The notes beneath the pieces were generated by a model, which made no database searches, was not told the DNA's origin, and saw only the letters and a program-made list of their open reading frames with translations. Below, piece by piece: positions 1 to 64,000 of a stretch of DNA of 64,000 bases. Position 1 is the stretch's first letter, and each line of letters starts with the position of its first letter. This DNA comes from Georgenia wutianyii (lineage in GTDB: Bacteria > Actinomycetota > Actinomycetes > Actinomycetales > Actinomycetaceae), in assembly GCF_006349365.1 (NCBI RefSeq), contig NZ_CP040899.1:1550001-1614000 (forward strand). The letters run 5' to 3'. The translations under genes and the position numbers were made by a program.

Positions 1-2
1 CG

Positions 3-1952
3 GGTGTCGCGCCGCTGCGCCGTGCGGTGGCCACATCGGCGAGCCTGAGCCCGCGCGTTGCTGCCGGTGCCGTCGTGCGGCACGCCGGTGCGCCCCGTGC
101 CGCGACGGTCGCGGCGCCCTCCAGCTCCGTCCCCGGCGTGTCCCCACCCGCCGGGGACGGGCCCACCCGACCGGCCGCACCCGGCCGGCCCTCCAGCTCC
201 GTCCCCGGCGTGTCCCCACCCGCCGGGGACGGGCCCACCCGACCGGCCGCACCCGGCCGGCCCTCCAGCTCCGTCCCCGGCGTGTCCCCACCCGCCGGGG
301 ACGGGCCCACCCGACCGGCCGCATCCGGCCGGCCCTCCAGCTCCGTCCCCGGCGTGTCCCCACCCGCCGGGGACGGGCCCACCCGACCCGTGGGGCGCAC
401 AACCGGCCGTGCCCCGGCGACCGTGCGCCCCGCGGGGCGGACCTCGAGCACTCTCCCCGGTGCGCTCCGAGCCACCGGGCCCGCCCACCCGGCAGGGGGT
501 GCGACCGGGCGTGCCCAGGCATCGGCGCGCCTCGCCCGGACCTCCGTGTCCGCAGTCCCGGCCGTCCCCGGCGCGGCCCGCGTCGACGACCGCGCCGACG
601 TGGCGGTCCCGCGGGCGAGGACCCTCCGGCGCCTGCCGCTCGGCGTGCTGCCCGCAGCTGCCCCCGGCGGACGGACGCGGCCCGCGCACACGACGTCCCA
701 GCGCGCCCTGCGCGTGGGGACCGATGTCACCAGCTCCTCCCAGGCCGCCCGCGCCACCGTGCTCGGCGGCGGACCTGTCGCCCTCACGGCTCCGGCCGCC
801 GCGCTCCGCCCAGGCGCACCGGCGGTCGGTGCCGACGTGGCGGGGCACCGCGCGGCCGTCGCGGCCGGGCCCCTCGGCACGAGCCCCGGCCCGGCGCGGG
901 CAGGACTGCGCCGGCTGCCCTCCAGCGGGCGTCGCACGACACCTGCCCTGACCATGGACACCGCACCGGTCTCCCGCCCCGCCGCCCGGACGACGGCTGC
1001 TGCTGCGGCCTCGGCGCACCCGGCCGCCGGTCTGCGGACCGTCCCGACGGCCCAGCCCGTGCCGGCGGGCGCGCTCGGGATCTCCGTGGCGGGCCGTCCC
1101 GTCACCGCCCGCGCGCTCGTGCCGGCGAGCGCCGCCGGGACCCCGACGATGTTCCCGCCCTCCACCCCGCTCTACGCCACGCCGCCGTCGCTGTCGGCCC
1201 CGGTGCGCCGGCTGCCCGTCTGGCCCGGCGGCGCGACCGCGGGGACGCCCGGCCACCCGGCGACAGGCCCGCAGCGCGCCGACGCAGCGCACCGGCCGTC
1301 CGCGCCCCCGGGCGCCACGGTGCGCGGGAGAGGGCCGACGACCGCACCGGCTGCCCACGGCTCCGCTGCCCCCGCGCCGGCCGCCCACCGCGCTGCTCCC
1401 ACCGCGCCGGCCGCCCACCGGGCCGCTCCCACCGCGCCGGCCGCTCCCACCGCGCCAGCCGCGCACGCCCCTGTTGTCCATGCCTCCGCGCCGGCCACCG
1501 TGGGCGCGCGACGCCGTCGGCCGGCCCCCGCGCCGCGCAGCACCCGGGCCTCCGCCGTCGCGGGGCGCGCCGTGCTGCCCCAGGCCACGGCAGGTCCTCG
1601 CATCGTGCGCCGCCTCCTCGCCCCGGCCACACCGGGTCCTCCGGCCCCGGCGCCGGCCACGCCACCCGCGCTGCCCGCCACGTTCGCCGCGCTCAGGGAC
1701 CACGAGTCCGTGAGCCCCGCCCCACCCACGGAAGGACCGGCCATGAGCCTCCTCGGTCACCACCCGACCCGCCCGGCCGCCCCGCCGGCGGTGCCACCGA
1801 CGGCCCTCGCCTTCCGCCGCGACCAGCCGACCGGCGCGCACACCGTCACGGACCTCGACCACCTCGTCGACCTCGTCGCCGAGCGGGTGGAGGAGCGCGT
1901 CGTCGCCGAGCTCGAGCGCCGTGGCCGCCACGGCAGCGTGGGGGTGTTCTGA
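3..1952 (+). CDS. Ala/Pro-rich low-complexity protein of the eCIS operon (5' end outside window)
   Basis: The reading frame is open to the left edge, and the first in-window start (GTG at 27) has no ribosome binding site, so the gene probably begins outside the window. The protein is almost entirely Ala, Pro, Arg, Thr and Gly with no visible fold. It contains nearly four copies of a 24-residue repeat (bases 117-393) and Pro/Ala/His repeats near 1375-1470. Codon third positions are strongly G/C in this frame, so it looks translated. Only the last ~35 residues look structured: an amphipathic helix rich in Val, Glu and Arg. Its stop overlaps the ATG of the LysM gene by one base, so the two are co-transcribed. 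An ATG at 1743 with a good GGAAGGA site could give a separate 69-aa product. Function unknown; it may be a flexible linker or coat component of the particle. Confidence 0.6.
   Translation, partial: GVAPLRRAVATSASLSPRVAAGAVVRHAGAPRAATVAAPSSSVPGVSPPAGDGPTRPAAPGRPSSSVPGVSPPAGDGPTRPAAPGRPSSSVPGVSPPAGDGPTRPAASGRPSSSVPGVSPPAGDGPTRPVGRTTGRAPATVRPAGRTSSTLPGALRATGPAHPAGGATGRAQASARLARTSVSAVPAVPGAARVDDRADVAVPRARTLRRLPLGVLPAAAPGGRTRPAHTTSQRALRVGTDVTSSSQAARATVLGGGPVALTAPAAALRPGAPAVGADVAGHRAAVAAGPLGTSPGPARAGLRRLPSSGRRTTPALTMDTAPVSRPAARTTAAAAASAHPAAGLRTVPTAQPVPAGALGISVAGRPVTARALVPASAAGTPTMFPPSTPLYATPPSLSAPVRRLPVWPGGATAGTPGHPATGPQRADAAHRPSAPPGATVRGRGPTTAPAAHGSAAPAPAAHRAAPTAPAAHRAAPTAPAAPTAPAAHAPVVHASAPATVGARRRRPAPAPRSTRASAVAGRAVLPQATAGPRIVRRLLAPATPGPPAPAPATPPALPATFAALRDHESVSPAPPTEGPAMSLLGHHPTRPAAPPAVPPTALAFRRDQPTGAHTVTDLDHLVDLVAERVEERVVAELERRGRHGSVGVF
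117..393 (+). repeat. 72-bp in-frame tandem repeat, about 3.8 copies
   Basis: Units begin at 117, 189, 261 and 333 and are almost identical at the DNA level; one visible difference is a C-to-T change in the third unit (GCACCC to GCATCC). Each unit encodes 24 residues starting PSSSVPGVSPPAGDG. Near identity of DNA, not just protein, suggests recent expansion by slippage or recombination, so copy number may vary between strains. Confidence 0.95.
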
Positions 1953-2605
1953 TGGCCACCGAGAAGGCGTTCCTCGAGCTCGAGGGCGGCGAGCGGCTGC
2001 CCTGCCTGTTCAACCCGGCCCAGCTCGCCATCTCCCGCTCCAACGACTGGACCGGCGAGGCGCTGCCCGGCCGGGGCGTGCCCCGGCTGCGCTACGCCGG
2101 CGCCCAGCCCGGCTGGATGCACCTCGAGCTGTTCTTCGACACCACCCACGACGGTTCCGCCGTCACCCGGTACACCGGCAGGATCCTCGCCCTCATGGAC
2201 GTCGACCCCACCCTGCCGGGCTCGGACGAGACGACGAGCAACGCCCGCCCGCCGTACGTCACGTTCCACTGGGGTGACCTGCACTCCTTCAAGGCCGTCG
2301 TCGCCGACCTGTCCATGGCCTTCACCTACTTCGCCTCCAACGGCACCCCGCTGCGCGCGACCGTCGCGCTGACGCTGCGCCAGTACGAGCCCTCGCAGGC
2401 CTTCGGCCCGCAGAACCCCACCTCCGGCACACCCGACCCGCACCGCACCCACCGCGTCCGGCCGGGGGAGACGCTCGACCGGATCGCCGCCACCTACTAC
2501 GGCGACGCCACCTCCTGGCGCCGGCTGGCCCTGGCGAACGGCGTCCAGGACCCCCTCGCCCTCCGGGCCGGCACCGTCCTGTCGATCCCGAGGGCCGACG
2601 CATGA
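1952..2605 (+). CDS. eCIS tube-cap/baseplate hub protein with C-terminal LysM domain (Afp7/Pvc7-like)
   Basis: A 217-aa protein. The first ~150 residues resemble the tube-initiator family of contractile injection systems (LPCLFNPAQLAISRSNDW near the start), and the last ~55 form a LysM domain (HRVRPGETLDRIAATYYGD). In eCIS particles and R-type phage tails, this protein links the inner tube to the spike hub, and LysM folds are used for that contact. It follows the low-complexity gene by a 1-base overlap and precedes the spike gene with a 4-base overlap, the order usual for this position. Function is inferred from domain content and gene order; the LysM part is clear. Confidence 0.85.
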   Translation: MATEKAFLELEGGERLPCLFNPAQLAISRSNDWTGEALPGRGVPRLRYAGAQPGWMHLELFFDTTHDGSAVTRYTGRILALMDVDPTLPGSDETTSNARPPYVTFHWGDLHSFKAVVADLSMAFTYFASNGTPLRATVALTLRQYEPSQAFGPQNPTSGTPDPHRTHRVRPGETLDRIAATYYGDATSWRRLALANGVQDPLALRAGTVLSIPRADA

Positions 2606-4395
2606 GCGTCCTCACCCAGTCACCGTCCGCCGGGCTGGCGCTCAGCCCCGTCGTCAAGGTCGACGGCAGCCCTCTGCCCGCCCGCTGGACCGCAGCCCTG
2701 CTCGAGCTGCGGGCGACCCTCGCGCTGCGCACCGTGGGGCGCTGCACCCTGCGCTTCGCCGACCCCGGCTACGAGCTCACCGGTGAACGGCGCCTGGCGG
2801 TCGGGGCGCAGGTGAGTCTCTCGGCGCGCGCCGTGCCCGCCCGCAGCCCGCTCACCGAGATCTTCACCGGCACGGTGACCTCGGCCGGCGTCGAGCAGCG
2901 GGCAGGCCGCAGCGCCGAGCTCGTGGCCGTCGTCGAGGACGCCGCCTTCCGGCTGTCGCGCACCTCGCGTGCCCAGACCTACCTCGACCGCACCTACGCC
3001 GACGTCGTCGAGACCCTCGCGAGGGGGGCGGGGGTCGCCGTGAGGGCCGACCAGACGAGCAAGGTCCACCCCTACCTCCTCCAGGCGGACACCGACCTCG
3101 CCTTCATCGACGAGCTCGCCCGCCGCATCGGCTGGGAGTGGGTCGTGGACCGCGGCACCCTGCGGTTCTGGCGGTCCTGGACCGGGTCGGGCCGCACCGG
3201 CACCATCGGACCGGACGTGCGCCTCGCCCTGGGGGACACGCTGGAGGAGCTCGCGGCCGGGGTGTCCTCCGACGCCCCCACCGAGGTCACGGTCCGTGGC
3301 TGGGACCCGGTCAAGCAGGAGCACATCACCGCGACGGCGGCCCTCGACCGTGCCTCCGTGCCGCGCGGTCTCGCCGACGCGTTCAGGGTCGACGAGGCGA
3401 CGCCCGCCTCGCGCCTGTGGTCGGTCGACAGCCCCCTCGACGGCACGGACGCCGCCGCCATCGCCGAGTCGCGCGCCAACGCGACGGGCACCGTCTCCGC
3501 CAAGGGCCGATGCACCGTCACCCCCGAGCTGCGCCCCGGAGTCCTCGCCGACATCACCGGGGTCGGCCCCGCCAACGGGCGCTACTACGTCCAGGAGGTC
3601 GAGCACGTCTACCGGCCGGGCGGCTTCCACACCCGGTTCACCGCGGGGGACCGGCGGCCGGTCCACCTGGCCGACGTCGCCCGCGCGGGCGCGTCGAGCT
3701 TCGCCCACGCGGGGCTCGTCATCGGGACCGTCACCGACATCCGCGACGAGGACGGGCTCGGCCGGGTCAAGGTGCAGTACTCGGCGATGTCGGACGCCGT
3801 GACCTCCACCTGGGCGCGCGTCGCCGCGGTGGGTGCCGGCGCGGACCGCGGCATCGTCCTCACCCCGGAGGTCGGGGACGAGGTGCTCGTCGGCTTCGAG
3901 GGCGGCGACGCGCGCCGCGCCGTCGTCCTGGGCGGCCTGCACGGGAAGAGGGGGGCCGTCCCGCCCGGAGTGATCGAGGACGGCACGGTCGTCAACCGGC
4001 GCCTCACCTCGCGGCTCGGCCACGTCGTCGAGCTCGGCGACGGCAGGGACGCCAAGGGCCAGCACGTCCTCCTCGCGCTCCAGGACACCAGCCACCGGAT
4101 CCGCCTCGGCAAGGACCGCGCCGACGTCGAGGTCCCGAGCGGCGTGCCCCTCACGGTGCGCTCGGGCGACAGCACGATCGACATGGACGGCAAGGGCAAC
4201 CTCACGCTGTCCGGCGTGACGATCACCCTCAAGGCCACCCAGGGCATCGAGCTGTCCGGGGCGAGCGTCGAGGTCAAGGCCAGCGCGAAGGCCGCCGTCT
4301 CGGCTGCCGACGTCGAGGTCAAGGGCAGCGTGACGGCCGCGCTGCAGGGCGGGACCACCGCGACGATCAAGGGCGGGATGGTGCAGATCAACTGA
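2602..4395 (+). CDS. vgrG: VgrG-like spike protein (Afp8/Pvc8-like, gp27-gp5 fusion)
   Basis: A 597-aa protein with the layout of a VgrG/GpD spike. Residues ~1-370 form the late-control-D type hub. An OB-fold gp5-like domain follows (GLVIGTVTDIRDEDGLGRVKV, with VGDEVLVGFEGGDARRAVVLGG). The C-terminus is a repetitive Thr/Val/Lys beta-prism ending in VKGSVTAALQGG. The trimeric needle forms the tip of the baseplate and carries the PAAR-like cone and cargo. It overlaps the upstream gene by 4 bases and the gp25 gene by 1 base. No extra toxin domain is fused to the C-terminus, so any cargo must be encoded elsewhere. Confidence 0.9.
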   Translation: MSVLTQSPSAGLALSPVVKVDGSPLPARWTAALLELRATLALRTVGRCTLRFADPGYELTGERRLAVGAQVSLSARAVPARSPLTEIFTGTVTSAGVEQRAGRSAELVAVVEDAAFRLSRTSRAQTYLDRTYADVVETLARGAGVAVRADQTSKVHPYLLQADTDLAFIDELARRIGWEWVVDRGTLRFWRSWTGSGRTGTIGPDVRLALGDTLEELAAGVSSDAPTEVTVRGWDPVKQEHITATAALDRASVPRGLADAFRVDEATPASRLWSVDSPLDGTDAAAIAESRANATGTVSAKGRCTVTPELRPGVLADITGVGPANGRYYVQEVEHVYRPGGFHTRFTAGDRRPVHLADVARAGASSFAHAGLVIGTVTDIRDEDGLGRVKVQYSAMSDAVTSTWARVAAVGAGADRGIVLTPEVGDEVLVGFEGGDARRAVVLGGLHGKRGAVPPGVIEDGTVVNRRLTSRLGHVVELGDGRDAKGQHVLLALQDTSHRIRLGKDRADVEVPSGVPLTVRSGDSTIDMDGKGNLTLSGVTITLKATQGIELSGASVEVKASAKAAVSAADVEVKGSVTAALQGGTTATIKGGMVQIN

Positions 4396-4805
4396 TGACC
4401 GGACACGGTACCGACTTCATCGGCAGAGGCTTCGGCTGGCCGCTGCGGGTCGACCACACCGGAGCGATCCGGCTCACCGAGGGCGCGGAGGATCTCGAGC
4501 GCTCGATCCGCATGGTGCTGCTCACCGCCCCGGGCGAGCGGCTCATGCGGCCCCAGTTCGGCTGCCGGATCTGGGACCTGCTGTTCGAGCCGGTCAACGC
4601 CAACCTCCTCGGCCTCGTCTCCCAGGCCGTGCGCGACGCACTCGCCCAGTGGGAGCCGCGCGTGGAGGTCGAGGACGTGCGCCCCGTCCAGGACGACACC
4701 GACTCCGCCCTCGTGCGGATCGAGATCACCTACCGGGTCAAGGCCACCAACGACCGCCGCAACCTCGTCTACCCCTTCTACGTCATCCCCCGCGAGGAAT
4801 CCTGA
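4395..4805 (+). CDS. GPW/gp25-family baseplate wedge protein (Afp9/Pvc9-like)
   Basis: A 136-aa protein with the gp25/GPW lysozyme-like fold signature: an N-terminal GRGFGWPLRVD stretch, then a LLTAPGERLMRPQFG core and a C-terminal strand segment. gp25 sits at the baseplate-sheath boundary and helps start sheath polymerisation. The start codon overlaps the spike stop by one base and the stop overlaps the baseplate J start by one base, so translation is coupled through the operon. Length is normal for the family. Confidence 0.9.
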   Translation: MTGHGTDFIGRGFGWPLRVDHTGAIRLTEGAEDLERSIRMVLLTAPGERLMRPQFGCRIWDLLFEPVNANLLGLVSQAVRDALAQWEPRVEVEDVRPVQDDTDSALVRIEITYRVKATNDRRNLVYPFYVIPREES

Positions 4806-6748
4806 TGCCGCTGCCCCCGCCGAACCTCGACGACCGCTCCTTCCAGGACATCGTCGACGAGACGAAGCGCCTCATCCCCCGGTTCACGCCCGAGTGGACC
4901 AACCACAACGTCTCCGACCCGGGCGTCGCGCTCATCGAGCTGTTCGCCTGGATGAGCGAGATGGTGCTCTTCCGCGTCAACCAGGTGCCCGACAAGCTGC
5001 TCGTCCACTTCCTCAACCTCGTCGGCATCGAGCAGTTCCCGCCCACCGTGGCCCGGGCCGACCTCACCTTCTGGCTCTCCGCCCCCGCCGAGCAGTCCGT
5101 CCACGTCCCCGCCGGGACGCAGGTCTCCACCGTCGGCACCGCGGAGACCGACGCCGTCGTCTTCGCCACCGTGGACGAGGCGGTGGTCTCGGCCCCCCGG
5201 CTGCGGGCGGTCCACACCTGCCGCGCCGGGCAGGAGCAGACGACCGACGGGTGGGACGACCTCACCTACCCGGGCTCCTCGCTCACCGCGTTCACCTCCG
5301 TCCCGCTGGCCCCGGGTGACGCCACCTACCTCGGCTTCGCCGAGCCGCTGGCCGGCCTCGTCGTGCGGCTGTCGGTCGCCGCGACGGCGGAAGGGGTCGG
5401 GGTGGACCCGCTCAACCCGCCGCTCGCGTGGGAGGTGTGGGGCGGGGAGGCATGGCTGCCGGTCCGGGTCCACGTCGACACCACCGGTGGCCTCAACCGC
5501 GACGGCGACGTCGTCCTGCGCGTCCCGGCCGCCCACGAGCCGCTCACGCTGGGCGGGGAGGCCGCGCACTGGCTGCGCGCCCGCCTCCTGCACCCCGTGC
5601 CCGGTCAGCCGACGTACCAGGCCTCCCCGCGCATCAGGTCGCTGTCCGCGCACGCCGTCGGCGTCACCGTGCCGGCCGAGCACGCCCAGGCGATGGCGCG
5701 TGAGTCCCTCGGCCGGTCGGTCGGGGTGCCCGCCCAGTCCTTCCGGCTGTCGGCCGCGCCGGTCGCCCGCCGCCGGGAGGGCGAGGAGGTCCGGGTCATC
5801 GACCACACGGGTGTCACCGAGTGGACCGAGGTCGAGGACTTCGCCGCGTCCGGCCCCACGGACCGGCACGTCGTGTGGGACTCGGCGTCGGGCGAGGTGC
5901 GCTTCGGCCCGCGGGTGCGCCACCCCGACGGCACCGTGCGGCAGCACGGCGCGATCCCGCCCGACGGTGCGGAGGTCGTCGTCACCGGTTACCGGCACGG
6001 GGGAGGGGCCGTCGGCAACGTCGGCGCCGGCACGCTCACCGCGCTGCGCTCCACGGTCCCCTTCGTCTCGAGCGTCGAGAACCTCGCCCCCGCCACCGGA
6101 GGCGTCGACGGCGAGAGCGTCGAGGAGGCCAAGGTGCGCGGGCCGCTGTCCCTGCGCACCGGCGAGCGCGCGGTCACCGCGCGCGACTACGAGCGGCTCA
6201 CCCGCGAGACCTCCGTCGAGGTGGCCCGCGCCCGCTGCCTCCCGGCCCGGGGGACGGGGGCCGTGCGGGTCCTCGTCGTGCCGCAGGTGCGCACCTCGCC
6301 GCTCACCCACCGGATCGACGACTACGCCCTGGACCGCCGCCTGTACGAGCAGATCGCCGCCGTGCTCGACGAGCGCCGTCCCGTCGGCGTCGCCGTCGAG
6401 GTCGGCACCCCCTACTACCAGGGGGCCAGCGTCGCGGCGCTCGTGCGGGCGCTGCCCGGCCGGCCCGCGGCGCTCGTGAGCCAGCGGGTGAGCGACGCCG
6501 TCGCGCGCTTCGTCAACCCGCTCACCGGCGGGCCCGACGGCACCGGGTGGCCCTTCGACACCGACCTGTCGGCCGTGACGGTCGCCCAGCTGGTCGAGTC
6601 CGTCGAGGGTGTCGAGCGGGTCGAGGAGATGGTCCTCTTCGAGTACGACCTGCGCACGGGCCGGCGTCTCGGTGTCGGCCGCGACGCCCTGCGGCTGGAC
6701 CCCCACTCGCTGTTCCTCTCCGCGAAGCACCAGGTCGTGGTGCGGTGA
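4805..6748 (+). CDS. Baseplate J/gp6-family wedge protein (Afp11-like)
   Basis: A 647-aa baseplate assembly protein J homologue. The start ATG at 4805 is chosen because it overlaps the gp25 stop by one base; an open frame upstream is only a shadow of gp25. Visible family features are an N-terminal helix pair (FTPEWTNHNVSDPGVALIEL) and a C-terminal region with RDYERLTRETSVEVARARC, typical of baseplate J. The protein forms the outer wedge ring that triggers sheath contraction. It overlaps the next gene by 4 bases. Confidence 0.9.
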   Translation: MPLPPPNLDDRSFQDIVDETKRLIPRFTPEWTNHNVSDPGVALIELFAWMSEMVLFRVNQVPDKLLVHFLNLVGIEQFPPTVARADLTFWLSAPAEQSVHVPAGTQVSTVGTAETDAVVFATVDEAVVSAPRLRAVHTCRAGQEQTTDGWDDLTYPGSSLTAFTSVPLAPGDATYLGFAEPLAGLVVRLSVAATAEGVGVDPLNPPLAWEVWGGEAWLPVRVHVDTTGGLNRDGDVVLRVPAAHEPLTLGGEAAHWLRARLLHPVPGQPTYQASPRIRSLSAHAVGVTVPAEHAQAMARESLGRSVGVPAQSFRLSAAPVARRREGEEVRVIDHTGVTEWTEVEDFAASGPTDRHVVWDSASGEVRFGPRVRHPDGTVRQHGAIPPDGAEVVVTGYRHGGGAVGNVGAGTLTALRSTVPFVSSVENLAPATGGVDGESVEEAKVRGPLSLRTGERAVTARDYERLTRETSVEVARARCLPARGTGAVRVLVVPQVRTSPLTHRIDDYALDRRLYEQIAAVLDERRPVGVAVEVGTPYYQGASVAALVRALPGRPAALVSQRVSDAVARFVNPLTGGPDGTGWPFDTDLSAVTVAQLVESVEGVERVEEMVLFEYDLRTGRRLGVGRDALRLDPHSLFLSAKHQVVVR

Positions 6749-7326
6749 GCACCGACCACTGGCTGTTGCGGCAGCTGCCCTCGGGCATGCTCACCGACGA
6801 CTTCTTCGTCCGCTTCGCCTCGATCTTCCAGGAGCAGGCCGGCACCCTCCTCGCCCACGCGCACAACCTCCCGCACCTGGCCGACCCGTCGGTGACGCCG
6901 GCCGGCATGCTGCGCTGGACGGCGTCGTGGATCGGGCTGTCCGGGGTCGACGGCGACCAGCCCGAGGAGTGGCAGCGCCGGTACGTCGCGGGCTGCGCCC
7001 GGGTGCTCGCCTGGCGCGGCACGCGGCGCGGGCTCACCGGGTTCCTCGAGCTCCTCAGCGACGGCCCCGCGCTCGTGCGCGACGGCGGCGGGGTGTGGCG
7101 GGAGGACGGCGCCCCCGACGACACCTGCTGGGTGGTCATGGAGGTCGCCTCGACCGGGCTGCTCGAGGAGGCCGACTTCGTCCGGCTGGTGCTCGACGAG
7201 GTGCCCGCCCACGTCCGCGCCGAGCTGTGGGTGGCCGGGCGGCAGGTCTTCCCCGACGACGCGCCGGCGACCGCGCCGGCCCGGCACCGCGCCGCCGTGG
7301 GCGGGCGAGGGAGTGAGGAGCAGTGA
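6745..7326 (+). CDS. Tail protein I (P2-I)-like baseplate wedge protein (Afp12-like)
   Basis: A 193-aa protein starting at a GTG that overlaps the baseplate J stop. It has the phage tail protein I pattern: a run of Leu/Phe helices around residues 10-60 (MLTDDFFVRFASIFQEQ) and the WRGTRRGLTGFLELLS segment common to this family. In contractile systems it completes the baseplate wedge with gp25 and baseplate J. The C-terminal ~30 residues are low complexity. Afp12 homologues are often larger, so this is the compact actinobacterial form. It is followed by a 4-base overlap with the zinc-ribbon gene. Confidence 0.8.
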   Translation: MSTDHWLLRQLPSGMLTDDFFVRFASIFQEQAGTLLAHAHNLPHLADPSVTPAGMLRWTASWIGLSGVDGDQPEEWQRRYVAGCARVLAWRGTRRGLTGFLELLSDGPALVRDGGGVWREDGAPDDTCWVVMEVASTGLLEEADFVRLVLDEVPAHVRAELWVAGRQVFPDDAPATAPARHRAAVGGRGSEEQ

Positions 7327-7874
7327 CGACGACGACCCCCGGCCCCACCGGCCAGGTCGCGCCCGAGACCGCGGTGGTGCGACAGTCGGTGCTGCCCGCC
7401 GCGGGCAGCACCGAGACCGGCCCGGCGACGCCCGCCGCGGCGAGCCTCAGCTGCCCCGAGTGCGGGACGACGGCCGAGGTCGTGCTCTCGCGCCGCGCCG
7501 CCGAGGACTTCTGCCGCGCGTGCGACTACCCGCTGTTCTGGGCGCGGCCCGAGCACGCCGTGCTCGAGGAGGCGCCGTCGGGTGACGACGCGCGCCGGCG
7601 CCTGCCCGGCTCGCTCGGCACGACCCGCCTGGCCACCGTGCCCTGCCCGCACTGCGTCGAGCTCAACCTCCCCGGCGCCGAGCTGTGCCTACGGTGCGGC
7701 TCGACGATGACGCCGCCGCCCGCGCCGGTCCCGCTGCCGGCGCCGCTGCCCGAGCCCGTGCCCGAGCCCGTCGTGGAGGAGCCCCCTGCGGCGCCCGTGC
7801 GCTTCCCGTGGTGGTGGCTCGCCTCCGTCGGCCTCCTCGTCGGCGCCGTCGTCGTGGCGGCCCGCCTGCTCTGA
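7323..7874 (+). CDS. Tail-anchored double zinc-ribbon membrane protein of the eCIS operon
   Basis: A 183-aa protein with two Cys4 zinc ribbons: CPECGTT paired with CRACDYPLFW (residues ~42-80), and CPHCVELN paired with CLRCGS (~107-126). A Pro/Val-rich spacer follows, then one membrane helix at the very C-terminus (FPWWWLASVGLLVGAVVVAA). There is no signal peptide, so the ribbons should face the cytoplasm. It is the last gene of the baseplate operon and starts within the previous stop. A role in holding the particle at the membrane, or in assembly, is inference; no function is known from the sequence itself. Confidence 0.75.
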   Translation: MTTTTPGPTGQVAPETAVVRQSVLPAAGSTETGPATPAAASLSCPECGTTAEVVLSRRAAEDFCRACDYPLFWARPEHAVLEEAPSGDDARRRLPGSLGTTRLATVPCPHCVELNLPGAELCLRCGSTMTPPPAPVPLPAPLPEPVPEPVVEEPPAAPVRFPWWWLASVGLLVGAVVVAARLL

Positions 7875-7891
7875 CCGGGCCCACCGAGGCG

Positions 7892-10800
7892 TCAGGGCTC
7901 CGCCAGGACCGTGAAGGGCACCGGGGAGGACGTGCTCGGGGCGCGGCCGGGGTCCCGCGGGAAGAGCTGGGCGTAGGCGCTGTAGGTCCCGGGCGCCGCC
8001 GTCCACGTGAGGCCGACGGACCCGGAGGCGTCGGCCTCGAGCACCGTGCCGGCAGGCCCGGTGACGACGACGCGTACGACGCCCGGGACGTCCGGGGTCA
8101 CCGTGAAGGTCACGGAGCCGGCGCCGGCTGCCGCGGAGAGCGCGACGCTCGACGGCGCCGTCCCCGGGTCGGCCGCGAGGACGAACGCCGAGGCCGCCGT
8201 CGCCGAGGGCGCGAAGCCCGTGGCGCCGGAGTACGTCGCGGAGAACTCGTGGATCCCGGCGGTGAGGCCGGGGACGACGGCGGTGGCCGTGCCCGAGGTG
8301 AGCGCGACGGGCCCCAGCGCCCGGCCGTTGTGGACGAACGTCACCGTCCCGCCCGCCGCCGGCGGGGAGGATGCCACCCGGGCGGTGAGGGTGACGGACC
8401 CGCCGGTGGTCACCGTGGCGCGGTCGGCCGCGACCGTCGTCGTCGTGACGGCGGGCAGGACGACCGGGGTGTCGCTCGTCAGCCGGAAGGCGGCGACGGC
8501 CTCGGAGGCCGGGCCGGTCGCGTCGACCTCGACGGTCTGGCTGGCGAGGGTCCAGCCCGGCACGGCGGTGGCCGTGACGGTGTAGCGGCTCCCGGCGGGC
8601 AGGTACACCGACTCCTGCGTCCCGCCCACGCCGACGCTGAGCTCGGTGCCGGGCGTGTCCCCGGTCGAGCGGACGGTCACCCCGAGGGTGGCCGGGGGCT
8701 CCGGCCCGTCGGCCGTCGCCGAGACCCGCAGGCGGACCTCGCGGACGTCGATCGTCGCCGTCGTGCCCGAGACGCTCGCCCGGTGCGTGCCGAGGTGGCC
8801 CACCGGGCCGGAGGCGACCGCCTCCCAGTCCGGTCCTCCGCCGCTCACCGGGGGGACCTGGTTGAAGACCGTGCGGTAGGTGCCGTCGGCGGCCCGGGCG
8901 ACGGGCTGCGGGGCGAGGGAGCCGGCCGGGCCGCCGGGCGGCTCCAGGCGCACGAGCATGCCGGTCAGGTCGAAGCCGTTGACCGAGCGCACCGTCACCT
9001 CGACCTGCCGGGCGGCGGCGTACAGGACGATGTCCACGGTGAGGACCTGCCCGCGCTCGACCTTCACCGACCGGCTCGCGGCCGGGCCGAAGGAGGGGTG
9101 CTCGGCGGTGAGGACGTACTCGCCGTCGGGGACGCCGTCGAAGGTGAACCGGCCCGCCCCGGCGCCGCTGCTCCCGGTCTCCACCGTCTCGGTGTCGCCC
9201 GATGCGGACTGGAGCGTGACCGTGGCCCCGCCGACCGGTGCGGCGGCCCCACCGCCGGCCTGGCCCATGATCGTGCCCGTCACCGTGTTGCGCCGGGAGG
9301 CGATGGACAGGCTCACCGACGTCGCCTCACCGCTCGCGGGGACGGTGATCGTCGTGACGAGCGGGGCGTAGTCGCCGCCGGTCAGGCTCACCGTGTAGAC
9401 GCCCGGGACGACGTCGGCGAAGTAGTACCGGCCGTCGGGGGAGTCGAGGTCGGCCCCGGTGTACCGCCGCGAGCCCTGGAGGAGGGTGACGCTCAGGCCC
9501 TCGACCAGGCCGTCGGCGGCGGCGTCGGGGTCGTAGACGTCGACGTAGACGTCCACCGGGAGCGGCGCCAGGGCGACGTCGAGGGGCGCGGGGGAGGAGC
9601 CCCCCGAGACGAGCACCTCGACCCGGTTGGGCTGGGAGGCGCCCGTGTCGCTCACGTACCCGGGGGCCGCGAAGGTGAGCACCCAGGGCTGGTCGGACTC
9701 GCGCAGCCCCTCGCGGGAGTCGGTGCCCGTGATGCGGAACGAGCCCGTCGTGTCCGTCGTGGCGAGGAACGGCTCGCCGCCGTCGGGTGGCCGGGCGCTC
9801 ACCGTCACGCCCGCGAGCGAATCGCCGCCGGTGCTCCGCACGGTGCCGGAGATGGTGCCCAGGCGCCGGACCTCCACGGGGACCGGCTCGGCCTGTGCCG
9901 GGGCCACGGTGATGGTCGAGACCGTGAACTCGTGCCCGGCGGCCTGGACGTAGACCTCGTAGGTGCCCGGTGCCACGGGACCGAAGTTCACCCGGTTGGT
10001 GCCGACCACCGCCCGGGCGGTCCGGTCGCCCTCCTGGGGGCGCATGAGCGTGACGACCGGGTCGAGCACCCGGGTGCACCCTCCGGCGGCGCACGAGCCG
10101 GTCTGCACCACCTCGACGACGAGCTGGCCGTACTGCGCGAGCGAGACCGTGATGCTCACGGGGTCGGTCACGCCCTCGCCGCGCGGGGCGACGAGCACCT
10201 GCACGGGGTTGGTCTCGTAGCCGCCCAGCTCGGGGGTGATCGTGTAGAGACCGGGCCGGATGAGCGTGCCCCGGCCGTACTCGCCGGGGACCGCGAAGGG
10301 CTGGGCGAGGTCGTCGTGCCAGACGTAGGTCGTGGCCGCGCCGGAGCCGTTCGTCGCGACCCGGGCGCGCTGGGCACCGGGCGGCGCCTGCGTGACCGTG
10401 AGCGCGAGGTTGGCGCGGTCGGCGTCCGCGACGCCGTCGACGAGGATCTCGACCGGCCGGCCGAGCGGCTCGAGCTCGAGTGTCACGGCGGGCTCGGTGA
10501 TCGCCACGTCGGTCAGGCTCAGCGGGGCGTAGCGTCCGAGCGGGTCCTCGACGGTGATCGAGACGCGGTCGCTGACGAAGGTCATCCGGCCGGTCGGGTC
10601 GCCCGGGACGTCGGGAGAGCCGTCCTCCGCCACCACCTCGAACTGGCCCGCCGCGCCGGTGGTCATCGTCACCGTCTCGCGGACCGGGACGAGGCCCGAG
10701 TAGCCGGTGATGCCGTTGACGGAGACGGACACACCCTCCACCGGCGGTGTGCCGCCCGCCCCGAGGTTGGTGAAGACCGCCCCGTCGACCGCGTAGCCGG

Positions 10801-13800
10801 TGCCGCCCGTGAGGACGAGCTGGCGGGTGACCTCCTGGTTGAGCCCCACGGTGAGCACCGGCGTGGCCCCCGTGTAGGTACGGCCGCTGCCCGGCGGCGT
10901 GTAGGCGACCTCGAGGCGGTAGCTGCCCGGCGTGAGGTGGGTGAGGCCGGCCAGCCCGGTGGGGCCGGTGGTCACCGCGTCCGGGGTGTCGCCGGCGAGG
11001 CGCACCGGCGTGACCGCGGCACCGGCCGCCGGCTCCAGGACGCCGCCACCGCGGTCGTAGAGCACGGTGAGGTCGACGCGGCCCAGGCGGTTGAGCGTGG
11101 CGTCGTACCGGCGCAGCTCGCCCGGCTCCAGCACGAGACTCACCGCGGCCACCGGCAGGTACTCGCTGCCGTCAGGGGGCCGCACGGCCACCGACCAGGG
11201 GCCCGAGCTCAGCTGCTCGAGGGTGTAGGACCCGTTCGTGGCCAGGCCGGCGCAACGCGCCCCGGTGGGGACCGTGGCCCCGGAGACCGTGCACACACCG
11301 CCGGAGTCGACCGTGCAGTCGGCGTCGGCGGCGGCGCCGGTGCCGGGGACGGCGAGGACGCAGGTGCCGTCGGGGACCATGCCGACCCGCGTGGAGACGA
11401 CACCCGTGACGGACGGCGAGCGGTAGAGGGCCACGGGGTTGGCCTGGACCGTCTCGCCCATGGGTACCTGGACGGTCACCCGCCCCGGCTCGTAGCCCGG
11501 GGCCGAGACGTCGACCTGGTACAAGCCCGGCAGCAGCCCCGGCTGGTCCGCCGGCGGCAGGGTGTAGGGCAGGTCCGGCGCCACGGTCACCGTGACGGTG
11601 CGGGTGGTGCCGTCGAGGGTCTGCGCGCGGGTCGTCACGGTGACGACGCAGTCCTCCGGATCCGTCCCGGCCGGGCACTCGATCTGGCCGTTCGTGCTCG
11701 CGTCGGACACCGCACCCTGGACGCGGGCCGTGTCGAGCAGGCCCTCGTCGGCCACCGGGGTGAGGACGAGGTCGGCCGACGCCGCCCCGCCCGCCGCGAC
11801 GGTGACCGGGGCGAGACCGGTGAGGTGGCCGAAGAGCTCGGCCTGCAGCACGTAGTCGCCGGGGGCGATGCCGTTGAACCGGAAGGAGCCGCGCGCGTCG
11901 GACGCGCTCATCGTCTTGTACGTGCCGGAGTCCCCGCGCAGGGTGAGGCCGGCGCCACCCAGGCCGACGCCGTCGGGGGTGGCGACGGTGCCCTGGACGA
12001 CCCCGGAGGAGACGCCGAGGCGCACGTCGACGGTCGTCGCGGCGCCGTGGCCGAGCTCCACCTCGCGGGTGTGGGACGCGTACCCGTCCCCGGTGACGGT
12101 GACGGTGTACCGCCCGGGCACCGGCAGGTCGGCGAGGACGTACCGCCCGGAGAGGTCGCCGGTGGTGGTGGAGGCGGTGCGGGTGGTGGTGCCGTCGGTG
12201 GCGGTCACCGTGATCCCGCCGAGCCCGCCGACGGCGCCGAGGGAGTCGGGGCCGGTGACGACGCCGGTGAGGGTGCTGACGGCGGTGTCCAGCGCGAGGT
12301 CCACGCGCTCGGCGCCCGCTGCCGCGAGCGGGACGAGCGCGGCCTCGGTGCCGAGCCCGTTGCCGCTGGCGGTGACGAGGTAGGTGCTCGGGGTGGACAG
12401 GCCCTCGACGGCCCAGGCGCCGACGTCGCCGGTCGTGTTCGTGCTGGTCGTGATGGTGGTCGTGCCGTCGGTGATGGTGATGTCCACGCCGCCGACGGGG
12501 TGGCCGCCGGGGCCAGTGGTGGTGCCGGAGAGCCGGCCCGCGCCGGCCACGAGCTCGACCTCGAGCCCGGCGGCGGCCTCGGCGCCGGACATGACGAAGC
12601 GCTGGGTCTGGTAGCCCGGCTTGGACAGGGTGATGAGGTAGTTCTGGGTTGCGGGCAGGCCGGCGAAGGCCCAGGTGCCGTCCTCGTGGGTGGAGGTGCT
12701 GCGGGTGGCGTCCAGCGGCTCGGTCCGTGTGACGGGCAGGGCGCCCGAGGGCACCTTGCCGGCCGGGTCCGCCGGGGGCCGGGCAGCGCGGAAGAGGCGG
12801 ACGGAGGTGCCGAGCGGCCCGCCGCCGGTCGCACCCGCGGCACCCGCCGGCGGGGCGCCGGTCGTGGCCGGGACGGTGCCGGTCTGCTGGTCGAGCAGCG
12901 ACGCGGGGGCGATGTCGACGCGCACCCCGGCGGGGTCGGAGCCGGTGACCGTGCCGCCGATGCGCACGCCCTCGGGGGCCCCGGCCCCGTCGTCAAGCAG
13001 GTCGTCCGCCCCGCCGTCGCCGGTGCCCGTCGCGCCGTCGCCGCCGACGTCGTCCCCGGTGCCCCCGGCGACGACGTCGGCCTGGTCGGGGCCGGCGACC
13101 TGCTCGGCGACCCACGGCACGCCGAGGCCGAGGGCGCCGGCCCACACGGCCAGCGCCGTGACGACGGAGAGCACCCGCAGGACCCCGGACGTGAGCAGGG
13201 GGCGCGAGGTCAGCGTGCCGTGGACGCGGGCCGGCGCCTGGCGCCCGCGCGCGGTCACGGTGAACGCGAGCCGGTTGTGGTGCCCGACGACGCGCGGGCG
13301 CCGGACGGACAGCCGCGCCGGCACCCGGACGGTGCCGTGCGCCGGGACGGTGACGTGCCGGCGGTCGAGGTGCAGGCTCAGCCCGCGCTCGGTCGTGCCG
13401 CCCATCTCCAGCGGGACGGGGACGTCGCCGCCGTTGGCGACGACGACGGAGACGGTGCGGCGGCGCACGGCGCGCGTCTCGGCGGGCTCGACGCTGAGCA
13501 CGACCTCGCTCGGGGCGTCGACGCGCAGGGTGCCCTCCGTGACCGTCCGCGCGGTGGGCCGCCCGCCCGGCCGGTGGGCCTCGACCGCGAGCGCGAACGG
13601 GTAGTCGCCGGGGACGGCGCCCGCACCGACCGGGACGGCGAGCTCGACGGTGACAGTCGCGTCGGAGGCCACGTCGGCCACACGGACGGGCGCGGGGAGC
13701 CAGTCGATCCCGAGCGCGGTCACCGTGAGGTCGCGCGGACCGTCGGCGAGGTTGCGCACGTGGACCCGCACGGTGGCGGCCTGCCCGGCGGGCGCGTGCG

Positions 13801-13852
13801 CGCCGGGCACGACCGTGACGGTCGGGGCGCTGGTGGGGAGGTAGGTGCTCAA
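7892..13852 (-). CDS. Giant single-pass membrane protein with carboxypeptidase-regulatory/Ig-like repeats
   Basis: A 1986-aa protein starting at a TTG (13852) with GAGG eight bases upstream. Residues 1-~215 are two Ig-like (CARDB/NEW3-type) domains with no signal peptide. A single membrane helix lies near 221-248 and is followed by a very acidic Gly/Asp linker. The next ~1700 residues are carboxypeptidase-regulatory/SpaA-like beta domains in tandem, marked by repeated patterns such as G-x-Y-x-L and PGTYEVYV, and end with an Ig-like domain containing TVTFVHNGRALG. Basic residues before the helix suggest N-in, C-out topology. It lies 7 bases after a smaller paralogue and converges on the baseplate operon. 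A stalk, adhesin or docking role is inferred. Confidence 0.8.
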   Translation of the reverse strand: MSTYLPTSAPTVTVVPGAHAPAGQAATVRVHVRNLADGPRDLTVTALGIDWLPAPVRVADVASDATVTVELAVPVGAGAVPGDYPFALAVEAHRPGGRPTARTVTEGTLRVDAPSEVVLSVEPAETRAVRRRTVSVVVANGGDVPVPLEMGGTTERGLSLHLDRRHVTVPAHGTVRVPARLSVRRPRVVGHHNRLAFTVTARGRQAPARVHGTLTSRPLLTSGVLRVLSVVTALAVWAGALGLGVPWVAEQVAGPDQADVVAGGTGDDVGGDGATGTGDGGADDLLDDGAGAPEGVRIGGTVTGSDPAGVRVDIAPASLLDQQTGTVPATTGAPPAGAAGATGGGPLGTSVRLFRAARPPADPAGKVPSGALPVTRTEPLDATRSTSTHEDGTWAFAGLPATQNYLITLSKPGYQTQRFVMSGAEAAAGLEVELVAGAGRLSGTTTGPGGHPVGGVDITITDGTTTITTSTNTTGDVGAWAVEGLSTPSTYLVTASGNGLGTEAALVPLAAAGAERVDLALDTAVSTLTGVVTGPDSLGAVGGLGGITVTATDGTTTRTASTTTGDLSGRYVLADLPVPGRYTVTVTGDGYASHTREVELGHGAATTVDVRLGVSSGVVQGTVATPDGVGLGGAGLTLRGDSGTYKTMSASDARGSFRFNGIAPGDYVLQAELFGHLTGLAPVTVAAGGAASADLVLTPVADEGLLDTARVQGAVSDASTNGQIECPAGTDPEDCVVTVTTRAQTLDGTTRTVTVTVAPDLPYTLPPADQPGLLPGLYQVDVSAPGYEPGRVTVQVPMGETVQANPVALYRSPSVTGVVSTRVGMVPDGTCVLAVPGTGAAADADCTVDSGGVCTVSGATVPTGARCAGLATNGSYTLEQLSSGPWSVAVRPPDGSEYLPVAAVSLVLEPGELRRYDATLNRLGRVDLTVLYDRGGGVLEPAAGAAVTPVRLAGDTPDAVTTGPTGLAGLTHLTPGSYRLEVAYTPPGSGRTYTGATPVLTVGLNQEVTRQLVLTGGTGYAVDGAVFTNLGAGGTPPVEGVSVSVNGITGYSGLVPVRETVTMTTGAAGQFEVVAEDGSPDVPGDPTGRMTFVSDRVSITVEDPLGRYAPLSLTDVAITEPAVTLELEPLGRPVEILVDGVADADRANLALTVTQAPPGAQRARVATNGSGAATTYVWHDDLAQPFAVPGEYGRGTLIRPGLYTITPELGGYETNPVQVLVAPRGEGVTDPVSITVSLAQYGQLVVEVVQTGSCAAGGCTRVLDPVVTLMRPQEGDRTARAVVGTNRVNFGPVAPGTYEVYVQAAGHEFTVSTITVAPAQAEPVPVEVRRLGTISGTVRSTGGDSLAGVTVSARPPDGGEPFLATTDTTGSFRITGTDSREGLRESDQPWVLTFAAPGYVSDTGASQPNRVEVLVSGGSSPAPLDVALAPLPVDVYVDVYDPDAAADGLVEGLSVTLLQGSRRYTGADLDSPDGRYYFADVVPGVYTVSLTGGDYAPLVTTITVPASGEATSVSLSIASRRNTVTGTIMGQAGGGAAAPVGGATVTLQSASGDTETVETGSSGAGAGRFTFDGVPDGEYVLTAEHPSFGPAASRSVKVERGQVLTVDIVLYAAARQVEVTVRSVNGFDLTGMLVRLEPPGGPAGSLAPQPVARAADGTYRTVFNQVPPVSGGGPDWEAVASGPVGHLGTHRASVSGTTATIDVREVRLRVSATADGPEPPATLGVTVRSTGDTPGTELSVGVGGTQESVYLPAGSRYTVTATAVPGWTLASQTVEVDATGPASEAVAAFRLTSDTPVVLPAVTTTTVAADRATVTTGGSVTLTARVASSPPAAGGTVTFVHNGRALGPVALTSGTATAVVPGLTAGIHEFSATYSGATGFAPSATAASAFVLAADPGTAPSSVALSAAAGAGSVTFTVTPDVPGVVRVVVTGPAGTVLEADASGSVGLTWTAAPGTYSAYAQLFPRDPGRAPSTSSPVPFTVLAEP

Positions 13853-13859
13853 CGGTGCC

Positions 13860-16427
13860 TCACGGGGTGGTCAGGTCGGCGGTGGCGGCCTCGCTCGCGC
13901 CGAGGGTGACCGGCGCCGAGGTCACGAGTGGCGCGCCGGTGGGGGAGCGGCGCAGCTCGACGATGTAGTGCGCCGGTGCGTCGACGTCGGCGAACGCGTA
14001 CCGGCCCCCGCGCGCGGTCGTCGTGGCCACCGGTGGTGCGGCGGTGCCGTACTGGGAGGCGAGGTAGAGGTGGACGACGGCGCCCTCGGCGGCCTCGCCG
14101 GCGAGCGAGACGCGGCCGGAGATCGACGCGGGCGCCACGAGCACGGGGTCGATCCGTAGCCGTTGGCTCGCCCCGACCGTGACGATCTGCGACGTCGGCG
14201 CCGTGCCCCGGCGGGAGAAGGTCACCGTGTAGGTGCCGGGGACGAGGTCCTCCAGGACGTAGGTGCCGACGGCGTCGGCCGGGGTCGACGCCGTCGTCAC
14301 CGTGTACTCGTTCGTCCCGGACGTCGCGGTGACGCGGACGTTTCCCGCCGGTGCCGCGGAGCCGGCGGCCGCGTCGCGGTACTGGGAGACGGTGCCGGTG
14401 AGCACGCCCGTGGCCGAGCGCATCACCGCGTCCACGCGGTCCGGCGCCGGTGCGCCGGCGGTGACGTTGCCGAAGCCGTCGATGCTCACCGAGACCACCT
14501 GGGAGGCGAGGTCGGCCCGGGTGAAGGTCACCGTGTACGTGGAGGGGATGCGTAGCCCTGCCACCGACCAGCTGCCCACGGGGTCGGTGGACTGGGTGAC
14601 GGTCTGGCGGGTGCTCGACCCGTCGGTGACGGTGACGTTCACCCCGCCGCCGCCGTCGGGCGCGGTCACGGTGCCGCCGAGGGAGCCCGCGGCGGCACCG
14701 AGGGTGGCGGCGACGCCGTCGAGCTGCTGGCCGGCACCGAGGTTGAGGCTGAGGGTGGCGGGGGCGTGGCCCTCGGCGGTGACGATGACGGTGAAGGTGC
14801 CCGGCGTGGGCAGGCCGCGCAGCGTGAAGGAGCCGACCTCGCCCTCGGTGAGGGAGACCGTGCGGGCGGTGACCTCGCCGGAGGTCGCGGTCACCGTCGC
14901 CCCGCCGAGCGGGCCGGTGGCCCCCGTGACGCGGCCGGAGATCGCGCCGTCGCCGTCGAGGAGCTGGAGCTGCAGGTCGGTGCGGTCCTCCCCGGCGGCC
15001 ACGTCGACCCGCTGCACCTGCTCGCTGTAGCCCGGCTTGGCGACGACGACGTCGTAGACGGCGGGGGAGGGGATGTCGGCGAGCTCGAAGGCGCCGTCGG
15101 ACCCGACCGGGACGGTGCGCACGACGGCGCCGCGCACCCGCCCGGCGCCGGTGTCCTCGCTCGCGCCGAGCTGTCCGAGGAGCGCGGGGGAGTCGAGCGG
15201 CAGCTCGAGGGTGGCGGTGGCGCCCGCGACGTCGTCGCCGCTCACGGTGCCGCCGACGGTCGCCGGGACGCCGCCGAGGAGGACGGCCAGGCCGGCGGCG
15301 CTCTCCCCGGGGCCGACCTCGACGGACGCGGCCTCCGCGTTCGTCGCCGCTGCGGGGTACCAGACCTCGTCGAAGCCGGCGCCGCGGAAGCGGAGCTTGT
15401 AGCTGCCGGCGGGCAGCGAGGAGACGGCCCACGCCCCGGTCTCTCCCGAGGCGGTCGTGGCCACGGGCGCGGAGGTGTCAGTCACGTCGAAGGCCTCGAC
15501 GGACACGCCGGCCACCGGCTCCCCGCTGGAGAGCAGCAGGGCGAGCCCGGACAGCGAGGAGGTGCCGGTGGTCGCTACCTGCTCGCGGGCCTGGGAGACC
15601 TGGAGGGCGAGGTCGCGGTCGGCGGCCGAGCGGGCGGCGACGGTGTTGAGGGCGGTGACGATGACGAGGGCGAAGACCGTCACCGCGAGGAGCAGCCCTG
15701 CCAGGCTGACCGAGGCGCGGGACAGTACCGGCCGCTGGACGAACACGCCCATCGCCGCGGGAGGGGTGTCGGGCTGGGTGACGGCGCGGGCGGCGTCCCC
15801 GGGCGGGGCGTCGCGCCGCCTGCGCGGGGCGGGCTGGGCGCGCTCGTCGGCGCGCAGCTCGAAGGCCCGTGCCACGGGGGAGCCGAGCAGCCGCCGCTTG
15901 CCGCTGACGGTGAGGGTGGCGGTGAGGTGCTCGCCGGGGGCCAGCCGTAGGCGCGAGGGCTCGAGGTGGAAGTCGAGCCGGTGCTCGGGGTCGGTGCCCA
16001 CGATCGCGGCGTCCACCAGGGTGTTGCCGGTGTTCTCCACGACGACGCCGTAGGCGGCCCGCCGCCCGCCGGTCACGGTGCCGGGCTCGAGGCGCACGCC
16101 GAGGCGCGGTGCGCCCGCGACGTCGACGACGAGCTCCTCGATGGCGATCGCCTGCTCGCCGGTGACCTCCCGGACCTGGACGGCCAGTCGGCGCTCACCC
16201 GCGGGCAGCCCCGGCGGCAGGCGCAGCTCGAGGGCGACCGTCGTCGACTCCCCTGGGAACAGCCGCGGCTCGGGGTCGCTCAGGCGCACCCACGCCGGGT
16301 CCGCGCCGAGCACGCGCACCGCGTACCCGCCGATGACGTCACCGGTGTTGGTGACCGTGACGATGACCGGCTCCCCGGTGCCGGCGGTCAGCCGACGGGG
16401 CTCGAGCTCCACGCGCACGTCAGCCAC
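13860..16427 (-). CDS. Membrane-anchored carboxypeptidase-regulatory repeat protein (second paralogue)
   Basis: An 855-aa protein whose GTG start (16427) overlaps the stop of the upstream paralogue by 8 bases. Residues 1-~215 are Ig-like domains (VTVTNTGDVIGGYAVRVLG). A basic stretch with RRRR precedes one membrane helix at ~231-262 (SLAGLLLAVTVFALVIVTAL). The outside part has roughly six carboxypeptidase-regulatory domains with motifs such as GTFTVIVTAEGHAP and PGTYTVTFSRRG. The segment DEVWYPAA is shared with the third paralogue, supporting common origin. The charge pattern again suggests N-in, C-out. It is part of a reverse operon with the DUF4255 gene. Its molecular partner is unknown. 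Confidence 0.8.
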   Translation of the reverse strand: MADVRVELEPRRLTAGTGEPVIVTVTNTGDVIGGYAVRVLGADPAWVRLSDPEPRLFPGESTTVALELRLPPGLPAGERRLAVQVREVTGEQAIAIEELVVDVAGAPRLGVRLEPGTVTGGRRAAYGVVVENTGNTLVDAAIVGTDPEHRLDFHLEPSRLRLAPGEHLTATLTVSGKRRLLGSPVARAFELRADERAQPAPRRRRDAPPGDAARAVTQPDTPPAAMGVFVQRPVLSRASVSLAGLLLAVTVFALVIVTALNTVAARSAADRDLALQVSQAREQVATTGTSSLSGLALLLSSGEPVAGVSVEAFDVTDTSAPVATTASGETGAWAVSSLPAGSYKLRFRGAGFDEVWYPAAATNAEAASVEVGPGESAAGLAVLLGGVPATVGGTVSGDDVAGATATLELPLDSPALLGQLGASEDTGAGRVRGAVVRTVPVGSDGAFELADIPSPAVYDVVVAKPGYSEQVQRVDVAAGEDRTDLQLQLLDGDGAISGRVTGATGPLGGATVTATSGEVTARTVSLTEGEVGSFTLRGLPTPGTFTVIVTAEGHAPATLSLNLGAGQQLDGVAATLGAAAGSLGGTVTAPDGGGGVNVTVTDGSSTRQTVTQSTDPVGSWSVAGLRIPSTYTVTFTRADLASQVVSVSIDGFGNVTAGAPAPDRVDAVMRSATGVLTGTVSQYRDAAAGSAAPAGNVRVTATSGTNEYTVTTASTPADAVGTYVLEDLVPGTYTVTFSRRGTAPTSQIVTVGASQRLRIDPVLVAPASISGRVSLAGEAAEGAVVHLYLASQYGTAAPPVATTTARGGRYAFADVDAPAHYIVELRRSPTGAPLVTSAPVTLGASEAATADLTTP

Positions 16428-18639
16428 CCGCCAGGGCGAGGTTGCGCGAGGCGGTCGCGCCGGCCGTGACACGCACGACACCGGTGCTCTCCACGCGCCC
16501 GTCGATCGCCACCGAGACGGTGTAGGTCCCGGCGGGCAGGTCGGCGAAGAGGTAGTAGCCCGGCGTGTTGGCACCGCCGGGTGAGGACGGCGGGCGCGTG
16601 GTCGTCGTCGTGGTCCGGGTGGTGCGCCCGTCGGTGGCGGTGACGTCGACGCCGACGGCACCCCGGCCACCGTCGGTCACGATGCCCTCGATCCGCCCGG
16701 TGGCGGGGTGGAGGGTGACGGCGACCGGGGCGGGTGGGCCGTCCGTGAGGTCGACCGGGACCGAGACCGAGCGGTAGCCGGGGTGGGTGAAGGTGAGGGT
16801 GTAGGTGCCCGGGGCCAGGCCGCTGAGGGTGAAGCTGCCGACGTCGCCGGCGGTGAGGGTCGTCGCGGCGAGGGTGGTCTCGGCCCCGCCGGCGGTCACG
16901 GCGACGCCGCCCAGGCCGGCGCCGGTGGGCAGGGTGACGCGGCCGGTCACGGTGCCGGCGCCGCCGCGCAGCACGACGGCGAGGTCGGTGTGGGACTGTC
17001 CGGCCGTGAGGTCGACGACGGCGCTCGCGCTCGTGTAGCCCTCGAGGTCGAAGGTGAGGACGTAGGTGCCCGGTGTCGGCAGGCCGGGGACGACGAAGGT
17101 GCCGACCTGGCCGACGGTCGGGGTGCCGACGACGACCTCGGCGTCCGCGACCGTCGTGCGGACCGTGACGCCGCCGAGCGGCAGCACGCCGTCGGTCACG
17201 GTGCCGCTGATCTGCCCGGCGCCCGCCGCGAGGCGCACGTGCTGGGCGAAGCGCTGCTGGCCGCCGGTGATGCGCTCGGTGATGGTCGTCGGGGCGTACC
17301 CCTCGGCGGTGAACGTGAGCTCGTAGGTGCCCGGGGCGGGCAGCCGCGGCAGCACGTACGCGCCGTCCGGCCCGGCGGTGGTCTCGACGACGACCTCCTC
17401 ACCCTGCTCGGTCCACGTGGCGACCGCCCGCACGGTGGTCTCCACCGGCTGGGTCGTGTCCCCGACGTCGACGGTGCCCGCGATCTCACCGGGGTGCCCG
17501 ACGAGCGCGACGTCGAGCCCGCCGGTCAGCGTCTGCGCCTCGGCGGTGACCGTGTCGGCCCCCGCGGCGTCGGGCGCCGCGGGGTACCAGACCTCGTCGT
17601 AGCCGTCGGCCGCCACCCGCAGGAGGTAGCCGCCGGGGAACAGGCCGGCGATCTCGAAGCTGCCGTCGGCCTGGGTCGCGGCCGACCCGACGAGCACGAG
17701 GCCGTCGCGGCCGTGGCGCCACGCCTCGGTGGTGATGCGCCCCAGGCCCACGCCGTCGGTGTCGCCGACGACCGTGCCCGTGAGCGAGCCGCCGACACCG
17801 GCCGGCAGCAGCCCGTCCTTGGCGACGGCACCGGCGGGGGCGTCCGAGCCACCCGCGCCGTCCTGCCCCGTGGCGGCGAAGAAGGACGCGGGGGCCGTGC
17901 GGGTCATCGGGTCGGTGCCGAGCATGCCGAGGATGCCGAGGAGGAAGATGCCCGCCCAGACCGCGATGATGCCGAGCAGGACGAGCGCCGTGAGCAGGCC
18001 GCGCCCGACGGCGGGCCGCTGGGTGAAGGTGAGCGCGACGTGCTGCTCGACCCCCTCGGCGGTCGCGGTGACCCGCAGCGGCCGCTCGACGTCCGAGCCG
18101 AGCAGGTGGCGCGGACCGCGCACCTGGACGGCGCACGCGGCGACCGCGCCGGGCTCGACGTGTACCGCGGAGGGCGTGATCCGCGACTCGACGCTGCGGT
18201 CGGTGTCCGTGGCGCGCAGCGCGACGTCGAGCGGCACGTTCCCGGTGTTGCGCACCGCGAGCTCGAAGCCCGCGCGGCGCCCGGCGCGGACGGCCGAGGG
18301 CACCGCGGCGAGGGAGAGCGCGGGTCGTGCGCCGACGACGACGTCGAGGTCGTGGTGGGCGGGCACCGAGCCGGGTGCCTGCCCGTCGACCTCCACCGTC
18401 ACCGGGTGGGTGCCCGCTGGGAAGGTGTCGGGGACCGTGATCCGCACGTCGATCCGGCCGGTCGCGTCGGGGAAGAGCGCGAGGACGGGCGGGCTGGTCG
18501 TCACGTGGTCGGCCGGCAGCCCGAGGACCCGGGCGGAGATCGCGTCGATGACGGCGCCGGTGTTGACGACGTCGACGGGGACCTCCCCGGTCTCACCGGG
18601 CTGGACGCGCAGGACGTCGGTGGTGCTCAGTGCTCTCAT
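16420..18639 (-). CDS. Membrane-anchored carboxypeptidase-regulatory repeat protein (third paralogue)
   Basis: A 739-aa protein starting at ATG 18639 (MRALSTTDVLRVQPGETGEV), 7 bases after the DUF4255 stop. It has the same plan as its two neighbours: N-terminal Ig-like domains (~1-200), a membrane helix at ~213-238 (LLTALVLLGIIAVWAGIFLL), then about five carboxypeptidase-regulatory domains (FPGGYLLRVAADGYDEVWYP, PGTYELTFTAEGYAP, PGTYTLTFTHPGYRS). No cleavable signal peptide or sortase motif is seen. Being first of three paralogues directly behind a known eCIS gene argues that all three serve the particle, perhaps as a membrane scaffold. Confidence 0.8.
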   Translation of the reverse strand: MRALSTTDVLRVQPGETGEVPVDVVNTGAVIDAISARVLGLPADHVTTSPPVLALFPDATGRIDVRITVPDTFPAGTHPVTVEVDGQAPGSVPAHHDLDVVVGARPALSLAAVPSAVRAGRRAGFELAVRNTGNVPLDVALRATDTDRSVESRITPSAVHVEPGAVAACAVQVRGPRHLLGSDVERPLRVTATAEGVEQHVALTFTQRPAVGRGLLTALVLLGIIAVWAGIFLLGILGMLGTDPMTRTAPASFFAATGQDGAGGSDAPAGAVAKDGLLPAGVGGSLTGTVVGDTDGVGLGRITTEAWRHGRDGLVLVGSAATQADGSFEIAGLFPGGYLLRVAADGYDEVWYPAAPDAAGADTVTAEAQTLTGGLDVALVGHPGEIAGTVDVGDTTQPVETTVRAVATWTEQGEEVVVETTAGPDGAYVLPRLPAPGTYELTFTAEGYAPTTITERITGGQQRFAQHVRLAAGAGQISGTVTDGVLPLGGVTVRTTVADAEVVVGTPTVGQVGTFVVPGLPTPGTYVLTFDLEGYTSASAVVDLTAGQSHTDLAVVLRGGAGTVTGRVTLPTGAGLGGVAVTAGGAETTLAATTLTAGDVGSFTLSGLAPGTYTLTFTHPGYRSVSVPVDLTDGPPAPVAVTLHPATGRIEGIVTDGGRGAVGVDVTATDGRTTRTTTTTTRPPSSPGGANTPGYYLFADLPAGTYTVSVAIDGRVESTGVVRVTAGATASRNLALAGG

Positions 18640-18646
18640 GCGGGCG

Positions 18647-19303
18647 TCACGACCGCCCCTCGGTGAGCGCGGAGCGGACCAGGCCGCCACCCGAGCGGCG
18701 CACCGGGCCGGCGGCCTCCGCGGCGGCGTCGCGCGCCGTCGCGGGGCGGTGCGGGACGGGGGCGGCGAGGCCCTCGACCGAGGAGACGCCGGTGGCGGCG
18801 GGCTGCCAGCCGAAGGCGTCGCTGGCCATCGTGACGACGAGGGTGAACGCCGCGCGGTGGTTGCTGCCCAGCGCCGCCCACAGCTCGCGCGGACGGTTGA
18901 CCTCGTCGCTCGCCAGGGAGAGCTGGACCGAGGAGGTGAGCGTGGCCGGCAGGTGCGCCGCGGGGACGGTCTGGTGGGAGAGGAACCGGGTGAGCACGTC
19001 ACCCAGGAGCTGGTGCTCGTCGCGGGTGCTGCCCGCCCACGCGCTCACGAGGTAGGACAGCTGGACGAGCGGGAGCGAGGGGCGCCGCTCGGTGCCGCCG
19101 GGGCCGCTGCGCGCCGCCGGTGGCAGCGGGGGCAGCGGGCTGCGTGCGACGGCGTAGAGGAAGAGGTTGACCGTGACCCGGTTGACCTGCGCCGACCACG
19201 CGCCCGACGGCGCCTCGAAGGAGACGTCGCCGACCTCCTCGGGCAGCGGCAGCGTGGCGCGCAGGAGCGCCTCGAGGCCGTCCTCGACCGTGGGAATGAG
19301 CAC
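18647..19303 (-). CDS. DUF4255 (Pvc16 N-terminal-like) eCIS protein
   Basis: A 218-aa protein beginning at GTG 19303, with AGGAG a few bases upstream. The N-terminal half matches the DUF4255 pattern found in nearly all eCIS clusters: VEDGLEALLRATLP at the start, VNLFLYAV, then LVQLSYLVSAW and a helical segment around HQLLGDVLTRFL. Family members (Afp16/Pvc16) cap the tube and sheath and set particle length. The C-terminal ~45 residues are low complexity. A 17-base palindrome lies upstream and may control this gene and the three membrane proteins that follow. Confidence 0.85.
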   Translation of the reverse strand: MLIPTVEDGLEALLRATLPLPEEVGDVSFEAPSGAWSAQVNRVTVNLFLYAVARSPLPPLPPAARSGPGGTERRPSLPLVQLSYLVSAWAGSTRDEHQLLGDVLTRFLSHQTVPAAHLPATLTSSVQLSLASDEVNRPRELWAALGSNHRAAFTLVVTMASDAFGWQPAATGVSSVEGLAAPVPHRPATARDAAAEAAGPVRRSGGGLVRSALTEGRS

Positions 19304-19394
19304 GTGGGATCTCCTGGAGGGCGCGGGCCCTGGGCGCACGACAGGGCAGGACGATGGCGAGAGCGAGCGTAGGAACGGGCGGCCGGGACGGGCA

Positions 19395-19411
19395 TCGGTA
19401 ATCGCTACCGA
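19395..19411 (-). promoter_or_regulatory. Inverted repeat TCGGTA-N5-TACCGA upstream of the DUF4255 operon
   Basis: This is a perfect 6-base inverted repeat with a 5-base spacer, about 92-108 bases upstream of the DUF4255 start. Read on the reverse strand it contains GGTAGCGATTACCG, which matches two forward copies in front of the ATPase and DUF4157 genes. The match across three sites of one cluster suggests a shared regulator or promoter element; this is inference. Confidence 0.5.
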
Positions 19412-19414
19412 ACC

Positions 19415-19807
19415 TCAGGCCTCTGTGGTGCGGACCGCTCCCGGGTTGAGGATCTGGACGACCCCGCCGTAGGCGCACGCACACGTGGCACCGGCGGTGA
19501 GCGCCGGACTGCCGGCGACCGTGGTCGCCGCCGCCCCGCCCGTCCACGGCGTGCCGGTGGCCGGGACGCAGGGCATCGGGGTGAGCACGCCGAGCGCCGC
19601 GGCCGTCGCGGCGGCGACCATCGGGTTGGAGGGAGAGCTGCACATGCCGAAGGGCAGGATGTTGACCAGCGGGACGGAGTCGGTCACGGTGGCCGCAGGG
19701 CGGCCCTCGACGAGCACGCGCGAGACCGGCAGCACGTTGAGCGGGGCGGGGGACAGGCCCATGCTGCACTGGAGCATGGCGGTGGAGACGGCGGCTGGAC
19801 GGCCCAT
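19415..19807 (-). CDS. PAAR-like protein (DUF4280 family)
   Basis: A 130-aa protein, Gly/Ala/Val-rich, with the PAAR-like layout. An N-terminal AMLQCSMGLSPAPL stretch holds one conserved Cys, short beta hairpins follow, and Cys residues recur near residues 55, 79, 110 and 112 (FGMCSS, PMPCVP, ATCACAYGG). PAAR and DUF4280 proteins form the sharpened tip on the VgrG trimer and can carry effectors. Its presence in an eCIS cluster with a VgrG supports that role. It sits 18 bases downstream of the lipoprotein gene and ends 4 bases before the upstream palindrome of the next unit. Confidence 0.75.
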   Translation of the reverse strand: MGRPAAVSTAMLQCSMGLSPAPLNVLPVSRVLVEGRPAATVTDSVPLVNILPFGMCSSPSNPMVAAATAAALGVLTPMPCVPATGTPWTGGAAATTVAGSPALTAGATCACAYGGVVQILNPGAVRTTEA

Positions 19808-19825
19808 GTCAGCGCCCCTCGACGG

Positions 19826-20290
19826 TCACAGCGCGCTGTCCCGCACGGTGGCGGTCAGTGGCTCGCCGGTCGTCGTGACGAAGCACGTGACCTCCCGGTC
19901 CCCGTCCTGCTCCCAGCTGCGCGCGGAGGGCAGGAGGTAGGTGAGGAAGAGGCTCGAGTCGCGGTAGTCCACGCCGACGTAGCCGGCGAACTCCGCCGCG
20001 CAGGAGCCGTCGGCGAAGTCCTTGAGCGCGCCGTCGCCGGGGTAGCCCTCCGTGCCCTCGCCGGTGACGTAGTCGACGACGGCGTAGGCCTCCTGGTCGT
20101 GGGCGCTGTCGCACGGCACCCGCGTGATCTCGGTGAGCTCGGCGACGATCTCCTCCGGCGCGAGGAAGCACTCACCCGGTGCGGCGTCGAACACCGACAC
20201 CTGCTCGGGCCCCTGCCCGAACAGGGAGCAGCCCGTGAGGGCCGCGCCCGTGAGTACCGCCACGGCGGCCGGCGCCAGGCGTCTGCGCAT
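19826..20290 (-). CDS. Lipoprotein with septum-formation-type domain
   Basis: A 154-aa protein with a lipoprotein signal peptide: basic start, hydrophobic run, and lipobox LTGC at residues ~18-21. The mature part resembles the actinobacterial septum-formation domain: DAAPGECF, then VPCDSAHDQEAYAV, then C-terminal DREVTCFVTT, with Cys residues that could pair outside the membrane. AAGGAGATGGG precedes the ATG. It lies upstream of the PAAR-like gene on the same strand and is divergent from the eCIS ATPase, so it probably belongs to the cluster. Its role there is unknown. Confidence 0.7.
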   Translation of the reverse strand: MRRRLAPAAVAVLTGAALTGCSLFGQGPEQVSVFDAAPGECFLAPEEIVAELTEITRVPCDSAHDQEAYAVVDYVTGEGTEGYPGDGALKDFADGSCAAEFAGYVGVDYRDSSLFLTYLLPSARSWEQDGDREVTCFVTTTGEPLTATVRDSAL

Positions 20291-20382
20291 CCCATCTCCT
20301 TCACTCGTGTGCGCTGTCGAACCTAGCCGCGCGGCCGACTCGTCCTCATCAGTAGTTGTTGCGCAACTTCCGCCTCATTTGC

Positions 20383-20397
20383 GTAGTGATTGCCGTA
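20383..20397 (+). promoter_or_regulatory. GTAGTGATTGCCGTA motif upstream of the eCIS ATPase
   Basis: The motif lies 85 bases upstream of the ATPase start, in the 177-base divergent region shared with the lipoprotein gene. It differs by one base from GTAGCGATTGCCGTA, located 86 bases before the DUF4157 start. An inverted repeat AGTTG-ttgcg-CAACT lies just upstream (20354-20368). It could be a -10/-35 region or an operator; no known regulator is assigned. Confidence 0.5.
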
Positions 20398-20467
20398 GCC
20401 GCCCCGGGCGGCCGGGCGGGACGCTGGAGCAACCGCCGCACCGGGCGGGCGGGACTGGAGGCAGTGG

Positions 20468-22375
20468 ATGAGGGAGCTCGTCGCCGCGCTCGCGCGCGCG
20501 CTGGAGCGCCGGCCCGGCCTGCCCGCCACCGCCCACGCCGCGCTCGCCGCACTCGAGGCCGACGCCGCGGACCTCACCGCCGTGGACGGCCCGCTCGAGG
20601 AGGTCGCCGGCCGGCTCGGCCTCGGCGGGCTGGACAGCGGGCTCCTGGCCGTCGCCCTCGCGCCCGAGCTGCACCCCTCGGCGCACCTGCTCCTCGGTCT
20701 CCTCTCCGGCGACGACGGCGCCGCCCGCCCGTCCGTGGCTCTCGCCCTCGAGCTCACCGGCTCCTCGACGCTGGCGCCCGCCCCGCGCCGCCGGCTCGGC
20801 CTGCGCGCTCCACTGCGTCGCTTCGGGCTCCTCGACGTCCTCGGGGAGGACGTCCTGCTCTCACGGCGGCTGCGCGTCGCCGACCGGGTGGTCGCCCACC
20901 TGCTCGGGGACGACACCGTGCCCGCCGCGCTCGCCCCGCTGCTCGCGCCCGCCCTGCCGGTCACCGTCGAGGGCACGAGCGAGCTCGCGGGCTCGCTCGC
21001 CGGCGGCGCCGGACTCTGCTGGGTCAGCGCCCCGCCCGGCACCGCCGGCACCGCGCTCGCGGTGGCCGCCTGCCTGGAGCTCGACGTGCTGTGCCTCGTC
21101 GCCGACCTCACCCGCCCCGGCGCCCCCGACGCCGCCGACACCGCCGGCGTGCGGCAGACCGTCCGGGGCCTGGTCCTCGAGGCGGCGCTCGGCGGCGCCG
21201 TGCTCGTCCTCGCCGGGGCGGAGACCGCCGCGCCGGCCATGGACCTGCTCGCGGACGCCCCCGTCCCCGTCGTCGCCGTCGGGTCACGCCCGTGGGACGC
21301 CCGCTGGCACGCCTCCCTGCCGCCGGTGGTCACGGCGCCCCGGCTCACCACCGAGCAGCGGCGCCAGGAGTGGCGCACCGTGCTCGGCGGCGCCGACCCC
21401 GGTCCCGAGGTCACCGCGCTGCGCCTGGATGCCGAGCAGATCCACCTCGTCGGGCGCGCCGCCCGCGAGGAGGCGGCGGCCCGCGGGAAGCAGCTCTCGC
21501 CCGGTCTCGTCGCGGCGACCGCCCGCCGGCTGGGCCGCTCCACCCGCGCCGGGCACGGCGGCGGGACCGCCACGCTCGGCGACCTCGTGCTGCCCGCGCA
21601 CGCCCGGGACGAGGTCGAGCGCCTCATCAGCTGGGCGCGGCACCGGGACGACGTGCTCGCCCTGGGGGACCTCCAGGGCAAGGGCGGCAAGGGCGGCGGC
21701 ATCGCGGCCCTGTTCTCCGGCAGCCCCGGGACCGGCAAGACCCTCGCCGCGCACGTCGTCGCGGACGCCCTGGGGATGGACCTGTTCCAGGTCGACCTGT
21801 CGGCTGTGGTCGACAAGTACATCGGGGAGACGGAGAAGAACCTCGAACGCGTCTTCACCGAGGCGGAGTCGCTCAACTGCGTGCTCTTCTTCGACGAGGC
21901 CGACGCCGTCTTCGGCTCCCGCTCGGCGGTGTCCGACGCCAAGGACCGCTACGCCAACCAGGAGGTCGCCTACCTCCTCCAGCGCATGGAGGCCTTCGAC
22001 GGCATCACCGTCCTCGCCACGAACCTGCGCGGCAACCTCGACCAGGCCTTCGCCCGCCGCCTGCACTTCATGATCCACTTCCCAGACCCGGACGCCGGGA
22101 CCCGGCGCCGGCTGTGGGAGCACCACCTCGCCCCGCTCGCGCTCGACCCGCACGACCCCGTCGACCTCGACGTCCTCGCCGAGCACGTCGAGCTCGCGGG
22201 CGGCGACATCCGCAACATCGTGCTCGCCGCGACGTTCGAGGCGGTCGCCCGCGACCGGCCGGTGGGCATGGCCCACCTCGGGGGCGCGACCGTGCGGGAG
22301 TACGGCAAGCTCGGCCGGCGCCCACCCGCCGTCGTGCTCGCTGCGGCGACGTCCCTCACGCCGCTCGTTCAGTAG
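20468..22375 (+). CDS. AAA+ ATPase of the eCIS cluster (Afp15/Pvc15-like)
   Basis: A 635-aa protein. The first ~370 residues are an Ala/Leu-rich helical region with a degenerate ATPase-like fold. The C-terminal AAA+ module has Walker A GSPGTGKT near residue 417, Walker B VLFFDEAD near 472, sensor-1 ATNLRGNLDQAF near 520 and an Arg finger region FARRLHF. Every complete eCIS locus has one such ATPase; it is thought to assist assembly or to load cargo. The gene starts a forward unit together with the DUF4157 effector candidate and the YbjN-like gene. The stop codon overlaps the second copy of the shared motif. Confidence 0.9.
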   Translation: MRELVAALARALERRPGLPATAHAALAALEADAADLTAVDGPLEEVAGRLGLGGLDSGLLAVALAPELHPSAHLLLGLLSGDDGAARPSVALALELTGSSTLAPAPRRRLGLRAPLRRFGLLDVLGEDVLLSRRLRVADRVVAHLLGDDTVPAALAPLLAPALPVTVEGTSELAGSLAGGAGLCWVSAPPGTAGTALAVAACLELDVLCLVADLTRPGAPDAADTAGVRQTVRGLVLEAALGGAVLVLAGAETAAPAMDLLADAPVPVVAVGSRPWDARWHASLPPVVTAPRLTTEQRRQEWRTVLGGADPGPEVTALRLDAEQIHLVGRAAREEAAARGKQLSPGLVAATARRLGRSTRAGHGGGTATLGDLVLPAHARDEVERLISWARHRDDVLALGDLQGKGGKGGGIAALFSGSPGTGKTLAAHVVADALGMDLFQVDLSAVVDKYIGETEKNLERVFTEAESLNCVLFFDEADAVFGSRSAVSDAKDRYANQEVAYLLQRMEAFDGITVLATNLRGNLDQAFARRLHFMIHFPDPDAGTRRRLWEHHLAPLALDPHDPVDLDVLAEHVELAGGDIRNIVLAATFEAVARDRPVGMAHLGGATVREYGKLGRRPPAVVLAAATSLTPLVQ

Positions 22376-22386
22376 CGATTGCCGTA
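22372..22386 (+). promoter_or_regulatory. GTAGCGATTGCCGTA motif between the ATPase and DUF4157 genes
   Basis: The motif overlaps the ATPase stop codon and lies 86 bases before the DUF4157 start. It is the second forward copy and matches the reverse-strand copy at 19395-19411 in its core. The equal spacing to two different start codons favours a promoter or operator rather than chance. It suggests the effector gene can be expressed separately from the ATPase. Confidence 0.5.
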
Positions 22387-22457
22387 GCGCACCGCACCGC
22401 ACCGCAGCGAGGCTGCTGACAGCCACGCCCCGCTCGACCAGACCACAGGAGGCAGCC

Positions 22458-25400
22458 GTGAGCACGTCCCGCGTCCACGAGACCGCCCGCACCCCCGTGC
22501 TCGACGTCGCCGAGCAGACCCCCGAGGCCGCCGGACCGGCGCGTCCCGTCCCGCTCGCCGGGGTGGCCGCCCTCACGGTGGGGGCGGCCGACGACCGTGC
22601 CGAGCACGACGCCGACGTCCTCGCCGACCGGGCGCTGCGACGCCTGCACGCCGGCGCGGGGGAGGAGGACGCGCAGCAGCACCGGCACGGGGCAGGCTGT
22701 GGCCACCTGCGCCGGTCCGCGGCGGCCCCAGCGCCGGGCGCCGTCGTCGGGCGTGAGGGAGGGGACCTCGACGCCGCCACCACCGCCGCCATCGAGGGCC
22801 GCCGCGGCAGGGGCGCCCCGCTGCCCGGCGGTGTCCGTCGCTCCATGGAGAGCGCATTCGGCACCCGCCTGGGCCACGTGCGCGTCCACACCGATCCCGC
22901 CGCGGCCGGACTCAACGCCCGGGTCGCCGCCCGCGCGTTCACCACGGGGAGCGACATCTTCTTCGGCGCCGGACAGTTCGCCCCTGGCACGCCGGAGGGC
23001 CGCCAGGTCCTGGCCCACGAGCTGGCGCACGTCGTCTCGGAGCCGGGCCCCGGCGTCCACCGCCTGTTCGGCGGGATCGGCAGGGCAGCCTCCCGGGTGA
23101 AGAACAGCGTCCTGCACCCGCGCGAGACGCCGACGGAGCGGGCGGCGCGCGAGATCGAGGAGGAGCGCAAGCGGCAGGACAAGGACGCCCGCAAGAAGCG
23201 CGAGGAGGAGGAGCGCGCCGGGGTCAAGCGCTCCAAGGTCCTCGAGACGAGCGAGCGGGCCGCACTCAAGCAGTCGCGCAAGGACGGTGTCGCCGGCAGG
23301 ACGGCGATGACGTCGGCCGTCTACGGCGAGGGGACCGAGTGGAGCGACCCGGTCGAGCGCCACGCCGGGCTCGCCGAGGCCGGCAGCCACCTCGGCGTCC
23401 TCCAGCAGATGTTCGAGGACGCCCTGCGCTTCGAGAAGGCCGCCGTCAGCCACCTCGTCAAGGAGCACGCGGGGGACCCGACGTGGACGGACGAGCGGAT
23501 CGCCGACCAGGCCTACCGGGAGACGTGGCTCGAGGGCCTGCCCGCCGAGCACCTCAAGCACGTGCGCCCGCCCCGGGAGACCGCGGCCGAGCGACTCGTC
23601 ATCGACGTACGCCGGGCGCGCACGGCCGCGAACGTGCGCAAGACCGTCAACGACGAGGCCGCCGCGAGGACCGCCGCCGCCTCCGTCATGGGCACCCTGC
23701 TGCCGCCGGAGGTCGAGGCCGTCTACGAGAGCTACGTCAGCCACATCGACGCCGCGATGCAGGCCGACCCGACGCTCGACCCGCTCACCGCCGCCGCCCA
23801 GGGGGAGGCCGTCGTGTGGGCGACGACGGTCGCCAAGATCCGCACGAAGCGGCCCCCGCAGGGCTCGGCGCTCGACCTCGCGGCGATCGACCAGGCCCGC
23901 GAGCGCCTCGGGCTGCGGCAGCCCCCGGCCCCGGACGAGCGCGACACCCTCACGCGGGCGGAGGACGCGGTGGGGACGGTCGGCGGCTACGCCGGCACCG
24001 GGAGCACCGTGGCAGGACTGCTCGTCTCCGCCGGAGGAGCGCTCGTCAAGGACCCGGAGGAGACGAAGAAGCCGGAGGCGGAGTCGCCCGGTCTGCTCGC
24101 CAAGGGCCTGAGCAAGCTCCCCCTCCACTCCGAGATCACCGGCGCCCAGAAGCAGGTCGCCGCGAAGCAGCGGTCCAAGCCCTCCGACCCGCTGACCACC
24201 AAGGACAACGTCATCGCCGGGATCACCTCGGTCCGGGAGATCGTCACCGGCCTCACCGGCGCGGTCCAGTCCGCTCTCAAGTTCGCCAAGGCGACGAAGC
24301 GGGCCTACGAGGACCCCGACCCCCGCAAGGCGCTGGCCGCCGCCAAGGCAGGGGTCGACGGGCTCAAGGGCCTCAACAGCACGGCCAGGTCGACCGCCAA
24401 CCTCGCCAAGGCGATCTCCCCGTCGGTCACCGAGTCCGTCGGCAAGGTCATCCCCGGGTTCAACATCGCCGGTGCGGCCCTCGGCGTCGTGAGCAACGCC
24501 ATCGACCTGGCCGACAGGTCCCTGCGGCTGGGGCAGACGAACGAGACGATCTTCCAGGCCCGCAGCAGGGACAAGGCGGCCACCGCCGTCGACGTCCTCG
24601 TCCACCCGATGCTCGGCCTCGCGCAGAGCTACACCAAGCAGGTGGAGAAGGCGTCCTGGGACACCGGCGTGGCCGTCTCCGACCTCGCGACGGCGATCGC
24701 CACGGTCGCCAGCGGCGGCGGCTACGGCATCCCCGCCGCGGTCCAGGCCGGGGTCAAGCTGCTCGACACCCTGCACAGCCTCGGCCACTTCGTGGCCGAC
24801 GAGGTCCTCGTCGAGATCGCGCGCACCGCCGAGCGGGAGTCCGCGGTCCTCCACCTCGAGGGTGGTGCGGAGAACGAGCTGCGCAAGCACCCGGCGATGG
24901 CGGTGGACGGCATCATCATGCGCGCCGTCCGCGGGGACCAGGTCGCCCAGTCGTTCCTCGCCACCTACGAGGTCGACGGCCGGCCGATCAGCCTCGCCAT
25001 GCTGCGCGCACTGGACGCCCCCGACCTCGGCGCCGACGCCGGCGTGGAGGACGGCTTCCTCACCATCCGCAACGCGGTGCTCGACGACCTCGGCGCCGAG
25101 GCCGACCCCCAGCACGCCTACACCACGTACAAGAAGAAGGCCGGCGCGTTCCTCGGCGGGGTCCGCGCCTCGTGGCGCACCACCGGCGACCTCGCCACCA
25201 AGCGCAACAAGATGGACGACGCCGCCACCGGCGGGGCGAAGGGGCACCGCGGTCTCGCGTGGCGGCTGAAGATGATGCTGCGCGGGCAGGAGGCCACCAC
25301 CCGGTCGGTCAACAGGACCGCCGTCCTGTGGACCCACGCGACCGGCGGCGTGGACACCGAGGGGGCGGCCGTCGTGTGCGGCACGCACGTCCTGCCGGCG

Positions 25401-25568
25401 GAGCCGACCGACGCCGAGCTCACCGCCTTCCTCGACGGGATCGGCGCGATGAGCACCGATGAGATCCTCAAGCACACCGCCAACCCCGCGAACGATGCGG
25501 CGGCACGCGAGTTCCTGCTCTGCGTGTGCGCCGAACGATGGAAGGAAGAGGAGCGTACGAGTGTCTGA
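22458..25568 (+). CDS. DUF4157-domain protein, putative eCIS effector or loading factor
   Basis: A 1036-aa protein from GTG 22458 with GGAGG upstream. Residues ~110-195 form the DUF4157 (eCIS core) domain: AAFGTRLGHVRVHTDP-like RVHTD motif, FTTGSDIFFG, and the zinc-type HELAH motif of a putative metallopeptidase. A highly charged coiled-coil stretch rich in Glu, Lys and Arg follows (~215-260). The remaining ~750 residues are mostly helical with several Gly/Ala hydrophobic stretches and no domain I recognise. DUF4157 is known to mark proteins linked to eCIS cargo. A large unknown C-terminus after DUF4157 is the usual pattern for a toxin. The following gene overlaps by 8 bases. Confidence 0.8.
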   Translation: MSTSRVHETARTPVLDVAEQTPEAAGPARPVPLAGVAALTVGAADDRAEHDADVLADRALRRLHAGAGEEDAQQHRHGAGCGHLRRSAAAPAPGAVVGREGGDLDAATTAAIEGRRGRGAPLPGGVRRSMESAFGTRLGHVRVHTDPAAAGLNARVAARAFTTGSDIFFGAGQFAPGTPEGRQVLAHELAHVVSEPGPGVHRLFGGIGRAASRVKNSVLHPRETPTERAAREIEEERKRQDKDARKKREEEERAGVKRSKVLETSERAALKQSRKDGVAGRTAMTSAVYGEGTEWSDPVERHAGLAEAGSHLGVLQQMFEDALRFEKAAVSHLVKEHAGDPTWTDERIADQAYRETWLEGLPAEHLKHVRPPRETAAERLVIDVRRARTAANVRKTVNDEAAARTAAASVMGTLLPPEVEAVYESYVSHIDAAMQADPTLDPLTAAAQGEAVVWATTVAKIRTKRPPQGSALDLAAIDQARERLGLRQPPAPDERDTLTRAEDAVGTVGGYAGTGSTVAGLLVSAGGALVKDPEETKKPEAESPGLLAKGLSKLPLHSEITGAQKQVAAKQRSKPSDPLTTKDNVIAGITSVREIVTGLTGAVQSALKFAKATKRAYEDPDPRKALAAAKAGVDGLKGLNSTARSTANLAKAISPSVTESVGKVIPGFNIAGAALGVVSNAIDLADRSLRLGQTNETIFQARSRDKAATAVDVLVHPMLGLAQSYTKQVEKASWDTGVAVSDLATAIATVASGGGYGIPAAVQAGVKLLDTLHSLGHFVADEVLVEIARTAERESAVLHLEGGAENELRKHPAMAVDGIIMRAVRGDQVAQSFLATYEVDGRPISLAMLRALDAPDLGADAGVEDGFLTIRNAVLDDLGAEADPQHAYTTYKKKAGAFLGGVRASWRTTGDLATKRNKMDDAATGGAKGHRGLAWRLKMMLRGQEATTRSVNRTAVLWTHATGGVDTEGAAVVCGTHVLPAEPTDAELTAFLDGIGAMSTDEILKHTANPANDAAAREFLLCVCAERWKEEERTSV

Positions 25569-26067
25569 CGTCGAACTGCCGGAGGCAGTACCCATGACCG
25601 ACCCCCTGCCGGAGGCCGCGGAGTCGGCCAGTGACCTGCTGACCGCCTCGGTCCGGGCCCTCGTGGCCCGGGGACGGAGCGTCGAGGTGGACTGGGAGCT
25701 GGAGACATTCGTCCTCGGCGACGTGGTCATGGGGGTGGTGATGTCCTCCTCCCGCTCGGTCGTGCTGCACGCCGTGCGGCCCCAGCTGGTACCCGCCGGG
25801 GCGCTGGTCAACCTCGTCGAGGCGGTGCCCCGCATCAACACGCGGCTGAGCACCTCCGCCGTCGAGGTCGACCTCGGCACCGGGGCGCTGTCCGTGCGCG
25901 CCGGGCTGGAGATCGGCGACGTCGACGTCCCGGAGGAGGTCTTCGCCGCCCTCCTCGGCAACGTGCTCGACGAGGTCGAGCGGGCCTGGCGGGTCTACGG
26001 CCCCGTGCTGGAGGCGGTCATCGAGGGGCGTCTGGACCCCGCCGAGGTGGCCGGCCACTGGGAGTGA
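25561..26067 (+). CDS. YbjN-like acidic protein, possible effector chaperone
   Basis: A 168-aa acidic protein from GTG 25561, preceded by GGAAGAGGAG. The middle region (residues ~25-130) has the alternating helix-strand pattern of the YbjN/type III secretion chaperone fold, with VVMGVVMSSSRSVVLHAVRP and ALVNLVEAVPRINTRLSTSA. The start overlaps the end of the DUF4157 gene by 8 bases, so the two proteins are made together. An acidic chaperone-like protein coupled to a large putative effector suggests a cognate chaperone; this is inference. The last 50 bases overlap a convergent hydrolase gene. Confidence 0.65.
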   Translation: MSDVELPEAVPMTDPLPEAAESASDLLTASVRALVARGRSVEVDWELETFVLGDVVMGVVMSSSRSVVLHAVRPQLVPAGALVNLVEAVPRINTRLSTSAVEVDLGTGALSVRAGLEIGDVDVPEEVFAALLGNVLDEVERAWRVYGPVLEAVIEGRLDPAEVAGHWE

Positions 26068-26896
26068 CGAACTCGGCGAGCAGCCGGGCGAGCACCGCCG
26101 GCTGGTCGACGGGGACGAGGGTGGCGGAGTCCTCGACGACGACGAGCCTCCCGCGCGGGAACAGCCGGGCCAGCGCGGGACCGTGCTCGGGCGGCATGAG
26201 GCGGTCCTGCGCCGCCCACACGACGAGGACGGGACGGTCGAACGTGCTCAGCGCGCAGGACAGCCGCTCCAGCTCGGTGCGGCTCGGGGTCGAGCGGGCG
26301 AAGGTACGCAGGTCGCGGCGGACGAGCCGGTCGCGGCGCGCCGGCCGGAACCAGCCGTCCATGACGTCGCGGGGGACCGGGCGCCTGCTCATCCACCCCC
26401 ACCCGCCCGGCGCGCGGCGGAACCAGGTGAACCGCTGGAGCTGCATGACGAGCCAGAGCAGCGCGGGCACCCGCGCGGCCACCGCGACGGCCCTGCCGGC
26501 ACGCCCGGGCGGGTAGTTGTCGAAGGACTCGCAGGCGACGAGGACGGCCGCGGCGACGCGGGCGGTCTCGCCCTCGGCCAGGAGCAGCTGTGCCCCTCCC
26601 CAGTCGTTGAGGACGAGCGTGACGTCGGTGAGGTCGAGCGCCTCGAGCAGCTCCCCGACGAGGGCCGCGACGCCGCGGTGGGTGACGAGCTCGGGCCGGT
26701 CCATCGCCCGCTGGTGGCTGCCGAGCGGCAGCGTCGGGCAGATGCAGCGCACGCCCGGGCCGAGGGCGCGCACGACGTCCCGCCAGAGGGTGGCGTCCAT
26801 GTTCACCCCGTGCAGGAGGACGAGCGTGGGTCCGTCCCCGCCCGTGTCGACGTACTCGACGGTGCCCGCGGTGAGGGCGACCTCGCGTCGGTCCAT
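26018..26896 (-). CDS. Alpha/beta-hydrolase, dehalogenase-like with Asp nucleophile
   Basis: A 292-aa alpha/beta-hydrolase fold protein from ATG 26896. The oxyanion region LLHGVNMDATLW is followed by a nucleophile elbow VLNDWGGAQ (residues ~97-105), where Asp replaces the usual Ser. This Asp-Trp-Gly-Gly pattern is known from haloalkane dehalogenases and related Asp-nucleophile enzymes. A late acid (DRPVLVVWAAQDRLMPPEHG) and a possible C-terminal catalytic region follow. The substrate cannot be read from sequence. It is divergent from the HAD phosphatase gene and overlaps the 3' end of the YbjN-like gene by 50 bases. Confidence 0.8.
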   Translation of the reverse strand: MDRREVALTAGTVEYVDTGGDGPTLVLLHGVNMDATLWRDVVRALGPGVRCICPTLPLGSHQRAMDRPELVTHRGVAALVGELLEALDLTDVTLVLNDWGGAQLLLAEGETARVAAAVLVACESFDNYPPGRAGRAVAVAARVPALLWLVMQLQRFTWFRRAPGGWGWMSRRPVPRDVMDGWFRPARRDRLVRRDLRTFARSTPSRTELERLSCALSTFDRPVLVVWAAQDRLMPPEHGPALARLFPRGRLVVVEDSATLVPVDQPAVLARLLAEFVTPSGRPPRRGPDAPR

Positions 26897-26981
26897 GGTG
26901 CGAGGCTGCACCCTGCGGGCCGCCCGGGGGAAGGGAATATCACGGCCGGGCCGGACACGTCCGGCACTAGGATCGGGCACG

Positions 26982-27698
26982 ATGCCTACCACCTCCGCTC
27001 CCTCCTCCGTCACGTCCACGCGCCGCCCCGGCCACCCGGCGGCGGTGCTGTGGGACATGGACGGCACGATCGTCGACTCCGAGCCGTACTGGATCGCGAC
27101 CGAGACGGAGCTGGCCACCGAGAACGGCGGGACGTGGAGCCACGAGCAGGGACTGGCGATGGTCGGCAGGCCGATCGCCGACACCGCCGAGCTCCTGCGT
27201 GACCTCGGCGTCCCGGGCACCGTGGCGGAGATCTCCGACGAGCTCGTCCGGCGGGTGGCCGGCCGTATCCGCACCGAGGGCGCCCCGTGGCGCCCGGGCG
27301 CCCGTGAGCTGCTCACCGCGCTCGGTGAGGCGGGGATACCGTGCGCGCTCGTGACGATGTCCTACCGCGAGATGGCCGACGCCGTCCTCGAGGTGCTGCC
27401 CGAGGGCACGTTCGCGGCGGTCGTCACCGGTGACGAGGTCACCCACAGCAAGCCGCACCCCGAGCCGTACCTCACGGCCGCCCGCATGCTCGGCGTCGAC
27501 ATCCGTGACTGCGTCGCGTTCGAGGACTCCGTCCCCGGGGTCGCCTCCGCCGAGGCGTCCGGTGCCGCGACCGTCGTCGTGCCGATGATGATCCCCATCC
27601 CGCCGGCGCCCGGGCGCAGCATGGTCCACACGCTCGAGGGCCTGACGATCGAGGACCTCGCGTCCGTCCTCGCCGGGACCCCGCTCGTCCGCATGTGA
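26982..27698 (+). CDS. HAD-superfamily phosphatase (beta-phosphoglucomutase-like)
   Basis: A 238-aa HAD hydrolase starting at ATG 26982. Motif I is WDMDGTIVDSEP (nucleophile Asp in DMD), motif II is LVTMSY, motif III Lys lies in HSKPHPEPYL, and motif IV is FEDSVPGVASA. The helical cap follows motif I, as in the beta-phosphoglucomutase/phosphoglycolate group. The product should dephosphorylate a small sugar phosphate or similar metabolite in the cytoplasm. The first ~18 residues are Thr/Ser/Pro rich and may not be needed. It stands alone between divergent and convergent neighbours. Confidence 0.9.
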   Translation: MPTTSAPSSVTSTRRPGHPAAVLWDMDGTIVDSEPYWIATETELATENGGTWSHEQGLAMVGRPIADTAELLRDLGVPGTVAEISDELVRRVAGRIRTEGAPWRPGARELLTALGEAGIPCALVTMSYREMADAVLEVLPEGTFAAVVTGDEVTHSKPHPEPYLTAARMLGVDIRDCVAFEDSVPGVASAEASGAATVVVPMMIPIPPAPGRSMVHTLEGLTIEDLASVLAGTPLVRM

Positions 27699-27716
27699 CC
27701 CCGGCGAGCGCCGCCG

Positions 27717-28646
27717 TCAGGCGAGGCCGGCGCCGACGGTCGTCCGGCGGGTGGCGGTGAGGAGGCGGTCCAGGCCCTCCTGCGGCGGCTCGGGGGGCGT
27801 GCCGCCGAACGCCGGGCACAGGGCGCGGAAGCTGCACCAGTCGCACAGCCGCGAGGTGCGCGGCACGAACCGCCCGCTCTCGGCCGCGCGGGCGATGGCG
27901 CCCCACACCGACTCGATCTGCTCCTCGGTGGCGAGCAGCTCGTCCTGCGTGGGGTCCAGGGTGAGGACCTGTCCGTCACCGAGGTAGACGAGCTGCAGCC
28001 GGCGCGGCGGGGTGCCGGTGAGCCGCCAGAGGATGAGCCCGTAGAAGCGCATCTGGAACAGGGCGTCGGCGGCCCACTGCGGCTTGGGGGAGCGGCCGGT
28101 CTTGTAGTCGACGACGCGCACCGCACCGTTCGGGGCGACGTCGAGCCGGTCGACGAAGCCGCGCAGGAGCACCCCGGAGGCGAGCTCCACCTCGACGAGC
28201 TTCTCGCGCTCCGCCGGCTCGAGCCGCTGCGGGTTCTCCACCTGGAAGTAGCGCTCGACGAGCTCGCGCGCGCTCACCAGCCAGGCGTGCAGCTCCTCCG
28301 GCGTCCCGAACATCTGCTCGACGTCTGGGCGCTCGGCGCGCAGGTCCTCCCAGGCGGGGGCGAGCAGCTCGACGCCCGCGGCCGGGTCGCGACGGTCGGC
28401 GGGCAGGTCGTAGAGCCGCTCGAGGACGCTGTGGACGAGGGTGCCGCGAGCCGCGGCCGGGCTCGGCGGCTCGGGCAGCCGGTCCACGGCGCGGAAGCGG
28501 AAGAGCAGCGGGCACTGCATGAAGTCCTTGGCACGCGAGGGCGACAACGCCACCGGACGGGGCTCCTGCGGGGCGTCCGCCGGGGGGACGGCGGAGGGCA
28601 CGAGGGCCACCGGGGACGTCGCGGTCTCTGTGCTGCTCACTGCCAT
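27717..28646 (-). CDS. RecB/Cas4-family PD-(D/E)XK nuclease with likely 4Fe-4S cluster
   Basis: A 309-aa protein from ATG 28646. It has the RecB-family nuclease motifs: LSPSRAKDFMQCPLLFRFR at the start, RGTLVHSVLERLY, GFVDRLDV, and the catalytic VVDYKTGRSPKP. One Cys in MQCP plus three near the C-terminus (RLCDWCSFRALCPAFGG) form the pattern of the iron-sulfur cluster in AddB and Cas4 nucleases. Stand-alone copies of this type are common in actinobacteria next to the M50 protease and trmI genes, as here. The role is DNA end processing or repair, exact pathway unknown. Confidence 0.9.
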   Translation of the reverse strand: MAVSSTETATSPVALVPSAVPPADAPQEPRPVALSPSRAKDFMQCPLLFRFRAVDRLPEPPSPAAARGTLVHSVLERLYDLPADRRDPAAGVELLAPAWEDLRAERPDVEQMFGTPEELHAWLVSARELVERYFQVENPQRLEPAEREKLVEVELASGVLLRGFVDRLDVAPNGAVRVVDYKTGRSPKPQWAADALFQMRFYGLILWRLTGTPPRRLQLVYLGDGQVLTLDPTQDELLATEEQIESVWGAIARAAESGRFVPRTSRLCDWCSFRALCPAFGGTPPEPPQEGLDRLLTATRRTTVGAGLA

Positions 28647-28733
28647 GGCGCCACTGTAGGCAGAGGCTCCGACACTGCCGGTGCCTCCCACGCCGGATGT
28701 GGGCAGGGCGGCACCGGGACGTAGGGTGCGGGA

Positions 28734-29858
28734 ATGACACGTCTGGGGCAGCGCACCTCCTCGGGCTGGGTGATCGGCCGCATCCGCGGTGTTCCCGTCG
28801 TGTTCGCGCCGTCGTGGTTCCTCATGGCCGCCGTGCTCGGGATCATCGTCGCGCCGACGATCACCCGCGTGGTGCCCGAGGCCACGACCACCGCCACCGT
28901 GCTCGCCGCCGCGAGCGTCCCGGTCACCCTCATGATCGGCGTCCTCGCCCACGAGATCGCCCACGGCCTCGTCGGCCAGGCCGTCGGCTCCCCGCCGCGG
29001 GAGTACGTGCTCACCCTGTGGGGCGGGCACACGCAGTTCGACGCCGACATGCGCACCCCGGGCGCCTCGGCGCTCGTCTCGGTCGTCGGCCCGCTGGCCA
29101 ACGCCGTGCTCGCAGGGCTCGCCTGGTTCGCCCTCGGGTTCGCCGAGTCCCCGCTCGTCGCGGTGCTCTGGCAGATCGCGGCACTGAGCAACGCCGCCGT
29201 CGCGTTCTTCAACCTGCTGCCCGGGTACCCGCTCGACGGCGGGCGCATCCTGGAGGCGGCGGTGTGGAAGGTGACGGGCGACCGGCTCGCCGGGCTCAGC
29301 GCGGCCGGCTGGGGTGGGCGCGTCGTCGCCGTTGCGGTCGTCGTGGTCGGCCTGGGCCGCCCCCTCGCGCTCGGCCTGCGCCCGACGACCTTCACGGTGC
29401 TGTGGGTCGGTCTGCTCGCCTTCTACCTGTGGGCGGGCTCCAGCCAGGCGGTGAACACCGCCCGGGCGCGGCGCCGTGCGGCGGGCATCGACCTGCGGTC
29501 GGTCGCCCAGCCGGCCCTCGCCCTGCCCGCCTCCGCCCCGGTCGCCGCAGCGGACGCCGCGGCCGGCCGTCGCGTCGTCCTCCTCGGCCCGGCCGGTGAG
29601 GTCGTCGGGCTCGTCGACGACGCCGTCCTCGCCCAGGTGCCCCCCGCCGCGCGGGCGACGACCCCGTTGACCGCCGTCGCCTCCGTGCTCCCGCCGACGA
29701 GCGTCGTCACCCGGCTCACCGGCGCCGCCGGGGTCGGGGCCGCGGCGCAGGCGGCCCGCACGAGCCCGGCGATCGTCCTCGTCGACGGCGCGGCGGGCGT
29801 CGTCGGGGTGCTCACGGTGGACCGCCTGGAGGAGGCGCTGCGCCGGACCCGGCCCTGA
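28734..29858 (+). CDS. Site-2-protease family (M50) intramembrane zinc protease
   Basis: A 374-aa membrane protein. The zinc motif HEIAHGLVG lies in a membrane helix near residue 72, and the second metal motif NLLPGYPLDGGRILEA is near 165. About six helices are visible before residue ~240. The C-terminal ~130 residues (VVLLGPAGEVVGLVDD and AIVLVDGAAGVVGVLT) look like a pair of CBS-type domains, which regulate this subfamily by nucleotide binding. Such proteases cut membrane substrates, often anti-sigma factors; the target here is unknown. It is divergent from the nuclease gene. Confidence 0.9.
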   Translation: MTRLGQRTSSGWVIGRIRGVPVVFAPSWFLMAAVLGIIVAPTITRVVPEATTTATVLAAASVPVTLMIGVLAHEIAHGLVGQAVGSPPREYVLTLWGGHTQFDADMRTPGASALVSVVGPLANAVLAGLAWFALGFAESPLVAVLWQIAALSNAAVAFFNLLPGYPLDGGRILEAAVWKVTGDRLAGLSAAGWGGRVVAVAVVVVGLGRPLALGLRPTTFTVLWVGLLAFYLWAGSSQAVNTARARRRAAGIDLRSVAQPALALPASAPVAAADAAAGRRVVLLGPAGEVVGLVDDAVLAQVPPAARATTPLTAVASVLPPTSVVTRLTGAAGVGAAAQAARTSPAIVLVDGAAGVVGVLTVDRLEEALRRTRP

Positions 29859-29906
29859 GTGTCGGTGGCGCGGTCTACTCTCGGCCGCACGAGAGGGGTG
29901 GTGGCG

Positions 29907-30341
29907 GTGGCGCATCCGCAGATGTTCGAGGACGACGACCCCTACCTCGCGCGCGTCCGGGCGATCGCCCTGGGCTTCCCCGACGCCACCGAGGCCGTCT
30001 CGCACGGCCGGCCCACGTTCCGGGCGCGCAAGATCTTCGCCGTCTACGGCAGCTCGACGAAGGGCGACGCCGCCACCCGGGTGCGCTACCCGCGGGGCCT
30101 GGTCCTCTCCCCGGAGGACAGCGAGCGGCCCGCCCTCGCGGAGGACCCGCGCTTCTTCCTGCCCGCCTACTACGGCCCCTTCGGGTGGGTCGGGCTCGAC
30201 CTGGGCTACGCGTCGCCGGAGGAGGTCGACTGGCAGGAGGTCGCCGAGCTGCTCGACGGCTCCTACCGGCAGGTGGCCGGCCCCCGGCTCGTCGCCCGCC
30301 TCGAGCAGGAGGGAGGCCCCGCCGGCTCGGCAGCGCCCTGA
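29907..30341 (+). CDS. MmcQ/YjbR-family protein
   Basis: A 144-aa protein of the YjbR/MmcQ family (double-wing DNA-binding-like fold), with ALGFPDATEAVSHGRPTFRARK near the start, FFLPAYYGPFGWVGLDL in the middle and a C-terminal helix. The start is placed at GTG 29907 because GAGAGGGG lies about eight bases before it; a GTG at 29859 overlapping the protease stop would add 16 residues. The biochemical role of the family is unproven. Confidence 0.8.
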   Translation: MAHPQMFEDDDPYLARVRAIALGFPDATEAVSHGRPTFRARKIFAVYGSSTKGDAATRVRYPRGLVLSPEDSERPALAEDPRFFLPAYYGPFGWVGLDLGYASPEEVDWQEVAELLDGSYRQVAGPRLVARLEQEGGPAGSAAP

Positions 30342-30407
30342 CCACCCCGGTCAGGGAACGGGCGAACCGCCCTTCCCGTGAGGTGTGAGTGGTGTCACCC
30401 TGGAGTC

Positions 30408-30686
30408 ATGTGCCGCAACATCCACACCCTGTACAACTTCGCGCCGCCGGCGACCTCCGAGGAGGTCCAGGCCGCCGCCCTGCAGTACGTGCGCAAGGTG
30501 GCCGGCATGACCAAGCCCTCCCAGGCCAACCAGGAGGCGTTCGACGCCGCGGTCGCCCAGGTCGCCCACGCCACCCAGCACCTGCTCGACGCCCTCGTCA
30601 CCACCGCTCCCGCGAAGGACCGGAAGACCGAGGCAGCCAAGGCACGCGAGCGCGCCCGGCAGCGGTACGACGCCCAGTACGCCTGA
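30408..30686 (+). CDS. DUF2277 family small protein
   Basis: A 92-aa protein starting [19 protein letters not shown], the hallmark start of DUF2277. It is helical throughout, with a basic C-terminal helix ([16 protein letters not shown]). Function is unknown, but the family is widespread in actinobacteria and other soil bacteria. It lies alone between the YjbR-like gene and trmI, with a 44-base gap before trmI. Confidence 0.85.
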
Positions 30687-30730
30687 GCCGGCGACAGGCG
30701 GAGGACGCCGGGTTTGTAGACTCGTCGATC

Positions 30731-31771
30731 GTGACTTCACATCCCGACGCCCCCGCCGACCGTCCGCTCGGCCCCGCGGGGCGGCGCGGCCCCCTCGCCG
30801 TCGGGGAGCGCGTCCAGCTCACCGACCCCAAGGGCCGCCTCCACACGATCACCCTCGACCCGGCCGCGACGTTCCAGACCCACCGCGGCTACCTGCGCCA
30901 CGACGAGGTGATCGGCCGTCCGGAAGGGATCGTCGTCGCCACGACGGGCGGGGTGGAGTACCTCGTCCTGCGTCCGCTGCTCGCCGACCACGTCCTGTCG
31001 ATGCCACGGGGTGCCGCCGTCGTCTACCCCAAGGACGCCGCCCAGATCGTCGCGATGGCCGACATCTTCCCGGGCGCGCGCGTCGTCGAGGCGGGCGTCG
31101 GGTCCGGCGCGCTGAGCATGTCGCTGCTCCAGGCCGTAGGCCCCACCGGCCGCCTGCTGTCGGTCGAGCGGCGCGCCGACTTCGCCGAGATCGCCCAGGC
31201 CAACGCCCGCGCCTGGTTCGGGACCGACCACCCGGCGTGGGAGGTCGTCGTCGGCGACCTCGCCGAGGTGCTGCCCACCGCGGTCGAGCCGGGCTCGGTC
31301 GACCGCGTCGTCCTCGACATGCTCGCGCCGTGGGAGAACCTCCAGGTCGCCGCCGACGCGCTGGCCCCGGGCGGTGTGCTCATCGCCTACGTCGCCACGA
31401 CCACCCAGCTGTCCCGCTTCGTCGAGGACGCCAAGGACTCCGAGCTGTTCACCGAGCCGCGGGCGTGGGAGACGCTCCTGCGCGGCTGGCACCTCGAGGG
31501 CCTGGCGGTGCGGCCCGACCACCGGATGGTCGGGCACACCGGCTTCCTCGTGACGACCCGACGCATGGCACCGGGCGTCACCCCGCCGCTGCGCAAGCGG
31601 CGCCCGGCCAAGGGCGCCTACCCCGTCGAGGAGGAGTGGGCCGAGGACCTGGGGGAGCGGACCGTCTCGGACAAGAAGATCCGCCGGGTGCGCCGCGACC
31701 AGGACCGCGCCGAGCGCCTGCGCGAGGAAGGCACCGCGACGCGTCCCGAGGGGGACTCTCCCACCCAGTGA
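30731..31771 (+). CDS. trmI: tRNA (adenine(58)-N1)-methyltransferase TrmI
   Basis: A 346-aa protein from GTG 30731. It has the TrmI layout: an N-terminal beta domain (residues ~20-85), then a Rossmann methyltransferase with SAM motif [16 protein letters not shown] near residue 118, [11 protein letters not shown], and [13 protein letters not shown]. The enzyme methylates A58 in the T loop of tRNAs. The C-terminus is basic and low complexity. The position directly upstream of the ARC ATPase gene is the usual actinobacterial synteny. Confidence 0.93.
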
Positions 31772-31836
31772 CCGGGCGCGCGCCCGGCGCGCCGGGTGAC
31801 CTACCGTGGGGGCAGTCGAGCAGGGAAGGGGCCGTG

Positions 31837-33474
31837 ATGGCCGAGGCGGGGATGGACGGGTTCCGGACCGACCGGGTCAAGGAGCTCGAGCAGCAGGCGG
31901 CCAGTCTCGCGACGAAGAACGAGCGGCTCGCCACGGCGCTCCAGGGGGCGCGTGAGCGCCTGGAGACCATGCAGGAGCAGATCGACGCCCTGTCCCGCCC
32001 GCCCGCGAGCTTCGCCACCGTGCTCGCCGTCGACGTGCCCGCCCGCGAGGTCGAGGTGCTCTCCAGCGGCCGTCACCTCCGCGTGGCCGCCGCGCCGTCC
32101 CTGCCCCTCGGGGCGCTGCGCCCGGGCCAGCAGGTCCGGCTCAACGAGGCGCTCGTCGCCGTGCAGCCCGGCGGCTACGAGGAGACGGGGGAGCTCGTCG
32201 CCGTCAAGGAGGTCGTCGACGACGCGCGGGTGCTCGTCGTCGCCCGCTCCGACGACGAGCGCGTGCTGCGCCTCGCCGCCCCGCTGCGCGACACCGGCAT
32301 CCGGGTGGGGGACACGCTGCTCGCCGACCTGCGCAGCGGGTTCGCCCTCGAGCACGTCGAGCGCTCGGAGGTGGAGGACCTGCTCCTGGAGGAGACGCCC
32401 GACGTCGACTACGGGGACATCGGCGGCCTCGGTCCGCAGATCGAGCAGATCCGCGACGCCGTCGAGCTGCCCTTCCGGCACCCCGAGCTCTACCGCGAGC
32501 ACGGCCTCAAGCCGCCCAAGGGCGTCCTGCTCTACGGACCGCCCGGGTGCGGAAAGACGCTCATCGCCAAGGCGGTGGCGACGTCCCTCGCCGGCACCGG
32601 TGAGGACGGCCGGCGCAAGGGCAGCTACTTCCTCAACATCAAGGGCCCCGAGCTCCTCAACAAGTACGTCGGGGAGACCGAGCGCCAGATCCGGGTGATC
32701 TTCGCCCGCGCCCGGGAGAAGGCCGCGCTCGGTCTGCCGGTCGTCGTCTTCTTCGACGAGATGGACTCCCTGTTCCGCACCCGCGGCACCGGCGTGTCCA
32801 GCGACGTCGAGACGACCGTCGTGCCCCAGCTGCTCGCCGAGATCGACGGTGTGGAGAAGCTCGAGAACGTCGTCATCATCGGCGCCTCGAACCGCGAGGA
32901 CATGATCGACCCGGCGATCCTGCGTCCCGGCCGGCTCGACGTGAAGATCAAGATCGAGCGGCCCGACGCCGCCGGCGCCCGGGAGATCCTCGCCAAGTAC
33001 CTCACCGCCGACCTGCCGATCCACCCCGAGGAGCTCGCGCGCCACGACGGCGACCCGCGCGCCGTCGTCGCCGCCATGGCCGAGGCCGTGGTCGCGCGGC
33101 TGTACTCCACGACGCACGACAACCGGTTCCTCGAGGTCACCTACGCGAGCGGGGACAAGGAGGTCCTGTACTTCAAGGACTTCGCCTCCGGGGCGATGAT
33201 GGCCAACATCGTCGACCGCGCGAAGAAGGCCGCGATCAAGGACCTCATCGCCACCGGCGAGCGCGGGCTGCGCACCTCCCACCTGCTCGCCGGCTACGCC
33301 GCCGAGATGCGGGAGAACGAGGACCTGCCCTCGACGACGAACCCCGACGACTGGGCGCGCGTCGCCGGCCGCAAGGGCGAGCGGATCGTCTTCATGCGCA
33401 CGCTCGGCAGCGGCGGGGGGACCGGGGAGGGCGCCGAGCCCACCCGCGTCGTCGAGACCCGCGACTACCTGTGA
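31837..33474 (+). CDS. arc: ARC/Mpa proteasomal AAA+ ATPase
   Basis: A 545-aa proteasomal ATPase from ATG 31837 with GGGAAGGG upstream. Residues ~10-50 form the coiled coil that captures Pup; two OB domains follow (~55-200). The AAA module has Walker [10 protein letters not shown] near 235, Walker [10 protein letters not shown] near 304 and the arginine region [16 protein letters not shown]. The enzyme unfolds pupylated proteins. The C-terminus ends DYL: the penultimate Tyr is the kind used by Mpa to dock and open the 20S core. It precedes dop by 13 bases. No 20S genes are present in this window, which is odd given the kept docking tail. Confidence 0.95.
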
Positions 33475-33487
33475 GCGGGGTGCCGCG

Positions 33488-35056
33488 ATGACCGTGCGCC
33501 GGATGATGGGCATCGAGACCGAGTACGGGGTGCTCGAGCCGGGCCACCCCATGGCCAACCCGATGGCGCTGTCGGCGGCGGTCGTCGTCGCCTACGCGCA
33601 GACTGTGGCCACCGCCCGCTGGGACTACGAGGGGGAGGACCCGCTGGCCGACGCCCGCGGCTTCCGCCTCGACCGCGCCGCGGCCCACCCCGACCAGCTC
33701 ACCGACTCCCCGGCTGACCTCGCCGCCCGGCTCGGGCCCTACCACCGGCGCCGGCCGGGGCCCGAGGAGCGGCCCGGGCCGATGACCTCCCTCGTCCTCA
33801 CCAACGGCGCCCGTCTCTACGTCGACCACGCCCACCCGGAGTACTCCAGCCCCGAGGTCACCGGCCCGCGGGCCGCGGTGCTGTGGGACCGGGCCGGTGA
33901 GGAGGTCATGCGCCGCGCCGCCGCGACGCTGGCCGCCGAGCCGGCGATGCCCGACGTCGCCCTCTACAAGAACAACGTCGACGGCAAGGGCCAGTCCTAC
34001 GGCACCCACGAGAACTACCTCATGGACCGCGCGGTGCCCTTCGGTGACGTCGTCCGCTACCTCACCCCGTTCCTCGTCACCCGCCAGGTCTTCACCGGTT
34101 CGGGCCGGGTGGGGCTCGGGCCGCGCTCGGAGGTGCCCGGCTTCCAGCTCTCCCAGCGCGCGGACTACGTGGAGAACGACGTCGGCCTGGAGACGACCTT
34201 CAACCGGCCGATCATCAACACCCGCGACGAGCCGCACGCCGACGCCGAGCGCTACCGCCGCCTCCACGTCATCGTCGGGGACGCCAACCTCCTCGAGACC
34301 GCCACCTACCTCAAGCTCGCCACGACCTCCCTGGTGCTGTGGCTGCTCGAGCAGGACGCCGTGCCGCTCGCCCTGGACACCGTCGCCCTCGACGACGCCG
34401 TCGCCGAGACGCGCCTGGTCAGCCACGACACCACCCTCACCCACCGGCTCACGTTGGCCGACGGGCGGCAGATGACCGCGCTGGAGATCCAGCGGCTCTA
34501 CCTCGAGACGATCCGTGAGGCGCTCGGCCCGGACGTGGACGAGGAGACCCGCGACGTGCTCGCGCGCTGGGACTCGGTGCTCACCCGGCTCCGGCAGGAC
34601 CCGATGTCCTGCGCCGCGGACGTCGAGTGGGTGGCCAAGCTCCGCCTTCTCGAGGGGATGCGGCGGCGCGACGGCCTGGGGTGGGAGCACCCGCGCCTGG
34701 CGGCGCTCGACCTCCAGTGGTCCGACGTGCGGCCCGAGCGCAGCATCTACCAGCGCCTCGCCGCGTCCGGCGCCGTCGAGCGGCTCGTCACCCAGGAGGA
34801 CGTGGACGCGGCGGTGCACACCCCGCCGCACGACACCCGGGCCTGGTTCCGCGGTGAGACCGTGCGACGGTACGGCGCGGGCGTGGCAGCCGCCGGCTGG
34901 GAGTCGGTGGTGCTCGACGTCCCGGGCACCGAGCACCTCGTCCGCCTCCCGATGGCCGAGCCCGCACGGGGCACGCGCGCGCACGTGGGGGAGGCGCTGG
35001 ACGCCAGCCCCGACGTCGCCACGCTCCTGGAGGAGCTGCGCCGCCGCCACCGCTGA
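33488..35056 (+). CDS. dop: Dop, deamidase/depupylase of Pup
   Basis: A 522-aa member of the carboxylate-amine ligase fold. Family marks are MGIETEYGV at the start, the Dop-specific insertion between ~40 and 85, ARLYVDHAHPEYSSPE with the catalytic Asp, VALYKNNVDGKGQSYG, and INTRDEPHAD. Dop converts the C-terminal Gln of Pup to Glu and removes Pup from substrates, using ATP. Pup here ends in Gln, so Dop is needed. The normal next gene would be pup, but a reverse kinase-like gene and a forward FUSC gene lie between. Confidence 0.95.
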   Translation: MTVRRMMGIETEYGVLEPGHPMANPMALSAAVVVAYAQTVATARWDYEGEDPLADARGFRLDRAAAHPDQLTDSPADLAARLGPYHRRRPGPEERPGPMTSLVLTNGARLYVDHAHPEYSSPEVTGPRAAVLWDRAGEEVMRRAAATLAAEPAMPDVALYKNNVDGKGQSYGTHENYLMDRAVPFGDVVRYLTPFLVTRQVFTGSGRVGLGPRSEVPGFQLSQRADYVENDVGLETTFNRPIINTRDEPHADAERYRRLHVIVGDANLLETATYLKLATTSLVLWLLEQDAVPLALDTVALDDAVAETRLVSHDTTLTHRLTLADGRQMTALEIQRLYLETIREALGPDVDEETRDVLARWDSVLTRLRQDPMSCAADVEWVAKLRLLEGMRRRDGLGWEHPRLAALDLQWSDVRPERSIYQRLAASGAVERLVTQEDVDAAVHTPPHDTRAWFRGETVRRYGAGVAAAGWESVVLDVPGTEHLVRLPMAEPARGTRAHVGEALDASPDVATLLEELRRRHR

Positions 35057-35076
35057 GCGCGGTGCCCGGCGCGGGC

Positions 35077-35679
35077 TCAGTCGCCGGCGCTGCCCCCGGC
35101 CGCGAGCCCGTCCAGCCAGGTGAGGATCCGGTCCGCCGTCTCCTGCGCGTCGAGGTCGTCGGTCTCGATCCGTAGGTGCGGGTGCCGGGCCAGCAGGAGG
35201 ACTCCGGGCAGGTCGGTCCGGGTGCCGGTGTTCATGACGAGCCGCTCCATCTCCCGGACGTTCGCGTCGGACCACTCGAGGTCACGCTTCGACCTCTTCT
35301 CGGCGAGCCGCAGCTCCGTCCGGTTGCGTCGCAGGCGCGTGTCGAGGTCCGCCGCGAGCTCGACGAACGCCACGTCCGCGCCCCGCTCGACGTAGGGGCG
35401 GACGTACTCGCTGATCTCCTCGAGGTCGGACTGCAGGTCCAAGCCCCAGACGAACGTGAGCAGCAGGTCGATCCCGGCGCCGACGGCCTCCTCGACGACG
35501 CGCACCCGCGACTCACCGAGGAGGCGGGTGAACGGCGGCGTGCCGTAGTCGAACACGTCGAGCAGCGGCTCGATGATCGCGTGGTTGTGGAGCATGCGGA
35601 AGGTGCTCCGCTCGACGACCGCGCGGCCGACGGTCATCTTCCCCACGGCCGGGGGTCCGAAGATCACGAGGAGACGCAT
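35077..35679 (-). CDS. P-loop kinase-like protein inside the pup locus
   Basis: A 200-aa protein from ATG 35679. Residues 1-20 hold a Walker A loop, FGPPAVGKMTVGRA, and LHNHAIIEPLLDVF follows. The size and layout resemble shikimate/gluconate-type or AAA-type small kinases, and the C-terminal helix-rich part carries the TRLRRNRTELRLAEKRSK basic stretch typical of a lid. The phosphate acceptor cannot be told. It is on the opposite strand to dop and pup, which makes it an insertion in an otherwise conserved gene order. Confidence 0.75.
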   Translation of the reverse strand: MRLLVIFGPPAVGKMTVGRAVVERSTFRMLHNHAIIEPLLDVFDYGTPPFTRLLGESRVRVVEEAVGAGIDLLLTFVWGLDLQSDLEEISEYVRPYVERGADVAFVELAADLDTRLRRNRTELRLAEKRSKRDLEWSDANVREMERLVMNTGTRTDLPGVLLLARHPHLRIETDDLDAQETADRILTWLDGLAAGGSAGD

Positions 35680-35870
35680 GCGGTGACTCTGCCAGGTTCT
35701 CGGGCGTCGGTCCGGCACCTTGCGCGGGCGGTCGTCCGCCCGCTCCGACGTCCCGCTGGGGAGCCGCGGCTGGACCCGTTCGCATGGCCGTCTTCCACCC
35801 CGACACCGCCGCGCTCGGCCTGGGTCGGCTCTGTACGCTGGCCCCTCCGACCTGCGCCGTGGGAGCTGCC

Positions 35871-37226
35871 GTGTCCGATTCCGCCCGCAAGCGCCTGGCG
35901 CTGAGCCGGCTGCGTCACGGTCGCCGGCTGCCGGCGCCGTCCTGGTTGCTGCCCCGGCCGGTCGGACCGCTCCTCGTGTGGGTGGCCAGGCTGACGATCG
36001 CCTCGGTCGTCGCCTACCTGCTGACGGTGTGGCTGGTCGATGGAGATGTCGACCTCACGGGTGCGCTCACCGCGCTCCTGGTGGTCCAGGCGTCGGCAGC
36101 GGCGAGCCTGCGGATGGGCGTGGTCCGCGTGGGGGCCGTCCTGACCGGCGTGCTGGTCGCGGTCACGCTGTCCTCGTGGGTGGGCCTGACCTGGTGGAGC
36201 CTGGGCGCGGCGGTCGCCCTGGCGCTGCTGCTGGCGGCGGTCCTGCGCCTGGGCGACCAGCGACTGGAGACGGCGATCAGCGCGATGCTCATCCTGGGGA
36301 CCGGGGGACAGGACATCGCCGCGGAGACCCGCGTGCTCACCACCCTCATCGGTGCGGGCGTGGGGATGGCGTTCAACGTGCTCCTGCCACCACCCGTCCC
36401 CGTCCGGGCCGCGGTGACCGACGTGCGCAACGTCGCGGGCAGCCAGGCGGCGTCCCTGCGGGCCGCCGCCTCGTCGATGTCCCGGGGGCCGGTCACCAAG
36501 GGCGCGGTGGGTGCCTGGCTGGACGAGGCCCGCACCATCGCTCGGGACATGGAGCGCACGGAAGCGGCGATCAGCACGGTCGCGGACCTGCGGCGACTCA
36601 ACCCCCGCGCGATCGGTGCCCCTGAGGTGGAACCGGTCCTGCGGGCCGGCCTGGACTCCCTCGACCGCTCCTTGCTCGCGATCCGTGCCCTCTTCGCCAC
36701 CATGTTCGCCGAGGCTCCCGAGCACGAGACGCCCGACGACGGCTACGGCGACGACGTCCGCCCCGCGTTCGCCGTCCTGCTCGGTCACGTCGCGGACTGC
36801 CTCGACGCCTTCGGCGCGCTCGTCGAGGCCGAGGCGGAGCGCTCGGAGGCAGAGGTCGAGCGGCACCTGGCCGAGACGCTGGACGTCGCGGGTGAGGCCC
36901 GGGCCGTCCTCACCGAGCTGCTCCTCGTCGACCCGCGGGAGGAGACCGGCCTCTGGCTGCTCCGTGGCTCGATCCTCTCCGCGGTCGACCACGTGCTCGA
37001 CCCGATGAGGCTGGAGGACCGCGTGCGGATCCGGGCGCAGCACCAGTCGCGCAGGAGACGCCTGACGAACCCGGACGCCGTCCTCACCCGCGACGTGCTG
37101 GTCCCACAGTCGGCCGGCCGCCTCCGCTCGCTCGCCGGCGGCCCCGCCCACGTCACTCGCCGGGCCCGGCTCGCGCTGCGGCGAGCCGCGGACCGGCGCC
37201 CGGAGCGTCCGGAGCGTCCGGAGTAG
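35871..37226 (+). CDS. FUSC-family membrane protein
   Basis: A 451-aa protein; the start is placed at GTG 35871 (VSDSARKRLALSRL) with GGGAG upstream. About six membrane helices lie in residues ~25-185 (VARLTIASVVAYLLTVWLV, LLVVQASAAASLRMGVV, VGMAFNVLLPPPVPVRAAV), followed by a ~240-aa cytoplasmic helical domain and a basic C-terminus. This is the half-size layout of the fusaric acid resistance/YccS-like FUSC family, linked to aromatic acid efflux. The substrate is unknown. It ends 83 bases before pup but is not obviously part of the Pup pathway. Confidence 0.8.
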   Translation: MSDSARKRLALSRLRHGRRLPAPSWLLPRPVGPLLVWVARLTIASVVAYLLTVWLVDGDVDLTGALTALLVVQASAAASLRMGVVRVGAVLTGVLVAVTLSSWVGLTWWSLGAAVALALLLAAVLRLGDQRLETAISAMLILGTGGQDIAAETRVLTTLIGAGVGMAFNVLLPPPVPVRAAVTDVRNVAGSQAASLRAAASSMSRGPVTKGAVGAWLDEARTIARDMERTEAAISTVADLRRLNPRAIGAPEVEPVLRAGLDSLDRSLLAIRALFATMFAEAPEHETPDDGYGDDVRPAFAVLLGHVADCLDAFGALVEAEAERSEAEVERHLAETLDVAGEARAVLTELLLVDPREETGLWLLRGSILSAVDHVLDPMRLEDRVRIRAQHQSRRRRLTNPDAVLTRDVLVPQSAGRLRSLAGGPAHVTRRARLALRRAADRRPERPERPE

Positions 37227-37309
37227 CAGGTGCCACGCACCGGGCGACCGGCCCGCACACCGCCGCGGCGAACTAGGATCGACGGGTAGTCGAGAGGGAG
37301 GCGGTCACC

Positions 37310-37501
37310 ATGGCCCGTCAGGAGCAGCAGCGCCGGAGCGAGCGGGAGCCGGAGGAGCCCACGCCGCCGCCGTTGCCCGTAGCCGCGAGCGCGCAGGCCC
37401 AGTCCGCCGAGCTCGACGACCTCCTCGGGGAGATCGACTCCGTGCTCGAGACCAACGCCGAGTCCTTCGTCAAGGGGTTCGTGCAGAAGGGCGGGCAGTG
37501 A
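37310..37501 (+). CDS. pup: Prokaryotic ubiquitin-like protein Pup
   Basis: A 63-aa intrinsically disordered protein that ends [11 protein letters not shown], with the required Gly-Gly-Gln tail. The helix that binds the ARC coiled coil is [20 protein letters not shown]. The C-terminal Gln is deamidated by Dop, then PafA links it to substrate lysines. GAGAGGGAGG lies upstream of the ATG at 37310. The stop overlaps the pafA start by 4 bases, so the usual prcB and prcA genes are missing from between them. Confidence 0.97.
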
Positions 37502-38880
37502 GCCTCGCTCCCCGCATCGTCGGGCTGGAGACCGAGTACGGCATCACCGTCGTCGGTGCCCGGCAGCCCGAGACGGGGCCGCCGCTGGGCGCCGACGAGG
37601 CCGCGCGCTACCTCTTCCGCAAGGTGGTCGAGTGGGGCCGGTCCTCCAACGTCTTCCTCCGCAACGGGGGTCGGCTCTACCTCGACGTCGGCTCCCACCC
37701 GGAGTACGCGACCGCCGAGTGCGACGACGTGCGCGACGTCGTCGTCCAGGACAGGGCGGGGGAGGCGATCCTCGTCGACCTCGCCGAGGAGGCCACCGCG
37801 CGACTGGCCGAGGAGGGCATCGGCGGGCGGATCCACCTGCTGAAGAACAACGTCGACTCCGCCGGCAACGCCTTCGGCTGCCACGAGAACTACCTGCTGC
37901 GCCGCCGCCGTGACTTCCAGCGCACGGTCGAGCAGCTCGTCCCCTTCTTCATCACGCGCCAGATCCTCACCGGCGCCGGCGCCGTGCGCGAGACCCCCGG
38001 CGGGGCCACCTACTGCTTCTCCCAGCGCTCGGAGCACCTGTGGGACGCGATGAGCTCGGCCACCACCCGCTCGCGCCCCATCATCAACTCCCGCGACGAG
38101 CCGCACGGGGACCCCGACCTCTACCGCCGGCTCCACGTCATCTCCGGGGACTCCTCCGTCGCAGAGACGACGACGCTCCTCAAGACCGGCATGACCGCGC
38201 TGCTCCTCGACCTCGTCGAGGCCGGCGGCCGGCTCGACGACCTCCTCCTCGCCGACCCGATGCGCGCCATCCGCGACATCTCCCGCGACCTCACCGCGAC
38301 CACCCCCGTCGAGCTCGTCAACGGGCGCCGGCGCAGCGCGCTGGAGCTGCAGGAGGAGTACCTCGAGCGGGTGCTGGCCCACACCGCCGGGATGACACTG
38401 CGCCCCGTCGAGCTCGAGGTGCTCGAGCTGTGGGAGCGCGGCCTGCGCGCCCTGCGCACCGGGGACCACTCCCTCATCGACACCGAGCTCGACTGGGCGA
38501 TCAAGCAGCGCCTCATCGAGCGCTACCGCGCCGGCAGCGGCGCCGGGCTCGCCGACGTGCGCGTGAGCCGCCTGATCCTCGCCTACCACGACATCTCGCC
38601 GGTCGACGGGCTCGCCGAGAAGCTGCGCGAGCGCGGCCTCATGGCGCGAGTGGCCTCCCACGAGGAGATCGAGGCCGCCCGCACCACCCCGCCGCAGACC
38701 ACCCGCGCCAAGCTCCGGGGCGACTTCGTCGCCGCCGCGCAGGAGCACCGCCGGGACCACACCGTGGACTGGGTCCACCTCAAGCTCAACGACGCCTCGC
38801 AGCACACCGTGCTGTGCAAGGACCCGTTCGCGAGCACCGACGCGCGGGTCGACGCGCTCATCGCCGCGATCGGAGCCTGA
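37498..38880 (+). CDS. pafA: Pup ligase PafA
   Basis: A 460-aa carboxylate-amine ligase-fold enzyme, paralogous to Dop but without its insertion loop. Marks are [31 protein letters not shown] with the catalytic Asp, [20 protein letters not shown], and [12 protein letters not shown]. It activates deamidated Pup with ATP and attaches it to lysines of target proteins. The GTG start lies inside the pup stop, giving coupled translation. Length and motifs are normal, so pupylation should work. Confidence 0.96.
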
Positions 38881-38881
38881 C

Positions 38882-39793
38882 GTGTCCCGCCCCCGCCGTG
38901 CCCTCGCCACCGCGCTCCTCGCCGTGCTCGCCCTCGCCGGCTGCTCCTCGCCCGAGGAGACGCCCACCGAGGAGCCGTCGGCCATCTCCGTCTCCGGCGC
39001 CTTCGGCCGGACCCCCGTGGTGAGCTTCGAGGCACCCCTCGAGCTCACCGAGGAGGAGAGCGAGGTGCTCATCGAGGGGGAGGGGCGCGAGCTCGAGGCC
39101 GGCGGCCCGGCCCTCCTCGCGCTGTCCGCCTACGACGGCGAGACCGGCGAGGCGGTGCCCGACCGCGGCGCCGGTGAGGCCCGCACGCTCCTGCTCACCC
39201 CCGAGGAGGTCGGCGAGGACGTCTACCCGCTGCTCCTCGGCGCCCGGGAGGGCAGCCGGCTGCTCGTCACCCAGCCGGTGGCCGGGGAGGACGGCATCGA
39301 GCGGATGCTCGTGCTCGTCGTCGACGTCCTGCCGACCGTGGCCCAGGGCGAGGAGCTCGCCCAGCGCGAGGACCTGCCGACCGTCACCGAGAGCGACGAC
39401 GGCGTCACCATCACGCTGCCCGACGGCGACCCGCCCTCGACCCTCGAGGTCGAGACGCTCATCCGCGGCACCGGGCGTCAGGTGGCCCCGGGCGAGGCGG
39501 TGACCATCCAGTACCAGGCGGTGACCTGGCCGGGTGGCGAGATCTACGACTCCACCTGGGCCGACGGGAAGGTCCCGCGCACCGTCCTCGTCGACGACAC
39601 GTTCGCCGGCCTGCGTGACGGCCTCGTGGACCAGACGGTGGGCTCGCGCGTCCTCGTCGTCGTGCCCCCGGCGCTCGGCAACGGCAGCCAGACCCTCGTC
39701 TTCGTCGTCGACATCCTCGCCGCCACCCCCGTCGAGGAGGCGGCCACGCCGGAGGAGGGCCAGAGCCCCCAGCAGACGACGCCGGCCGGCTAG
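38882..39793 (+). CDS. FKBP-type peptidyl-prolyl isomerase lipoprotein
   Basis: A 303-aa protein one base after the pafA stop. The N-terminus is a lipoprotein signal (ATALLAVLALAGCSS), giving a lipid-anchored protein outside the membrane. A middle domain of ~100 residues resembles a degraded FKBP fold. The C-terminal FKBP domain (~200-285) has VTIQYQAVTWPGGEIYDSTW and VPPALGNGS. It likely catalyses proline isomerisation in exported proteins. Position directly after pafA is common in actinobacteria. It converges tail to tail with the VOC gene. Confidence 0.88.
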   Translation: MSRPRRALATALLAVLALAGCSSPEETPTEEPSAISVSGAFGRTPVVSFEAPLELTEEESEVLIEGEGRELEAGGPALLALSAYDGETGEAVPDRGAGEARTLLLTPEEVGEDVYPLLLGAREGSRLLVTQPVAGEDGIERMLVLVVDVLPTVAQGEELAQREDLPTVTESDDGVTITLPDGDPPSTLEVETLIRGTGRQVAPGEAVTIQYQAVTWPGGEIYDSTWADGKVPRTVLVDDTFAGLRDGLVDQTVGSRVLVVVPPALGNGSQTLVFVVDILAATPVEEAATPEEGQSPQQTTPAG

Positions 39794-39794
39794 G

Positions 39795-40166
39795 TCAGCC
39801 GCCGTCCTCCTCGATGTAGACCAGCCCGTTGCCGTCCGGGTCGGCGAAGGAGAACATCGGCGTCATCCCGTCCATCCGGACGAGCTCCTCGTTGTCGAGC
39901 CGCACCCCGGCCGCGCGGATCGCGGCGTGCGCGGCCGCGGCGTCCGGGGTGCCCAGCCGGACCGCCACCGGGATCTCGCTGTCCGGCGGGAGCAGGACGA
40001 GCGCGACCGCCGAGCCCGGCGGGCGCACCTGGACGAGCCGGGCGCCCGGCCAGACCTCGACGTCGGCCTCGAGCTCACAGCCGAGCACCTCGGTGTAGAA
40101 CCGGAGCGCGGCGTCCTGGTCGGCCACCGGCACGGACACGCTCAGCACCCTCGTCGTCAGGCTCAT
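39795..40166 (-). CDS. VOC (glyoxalase/dioxygenase fold) family protein
   Basis: A 123-aa single-module vicinal-oxygen-chelate protein. It has the paired beta-alpha-beta-beta-beta pattern with VSVPVADQDAALRFYTEVLG at the front and FADPDGNGLVYIEED at the end, where the Glu may bind metal. Substrate unknown; such proteins act as glyoxalases, dioxygenases or drug-binding proteins. It lies downstream of the TIGR03085 gene on the same strand, 46 bases apart, and stops one base from the FKBP gene. Confidence 0.85.
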   Translation of the reverse strand: MSLTTRVLSVSVPVADQDAALRFYTEVLGCELEADVEVWPGARLVQVRPPGSAVALVLLPPDSEIPVAVRLGTPDAAAAHAAIRAAGVRLDNEELVRMDGMTPMFSFADPDGNGLVYIEEDGG

Positions 40167-40212
40167 GCACCGGCAGACCCGGTCCGGTTCCCGAACTCAT
40201 CGGCGCGGCGGG

Positions 40213-40854
40213 TCAGCCCATCGCCGCGGTGAAGGAGGCGACGGCGCCGGGGGAGCCCTGGACCTCGACCTCCGCCCGCTCGGCGCGTCCCATGAGGTAC
40301 AGGGCGAGCTCGACCGGCCCGCCGACCAGCGTCACCGGGTCCTCGCCCCGCCGCACGACGGCGCGGCCACCGTCGGTGCTCGCGAGCCGTACACCGACCG
40401 GGGAACGGCGCGCCGCCAGCCGGCCCATGGTCGCGAGCTGGCGCCACAGGGCGTCACGCATCCCCGGCGGCAGCCGGCGGGGCGGGCGCGGGGAGTCCCC
40501 GGCGCGTCGCAGGTCCTCGTGGTGGACGACGAACTCGACGAGGTTGACGGCGTCGCCCATCCGCCGGGTGGGGCGCAGCCCGTCGGTGCCGAGGAGGTCG
40601 TCGACGAGGGCGGCGTAGCCACCCGGCGTGCGCGCCGCGCGCGCGACCTGGGACTGGCGCTTCTCGTGGCCCGGCTCGGGCCGGCCCGCCATGTCCAGGG
40701 CGATGACCCACGGCCGGGTCTCGCGCAGCACGAGGTGCGCGAGGAGGTCCTCGCTGCGCCACCCCGCGCACAGCGTCGGGGCGCCGGGGCCCACCTCCCG
40801 GAAGGTGGCGGCCAGGGCCCGGCGCTCCGGCTCGCTCCACTTGGCTCGTGACAC
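40213..40854 (-). CDS. TIGR03085 family metal-binding protein (DinB/maleylpyruvate isomerase-like)
   Basis: A 213-aa protein, start placed at GTG 40854 (VSRAKWSEPERRALAATF); an ATG at 40890 would add 12 residues. The N-terminal part has the DinB-like four-helix pattern with LLAHLVLRETRPW and VEFVVHHEDLRRA, whose His residues likely bind metal. This family lies beside hisF in many actinobacteria, as here, but its role is unproven; a link to mycothiol-dependent chemistry is suggested by its fold relatives. Confidence 0.8.
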   Translation of the reverse strand: MSRAKWSEPERRALAATFREVGPGAPTLCAGWRSEDLLAHLVLRETRPWVIALDMAGRPEPGHEKRQSQVARAARTPGGYAALVDDLLGTDGLRPTRRMGDAVNLVEFVVHHEDLRRAGDSPRPPRRLPPGMRDALWRQLATMGRLAARRSPVGVRLASTDGGRAVVRRGEDPVTLVGGPVELALYLMGRAERAEVEVQGSPGAVASFTAAMG

Positions 40855-40908
40855 GTGCGTGCTCCGTCCGATCGGTGCTGGGGACCTCACGCTAGGGGCA
40901 GCGGCGGC

Positions 40909-41679
40909 TCAGCGCACCGGCACGCCCGCTGCCCGCATGTCCGCCTTGACCTCGCCCACCGTGAGGGTGCCGAAGTGGAACACCGACGCCGCGAGCACCG
41001 CGTCGGCCCCGGCCTGGGCGGCCTGGGTGAAGTGGGCGGCCGTCCCGGCCCCGCCGGAGGCGATGAGCGGCACGGACACCCGCTCACGGACCGCGGTGAG
41101 CATCTCGAGGTCGAACCCGTCCTCGGTGCCGTCCGCGTCGATGGAGTTGAGGAGGATCTCCCCGGCGCCGCGCTCGGCGGCCTCGACCGCCCACGCGACG
41201 GCGTCGATCCCGGTGCCGCGGCGCCCGCCGTGAGTGGTGACCTCGTAGCCGGAGGGCGTCTCGGCGCCGTCGCGGCAGCGCCGCGCGTCCACCGACAGGA
41301 CGATGACCTGGCGACCGAAGCGCTCGGCGACCTCGGTGAGCAGCTCGGGGCGCGCGACGGCGGCGGTGTTGACCCCCACCTTGTCCGCCCCGGCCCGCAG
41401 CAGCCGGTCGACGTCCTCGACCGCGCGCACGCCGCCCCCGACGGTGAGCGGCACGAAGATCTCCTCGGCGGTACGCGAGACGACGTCGAGCGTGGTCGCA
41501 CGGCCCTCGGTGGAGGCCGAGACGTCGAGGAAGGTGATCTCGTCGGCGCCCTCGGCGTCGTAGCGCCGGGCCAGCTCGACCGGGTCGCCCGCGTCGCGCA
41601 GGTTCTCGAACCGCACGCCCTTGACGACGCGTCCCGCGTCGACGTCCAGGCACGGGATCACGCGCACGGCCACACTCAT
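40909..41679 (-). CDS. hisF: Imidazole glycerol phosphate synthase cyclase subunit HisF
   Basis: A 256-aa TIM barrel from ATG 41679. Catalytic motifs are [12 protein letters not shown] near residue 10 and LSVDARR near 130; phosphate-binding loops are [11 protein letters not shown] and IASGGAG. With HisH it makes imidazole glycerol phosphate and AICAR in histidine synthesis. HisH is not in the window. hisF, the TIGR03085 gene and the VOC gene form one reverse unit; the usual partner hisI lies about 9.5 kb away on the other side of an accessory block. Confidence 0.96.
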
Positions 41680-41750
41680 CGTTCCTCCAGACTCTCGGCT
41701 CCGCAGAGAATATCCGGCGCGCACGGGCCCCGGCGGGTACCGTTCGCGGC

Positions 41751-42296
41751 GTGACCCCGCTCGAGCGCGTCCTCGCACTCCTCGCCGAGGCCGCCGGGTC
41801 GGGCGAGCCCGTCGTGCTGGGGATCGACGGGCGGTCCGGGGCGGGCAAGACCCGGCTCGCCGGGCAGGTGGCCGCGGCCGTGCCCGGCGCGCAGGTCCTC
41901 GCCCTGGAGGACGCCTACCGCGGGTGGCGCGGGCTGCGGGAGGGCGTCGAGGCCGTGGCGACCGGCGTCCTGGCCCCGCTGCGGGCCGGGCGCGCCGGCA
42001 GCTACCGCCGCTACGACTGGGTGCGCGGCGAGCTCGACGGCACGGTGCGGGTGGAGCCGACCGCCGTCGTCGTCCTCGAGGGGTGCGGGGCCGGGTCCGC
42101 ACCGTGTGCGCCCTACCTGGACGCCCTCGTGTGGCTCGAGGCGCCCGAGCCCGAGCGCCACCACCGAGCCATGGCACGCGACGACGGCACCTGGCTGGAC
42201 CAGTGGTCGACGTGGGCGGCGCAGGAGGGCGCGCTGCTCGCCGAGCGTGACGCGCGCGCCGCCGCGGACGTCATCATCGACACGTCCACCGTCTAG
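41751..42296 (+). CDS. Uridine kinase-like P-loop (d)NMP/nucleoside kinase
   Basis: A 181-aa protein from GTG 41751. Walker A is [15 protein letters not shown] (residues ~24-38), [13 protein letters not shown] resembles the uridine kinase substrate segment, and [13 protein letters not shown] is the Walker B-like strand. Such small kinases are common near hisF in actinobacteria. The exact substrate cannot be set. It is divergent from hisF and is followed by the repeat-rich leader of the amidase-gad operon. Confidence 0.75.
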
Positions 42297-42342
42297 CCTC
42301 CAGGTGCCGAGAAGTGTGACGGAGATTACAGTTCCACTCCTG

Positions 42343-42357
42343 TGATGAGGATTATCA
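42343..42357 (+). promoter_or_regulatory. Imperfect palindrome TGATGA-GGA-TTATCA, possible Fur-family-like operator
   Basis: The half sites match at 5 of 6 bases around a 3-base centre, in an AT-richer patch unusual for this DNA. A similar sequence TGTGACGGAGATTACA starts 26 bases upstream (42315), giving two direct copies of a TGTGA...GATTA...CA pattern. The AT content and position before the amidase-gadB-gadC genes suggest a control site. The regulator is unknown, and the likeness to Fur/Zur boxes is weak. Confidence 0.35.
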
Positions 42358-42364
42358 TTGAACC

Positions 42365-42448
42365 GCTCCCGTAGACGCGCGGGGCGCGCGGCCGACCGGG
42401 AGCTCAAACACTGATCCCGTCGACGCGCGGGGCGTGCGCCGACCGGAG
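42365..42448 (+). repeat. Two ~36-bp direct repeats with hairpin upstream of the amidase gene
   Basis: Copy 1 (42365-42401) and copy 2 (42413-42448) share CCCGT, GACGCGCGGGGCG and CCGACCGG, with 48-base spacing. Copy 1 also forms a hairpin: outer stem GCTCCCG/CGGGAGC (42365-42371 with 42397-42403) and inner GCGCG/CGCGC around GGG. They lie in the leader just before the amidase start at 42471, so they may act on RNA or as protein binding sites. Confidence 0.7.
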
Positions 42449-42470
42449 ACCGACCACTGGGGGGTCCGGA

Positions 42471-43418
42471 ATGTGCACCGGCATCAGATTCACGGACGGC
42501 AACGACAACGTCTACCTCGCGCGCAACCTCGACTGGACCTTCGGGTACGGGGAGCGGGTGGTGATCACCCCCACCGGCTACGCGACACGCTCACCCTTCG
42601 CCGCGGTGCCCAGCATCCGGCACGCCGTCATCGGCATGGGCATCGTCGAGGAGGACACGCCGCTGTACTTCGACTGCGGCAACGACGTCGGTCTCGCGGT
42701 CGCCGGGCTCAACTTCCCCGGTTACGCCGAGTACGCCCAGGCGCCGGTCGAGGGGACGACGAACGTGGCCGCCTACGAGTTCCCGCTCTGGGTCGCCTCG
42801 CAGTTCGCCAGCGTCGACGAGGTCGGGGCCGCCCTCGCGAACGTCACCATCGTCGACCGGCCGATCAACGAGAAGTACCCCAGCTCCCTCCTGCACTGGA
42901 TCATCGGTGACGCGACGCGCGCCATCGTCGTGGAGTACACCGCCGACGGTATGCACGTCTTCGACGACGACGTCGACGTCCTCGCCAACCAGCCGGGCTT
43001 CGGCTGGCACCACGAGAACCTGCGCAACTACCTCAACCTCTCCCCTGAGTTCCCCGAGGTGACGCCGGTGGGGCGGGCGCGGCTCAAGCCGTTCGGCTCC
43101 GGGGCGCACATGCGCGGCATCCCCGGCGACTACTACTCACCGTCGCGGTTCGTCCGCGCGGCGTACGTCAACTCCCACTACCCGCAGAAGGGGAGCGAGG
43201 AGGAGAACGTCAGCCGCGCCTTCCACACCCTGCAGCAGGTGGCGATGGTCGACGGCGCCGCGGCGATGGGTGACGGCGACTTCGAGCGGACGATCTACAC
43301 CGGCCTGTTCTCCGGGCGCACGAACACGTACTACTGGAACACCTACGAGGACCCGGCGATCCACTCCGTCGCCCTCGGCGACCACGCCGCGGACGGCACC
43401 GAGCTCGTCGTCGTCTGA
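42471..43418 (+). CDS. Choloylglycine hydrolase/penicillin V acylase-family Ntn amidase
   Basis: A 315-aa linear amide C-N hydrolase. It begins MCTGIRFT: removal of Met leaves Cys as the catalytic N-terminal nucleophile. Other family residues are Arg and Asp in ARNLDWTF, Asn in LANQPGFGWHHENL and Arg in SPSRFVRAAY. Family members split bile salts, penicillin V or N-acyl amino acids and homoserine lactones. The gene is followed by gadB (138 bases) and gadC, so a link to glutamate supply or amide cleavage for acid resistance is possible. The true substrate is not known. No signal peptide, so it is cytoplasmic. Confidence 0.88.
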   Translation: MCTGIRFTDGNDNVYLARNLDWTFGYGERVVITPTGYATRSPFAAVPSIRHAVIGMGIVEEDTPLYFDCGNDVGLAVAGLNFPGYAEYAQAPVEGTTNVAAYEFPLWVASQFASVDEVGAALANVTIVDRPINEKYPSSLLHWIIGDATRAIVVEYTADGMHVFDDDVDVLANQPGFGWHHENLRNYLNLSPEFPEVTPVGRARLKPFGSGAHMRGIPGDYYSPSRFVRAAYVNSHYPQKGSEEENVSRAFHTLQQVAMVDGAAAMGDGDFERTIYTGLFSGRTNTYYWNTYEDPAIHSVALGDHAADGTELVVV

Positions 43419-43555
43419 CCTCGTCACAACACACTGCGGTCGCCTCGTGCGGCCGTGGTCGACCCACGCGCGAGAGCGCGCGCGGCCGGCGGTCATACCG
43501 CCCTGCTGCGCAGCGGCAGGGTGCCACCACCTGACGCATATTGGGGGTAGACACG

Positions 43556-44962
43556 ATGGTCACAACGTCGCGGCGTGTCGAGCGCCACGAGAACGAGCCC
43601 GACTCGGTCGGGCTCAACCCACTGTTCGCACGGCCCGGTGAGGCGACGGAGCTACCGAAGTTCCGGCTCCCCGCCGGGGAGTCCCTCCCGGAGACCGCCT
43701 ACCAGATCGTCCACGACGAGGCCATGCTCGACGGCAACGCCAGGCTCAACCTCGCGACGTTCGTCGGCACCTGGATGGACGAGCACGCCCAGCGCCTCTA
43801 CCTCGAGGCCGCCGACAAGAACATGATCGACAAGGACGAGTACCCGCAGACCGCGGCCGTCGAGACGCGGTGCTGGACGATGCTCGCCGACCTCTGGCAC
43901 GCGCCGGACCCCGAGCACACCATCGGGACCTCGACGATCGGCTCCTCCGAGGCGTGCATGCTCGGCGGGCTCGCCCTCAAGCGTCGCTGGCAGCACGCGC
44001 GCCGGGCCGCCGGCAAGTCCACCGAGCGTCCCAACCTCGTGATGTCCAGCGCCGTTCAGGTCTGCTGGGAGAAGTTCTGCAACTACTTCGACGTCGAGCC
44101 GCGGTACGTCCCCATCTCCTGGGACCACAAGGTCCTCGACGGCTACGAGCTCGAGAAGTACGTCGACGAGAACACCATCGGCGTCGTCGCGATCCTCGGC
44201 GTCACCTACACCGGGATGTACGAGCCCGTCGAGAAGATCGCCCAGGCGCTGGACCGGATCCAGGAGACCACCGGCCTCGACGTGCCGATCCACGTCGACG
44301 GCGCGTCCGGGGCGATGATCGCGCCGTTCCTCCAGCCCGACCTGCGCTGGGACTTCGCGGTCGACCGGGTCGCGTCGATCAGCACCTCCGGGCACAAGTA
44401 CGGCCTCGTCTACCCGGGCGTGGGCTGGGTGGTGTGGCGCTCGGCCGACGCCCTGCCCGACGACCTCGTGTTCAAGGTCAGCTACCTCGGCGGGGAGATG
44501 CCGACGTTCGCGCTGAACTTCTCCCGGCCCGGGGCCCAGGTGCTCCTGCAGTACTACATGTTCCTCCGGCTCGGGATCGAGGGCTACACCCGGGTCCAGG
44601 GGGCCTCCCGGGACGTGGCGCTGTACCTGTCCGGGGAGATCGCGAAGATGCCGGCGTTCGAGCTGTGGAACGACGGGTCGGACATCCCCGTCTTCGCCTG
44701 GCGGCTCAAGCCTGACCACACCAAGAACTGGAACCTCTACCACCTCTCGGACCGGCTGCGCATGAAGGGCTGGCTCGTGCCCGCCTACCCGATGCCGGCC
44801 GACCTCCCCGACGTCACCGTCCAGCGGGTCGTGGTCCGCAACGGCCTCAGTCACGACCTCGCCTCGGCGTTCCTCGCGGACCTGCGTGAGGAGGTCGCCT
44901 ACCTCGACGCCCTGACCGGCCCGATGCCGGCCGAGGCCCACCACCCCGGGTTCCACCACTGA
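43556..44962 (+). CDS. gadB: Glutamate decarboxylase
   Basis: A 468-aa PLP enzyme from ATG 43556, with a GGGGG-type site upstream. Motifs are TIGSSEACMLGGLALKRRW, the cofactor-binding HVDGASGAM, and the PLP lysine in STSGHKYGLVYPG (near residue 280). It turns glutamate into GABA, using up a cytoplasmic proton. The C-terminus ends PGFHH; in E. coli GadB a His next to the C-terminus closes the site at neutral pH, so the same pH control is likely. It is followed by its antiporter gene after 12 bases. Together they form a standard acid-resistance module, uncommon in this group of actinobacteria. Confidence 0.95.
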   Translation: MVTTSRRVERHENEPDSVGLNPLFARPGEATELPKFRLPAGESLPETAYQIVHDEAMLDGNARLNLATFVGTWMDEHAQRLYLEAADKNMIDKDEYPQTAAVETRCWTMLADLWHAPDPEHTIGTSTIGSSEACMLGGLALKRRWQHARRAAGKSTERPNLVMSSAVQVCWEKFCNYFDVEPRYVPISWDHKVLDGYELEKYVDENTIGVVAILGVTYTGMYEPVEKIAQALDRIQETTGLDVPIHVDGASGAMIAPFLQPDLRWDFAVDRVASISTSGHKYGLVYPGVGWVVWRSADALPDDLVFKVSYLGGEMPTFALNFSRPGAQVLLQYYMFLRLGIEGYTRVQGASRDVALYLSGEIAKMPAFELWNDGSDIPVFAWRLKPDHTKNWNLYHLSDRLRMKGWLVPAYPMPADLPDVTVQRVVVRNGLSHDLASAFLADLREEVAYLDALTGPMPAEAHHPGFHH

Positions 44963-44974
44963 GAGCGAACGACC

Positions 44975-46630
44975 ATGAACAAGTCACGGTCTTCCGGTCA
45001 CCGGGCAGCACAGCCCGTCGTTCGCGCCGACGGCACGCCGGCGCCGTCACCGGAGCACGTTCCCGCCCACCCGTTCGGCACTCCCGACAACCGCAAGCCG
45101 CCGGGGCACGCCGGTCCGGCGATCGGCGCGCCGGCCACCGGGGCCACGGTGTTCATGTCCGTGACCCAGCTGGCGATGCTCACCGTCGTCGTCGTGGCCT
45201 CGCTGCGCTCCCTGCCGGCCATCGCGACGTACGGCCTCGGCTCGGTCACGCTGTTCATCATCCCCGCCATCGTCTTCCTCGTGCCGACCGCCCTCGTCGC
45301 GGCGGAGCTGGCCACGGGGTGGAAGGGCGGGGTCTACACGTGGGTGCGTGAGGCCTTCGGCCAGCGGATGGGGTTCGTCGCGATCTGGCTCCAGTGGGTC
45401 CAGAACGTCGTCTGGTACCCCACCCAGCTCGCGTTCATCGCCGCCAGCCTGTCGTTCGTCATCGGCGACCAGGGAATCGCCAGCAACGGGCTGTACACGG
45501 CTGCGGTGATCCTCGTCCTGTACTGGGGCTCGACCCTCATCACCCTCGCCGGCGGGAACCTGTTCGCCAAGGTCGGCTCGTGGAGCGGCATCCTCGGCAC
45601 CCTGTTCCCCGCCGCGCTGCTCATCGTGTTCGGCGCGATCTGGCTCGCGACCGGCGAACGGTCCGAGACCACGCTCGAGGCCTCGGCGGTCATCCCGCCG
45701 TGGACCGGGCTCGCCTCGATCGTGCTCATCGTGTCCAACGTCCTCGCCTTCGCGGGGATGGAGGTCAACGCCGTCCACGCGAACGACCTCAAGGACCCCG
45801 GGCGCGGGTTCCCGAAGTCGATCGCCATCGCGACCGGGCTCATCCTCGCCGTCTTCATCCTGCCGACGATCGCGATCTCGGTCGCCGTCCCGAAGAGCGA
45901 GCTCGGTGTGACGAACGGGATCAACCTCGCGTTCGAGGCCTACTTCGACAAGTGGGACCTGCCGTGGGGCACCCCGGTGATCTCGCTGCTCATCGCACTC
46001 GGCGCCTTCGCCTCCGTCGTCACCTGGATCGCGGGCCCGTCGCGCGGCGTCCTCGCGGCCGCACGAACCGGCCTGCTCCCGCCCGTTCTGCAGCGCCGGA
46101 ACAAGGCAGGCGTCCAGGTCGGCATCCTCATGGCCCAGGGCGGCGTCGTCACCGTTCTCGCGCTGCTCTTCGTCATCATCCCGAACGGGAACACCGCGTT
46201 CGTGGCGCTCGTCGACATGGCCGCGGCGCTCTACCTCATCATGTACATCCTCATGTTCGCCGCGGCGTTGCGCCTGCGCCGCAGCCACCCGGAGGTGGTG
46301 CGCACCTACCGCACCCCGGCGATGAAGCTCGTCGCCGGCGTCGGGCTCGTCGCGTGCGTGGCCGCGTTCGTGCTCGCGTTCATCCGCCCCGAGGGGTTCA
46401 GCGGACTGAGCAACATCACCTACCCGCTGGTCGTCTTCGCCGTGGTCATCGTGCTCGGCATCCCGCCGCTCATCTTCTACGCCGTGCGCAAGCCCAGCTG
46501 GGACCAGCGGACGCCCGAGGAGCGACAGACGGCGGACAACGTCCTGGTCAACCCGCTCCCGAGTACGCCGTCGGGCGCGCCGCCGGCGGCTCCGGGCTCG
46601 CCGGGCGCGTCTCAGCCGCCCGCGAGCTGA
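44975..46630 (+). CDS. gadC: Glutamate:GABA antiporter
   Basis: A 551-aa APC-superfamily transporter with twelve predicted helices (first at ~60, last near 500), a ~45-residue hydrophilic N-terminal tail and a ~45-residue Pro/Ala-rich C-terminal tail. Typical segments are ELATGWKGGVYTWVREAFG and WIAGPSRGVLAAARTG. It imports glutamate and exports GABA, matching the decarboxylase next to it. In E. coli the C-terminal tail plugs the pore at neutral pH; whether this tail does so is not visible. A GC hairpin follows the stop. Confidence 0.92.
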   Translation: MNKSRSSGHRAAQPVVRADGTPAPSPEHVPAHPFGTPDNRKPPGHAGPAIGAPATGATVFMSVTQLAMLTVVVVASLRSLPAIATYGLGSVTLFIIPAIVFLVPTALVAAELATGWKGGVYTWVREAFGQRMGFVAIWLQWVQNVVWYPTQLAFIAASLSFVIGDQGIASNGLYTAAVILVLYWGSTLITLAGGNLFAKVGSWSGILGTLFPAALLIVFGAIWLATGERSETTLEASAVIPPWTGLASIVLIVSNVLAFAGMEVNAVHANDLKDPGRGFPKSIAIATGLILAVFILPTIAISVAVPKSELGVTNGINLAFEAYFDKWDLPWGTPVISLLIALGAFASVVTWIAGPSRGVLAAARTGLLPPVLQRRNKAGVQVGILMAQGGVVTVLALLFVIIPNGNTAFVALVDMAAALYLIMYILMFAAALRLRRSHPEVVRTYRTPAMKLVAGVGLVACVAAFVLAFIRPEGFSGLSNITYPLVVFAVVIVLGIPPLIFYAVRKPSWDQRTPEERQTADNVLVNPLPSTPSGAPPAAPGSPGASQPPAS

Positions 46631-46634
46631 GACG

Positions 46635-46651
46635 GGCGGGCCACGCCCGCC
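46635..46651 (+). terminator. GC hairpin after gadC
   Basis: GGCGGGC/GCCCGCC with a 3-base CAC loop begins 5 bases after the gadC stop. There is no T tract, which is common for actinobacterial terminators. It probably ends the amidase-gad operon before the ABC exporter genes. Confidence 0.5.
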
Positions 46652-46774
46652 AGCACCCCGCCGCGTGCGGGTCGGCCCCCTCCACCGGGCCGGCCCGCGC
46701 GCGGCGGCGTGCCGTGCGAGGATGGTCGGCGGTCGGGCCACCGGGCCCGACGGCGACCAGAGGAGCAGACCGCC

Positions 46775-48661
46775 GTGCCGGAGACGACCACCCGGGCACG
46801 GCGCTTCGAGCCGGGCCCCGGACCGCGGCCCTACCGGCTGCCCGGCGGGACGCTGCGGCGCTCCCTCACCCTCATGGGACGCGGCATGCGCGACTCGCCG
46901 CGCACCTCGACGCTCGCGATCATCAGCTCGGTCCTGTACGGGCTCGGCACCGTCGGCTCAGGGCTCCTCCTCGGCCAGGTGACCGACCGCGTCGTCGTCC
47001 CCGCCCTCAGCGGCCGGGACGTCCCCACCTCCCACATCTGGCTCGCCGGGGGCGCCCTGCTGGTCGTCGGGCTGCTCACCGCGGCGGCCGTCGCCGGCCG
47101 GCGCGTGTGGGCCGGGGCCGCCGTCTTCGAGATCCAGGCGGCGCACCGGCTGCGGGTCACCCGCCAGTACCTGCGCCTGCCGATGGCGTGGCACCGCCGC
47201 CACCCGGCGGGACGCCTGCTGTCCAACGCGAACGCCGACGCCGAGGCCGCCTCCGGGGTGTTCATGCCGCTGCCGTTCGCGATCGGCGTCGCCGTCATGC
47301 TCCTCGTCGCCGGCGCCGCGATGCTCCTCGCGGACCCGCTCATGGGCGCGATCGGGGTGAGCGTGCTGCCGGTCGTCGTCGTCGTCAACACCGTCTTCCG
47401 GCGCCGGATGTCGCCGCGCGTGGCCACCTCCCAGCGGCTGCGGGCCGAGGTCTCCGACGTCGCCCACGAGTCCTTCGAGGCGTCCCTGCTCGTGAAGTCG
47501 CTCGGCTCGGAGGCCGTCGAGGAGCGCCGGTTCGCCGAGGTCACCGAGCGGTTGCAGGACGCGAACATCGAGATGGGCAAGGTCCGCTCGGTCTTCGACC
47601 CGATCATCGAGCTCCTGCCCTCGGTCGCCACCCTCGCCGTCGTCGCCGTCGGTGCCTCGCAGATCTCCCGGGGCGCCGCCGAGACGGGCGACCTCGTCAC
47701 GGTCGCCTACCTCCTCACCCTCATGACCTTCCCCGTCCGGGCGATCGGCTTCGTCCTCGCCGAGCTTCCCCGCTCGACCGTCGGGCACGACCGCCTCGCC
47801 TACGTCGTCGACGCCCAGGGCTCGATGCCCGAGGGGGAGGCGACCCTCCCCGGCCGCGGCGGCCTGCGCCTGGACGTCGAGCACGTCACCCTCGAGGTCC
47901 CCGCCCGCCTCGTCCCGGGCGAGCTCGGTGAGCAGGCGGTGAGCGCCACGGGCGACACGGTGGCCCTGCTGCGCGACGTCACGCTGCACGTGCCGGCCGG
48001 GCGCACCGTCGCCGTCGTCGGCCCGACCGGCTCCGGCAAGTCGACGCTCACCTCCGTGGTCGCCCGGCTCGTCGACCCCACCCGCGGACGCGTGCTGCTC
48101 GACGGCGTCGACGTCCGCGAGCTCAGCCACGCCGAGCGCACCCACCAGGTCGCCCTCGTCAGCCAGTCGACCTTCGTCTTCGACGACACGATCCGCGGCA
48201 ACGTCGCGCTCGACGACGCAGATGCCGTGTCCGACGAGGACGTGTGGGCCGCGCTGCGCACCGCCCGCGCCGAGGACTTCGTCCGCGCGCTGCCCCTCGG
48301 CCTCGACACCCTCGTCGGGGAGCGCGGAGCCACCCTGTCCGGCGGGCAGCGCCAGCGCATCGCCATCGCCCGCGCCCTCGTCCGCCGACCCCGGCTCCTC
48401 GTGCTCGACGACGCGACGAGCGCCGTCGACCCCGTCGTCGAGCAGGAGATCCTCGCCGGGCTCGGCGGGTCGGGCGCCAGCGTCCTGCTCGTCGCCTACC
48501 GGACGGCGACGATCGCCCTCGCCGACGAGGTGGTCCACCTCGAAAGGGGACGGGTGGTCGACGTCGGCACCCACGCCGAGCTCATGGCGCGCGACCCCGG
48601 CTACGCCGAGCTCGCCTCGAGCTACGCCCGCCGCAGCGCCGAGCAGGAGGAGTCCCGATGA
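46775..48661 (+). CDS. ABC exporter half-transporter with degenerate ATP site
   Basis: A 628-aa membrane-ATPase fusion from GTG 46775 with GAGGAG upstream. Six helices lie in residues ~40-330, and the ATPase domain follows. Walker A is GPTGSGKST (~415) and the signature LSGGQRQR is intact (~520). The Walker B catalytic Glu is Asp ([10 protein letters not shown]), and the switch His is Tyr (VAYRTAT). These changes mark the degenerate-site subunit of a heterodimeric exporter such as TM287/288. Its partner follows with a 4-base overlap. The exported compound is unknown. Confidence 0.9.
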
Positions 48662-50448
48662 GCTCGACGATCTCCGCGTCCTCCGACCTCGGCGTCCTCG
48701 CCACCGTCCGCCGCGGTCTGCAGCTGTCCCCGGCGATGGTCCAGGGCATCGGCTGGACCCTCGCCCTCGCCGTCGTCGCCACCGCCGGGCGGGTCGTCGT
48801 CCCCATCGTCATCCAGCAGGTCACCGACAACGCGATCATGGCCGACGGCGGCCCGGACGTGCCGCTGGTCGTGCGCACCGTGCTCCTCGCCCTCGCCGGT
48901 GTCCTCCTCGCCGGGGTGGCGACGTCGGCGGTGAACATCCGCCTGTTCCGCGCCAGCGAGCGCGGCCTGGCCCAGCTGCGCGTGCGGACCTTCCGCCACG
49001 TCCACGACCTGTCCGTGCTCACCCAGAACGCCGAGCGGCGTGGCTCGCTCGTCTCCCGCGTCACGAGCGACGTCGACACCGTCTCGCGCTTCGTCCAGTT
49101 CGGCGGCCTGCAGCTCGTCCTCAACGTCGGCCAGCTGCTCGTCGCGACCGTGGCCATGGTCGTGTACTCGCCGGTGCTCGCGCTCGTCGTGTGGCTGTGC
49201 TTCGCCCCGATGTTCGTCCTGGCACCGCGCGCCCAGAAGGTCATCTCCCGCGCCTACGGGGCCGTGCGCGTCAAGGTCGGCGTCATGCTCGGCGCGATCT
49301 CCGAGTCCATCGTCGGCGCCGAGACGATCCGCGCCTACGGGGCCTCGGGACGCACCCAGCGCCGCATCGACGACGCCGTCCAGGACCACCGCGCCGACGC
49401 CATCAAGGCCCAGACGTTCACCGCCGTCGCCTTCTCCACGGGCATGGCCTTCTCCGGGCTGGCGCTGGCGGCCACCGTCGTCGTCGGCACCCTCCTCGCC
49501 CTCGACGGCCACCTGTCCCTCGGCCGCCTGCTCGCCTTCCTCTTCCTCGTCCAGATGTTCACCGGCCCGGTGCAGAACGCGACCGAGATGCTCAACGAGC
49601 TGCAGAACGCCGTCGCCGGCTGGCGCCGCGTCATCGCCGTGCTCGACACCCCGCTCGAGGTCACCGACCCCGCCCAGGGCCGCGCCGCCGCGCCGCGCGC
49701 CGCCGGCCACCGCGCCGCCGCGGTCGAGTACGACGGCGTCCGCTTCGCCTACCCGGGCGGGCCCGAGGTGCTCCACGGCATCGACCTGCACATCCCGGCG
49801 GGCACGTCGGTGGCGATGGTGGGGGAGACCGGCTCGGGCAAGACGACGCTCGGCAAGCTGCTCGCCCGGCTCATGGACCCGACCGCCGGACGCGTCCTGC
49901 TCGACGGCACCGACCTGCGCGAGCTCCCGCTCGCCACCCTGCGCAGCCGCGTCGTCCTCGTCCCGCAGGAGGGCTTCCTCTTCGACGGCACGATCGCCGA
50001 GAACATCGCCTACGGCCGGTTGACGCACGACCGCGCAGAGGTGGAGGCCGCGGTCGCCGAGCTCGGCCTCACCGACTGGCTCGCCACCCTGCCCGACGGC
50101 CCGGACACCCACGTCGGGCAGCGCGGGGAGTCGCTCTCGGCGGGGGAGCGCCAGCTCGTCGCCATCGCCCGCGCCTACCTCGCCGACGCCGACCTGCTCG
50201 TCCTCGACGAGGCGACCTCCGCCGTCGACCCGGCCACCGAGGGACGCATCAGCGCCGCGCTGGCCCGCCTCCAGGCCGGGCGGACCTCGGTGGCGATCGC
50301 CCACCGGCTCTCCACCGCCGAGGCGGCCGACCTCGTCGTCGTCGTCGACGCGGGCCACGTCGTCGAGGTGGGCACGCACCGCGAGCTCGTCGCCCGCGGC
50401 GGCGTCTACGCCCGGATGTACGCGAGCTGGGTGCGCCAGGCGCACTGA
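48658..50448 (+). CDS. ABC exporter half-transporter, catalytic partner subunit
   Basis: A 596-aa partner of the preceding exporter. Six helices (~20-320) are followed by an ATPase domain with Walker [10 protein letters not shown] (~388), canonical Walker [12 protein letters not shown] and switch His AIAHRLST. Its signature motif is LSAGE in place of LSGGQ. This is the reverse of its partner: this subunit keeps the catalytic residues but has the altered signature, so one working and one degenerate ATP site form. Such pairs export drugs, lipids or peptides. The stop overlaps a strong hairpin. Confidence 0.92.
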
Positions 50449-50479
50449 GCGGGCCGGCCCCCGTGCGGCCGGCCCGCTC
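50447..50479. terminator. Bidirectional GC hairpin between the ABC and OsmC genes
   Basis: A perfect 13-base inverted repeat, GAGCGGGCCGGCC and its complement, with a 7-base loop, starts inside the ABC stop codon and ends 18 bases before the OsmC stop. The genes converge here, so it can end transcription from both sides. There is no T tract. Confidence 0.75.
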
Positions 50480-50497
50480 CGCGCGGCCGGCCGGGGG

Positions 50498-50983
50498 TCA
50501 CGCGGCCGGCCGCACCTGCCAGACCTCGCGGAGGTCGACACCCGCGTCGCGGACGAGGTTGAACACCGGGCATCGGCGCAGCACCTGGGCCTGGAGCTCG
50601 GCGAGCTCGCCGGGCCCCGCCGTCGTCGTGAGCGTCACGGTGAGGGTGAGCGTCTGGAAGTGCGGGGAGACGTCGGCGGTGCCGGCGAACCCGCGCAGGT
50701 CGAGGGTGCCGGTGGCGTGCGTCTCGACCCCCTCGACGGCGACGCCGAGCTCCGCGGCGACCGTCTCGACGACGACCGTCACGCAGCCGTTGAGCGAGCC
50801 GAGAAGGTACTCGATGGGGTTGGGCCCCTCGTCCGTGCCGCCGAAGGACGCGGGCTCGGCGACGACGAAACCGAACTGCCGCGCCCGGACGGCGGTCGAC
50901 AGGGAGCCGGTCGAGCGTCCGCTCGCGGAGATCTCGGCGAGGCGCGGCGTCGGGTCGGTGGCGGGGGTGGCGGTGAGGGTCAT
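50498..50983 (-). CDS. OsmC/Ohr-family protein
   Basis: A 161-aa protein from ATG 50983. It has the OsmC fold: N-terminal strands ([12 protein letters not shown]), then [23 protein letters not shown] with the first active Cys, and a second Cys in [14 protein letters not shown]. The two Cys residues suit peroxide reduction. Which OsmC branch it belongs to is unclear. It converges with the ABC exporter and lies divergent to hisI, at the right edge of the accessory block. Confidence 0.88.
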
Positions 50984-51143
50984 CGGTCTGCTCCTGAGGT
51001 CGTGGGCTGTCGTGCCGGACGCTAGGGAGGAGCGGGAGTCCACAGCGAGCGGCACCCGCCGGGTGAGACCCGCGGGCGCCCGCCTCCCACTGGGTGAGAC
51101 GGGCACGCTCCGGACGTACCCGGCGATCTGGCAAGATCGACTG

Positions 51144-51506
51144 GTGCCCAGCCTCGACCCCGCCATCGCCGCCCGGCTCAAGCGCGACCCCTCCGGGCTC
51201 GTGTGCGCCGTCGTCCAGGACGACTCCACCGACCAGGTCCTCATGGTCGGCTGGATGGACGACGAGGCGCTCCACCGGACACTCACCACCGGCCGCGCCA
51301 CGTACTGGTCGCGCTCCCGGCAGGAGTACTGGCGCAAGGGCGACACCTCCGGCCACGTCCAGCACGTGCGCTCCGTGGCCCTGGACTGCGACGGCGACGC
51401 CCTGCTCGTACGCGTCGAGCAGGTCGGCCCGGCGTGCCACACCGGCACCCGCAGCTGCTTCGAGGCGGGCGGGGACCTCGGCGCCGTCGTCGGGGAGGCG
51501 TCATGA
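51144..51506 (+). CDS. hisI: Phosphoribosyl-AMP cyclohydrolase
   Basis: A 120-aa enzyme from GTG 51144. Marks are [46 protein letters not shown] and the zinc-binding [12 protein letters not shown]. It opens the adenine ring of PR-AMP in histidine synthesis. It is the short form without a HisE part. It overlaps the trpE start by 4 bases, the known actinobacterial hisI-trpE link. Confidence 0.95.
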
Positions 51507-53059
51507 CCGAGTGGGGCGCCACGTCACCCGACCTCGCCACCTTCCGTGAGCTCGCCGCCGACGGACGGCGCGTCATCCCCGTCGTGCGCCGCCTCCTCGC
51601 CGACGACGTCACGCCCGTGGGCCTGTACCGCCAGCTCGCCGGCGGGCGTCCGGGCACCTTCGTCCTCGAGTCCGCCGAGCACGGCGCCTGGGCTCGCTGG
51701 TCGTTCGTCGGCGTCCGCTCCCGGGCGACCCTCCTGTCCCGCGGTGGCCGCGCGACCTGGCTGGGCGACGTGCCCGTCGGGGTGCCCACCGAGGGACCGG
51801 TCCTCGACGTCCTGCGCGAGACCCTCCGCGCCCTGCACACCCCCGCCCTGCCCGGTCTGCCCCCGCTCACCGGCGGGCTCGTCGGCTCCCTGGGGTGGGA
51901 CGTCCTGCGCCAGTGGGAGCCCCGGCTGCGCGCCAACGCCCCGGCCGAGATCGACGCCCCCGAGGTCGCGCTGTGCCTCGCCAGCGACCTCGCCGCCGTC
52001 GACCACTCCGACGGGTCGGTGTGGCTCATCGCCAACGCCATCAACTTCGACGACACCGACGAGCGCGTCGACCAGGCCCACACCGACGCCGTCGCCCGGC
52101 TCGACGCCATGCAGGACCAGCTCCTCGCCCCGGCCCGCAGCCACGCCGCGGTCGGCGGGCAGGCCCCGACGTCCGACGAGGGCCTGCGCTTCCGCACGAG
52201 CCAGGCCGACTTCGAGAGCGCCGTGGGCGCGGCCAAGCAGGCGATCCACGACGGTGAGGTCTTCCAGCTCGTCGTGTCCCTCCGGGTCGACACCGACTGC
52301 CCGGCCGACCCGCTGGAGGTCTACCGGGTGCTGCGCACCATCAACCCCAGCCCGTACATGTACTACCTCCAGCTGCCCGACGAGCCGGCCGACGGACGCT
52401 CGGCGAGCTTCGCGGTCGTCGGCTCGAGCCCCGAGACGCTCGTCAAGGTGAGCGACGGCCGGGTGGTGACGTTCCCCATCGCCGGCTCCCGGCCCCGCGG
52501 ACGCACCGCCGAGGAGGACCACGCCCTGGCCGAGGAGCTCCTGGCCGACCCGAAGGAACGGTCGGAGCACATCATGCTCGTCGACCTCGCCCGCAACGAC
52601 CTCGTCAAGGTGTGCGAGCCGCCGAGCGTCGAGGTCGTCGAGCTCATGGAGATCAAGCGCTACAGCCACATCATGCACATCTCCTCCACGGTGAGCGGGC
52701 GGCTGCGCCCCTCGTCCACCGCCCTCGACAGCCTCGTCGCGACGTTCCCCGCAGGGACACTGTCCGGGGCTCCCAAGCCGAGGGCGATCGAGCTCATCGA
52801 CGACCTCGAGCCGGCCCGGCGCGGCATCTACGGCGGGACGATCGGCTACTTCGACTTCGCCGGTGACGCCGACATGGCCATCGCCATCCGCACCGCCTTC
52901 ATCCGCGACGGCGTCGCCAGCGTCCAGGCGGGCGCCGGCATCGTCGCCGACTCGGTGCCCGCCCTGGAGTACGAGGAGTCGCGCAACAAGGCGGCCGCAG
53001 CGCTGCGCGCCGTGCGCGTCGCCGCCACGCTGCGCCCCGGGACCGAGGAGGAGCGGTGA
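51503..53059 (+). CDS. trpE: Anthranilate synthase component I
   Basis: A 518-aa chorismate-using enzyme. The C-terminal half has [55 protein letters not shown] and [11 protein letters not shown]. These bind chorismate and magnesium. With glutaminase TrpG (not in this window) it makes anthranilate. The ATG lies in the hisI stop, and the stop overlaps the next membrane gene. No leader peptide or attenuator is visible before hisI. Confidence 0.95.
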
Positions 53060-53634
53060 GCCGAGGGCGCGTCGTCCTCGCGGTCCTCGTCCTCGGTGTC
53101 CTCGGCTTCGCGCTGTCCGCGCTGACCTGGGGCTCCACCGAGGTCCCGACCGTGCTCGCCCAGCGCACCGTCACTGTCTCCGGCGGTGACGCGAGCCCGG
53201 TCACGACCGCGGCGAGCCTCGCCGTCCTCGCCACCGGGCTCGCCCTGGCCCTCGGGGGCCGCTGGGTCACCCGGGTGTGCGCCGGTGCGCTCGTCGTCCT
53301 CGGCGGGGCCCTCGGCGCGGCCGCCATCGGCTTCCTGCGCGACCCGCGACCCCGCCTGGAGACCGCTGCCGCGCAGGTGAGCGGCGTCCGGGAGACCCTC
53401 GGCACCCCCGAGGTCACCGCGTGGCCCTACCTCACCATCGCCCTCGGCGCGCTCGTCGCCGCCGCGGCCGTCCTCGTCGTGCGCATCCCCACGGTCCAGG
53501 CCGGGCGCCGCTTCGAGCGCACCGCCGGGCAGGACGCCGCAGGGGACCCGGAGCGTGACGAGCGGGTCCGCGCGATGGACGACTGGGACGCCCTCGGGCG
53601 GGGCGAGGACCCGACCGCCCGGGACCACGGCTAG
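53056..53634 (+). CDS. Trp biosynthesis-associated membrane protein (TIGR02234-like)
   Basis: A 192-aa protein from GTG 53056 with four predicted helices: a first one at ~5-27, LAVLATGLALALGGRWV, VCAGALVVLGGALGAAAIGF and LTIALGALVAAAAVLVVRI. GSTEVPTVLAQRTVTVSGGD lies outside, between helices 1 and 2. This family sits directly after trpE in many actinobacteria, as here, but has no proven activity. The C-terminal tail (~40 residues) is acidic and includes DDWDALGRGEDPT. Confidence 0.85.
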   Translation: MSRGRVVLAVLVLGVLGFALSALTWGSTEVPTVLAQRTVTVSGGDASPVTTAASLAVLATGLALALGGRWVTRVCAGALVVLGGALGAAAIGFLRDPRPRLETAAAQVSGVRETLGTPEVTAWPYLTIALGALVAAAAVLVVRIPTVQAGRRFERTAGQDAAGDPERDERVRAMDDWDALGRGEDPTARDHG

Positions 53635-53672
53635 TGTTGGACCAGATGATGACCGCTGAGAGGAAGCGAACC

Positions 53673-53957
53673 ATGGCGCACGACGGCACCCGTCGCGACT
53701 ACGACCTGCCGCCCAAGGCCCCGGCCCACAACGAGGGCAAGACCGTCGCCGGCTGGGTGATGTTCTGGGGCGTCTCCCTCGGTGCGATCCTCACCGCGCT
53801 CGGCCTCGTGCTGTGGCAGATGGGCCTGATCGTCGCGGGCGTGGCCGTCCTCGTCCTCACCGTCGTCGCGAGCATCGTCCTCAGCGCGCTGGGCCACGGC
53901 CAGCCGCGCGACCGGACCGGCCGCCCCGGAGCCGGGCAGCCCGACTGGTACGCATGA
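53673..53957 (+). CDS. HGxxPAAW-type small membrane protein (DUF6704-like)
   Basis: A 94-aa protein; ATG 53673 is chosen because GAGAGGAAG lies before it. A short hydrophilic head with LPPKAPAHNEGKTVAGW precedes two membrane helices, and the tail ends PDWYA. Members of this family follow trpE in actinobacteria; the classic HGxTPAAW motif is here changed to HNEGKTVAGW. Function is unknown. Confidence 0.75.
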   Translation: MAHDGTRRDYDLPPKAPAHNEGKTVAGWVMFWGVSLGAILTALGLVLWQMGLIVAGVAVLVLTVVASIVLSALGHGQPRDRTGRPGAGQPDWYA

Positions 53958-54250
53958 GCGAGACGACGCCCACGGGCAACCGGGCCGGCGCCTGGGCGCT
54001 CGGGCTCGGGATCGCCGGGCTGCTCCTCCTGCTCGCCCCGGTCATCGGGTCGATGGTGGCGGCCGTCGTCGTCATCCTCCTCGGGACCGCCGTGAGCGCG
54101 TCCGCCGTCGTCCTCGGCATCAACGGGGTCCTCGCGTACAGCCGGGGCCGGACCGCCACCCGCTACACGGCGGTCCTGGGCATCGTGCTCGGCGCCGTCG
54201 GCTCCTTCTTCTGGCTGCTCTCGCTCCTCGGGCTGGTCCTCGGCCTCTAG
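53954..54250 (+). CDS. Small DUF4190-like membrane protein
   Basis: A 98-aa protein starting in the stop of the previous gene. Two or three hydrophobic segments (AWALGLGIAGLLLLLAPVI, VVVILLGTAVSASAVVLGIN, LGIVLGAVGSFFWLLSLLGL) make up nearly all of it. It resembles DUF4190-type small membrane proteins. Function unknown; it is the last gene of the hisI-trpE unit and converges with the glucosidase gene by 4 bases. Confidence 0.75.
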   Translation: MSETTPTGNRAGAWALGLGIAGLLLLLAPVIGSMVAAVVVILLGTAVSASAVVLGINGVLAYSRGRTATRYTAVLGIVLGAVGSFFWLLSLLGLVLGL

Positions 54251-56010
54251 CCGAGCAGGACGCGCGACTCCCACGGCGCCAGGGTGAGCTCCTCGCCCGC
54301 GGCGGGGGCGCCGTCGTCGTGCGTCGTGAGCAGGACCTCGCCCGCGAGCGGGCCGGCCAGCCCCGCGAGCGTGACCGTCGCCGGCTCCGAGCTCATGTTG
54401 GCGACGACGAGCAGCGTCGGTGAGCCGGCGAGGGTGCGGGTGTAGGCGAAGACCTGCTCGTGCTCGGGCAGGAGGAGGCGGAAACTCCCCTCGACGACGA
54501 TGTCGTGGGTGTGCCGCAGCTCGTGCAGCCGCCGGTAGTGGTGGTAGACCGAGCCCGGGTCGCGCCGCGCGGCGGCCGCGTTGACCTCGGTGTGGTTCGG
54601 GTTGACCGCGATCCACGGGGTGCCGGTGGTGAAGCCGGCGGCGGGGGAGTCGTCCCACTGCATCGGCGTGCGCGCGTTGTCCCGGCTCACCGGCGCGATG
54701 CCGGCGAGCACGTCCGCCGGGTCGGCGCCGTGCTCGAGCTGCTCGCGGTAGTGGTTGAGGGACTCGATGTCGCGGTAGTCCTCGATCGAGGTGAAGCCGA
54801 CGTTCGTCATGCCCAGCTCCTCGCCCTGGTAGACGTAGGGCGTCCCGCGCATCATGTGGAGCACAGTGCCGAGCGTCTTGGCCGACGCGACCCGGTACTC
54901 CGGGGAGTCGTCGCCCCACCGGGACACGACCCGCGGCTGGTCGTGGTTGTTCCAGTACAGGGAGTTCCACCCGGCCGCGAGCCCCTCCTGCCAGGCGGCG
55001 AGGTTGAGCTTGAGGTCGGGCAGGGACAGCGGCTGCAGGTCCCACTTGCCGCCCGGCCCGTGGTCCAGGCCCACGTGCTCGAACTGGAAGACCATGTCCA
55101 CCTCGCGGCGCGCCGGGTCGGTGAAGAGCCGGGCGTGCTCGAGGGTGACGCCCGGCGTCTCGGCGACCGCGAGGATCGCGGCGTCGGCGTAGACCTCGCG
55201 GTGCATCTCGTGGAGGAACTCGTGGTTGCGCGGCCCGTTCATGTAGAACGGCGATCCGTCGCCGTAGCGGGTGCCCGGCTTGGCGGGACCGTCGGGCAGC
55301 TCGCCGTCCGGGCCGACCGCCTTGGAGATGAGGTTGATGACGTCCATCCGGAAGCCGTCCACACCCCGGTCCAGCCACCAGCGCATCATCGCGTAGACGG
55401 CCTCGCGCACCTGCGGGTTCTCCCAGTTGAGGTCCGGCTGCTTGCGGGAGAACAGGTGGAGGTAGTACTCCCCGCTCGCCTCGTCCCACTCCCACGTCGA
55501 GCCGGAGAAGAAGGAGTGCCAGTTCGTCGGCTCTGCCCCCGGCTCCCCGCCGGTGTGCCCCGGGCGGGGCGGACGCCACACGTACCAGTCGCGCTTCGCG
55601 GCGTCACGGCCGGAGCGGGACTCCTGGAACCACGGGTGCTCGTCGGAGGAGTGGTTGACGACGAGGTCCATGACGAGCTTCATCCCGCGCTCGTGGATCG
55701 CGGCGATGAGCCGGTCGAGGTCCTCGAGGGTGCCGAACATCGGGTCGACGTCCTGGTAGTCGGAGATGTCGTAGCCGTTGTCGTCCTGCGGGGAGCGGTA
55801 GATCGGGGAGAGCCACACGACGTCGACGCCGAGCTCGGCGATGTGGTCGAGGTGGTCGATGATGCCCTGGAGGTCACCGACGCCGTCGCCGTCGGAGTCG
55901 GCGAAGGACCGCGGGTAGACCTGGTAGACGACCGCCGAGCGCCACCACCCGGGCTCACGGTCGGGAACGGGCGTGGTCGCGGTGGTGTCGAGGTGACGCG
56001 GCGAGGTCAT
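54247..56010 (-). CDS. GH13 alpha-glucosidase (oligo-1,6-glucosidase type)
   Basis: A 587-aa glycoside hydrolase family 13 enzyme from ATG 56010. Conserved regions are [26 protein letters not shown] with the nucleophile Asp, [13 protein letters not shown] with the acid Glu, and [14 protein letters not shown]. No signal peptide, so it works inside the cell on imported maltose or isomaltose-type sugars. It lies on the reverse strand inside an otherwise forward trp region and has no sugar transport genes beside it. Confidence 0.94.
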
Positions 56011-56132
56011 GAGGTCATCCCACCACTTCCTCGCCCGCCGCGCGGCCCGGGAGTGGCCCGTCCAGCGGACTGTGGTCGGCCTTGTGGGTGGGGGCACCTA
56101 CGATGGGGGCCAAGCAAGGGGAGGGAGAGACG

Positions 56133-56948
56133 GTGACGGTCCTGGAAGACATCGTCGCAGGGGTCCGGGAGGACCTCGCCGAGCGGGAGGCCGCGACGCC
56201 GCTCGACGCGCTCAAGGAGCGCGCCCATCAGCAGCCCGTCGCCAAGGACGCCGTCGCCGCGCTGCGCGGCGGGGCGGACGCGGTGACGGTCATCGCCGAG
56301 GTCAAGCGCTCGAGCCCGTCCAAGGGTGCGCTGGCCGACATCGCCGACCCCGCCGGGCTCGCGGCGGACTACGAGGCCGGTGGCGCGAGCGCGATCAGCG
56401 TGCTCACCGAGCGGCGTCGCTTCGGCGGCTCGCTCGAGGACCTCGGCGCCGTGCGCGCAGCGGTCAACGTCCCGGTCCTGCGCAAGGACTTCGTCGTCAC
56501 GCCCTACCAGGTGTGGGAGGCGCGCGCCTACGGCGCGGACCTCGTGCTCCTCATCGTCGCGGCGCTCGAGCAGACCGTGCTCACCTCGCTCGTCGAGCGC
56601 GTCCACTCCCTGGGCATGACCGCCCTCGTCGAGGCGCACGACCGCGAGGAGACCAAGCGCGCGGTCGACGCCGGCGCCCGCGTCATCGGGGTCAACGCCC
56701 GCAACCTCCACACCCTCGAGGTCGACCGGTCGGTGTTCGGCACCGTCGTCGACGTCATCCCCAGCGGTCTGCTCAAGGTCGCCGAGTCGGGTGTTCGTGG
56801 CCCCCACGACGTCCTCGACTACGCCCGCGCTGGCGCCGACGTCGTCCTCGTCGGGGAGGCGCTGGTGACCCAGGGCAGCCCGCGCCAGGCCGTGGCCGAC
56901 ATGGTCGCCGCCGGTGCCCACCCCTCCGTCCGGGCGGTGCGCCCGTGA
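56133..56948 (+). CDS. trpC: Indole-3-glycerol phosphate synthase
   Basis: A 271-aa TIM barrel from GTG 56133 with GGGAGGGAG upstream. Motifs are [50 protein letters not shown] and [13 protein letters not shown]. It closes the ring of the anthranilate-derived sugar to form indole-3-glycerol phosphate. It overlaps trpB by 4 bases. trpD and trpF are not in the window. Confidence 0.95.
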
Positions 56949-58234
56949 GCCTGTCCGGCGCCGAGGGTCCGTACTTCGGGCGGTTCGGCGGCCGGTTCGT
57001 GGCCGAGGCGCTCGTCGCCGCGCTCGACGAGCTCGACACCGCGTGGCAGGAGCTGCGGGAGGACCCGTCCTTCCAGGCCGAGCTCGCCGAGCTGCACCGC
57101 ACCTACACCGGGCGCCCGAGCATCATCACCGAGGTGCCGCGCTTCGCCGAGCACGCGGGCGGCGCCCGGGTCATCCTCAAGCGCGAGGACCTCAACCACA
57201 CCGGCTCGCACAAGATCAACAACGTGCTCGGCCAGGCGCTGCTCACCCGCAAGCTCGGCAAGAAGCGCGTCATCGCCGAGACGGGCGCCGGTCAGCACGG
57301 GGTGGCCACCGCGACCGCGGCGGCGCTCCTCGGCCTCGAGTGCGTCATCTACATGGGCGAGGAGGACGTGCGCCGCCAGGCGCTCAACGTCGCCCGCATG
57401 GAGCTGCTCGGCACCACGGTCGTGCCGGTCTCCAGCGGGTCCAGGACCCTCAAGGACGCGATCAACGAGGCGTTCCGCGACTGGGTGACGAACGTCGAGA
57501 CGACCAACTACGTCTTCGGTACCGCGGCCGGGCCGCACCCCTTCCCGGGGATGGTCCGCGACCTGCAGAAGATCATCGGCGAGGAGGCCCGCGAGCAGGT
57601 GCTCGACCTCACGGGCGCGCTGCCCGACGTCGTCTGCGCGTGCGTGGGCGGCGGCTCCAACGCCATCGGGATCTTCAACGCGTTCCTCGACGACGAGGGC
57701 GTGCGCCTCGTCGGCCTGGAGGCCGCCGGTGACGGCGTCGAGACAGGGCGCCACGCCTCCTCGATCAGCGCGGGCACCCCGGGCGTGCTGCACGGCGCCC
57801 ACACCTTCCTCCTGCAGGACGAGGACGGCCAGACCGTCGAGTCGCACTCGATCTCCGCCGGACTGGACTACCCGGCCGTCGGGCCCGAGCACGCGTGGCT
57901 CGCGGACCTCGGCCGCGCCGAGTACGTCCCGGTCACCGACGCGCAGGCGATGGAGGCCTTCCGCCTCCTGTGCCGGACCGAGGGCATCATCCCGGCGATC
58001 GAGAGCTCCCACGCCCTGGCCGGCGCCCTGGAGATCGGGCGCGCCGCCGCGGCGGCGGGCGAGCCCGCCCCGACCATCCTCGTCAACCTCTCCGGGCGCG
58101 GGGACAAGGACGTGGAGTCCGCGGCCGCCTGGTTCGGGCTGCTGGACGAGAAGGCCGCCGGGCCGCAGGACGAGGCGAAGACCGGTGCCGTCGACGGCGC
58201 CGGCTACGAGGCGACGGGAAGCGTGGAGCTGTGA
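56945..58234 (+). CDS. trpB: Tryptophan synthase beta chain
   Basis: A 429-aa PLP enzyme from GTG 56945. The PLP lysine is in [37 protein letters not shown] follows, and the phosphate site is [12 protein letters not shown]. It joins indole with serine. It overlaps trpC and trpA by 4 bases each, so the three proteins are made in step. The C-terminal ~25 residues extend past the normal family end and look non-conserved. Confidence 0.96.
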
Positions 58235-59052
58235 GCGAGGAGCAGACGAGGACGGTGGCGGGCCGGCGGTCCGCCGAGGCGATCGACGCCGCCCTCGCCG
58301 AGGGCCGCAAGGCACTCGTCGTGTACCTGCCGGTCGGCTTCCCGACCGTCGAGCGGTCGATCGCCGCGGCGCGGACCGCGGTCGCGGCGGGAGCCGACCT
58401 CGTCGAGCTCGGCCTGCCGTACTCCGACCCGGGCATGGACGGCGAGGTCATCCAGCACGCCACCACCCAGGCCCTCGCGCAGGGCACACGGGTGAGCGAC
58501 GTCGTGCGCGCCGTCGAGCAGGTGTCCGCCACCGGCGCCGGCGTGCTCGTCATGACCTACTACAACCCCGTGCTGCGCTACGGCGTCGACCGTTTCGCGC
58601 GCGACCTCGCCAACGCCGGGGGAGGGGGGCTCATCACCCCCGACCTCATCCCCGACGAGGCCGGCGCGTGGATCTCCGCGGCCGACGAGCACGACCTCGA
58701 CAAGGTCTTCCTCGTCGCCCCGAGCTCCACCGACGAGCGGCTCGCGATGACCGCCGCCGCCTCCCGCGGCTTCGTCTACGCCGCCTCCACCATGGGGGTC
58801 ACCGGCGTGCGCAGCTCGGTCGACACCCACGCTCGTGACCTCGTCGCCCGCACCCGTGCGGCCGGCGCCGAGCGGGTGTGCGTGGGCCTGGGGGTCTCGA
58901 CGGGCGCGCAGGCCGCGGAGGTCGCGGAGTACGCCGACGGCGTCATCGTCGGCTCCGCCCTCGTCCGCACCCTGCAGGACCCGGACGAGCGGGCCGGTCT
59001 CAAGGCCCTCGGCGCCCTCGTCGAGGACCTCGCCGCCGGCGTCCGCGCCTGA
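58231..59052 (+). CDS. trpA: Tryptophan synthase alpha chain
   Basis: A 273-aa TIM barrel from GTG 58231. Catalytic Glu lies in [17 protein letters not shown], the active Asp in [15 protein letters not shown], and [13 protein letters not shown] and VIVGSALVR bind the phosphate. It splits indole-3-glycerol phosphate and passes indole to TrpB. It ends the trpCBA operon and is followed 24 bases later by an 18-base tandem repeat array. Confidence 0.95.
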
Positions 59053-59076
59053 CGCACCGCCCACCACCCCCTCCCC

Positions 59077-59220
59077 GCGAGAGCCGACTTTCGCGCGAGA
59101 GCGGACTTTCGCGCGAGAGCGGACTTTCGCGCGAGAGCGGACTTTCGCGCGAGAGCGGACTTGTGCGCGAGAGCCGACTTGTGCGCGAGAGCCGACTTGT
59201 GCGCGAGAGCGAACTTCCGC
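59077..59220 (+). repeat. Eight tandem 18-bp units of a GCGAGAGCSGACTTTCGC repeat
   Basis: Exactly eight 18-base units fill 59077-59220 without spacers. Units 1-5 read GCGAGAGC(C/G)GACTTNNGC with TT(T/G), units 6-7 carry TTGTGC, and unit 8 is more changed. Each junction carries the palindrome TCGCGCGA or TGCGCGA. The array lies in the trpA-lgt gap. A second, inverted array of the same unit lies at 61881-61934. No cas genes and no spacers, so it is not CRISPR. Confidence 0.95.
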
Positions 59221-59300
59221 GGGTCGGCCCTCCGTCGTCGTCCGCGCGGCGTCCCGGAAGCCGGGCCCACCGTGTCGGTCGCGCCGGTTAGGCTGCCCCC

Positions 59301-60281
59301 GTGCTGATGCTCCCCGCCTCGATCCCGAGCCCCGCCGTTGCCGAGTGGTGGCTCGGCCCGCTGCCGATCCGTGCCTACGCCATCGCGATCGGCCTCGGGA
59401 TCGTCGCCGGCTGGTGGATCCTCGACCGGCGCTACTCGGCGAAGGGCGGCCCGAAGGACACGGCGGTCGACGTCGCGCTCTGGATGGTCCTCTTCGGGAT
59501 CATCGGCGCCCGGATCTACCACGTCGTGTCCTCGCCGGACGCCTACTTCGGCGAGAACGGTGATCCCGCCCGGATCATCGAGATCTGGAACGGCGGGCTG
59601 GGCATCTGGGGCGCGATCATGGGTGGGGCCCTCGGCGCCTGGATCGCGTTGCGTCGTCGCGGGCTGCGTCTGGCGCCCTTCGCCGACGCCGCCGCCCCGG
59701 CGCTCCTGGTCTCCCAGGCCATCGGCCGCCTCGGCAACTACTTCAACCAGGAGCTCTACGGAGCGCCCACCACCCTCCCGTGGGGTCTCGAGATCGACGC
59801 CGCGCACCGCGTCTCCGGCTACACCGACCCCGCGCTCCTCTTCCACCCCACCTTCCTGTACGAGATGGTGTGGAACCTCGCGATGGTCGGCGTCCTGCTC
59901 TGGGCCGAGCGTCGCTTCCGCCTGCGCCACGGCCGGGTGATGTGGCTCTACGTCATGCTCTACACCGCCGGACGCGTCTGGATCGAGTACCTCCGGATCG
60001 ACACGGCCGAGACCGTCCTCGGCCTGCGGCTCAACGTGTGGACCTCGATCCTCGTCTTCCTCGTCGCCTTCGCCTTCTACATCCGCATCGGGCGGCGCAC
60101 CCGCGGGCAGGACGAGGAGATCTGGCTGCCGGGCCACGGTCCGGAGACCGCGGACGACGACACCGCCGTCGACGCCACCGTCGTCGACAGCGACGAGACA
60201 GCCACCGCGCAGGAGGACGGCGCGTCCGCCCAGGTCGAGCCCACGGACGACGACGCCTCCTCGGCGCGCGGCGAGCGCTAG
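59301..60281 (+). CDS. lgt: Prolipoprotein diacylglyceryl transferase
   Basis: A 326-aa membrane enzyme from GTG 59301. The signature GRLGNYFNQELYG lies near residue 148, and NGGLGIWGAIMGG and a seven-helix layout match Lgt. It adds diacylglycerol to lipobox cysteines, as on the two lipoproteins seen in this window. The last ~70 residues form an acidic disordered tail, common in actinobacterial Lgt. Its place after trpA is a conserved actinobacterial link. Confidence 0.95.
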   Translation: MLMLPASIPSPAVAEWWLGPLPIRAYAIAIGLGIVAGWWILDRRYSAKGGPKDTAVDVALWMVLFGIIGARIYHVVSSPDAYFGENGDPARIIEIWNGGLGIWGAIMGGALGAWIALRRRGLRLAPFADAAAPALLVSQAIGRLGNYFNQELYGAPTTLPWGLEIDAAHRVSGYTDPALLFHPTFLYEMVWNLAMVGVLLWAERRFRLRHGRVMWLYVMLYTAGRVWIEYLRIDTAETVLGLRLNVWTSILVFLVAFAFYIRIGRRTRGQDEEIWLPGHGPETADDDTAVDATVVDSDETATAQEDGASAQVEPTDDDASSARGER

Positions 60282-60835
60282 GCGGACGCGGTCGCGGTGA
60301 AGGTGCTGCCCACCTTCTTCCCGATGGCCAGATGACCGCCGAGCGCCCCTCCGGCCGACGCGGCGAGCGCGCCGAGACCGCCGAGAACCACACCGCTGCG
60401 GTGCCGGCCGGAGCGGCGAGCGAGCCAGGACCCGGCGAACAGGACCGCGGCCGCGCCGTTGGCGCCGGCGTGGACCACGCCCGCGCGGCGTGACCCGGGG
60501 TCCTTGACCTGGCCCCACTCGGCCCAGCCGCTCAGTGCCGTCGGTACCGCCGCCATGAGGCCGAGTGCGATGAGCCGCTGCGACGCGCGGCGCCCGCCGG
60601 GGACGGGCAGCAGGTCGAGCACGGTCGCGCTCGTCCAGAACCCGATGGGCAGGTCGGTCATCATCGGGTGGAGCGCGTGGCCCAACGGCTTGCCGAGGAG
60701 GAGGTCGCGCCCGGGCACGGAGGCGAGGACCTGCACCGGTCCGCTGAGTGCCTGGACGGCGGCGTCGAGGCGCTCGTCCTGCTCGATGGCCTCGGCGACG
60801 CGCGCGCCCGGGGACCCCGAGCCCGGCGCCGTCAT
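60278..60835 (-). CDS. DUF2231-type membrane protein
   Basis: A 185-aa protein with about four membrane segments. KPLGHALHPMMTDLPIGFWTS marks the DUF2231 family, whose His and Asp residues may bind heme or metal. The start at 60835 overlaps the stop of the upstream DUF4383 gene by 4 bases, forming a two-gene reverse unit. It overlaps the lgt stop by 4 bases. Function is unknown. Confidence 0.85.
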   Translation of the reverse strand: MTAPGSGSPGARVAEAIEQDERLDAAVQALSGPVQVLASVPGRDLLLGKPLGHALHPMMTDLPIGFWTSATVLDLLPVPGGRRASQRLIALGLMAAVPTALSGWAEWGQVKDPGSRRAGVVHAGANGAAAVLFAGSWLARRSGRHRSGVVLGGLGALAASAGGALGGHLAIGKKVGSTFTATASA

Positions 60836-61266
60836 CGGTCCGCTCCCTGAGCCGACGTCCGGTAGGGCAGGAGTGCGATGAGCAGGCCGATGACCACCGC
60901 GGCCAGGTGCAGCCAGTTGTCCGCCCAGTTGATGTTGAGGAAGTTCGCCTCCTCGTTGTCGACGACGAACACTCCGTACAGGAGCGTGGCGCCGTACCCG
61001 ATGACGAGCAGCCACCCGAACGTCCTCGATCCGCTCGGGGTGCGCCACAGCAGGATGCCGAGCAGGCCGATGAGGATGTGCACGACGTTGTGGAGCGGGT
61101 TGACCGCGAAGACGACCAGCGTCTGGGTGTGGTCGTGCTCCACCCAGCCCTCGAAGCCCGTGACGCCGAAGCCGGCGATGCCGACGACGACGAACAGGAC
61201 CCCGACGACGAGCGCGAGCCGCTGGTGGGCACCGCGCCGTTGGACGGTCGGACGGATGGTCGTCAT
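60832..61266 (-). CDS. DUF4383 family membrane protein
   Basis: A 144-aa protein from ATG 61266 with GGAGG upstream. Four helices are visible, and VNPLHNVVHILIGLLGI and ADNWLHLAAVVIGL, each with a conserved His, are the marks of DUF4383. Function unknown. The family is common in actinobacteria and often sits with other small stress-related membrane proteins, such as the DUF2231 gene here. Confidence 0.85.
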   Translation of the reverse strand: MTTIRPTVQRRGAHQRLALVVGVLFVVVGIAGFGVTGFEGWVEHDHTQTLVVFAVNPLHNVVHILIGLLGILLWRTPSGSRTFGWLLVIGYGATLLYGVFVVDNEEANFLNINWADNWLHLAAVVIGLLIALLPYRTSAQGADR

Positions 61267-61374
61267 GGCGTCCTCCGGGTACGGGTCTGGTGTCGCCATC
61301 ATGGTGGCGTGCGTCACACGCCGCATCCGGTGCCCCGGGATGCCGACCCGCGGCGACCCGGTGAGAATCGGCCG

Positions 61375-61866
61375 ATGACCAAGGAACTGACAGGAGAAGC
61401 GGAGCAGCTGGCCTCGGTCGTCGGGGAACGGGCGGGTGATCGCGGGGTCACCGTCGCCACCGCGGAGTCGCTCACGAGCGGCCAGATCGCTGTCCACCTC
61501 GGCGCGGCACCCGGGGCCGGCAGCTGGTTCTCGGGGGGTGCGGTGACGTACACGGTCGAGGCCAAGCAGAAGGCGCTCGGCGTGCCGGAGGGGCCGGTCA
61601 TCAGCGAGCAGTGCGCCCGCGCGATGGCGGAGGGTGCCGCCCGGGTGCTCGGCGCGGACTGCGCGGTGGCCGTCACGGGCGTCGGCGGCCCTGACCGGCA
61701 GGAGGACCAGCCGGTCGGCACCGTCTTCATCGCCATTCACACCCCCGCGGGGACGACCTGCGAGGAGCACCACTTCGACGGGGAGCCGGCGGAGATCCTC
61801 GACCGGACGACGCTGCGCGCGCTGGAGCTCCTCGCGGCGGGACTCGAGGACGCCGGGCACGCCTGA
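61375..61866 (+). CDS. pncC: CinA C-terminal-type nicotinamide-nucleotide amidase
   Basis: A 163-aa single-domain protein from ATG 61375. Motifs are VATAESLTSGQIAVHLGAAP with the active Ser region, FSGGAVTYTVEAKQKALGV and AVTGVGGPDRQEDQPVGTVF. It hydrolyses nicotinamide mononucleotide to nicotinate mononucleotide for NAD recycling. It is the short form without the N-terminal CinA/MoaB part. It is followed by the small inverted repeat array. Confidence 0.88.
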   Translation: MTKELTGEAEQLASVVGERAGDRGVTVATAESLTSGQIAVHLGAAPGAGSWFSGGAVTYTVEAKQKALGVPEGPVISEQCARAMAEGAARVLGADCAVAVTGVGGPDRQEDQPVGTVFIAIHTPAGTTCEEHHFDGEPAEILDRTTLRALELLAAGLEDAGHA

Positions 61867-61880
61867 CCCCCACGTCCGCT

Positions 61881-61934
61881 CGGAAGTCGGCTCTCGTGCG
61901 GAAGTCGGCTCTCGTGCGGAAGTCGGCTGTCGCG
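61881..61934 (-). repeat. Three tandem 18-bp units, inverted relative of the trpA-distal array
   Basis: Three 18-base units (61881, 61899, 61917) with a partial unit before. On the reverse strand the unit is CACGAGAGCCGACTTCCG, differing from units of the 59077 array at only about two positions. The array starts 14 bases after the pncC stop. Same period and core but opposite orientation point to a dispersed repeat family. Confidence 0.93.
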
Positions 61935-62044
61935 GGGGGTGTGGTCGGGGGAGTGTGGGCCGGGCGCGGCTGCGCCCCGCCCGTGCGTGGACGGGTGCGT
62001 CCGACACCTGTCGAGTGCCGGTAGCATGACCTGCGATCTGCCCA

Positions 62045-62078
62045 TCCTTTAAGGCCCGTCCAGTGAGGCGGGGAAGGA
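62045..62078 (+). promoter_or_regulatory. PyrR-binding RNA hairpin that hides the pyrR ribosome binding site
   Basis: The RNA has the PyrR loop sequence GTCCAGTGAGGCG. CCCG (62055-58) pairs with CGGG (62069-72), and TCCTT (62045-49) pairs with AAGGA (62074-78), which is the ribosome binding site for the ATG at 62088. In mycobacteria PyrR bound to this element with UMP represses translation rather than ending transcription. A possible -10 box TAGCAT lies at 62022-62027. Confidence 0.8.
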
Positions 62079-62087
62079 GACTGCCAG

Positions 62088-62645
62088 ATGTCCCCCAGCA
62101 CAGCCGTGCCCGTCCTCGGGCCGCAGGAGATCTCCCGCGCGCTGACCCGGATCTCCCACGAGATCCTCGAACGGACCGAGCCGGACGAGTCGCTCGTCAT
62201 CCTCGGGATCCCCACGCGCGGGGCACCGCTCGCCCAGCGCCTCCACGAGCGGGTGCTCGCCGCCGGCGGCAGCGCCGCTCTCGGCACGCTCGACGTGACG
62301 ATGTACCGCGACGACCTGCGCTCCCAGCCCACGCGCACCCTCCTGCGCACCGAGCTGCCCCCGGGCGGGGTCGACGGCGCGACGGTCGTCCTCGTCGACG
62401 ACGTCCTGTACTCCGGGCGCACCATCCGCGCCGCGCTCGACGCGCTCGGTGACCTCGGCCGCCCGGCGCGCGTCCAGCTCGCCGTGCTCGTCGACCGCGG
62501 GCACCGCGAGCTGCCCATCCGCGCGGACTACGTCGGCAAGAACCTGCCGACCTCGCGCCACGAGCGCGTCCAGGTCACCCTCGCGGACGTCGACGGCGAG
62601 GACGCCGTCACCATCGTCAAGCCCGAGGAGGGGGAGACCCGATGA
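62088..62645 (+). CDS. pyrR: PyrR bifunctional regulator/uracil phosphoribosyltransferase
   Basis: A 185-aa type I phosphoribosyltransferase. The PRPP motif is [20 protein letters not shown], and early residues [15 protein letters not shown] and [11 protein letters not shown] are typical. It senses UMP and PRPP and binds the pyr leader RNA, and it can also make UMP from uracil. The leader hairpin with its consensus loop lies just upstream, so it should control its own operon. It overlaps pyrB by 4 bases. Confidence 0.96.
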
Positions 62646-63625
62646 GGCACCTGCTCTCCGCCGCCGACCTCGACCGCGACGCGGCCGTCGCCCTGCTCGA
62701 CACCGCCGCGGAGATGGCCGCGACCCAGTCCCGCGAGATCCGCAAGCTGCCCACGCTGCGCGGGCGCACGGTCGTCAACCTCTTCTTCGAGGACTCCACG
62801 CGCACCCGGATCTCCTTCGAGGCGGCCGCCAAGCGGCTGTCGGCCGACGTCATCAACTTCGCCGCGAAGGGCTCGAGCGTCTCCAAGGGGGAGTCGCTCA
62901 AGGACACCGCCCAGACGCTCCAGGCGATGGGCGCGGACCTGGTCGTCGTGCGGCACAGCGCCTCGGGCGCCCCGCACCGCCTCGCGCACTCCGGCTGGAT
63001 CGACGTCCCGGTCGTCAACGCCGGCGACGGCACCCACCAGCACCCCACGCAGGCGCTCCTCGACGCCTACACGATCCGCCGGCACCTCGCGGCCGAGGGC
63101 GGGGAGTCCCGGGGCCGTGACCTGCGCGGGCTCAAGGTCGTCGTCGTCGGCGACGTCCTCCACTCGCGGGTCGCGCGCTCGAACGTCGACCTGCTGACGA
63201 CGCTCGGCGCGCGGGTCACGCTCGTCGCCCCGCCCACGCTCGTGCCGGTCGGTGCCGAGACGTGGCCCGCCGAGATCCGCTACGACCTCGACGACGCGAT
63301 CGCAGGCGCCCCCGACGCGGTGATGATGCTCCGCGTCCAGCGCGAGCGGATGTCCAGCGCCGGGGGCGGGTTCTTCCCCTCCCCGCAGGAGTACCACCGC
63401 CGTTACGGCCTCACCGGGGCGCGCCTCGCCGCCCTGCCCGACCACGCCATCGTCATGCACCCCGGCCCGATGAACCGCGGCCTGGAGATCTCCGCCGAGG
63501 CCGCCGACAGCCCGCGCTCGACCATCGTCGAGCAGGTCGCCAACGGCGTCTCGGTGCGCATGGCCGTGCTCTACCACCTTCTCGCCGGCGCCCCGGCGAC
63601 CACGACGACAGGAGCGTCCCTGTGA
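62642..63625 (+). CDS. pyrB: Aspartate carbamoyltransferase catalytic subunit
   Basis: A 327-aa enzyme. The carbamoyl phosphate site is [19 protein letters not shown], the second is [18 protein letters not shown], and the aspartate region ends in [13 protein letters not shown]. It makes carbamoyl aspartate in pyrimidine synthesis. It is the second gene of the PyrR-controlled operon and overlaps both neighbours by 4 bases. No regulatory subunit is seen. Confidence 0.96.
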
Positions 63626-64000
63626 CCAGCTACCTCATCCGGGGGGCCGCGCCGCTCGGCGGCGAGCCCACCGACCTCCTCCTCACCGACGGCGTCATCG
63701 CCGCGACCGGCGCCGACGCCGCCGCCGGGGCCGGCAGCGACACCCAGGTGGTCGACGCCGAGGGCCTGGTCGCCCTGCCGGGCCTCGTCGACCTCCACAC
63801 CCACCTGCGCGAGCCGGGCCGCGAGGACGCCGAGACCGTGTGGTCGGGCACCCGCGCCGCGGCGGTCGGCGGCTTCACCGCCGTCCACGCGATGGCCAAC
63901 ACCTACCCGGTGGCCGACACCGCCGGTGTCGTCGAGCAGGTGTGGCGCCTGGGCCGCGAGGCCGGATGGGTGGACGTCCTGCCGGTCGGCGCCGTCACCG
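63622..64000 (+). CDS. pyrC: Dihydroorotase (3' end beyond window)
   Basis: The first 126 residues of an amidohydrolase, from GTG 63622 within the pyrB stop. The metal motif [13 protein letters not shown] is followed by [15 protein letters not shown], as in class I dihydroorotases. It closes carbamoyl aspartate to dihydroorotate. The rest of the protein and operon lies to the right of the window. Confidence 0.92.

Follow-up and report, generated by a model that had tools for sequence, protein, structure and literature searches.

How a cytoplasmic CIS reaches the Gram-positive envelope and fires there is a question opened only recently, by CisA, and an eCIS locus of Georgenia wutianyii raises it afresh: what do three tandem proteins (A, B and C, hereafter the triad), each with a single membrane helix, do beside the genes of an injection particle? 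The window analysed here – the whole stretch of 64,000 nucleotides – corresponds to C1:1550001-1614000 of a genome that consists of one contig of 3.45 Mb. Our preferred answer, to which we give a rough probability of 0.5, is that A, B and C are eCIS bitopic proteins of the same kind as Sco4256 of Streptomyces coelicolor and form a membrane landing site together with a tail-anchored zinc-ribbon protein encoded nearby; they are probably a tether between the eCIS particle and the envelope.

The families matched around the triad – CIS_tube/LysM, VgrG-like, gp25, Baseplate_J, Tail_P2_I, PAAR, AAA and eCIS_core – mark the locus as an eCIS cluster (Table 1), and A, B and C are co-directional with the Pvc16_N (DUF4255) gene; the Pfam matches of the neighbours thus agree on both counts with an earlier, sequence-only reading of this DNA. 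Pvc16_N and C are separated by 7 bases, C and B overlap by 8, and B and A are again separated by 7 bases. GC at the third codon position is 0.94-0.98 in the three frames; those holding B and C were longer as found and were trimmed to the starts given by that reading. Directly before the CIS_tube/LysM gene lies a 641-aa frame (27-1952, + strand) with a proline-rich start and without a Pfam match; in Streptomyces, the baseplate genes are reported to be closely preceded by a tape-measure-like effector gene (PMC11126660). A Pup-proteasome region (31237-38880), with a proteasomal ATPase and two Pup-ligase family genes, lies a few kb from the eCIS cluster.

Table 1. Features of the eCIS locus, in window positions unless another locus is named
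Feature	Position	Strand	Remarks
Sheath-like and tube-like frames	upstream of the window, L003:11773-13341 and from 13421		named via matches in other eCIS loci
CIS_tube/LysM protein	1952..2605	+	
VgrG-like spike	2602..4395	+	Phage_GPD and Phage_base_V
gp25 baseplate protein	4398..4805	+	start approximate
Baseplate_J protein	4806..6748	+	start approximate
Tail_P2_I baseplate protein	6745..7326	+	start not fixed
Tail-anchored zinc-ribbon protein, 183 aa	7323..7874	+	two zinc ribbons (four CxxC), C-terminal TM
Protein A	7892..13852	-	1986 aa; two Ig-like domains, TM helix, ~1737-aa ectodomain
A, sub-parts	Ig-like domains approx. 13175-13852; TM approx. 13106-13174	-	
Protein B	13860..16427	-	855 aa; two Ig-like domains, TM, ~590-aa ectodomain
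B, sub-parts	Ig-like domains approx. 15717-16427; TM approx. 15633-15716	-	
Protein C	16420..18639	-	739 aa; two Ig-like domains, TM, ~497-aa ectodomain
C, sub-parts	Ig-like domains approx. 18001-18639; TM approx. 17914-18000	-	
Pvc16_N (DUF4255) cap/terminator gene	18647..19339	-	directly upstream of C
DUF4280/PAAR-like protein	19415..19807	-	
Predicted lipoprotein, Septum_form match	19826..20290	-	lipobox-like LTGC, read by eye
AAA ATPase	20468..22375	+	
eCIS_core protein, 1036 aa	22458..25568	+	conventional cargo candidate

The coordinates and the common plan that the sequence-only reading gave for the three paralogues – an Ig-like N-part, one TM helix and a carboxypeptidase-regulatory array – are borne out by the open reading frames, an alignment, Pfam and hydropathy, and the motif DEVWYPAA is indeed common to two of them, B and C. 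The aligned N-parts share 26 invariant columns of 283. The main hydrophobic core, at residues 227-249 in A, 238-265 in B and 214-242 in C, gives one TM helix between the N- and C-parts, with one additional marginal hydrophobic window in B (at 377, score 1.6). Pfam places CarboxypepD_reg above its cut-off in A (204.6 bits, 6 stretches), B (145.1, 5) and C (141.5, 5), and the A ectodomain has a Big_3_5 match close to its end. Carboxypeptidase-regulatory arrays are common in surface proteins.

Structure prediction, proposed as a check by the same reading, agrees with this plan. The N-part of C, modelled from an alignment of 63 sequences, forms two Ig-like sandwiches that lead into one helix at 213-241 (mean pLDDT 96.5), and B as a whole is modelled as beta sandwiches in a row, at a mean pLDDT of 76.9 and a pTM of 0.35, so that only the local folds are meaningful. 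A fold search for an informative relative of the whole-B model returned generic beta-sandwich chains only. Among solved structures, the N-domain resembles HYDIN-type axonemal central-pair proteins, CEP192, PapD-type chaperones, a sialidase Ig domain and WxLIP. The first two are cytoplasmic and the other three exported, so the fold does not tell on which side of the membrane the domain lies.

As to sidedness, the hydropathy scan of residues 1-60 finds no signal-peptide-like start in the window's A, B and C, again as first read, and 1 of 66 proteins reaches 1.8 there in a 15-residue window. The sequence-only reading had also derived an N-in orientation from basic residues before and acidic residues after the helix; the rule holds clearly for A (net charge +5/-7 over the 30 aa before and after), but C has only +1/-2 and B is neutral (+1/0). 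Across 65 proteins (row L073 dropped), net charge before and after the helix is +1.18/-0.42, being greater before it in 40, equal in 9 and less in 16 (p=1.7e-4, relatedness ignored). The K+R count in 63 relatives has no significant inside/outside bias (before greater 28, equal 13, less 22; p=0.16), and topology therefore does not rest on charge. Cysteines are unevenly spread: in ten sequences of A and its orthologues there are 8-18 in the ectodomain against 0-3 in the N-part, and five alignment columns (726, 735, 831, 846, 867) hold Cys in no fewer than 9 of the 10 sequences, a pattern expected of disulfides outside. SCO4256 is listed in a glycoproteome as a membrane glycoprotein with one TM (PMC6593405); since the same source describes three glycoproteins as very likely intracellular, its glycosylation is support rather than proof. 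We infer that the N-domain lies in the cytoplasm, and stalks on the outside, as originally suggested, fit the wall- and glycan-binding domains that some relatives carry on their C-parts.

The architecture recurs near eCIS genes in other actinobacteria. A scan with B orthologues as queries gave 47 named loci (some of them in genomes that are also in the other samples used here), in Cellulomonas, Actinotalea, Sanguibacter, Georgenia, Ruania and Pseudactinotalea and further in Jiangella, Phytoactinopolyspora, Nakamurella, Nocardioides and MAGs. Pvc16 stands beside the triad in 44 of the 47, the other three being contigs of 3.1, 7.5 and 3.4 kb, and is co-directional with it in 39 of these 44 and opposite in 5; all three N-domains (An, Bn and Cn) are present in 43 of 47. 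The predicted lipoprotein, which adjoins the PAAR gene and is a possible further envelope component, has a tblastn match in 26 of the 47 loci. Lengths are well kept in uncut three-gene loci: A has a median of 2005 aa, with 32 of 36 between 1884 and 2110 and outliers at 2636-2752 (L102-L104) and an aberrant 385 (L094), and the medians of B and C are 852 and 747 (42 each). In this survey L094 has aberrant frames (1171 and 385 aa), L096 two genes only and L112 swapped B/C labels. Nine aligned A orthologues are 31-41% identical to the window's A. Mean identity to the window is 0.48 for the ectodomain vs 0.42 for the N-domain in B, and 0.48 vs 0.43 in C; the B and C ectodomains are thus conserved like the N-domains, unlike a variable toxin tip.

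Linkage to eCIS was followed with a profile of the three N-parts (A2) in a class sample of 296 genomes and an order sample of 297. In the class sample A2 matches 48 genomes at 1e-5, and Pvc16_N is found in 47; at 1e-9 A2 matches 39, every one of which (39/39) carries Pvc16_N, while another nine, which A2 matches only at E above 1e-9 and which lack Pvc16_N, are not counted among the 39. The order sample has A2 matches at 1e-9 in 28 genomes and Pvc16_N in 36, with both in 27 (the exception is G494) and no A2 match in 9 of the 36; its secondary hits at E 1e-10 to 1e-13 (e.g. G411:C19, G302:C23, G547:C142) lie on contigs other than that of Pvc16_N. The sequence-only reading had named homologues occurring mostly away from eCIS loci as evidence against it; what we find is the opposite in the strong-match genomes, with a minority away. 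Among the 43 homologue places from the class search (one per triad, outside G000), Pvc16_N is on the same contig within 10 kb in 32 and within 30 kb in 37, other eCIS genes are present in 2 more (L050, L061), and the fetched DNA of the remaining 4 (L047, L053, L055, L067), extra flank included, has no eCIS gene. A second eCIS-like cluster of the same genome (L004, C1:1865000-1884000), with AAA, sheath, tube, LysM, VgrG, gp25 and Baseplate_J matches, Pvc16_N at C1:1874224 and a sheath match split into two pieces, holds no triad-family member by A2 search.

A broader profile still matches 7 of the nine weak-match genomes that lack Pvc16_N (not G102 and G158), with a best E of 8.5e-14. In three of them (G019, G075:C322 and G200; L144, L145 and L146) most of the profile is covered, in frames of 394-428 aa. 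Searched with window queries, which may miss a divergent eCIS, the stretches around G019, G075:C322, G200, G289 and G494 and the further flanks of G199:C43, G123:C10, G293:C60 and G181:C643 have no eCIS core gene, the sole match being one AAA of 32% identity in G019; the relatives in G019, G075 and G200 are possibly family members with another role. Eight class genomes have Pvc16_N but no A2 match; the broader profile gives weak matches in six of these (best E 7.8e-11), in no case near the genome's own Pvc16_N by the places listed. The triad N-domain family tracks eCIS, with a minority of members away from eCIS genes.

Outside the triad, one or two shorter members per eCIS locus occur in f26 and other families, several of them between the sheath and AAA/Pvc16 genes. 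A2 recovers the f26 short relatives in eCIS loci with a best E per genome of 4e-21 to 5e-35; we infer that f26 corresponds to Streptomyces and its short relatives to orthologues of Sco4256. Leaving aside L061 and L071, which are cut, and the odd row L073, the TM of the 30 uncut short relatives is followed by 183-455 aa, with a median of about 233. Pfam identifies in 31 of them ricin lectin (6), fn3 (4), ChW (3), CDtoxinA (2), PASTA (1), LysM (1) and PG_binding_1 (1), many having no named C-domain; the named domains follow the helix in the four inspected singly (L048, L053, L063, L068), and L048 has a ricin lectin domain that overlaps its CDtoxinA match. Most of these named C-domains bind cell wall or glycans, so an envelope-facing tether fits them better than a cargo does, and they call into question the view of Sco4256-4258 as injected toxins.

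Three f55 genomes (G396, G409, G448; loci L163, L165, L166, L167) have a mini triad beside Pvc16, apparently an intermediate arrangement. Its first protein has 285-429 aa after the TM and its second, where uncut, 224-272 aa; the third gene is short and encodes a single Ig-like part, what looks by eye like a TM, and in one case CarboxypepD_reg below the Pfam cut-off. The same genomes encode a TM protein that has a single zinc ribbon and ends 1-2 aa past the TM. A further, short Ig-TM gene of about 330 aa stands amid the baseplate and spike genes in two of these f55 clusters (L165:13949-14989, L166:7948-8976).

The zinc-ribbon protein leads to CisA (Sco4242), which is reported to be bitopic and N-in, to be needed for contraction and to dock the cytoplasmic CIS at the membrane (PMC12237407), with a probable Zn-binding region before its TM (PMC10020575). 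The window's gene, directly after Tail_P2_I, holds the position of the CisA gene, and its product (CxxC at 43, 63, 107 and 121 and TM at 164, all 0-based starts) likewise has a zinc-binding Cys-rich region just before the TM. The C-terminal extracytoplasmic domain of CisA, ~150 aa (~158 aa by the published residues 310-468), is absent: 0 aa follow the TM, so that we call the protein CisA-like, for its gene position, rather than CisA. An hhalign comparison with the non-triad proteins gives 96%, over 30 columns only, as a generic zinc ribbon would. Triad and non-triad rows differ in this part: 0-7 aa follow the TM of the CisA-like protein in 31 triad rows (30 plus L083, admitted by a looser rule; L036/L092, L038/L107 and L043/L093 are loci fetched twice) vs 154-264 aa in 14 non-triad rows. 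Five non-triad loci had no CisA-like gene, L128 alone with ample DNA: that of L136 and L137 ends within 0.3 kb of Baseplate_J, and that of L132 and L134 after 2.1 and 3.5 kb. In a Baseplate_J tree of 41 rows, where the window is nearest Georgenia ruanii (80% identity), the 24 triad rows fall on one side of a branch (100/100); as they form one clade, the association of the triad with ectodomain loss may be one historical event. That the giant ectodomains replace the CisA ectodomain was considered, and is weakened by the f55 mini triad, which goes with an ectodomain-less zinc-ribbon protein.

The landing site that we prefer would work as follows. The tandem Ig N-domains would stay in the cytoplasm and contact or hold the particle; one helix per protein would cross the membrane and fix the complex there; the C-terminal arrays may face, grip or span the cell wall; and the tail-anchored zinc-ribbon protein would touch the baseplate, so that the particle is held at the envelope and firing permitted. 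Such a membrane platform, already envisaged by the sequence-only reading, is a reasonable idea, and co-inheritance with core genes, conserved ectodomains, wall-binding C-domains in relatives and co-purification favour it. Co-purification – Sco4256 and Sco4242/CisA were detected in all three particle purifications (PMC10020575) – is weak evidence, as CisA co-purified yet is not part of the cryo-EM particle (PMC12237407). Against the platform count the lumen emptying in the published mutant and the members away from eCIS. An extended version of it is tentative: a trans-envelope complex for cytoplasmic eCIS in monoderm actinobacteria, of zinc-ribbon adaptor, three Ig-TM-stalk proteins and lipoprotein, would be a separately evolved counterpart of the T6SS membrane complex, with Sco4256-4258 as a reduced form and not cargo.

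The published reading of Sco4256-4258 supplies the strongest rival, namely that the proteins are cargo, carried in the tube with the N-domain as loading signal, then ejected and inserted into a membrane by the TM helix. Beads of beta sandwiches would be narrow enough for the tube, and two of the 31 short relatives have the CDtoxinA match. Sco4256-4258 were called effectors; their deletion leaves ~85% of tubes empty, vs ~97% filled in the wild type, which was read as cargo loss, and it abolishes CIS-dependent death, phenocopying CIS loss, and the proteins are toxic in E. coli (PMC10066040). About one third of the Sco4256 family has a toxin-like or haemolytic-lectin-like C-domain (PMC10020575). 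Toxicity is not specific, however, since CisA too is toxic in E. coli (PMC12237407), and a lumen cargo of a closely related system was identified as the tape-measure-related Sle1 (PMC13277306, where no mention of Sco4256 was found), so the empty lumen could reflect a loading role; such a role of the N-domain would reconcile docking with the empty-lumen mutant. The window moreover has a separate cargo candidate in its eCIS_core protein, whereas the Pfam matches of A, B and C include no enzyme or toxin family and no eCIS_core, the usual though not universal mark of an effector. With the wall-binding domains of some relatives and the overlapped CDtoxinA match of L048 added, we regard cargo as unlikely for the triad.

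Less likely still is a tail fibre or crown, that is, a membrane-anchored part of the particle that binds a target or the cell's own membrane, like the crown of the thylakoid CIS (tCIS). The tCIS is anchored through a fibre-like protein (PMC10020575, PMC12923769), and eBAP4 fibres, which have the N-domain of that crown, carry Ig, PKD and carboxypeptidase-regulatory modules, with a Cellulomonas example (PMC12923769). Fibre genes nevertheless lie downstream of baseplate genes in ~90% of cases (PMC12923769), whereas A, B and C are on the opposite strand and adjoin Pvc16, the gene after Tail_P2_I being that of the zinc-ribbon protein; a sequence search with the N-domain profile, read up to E 1, lists no crown (7b5h). 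Least likely of all are surface stalks or adhesins merely co-regulated with the eCIS and without particle contact, a reading that draws on the type of array and on the N-domain relatives away from any eCIS gene but sits badly with an eCIS linkage and a gene order that persist across many genera, with an N-domain conserved though no signal peptide exports it, and with the co-purification of Sco4256 with particles (PMC10020575).

By its plan, the triad goes with a family already in print. Sco4256-4258 resemble one another at the N terminus and each combine a single TM with C-domains, and 47 of 94 Streptomyces strains that bear a CIS have homologues (PMC10066040); Sco4256-related proteins, whose N-domain resembles pilus chaperones by HHpred, were reported for 90% of the 105 class IId eCIS of Streptomyces and rarely outside eCIS (PMC10020575). 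The claim of a new layer of eCIS biology made by the sequence-only reading was therefore too strong, this family and CisA docking having been published (PMC10066040, PMC10020575, PMC12237407). Our searches of the open-licence literature turned up neither the triad nor any carboxypeptidase-regulatory bitopic proteins in eCIS loci, and no mention of such giant ectodomains, of a mini triad in a different family or of a CisA-like protein lacking an ectodomain. A conserved set with such long ectodomains offers tomography a large and easily deleted target.

Set against known systems, the triad shares with WxLIP (of Enterococcus faecium) and PapD-type chaperones, which are not CIS proteins, a fold and nothing that shows function, though the pilus-chaperone match of the Sco4256 family agrees with the PapD-type matches of the triad N-domain. 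With the tCIS crown and eBAP4 fibres it has in common membrane anchoring or Ig, PKD and carboxypeptidase-regulatory modules, and differs in gene position. Sco4256-4258 – placed next to the sheath (sco4253) on the strength of locus tags – share with A, B and C the N-domain plan, the one TM, an extra C-domain and the eCIS locus. By plan and gene order, A, B and C belong with them, as a distinct variant of a family published as toxin-like cargo: a three-gene block with carboxypeptidase-regulatory ectodomains. With CisA the common element is the notion that a bitopic protein can dock a cytoplasmic CIS; A, B and C differ from it in their Ig N-domain, the zinc-ribbon protein occupies its gene position, and a CisA-like protein without an ectodomain suggests that the outward-facing function can be arranged in more than one way.
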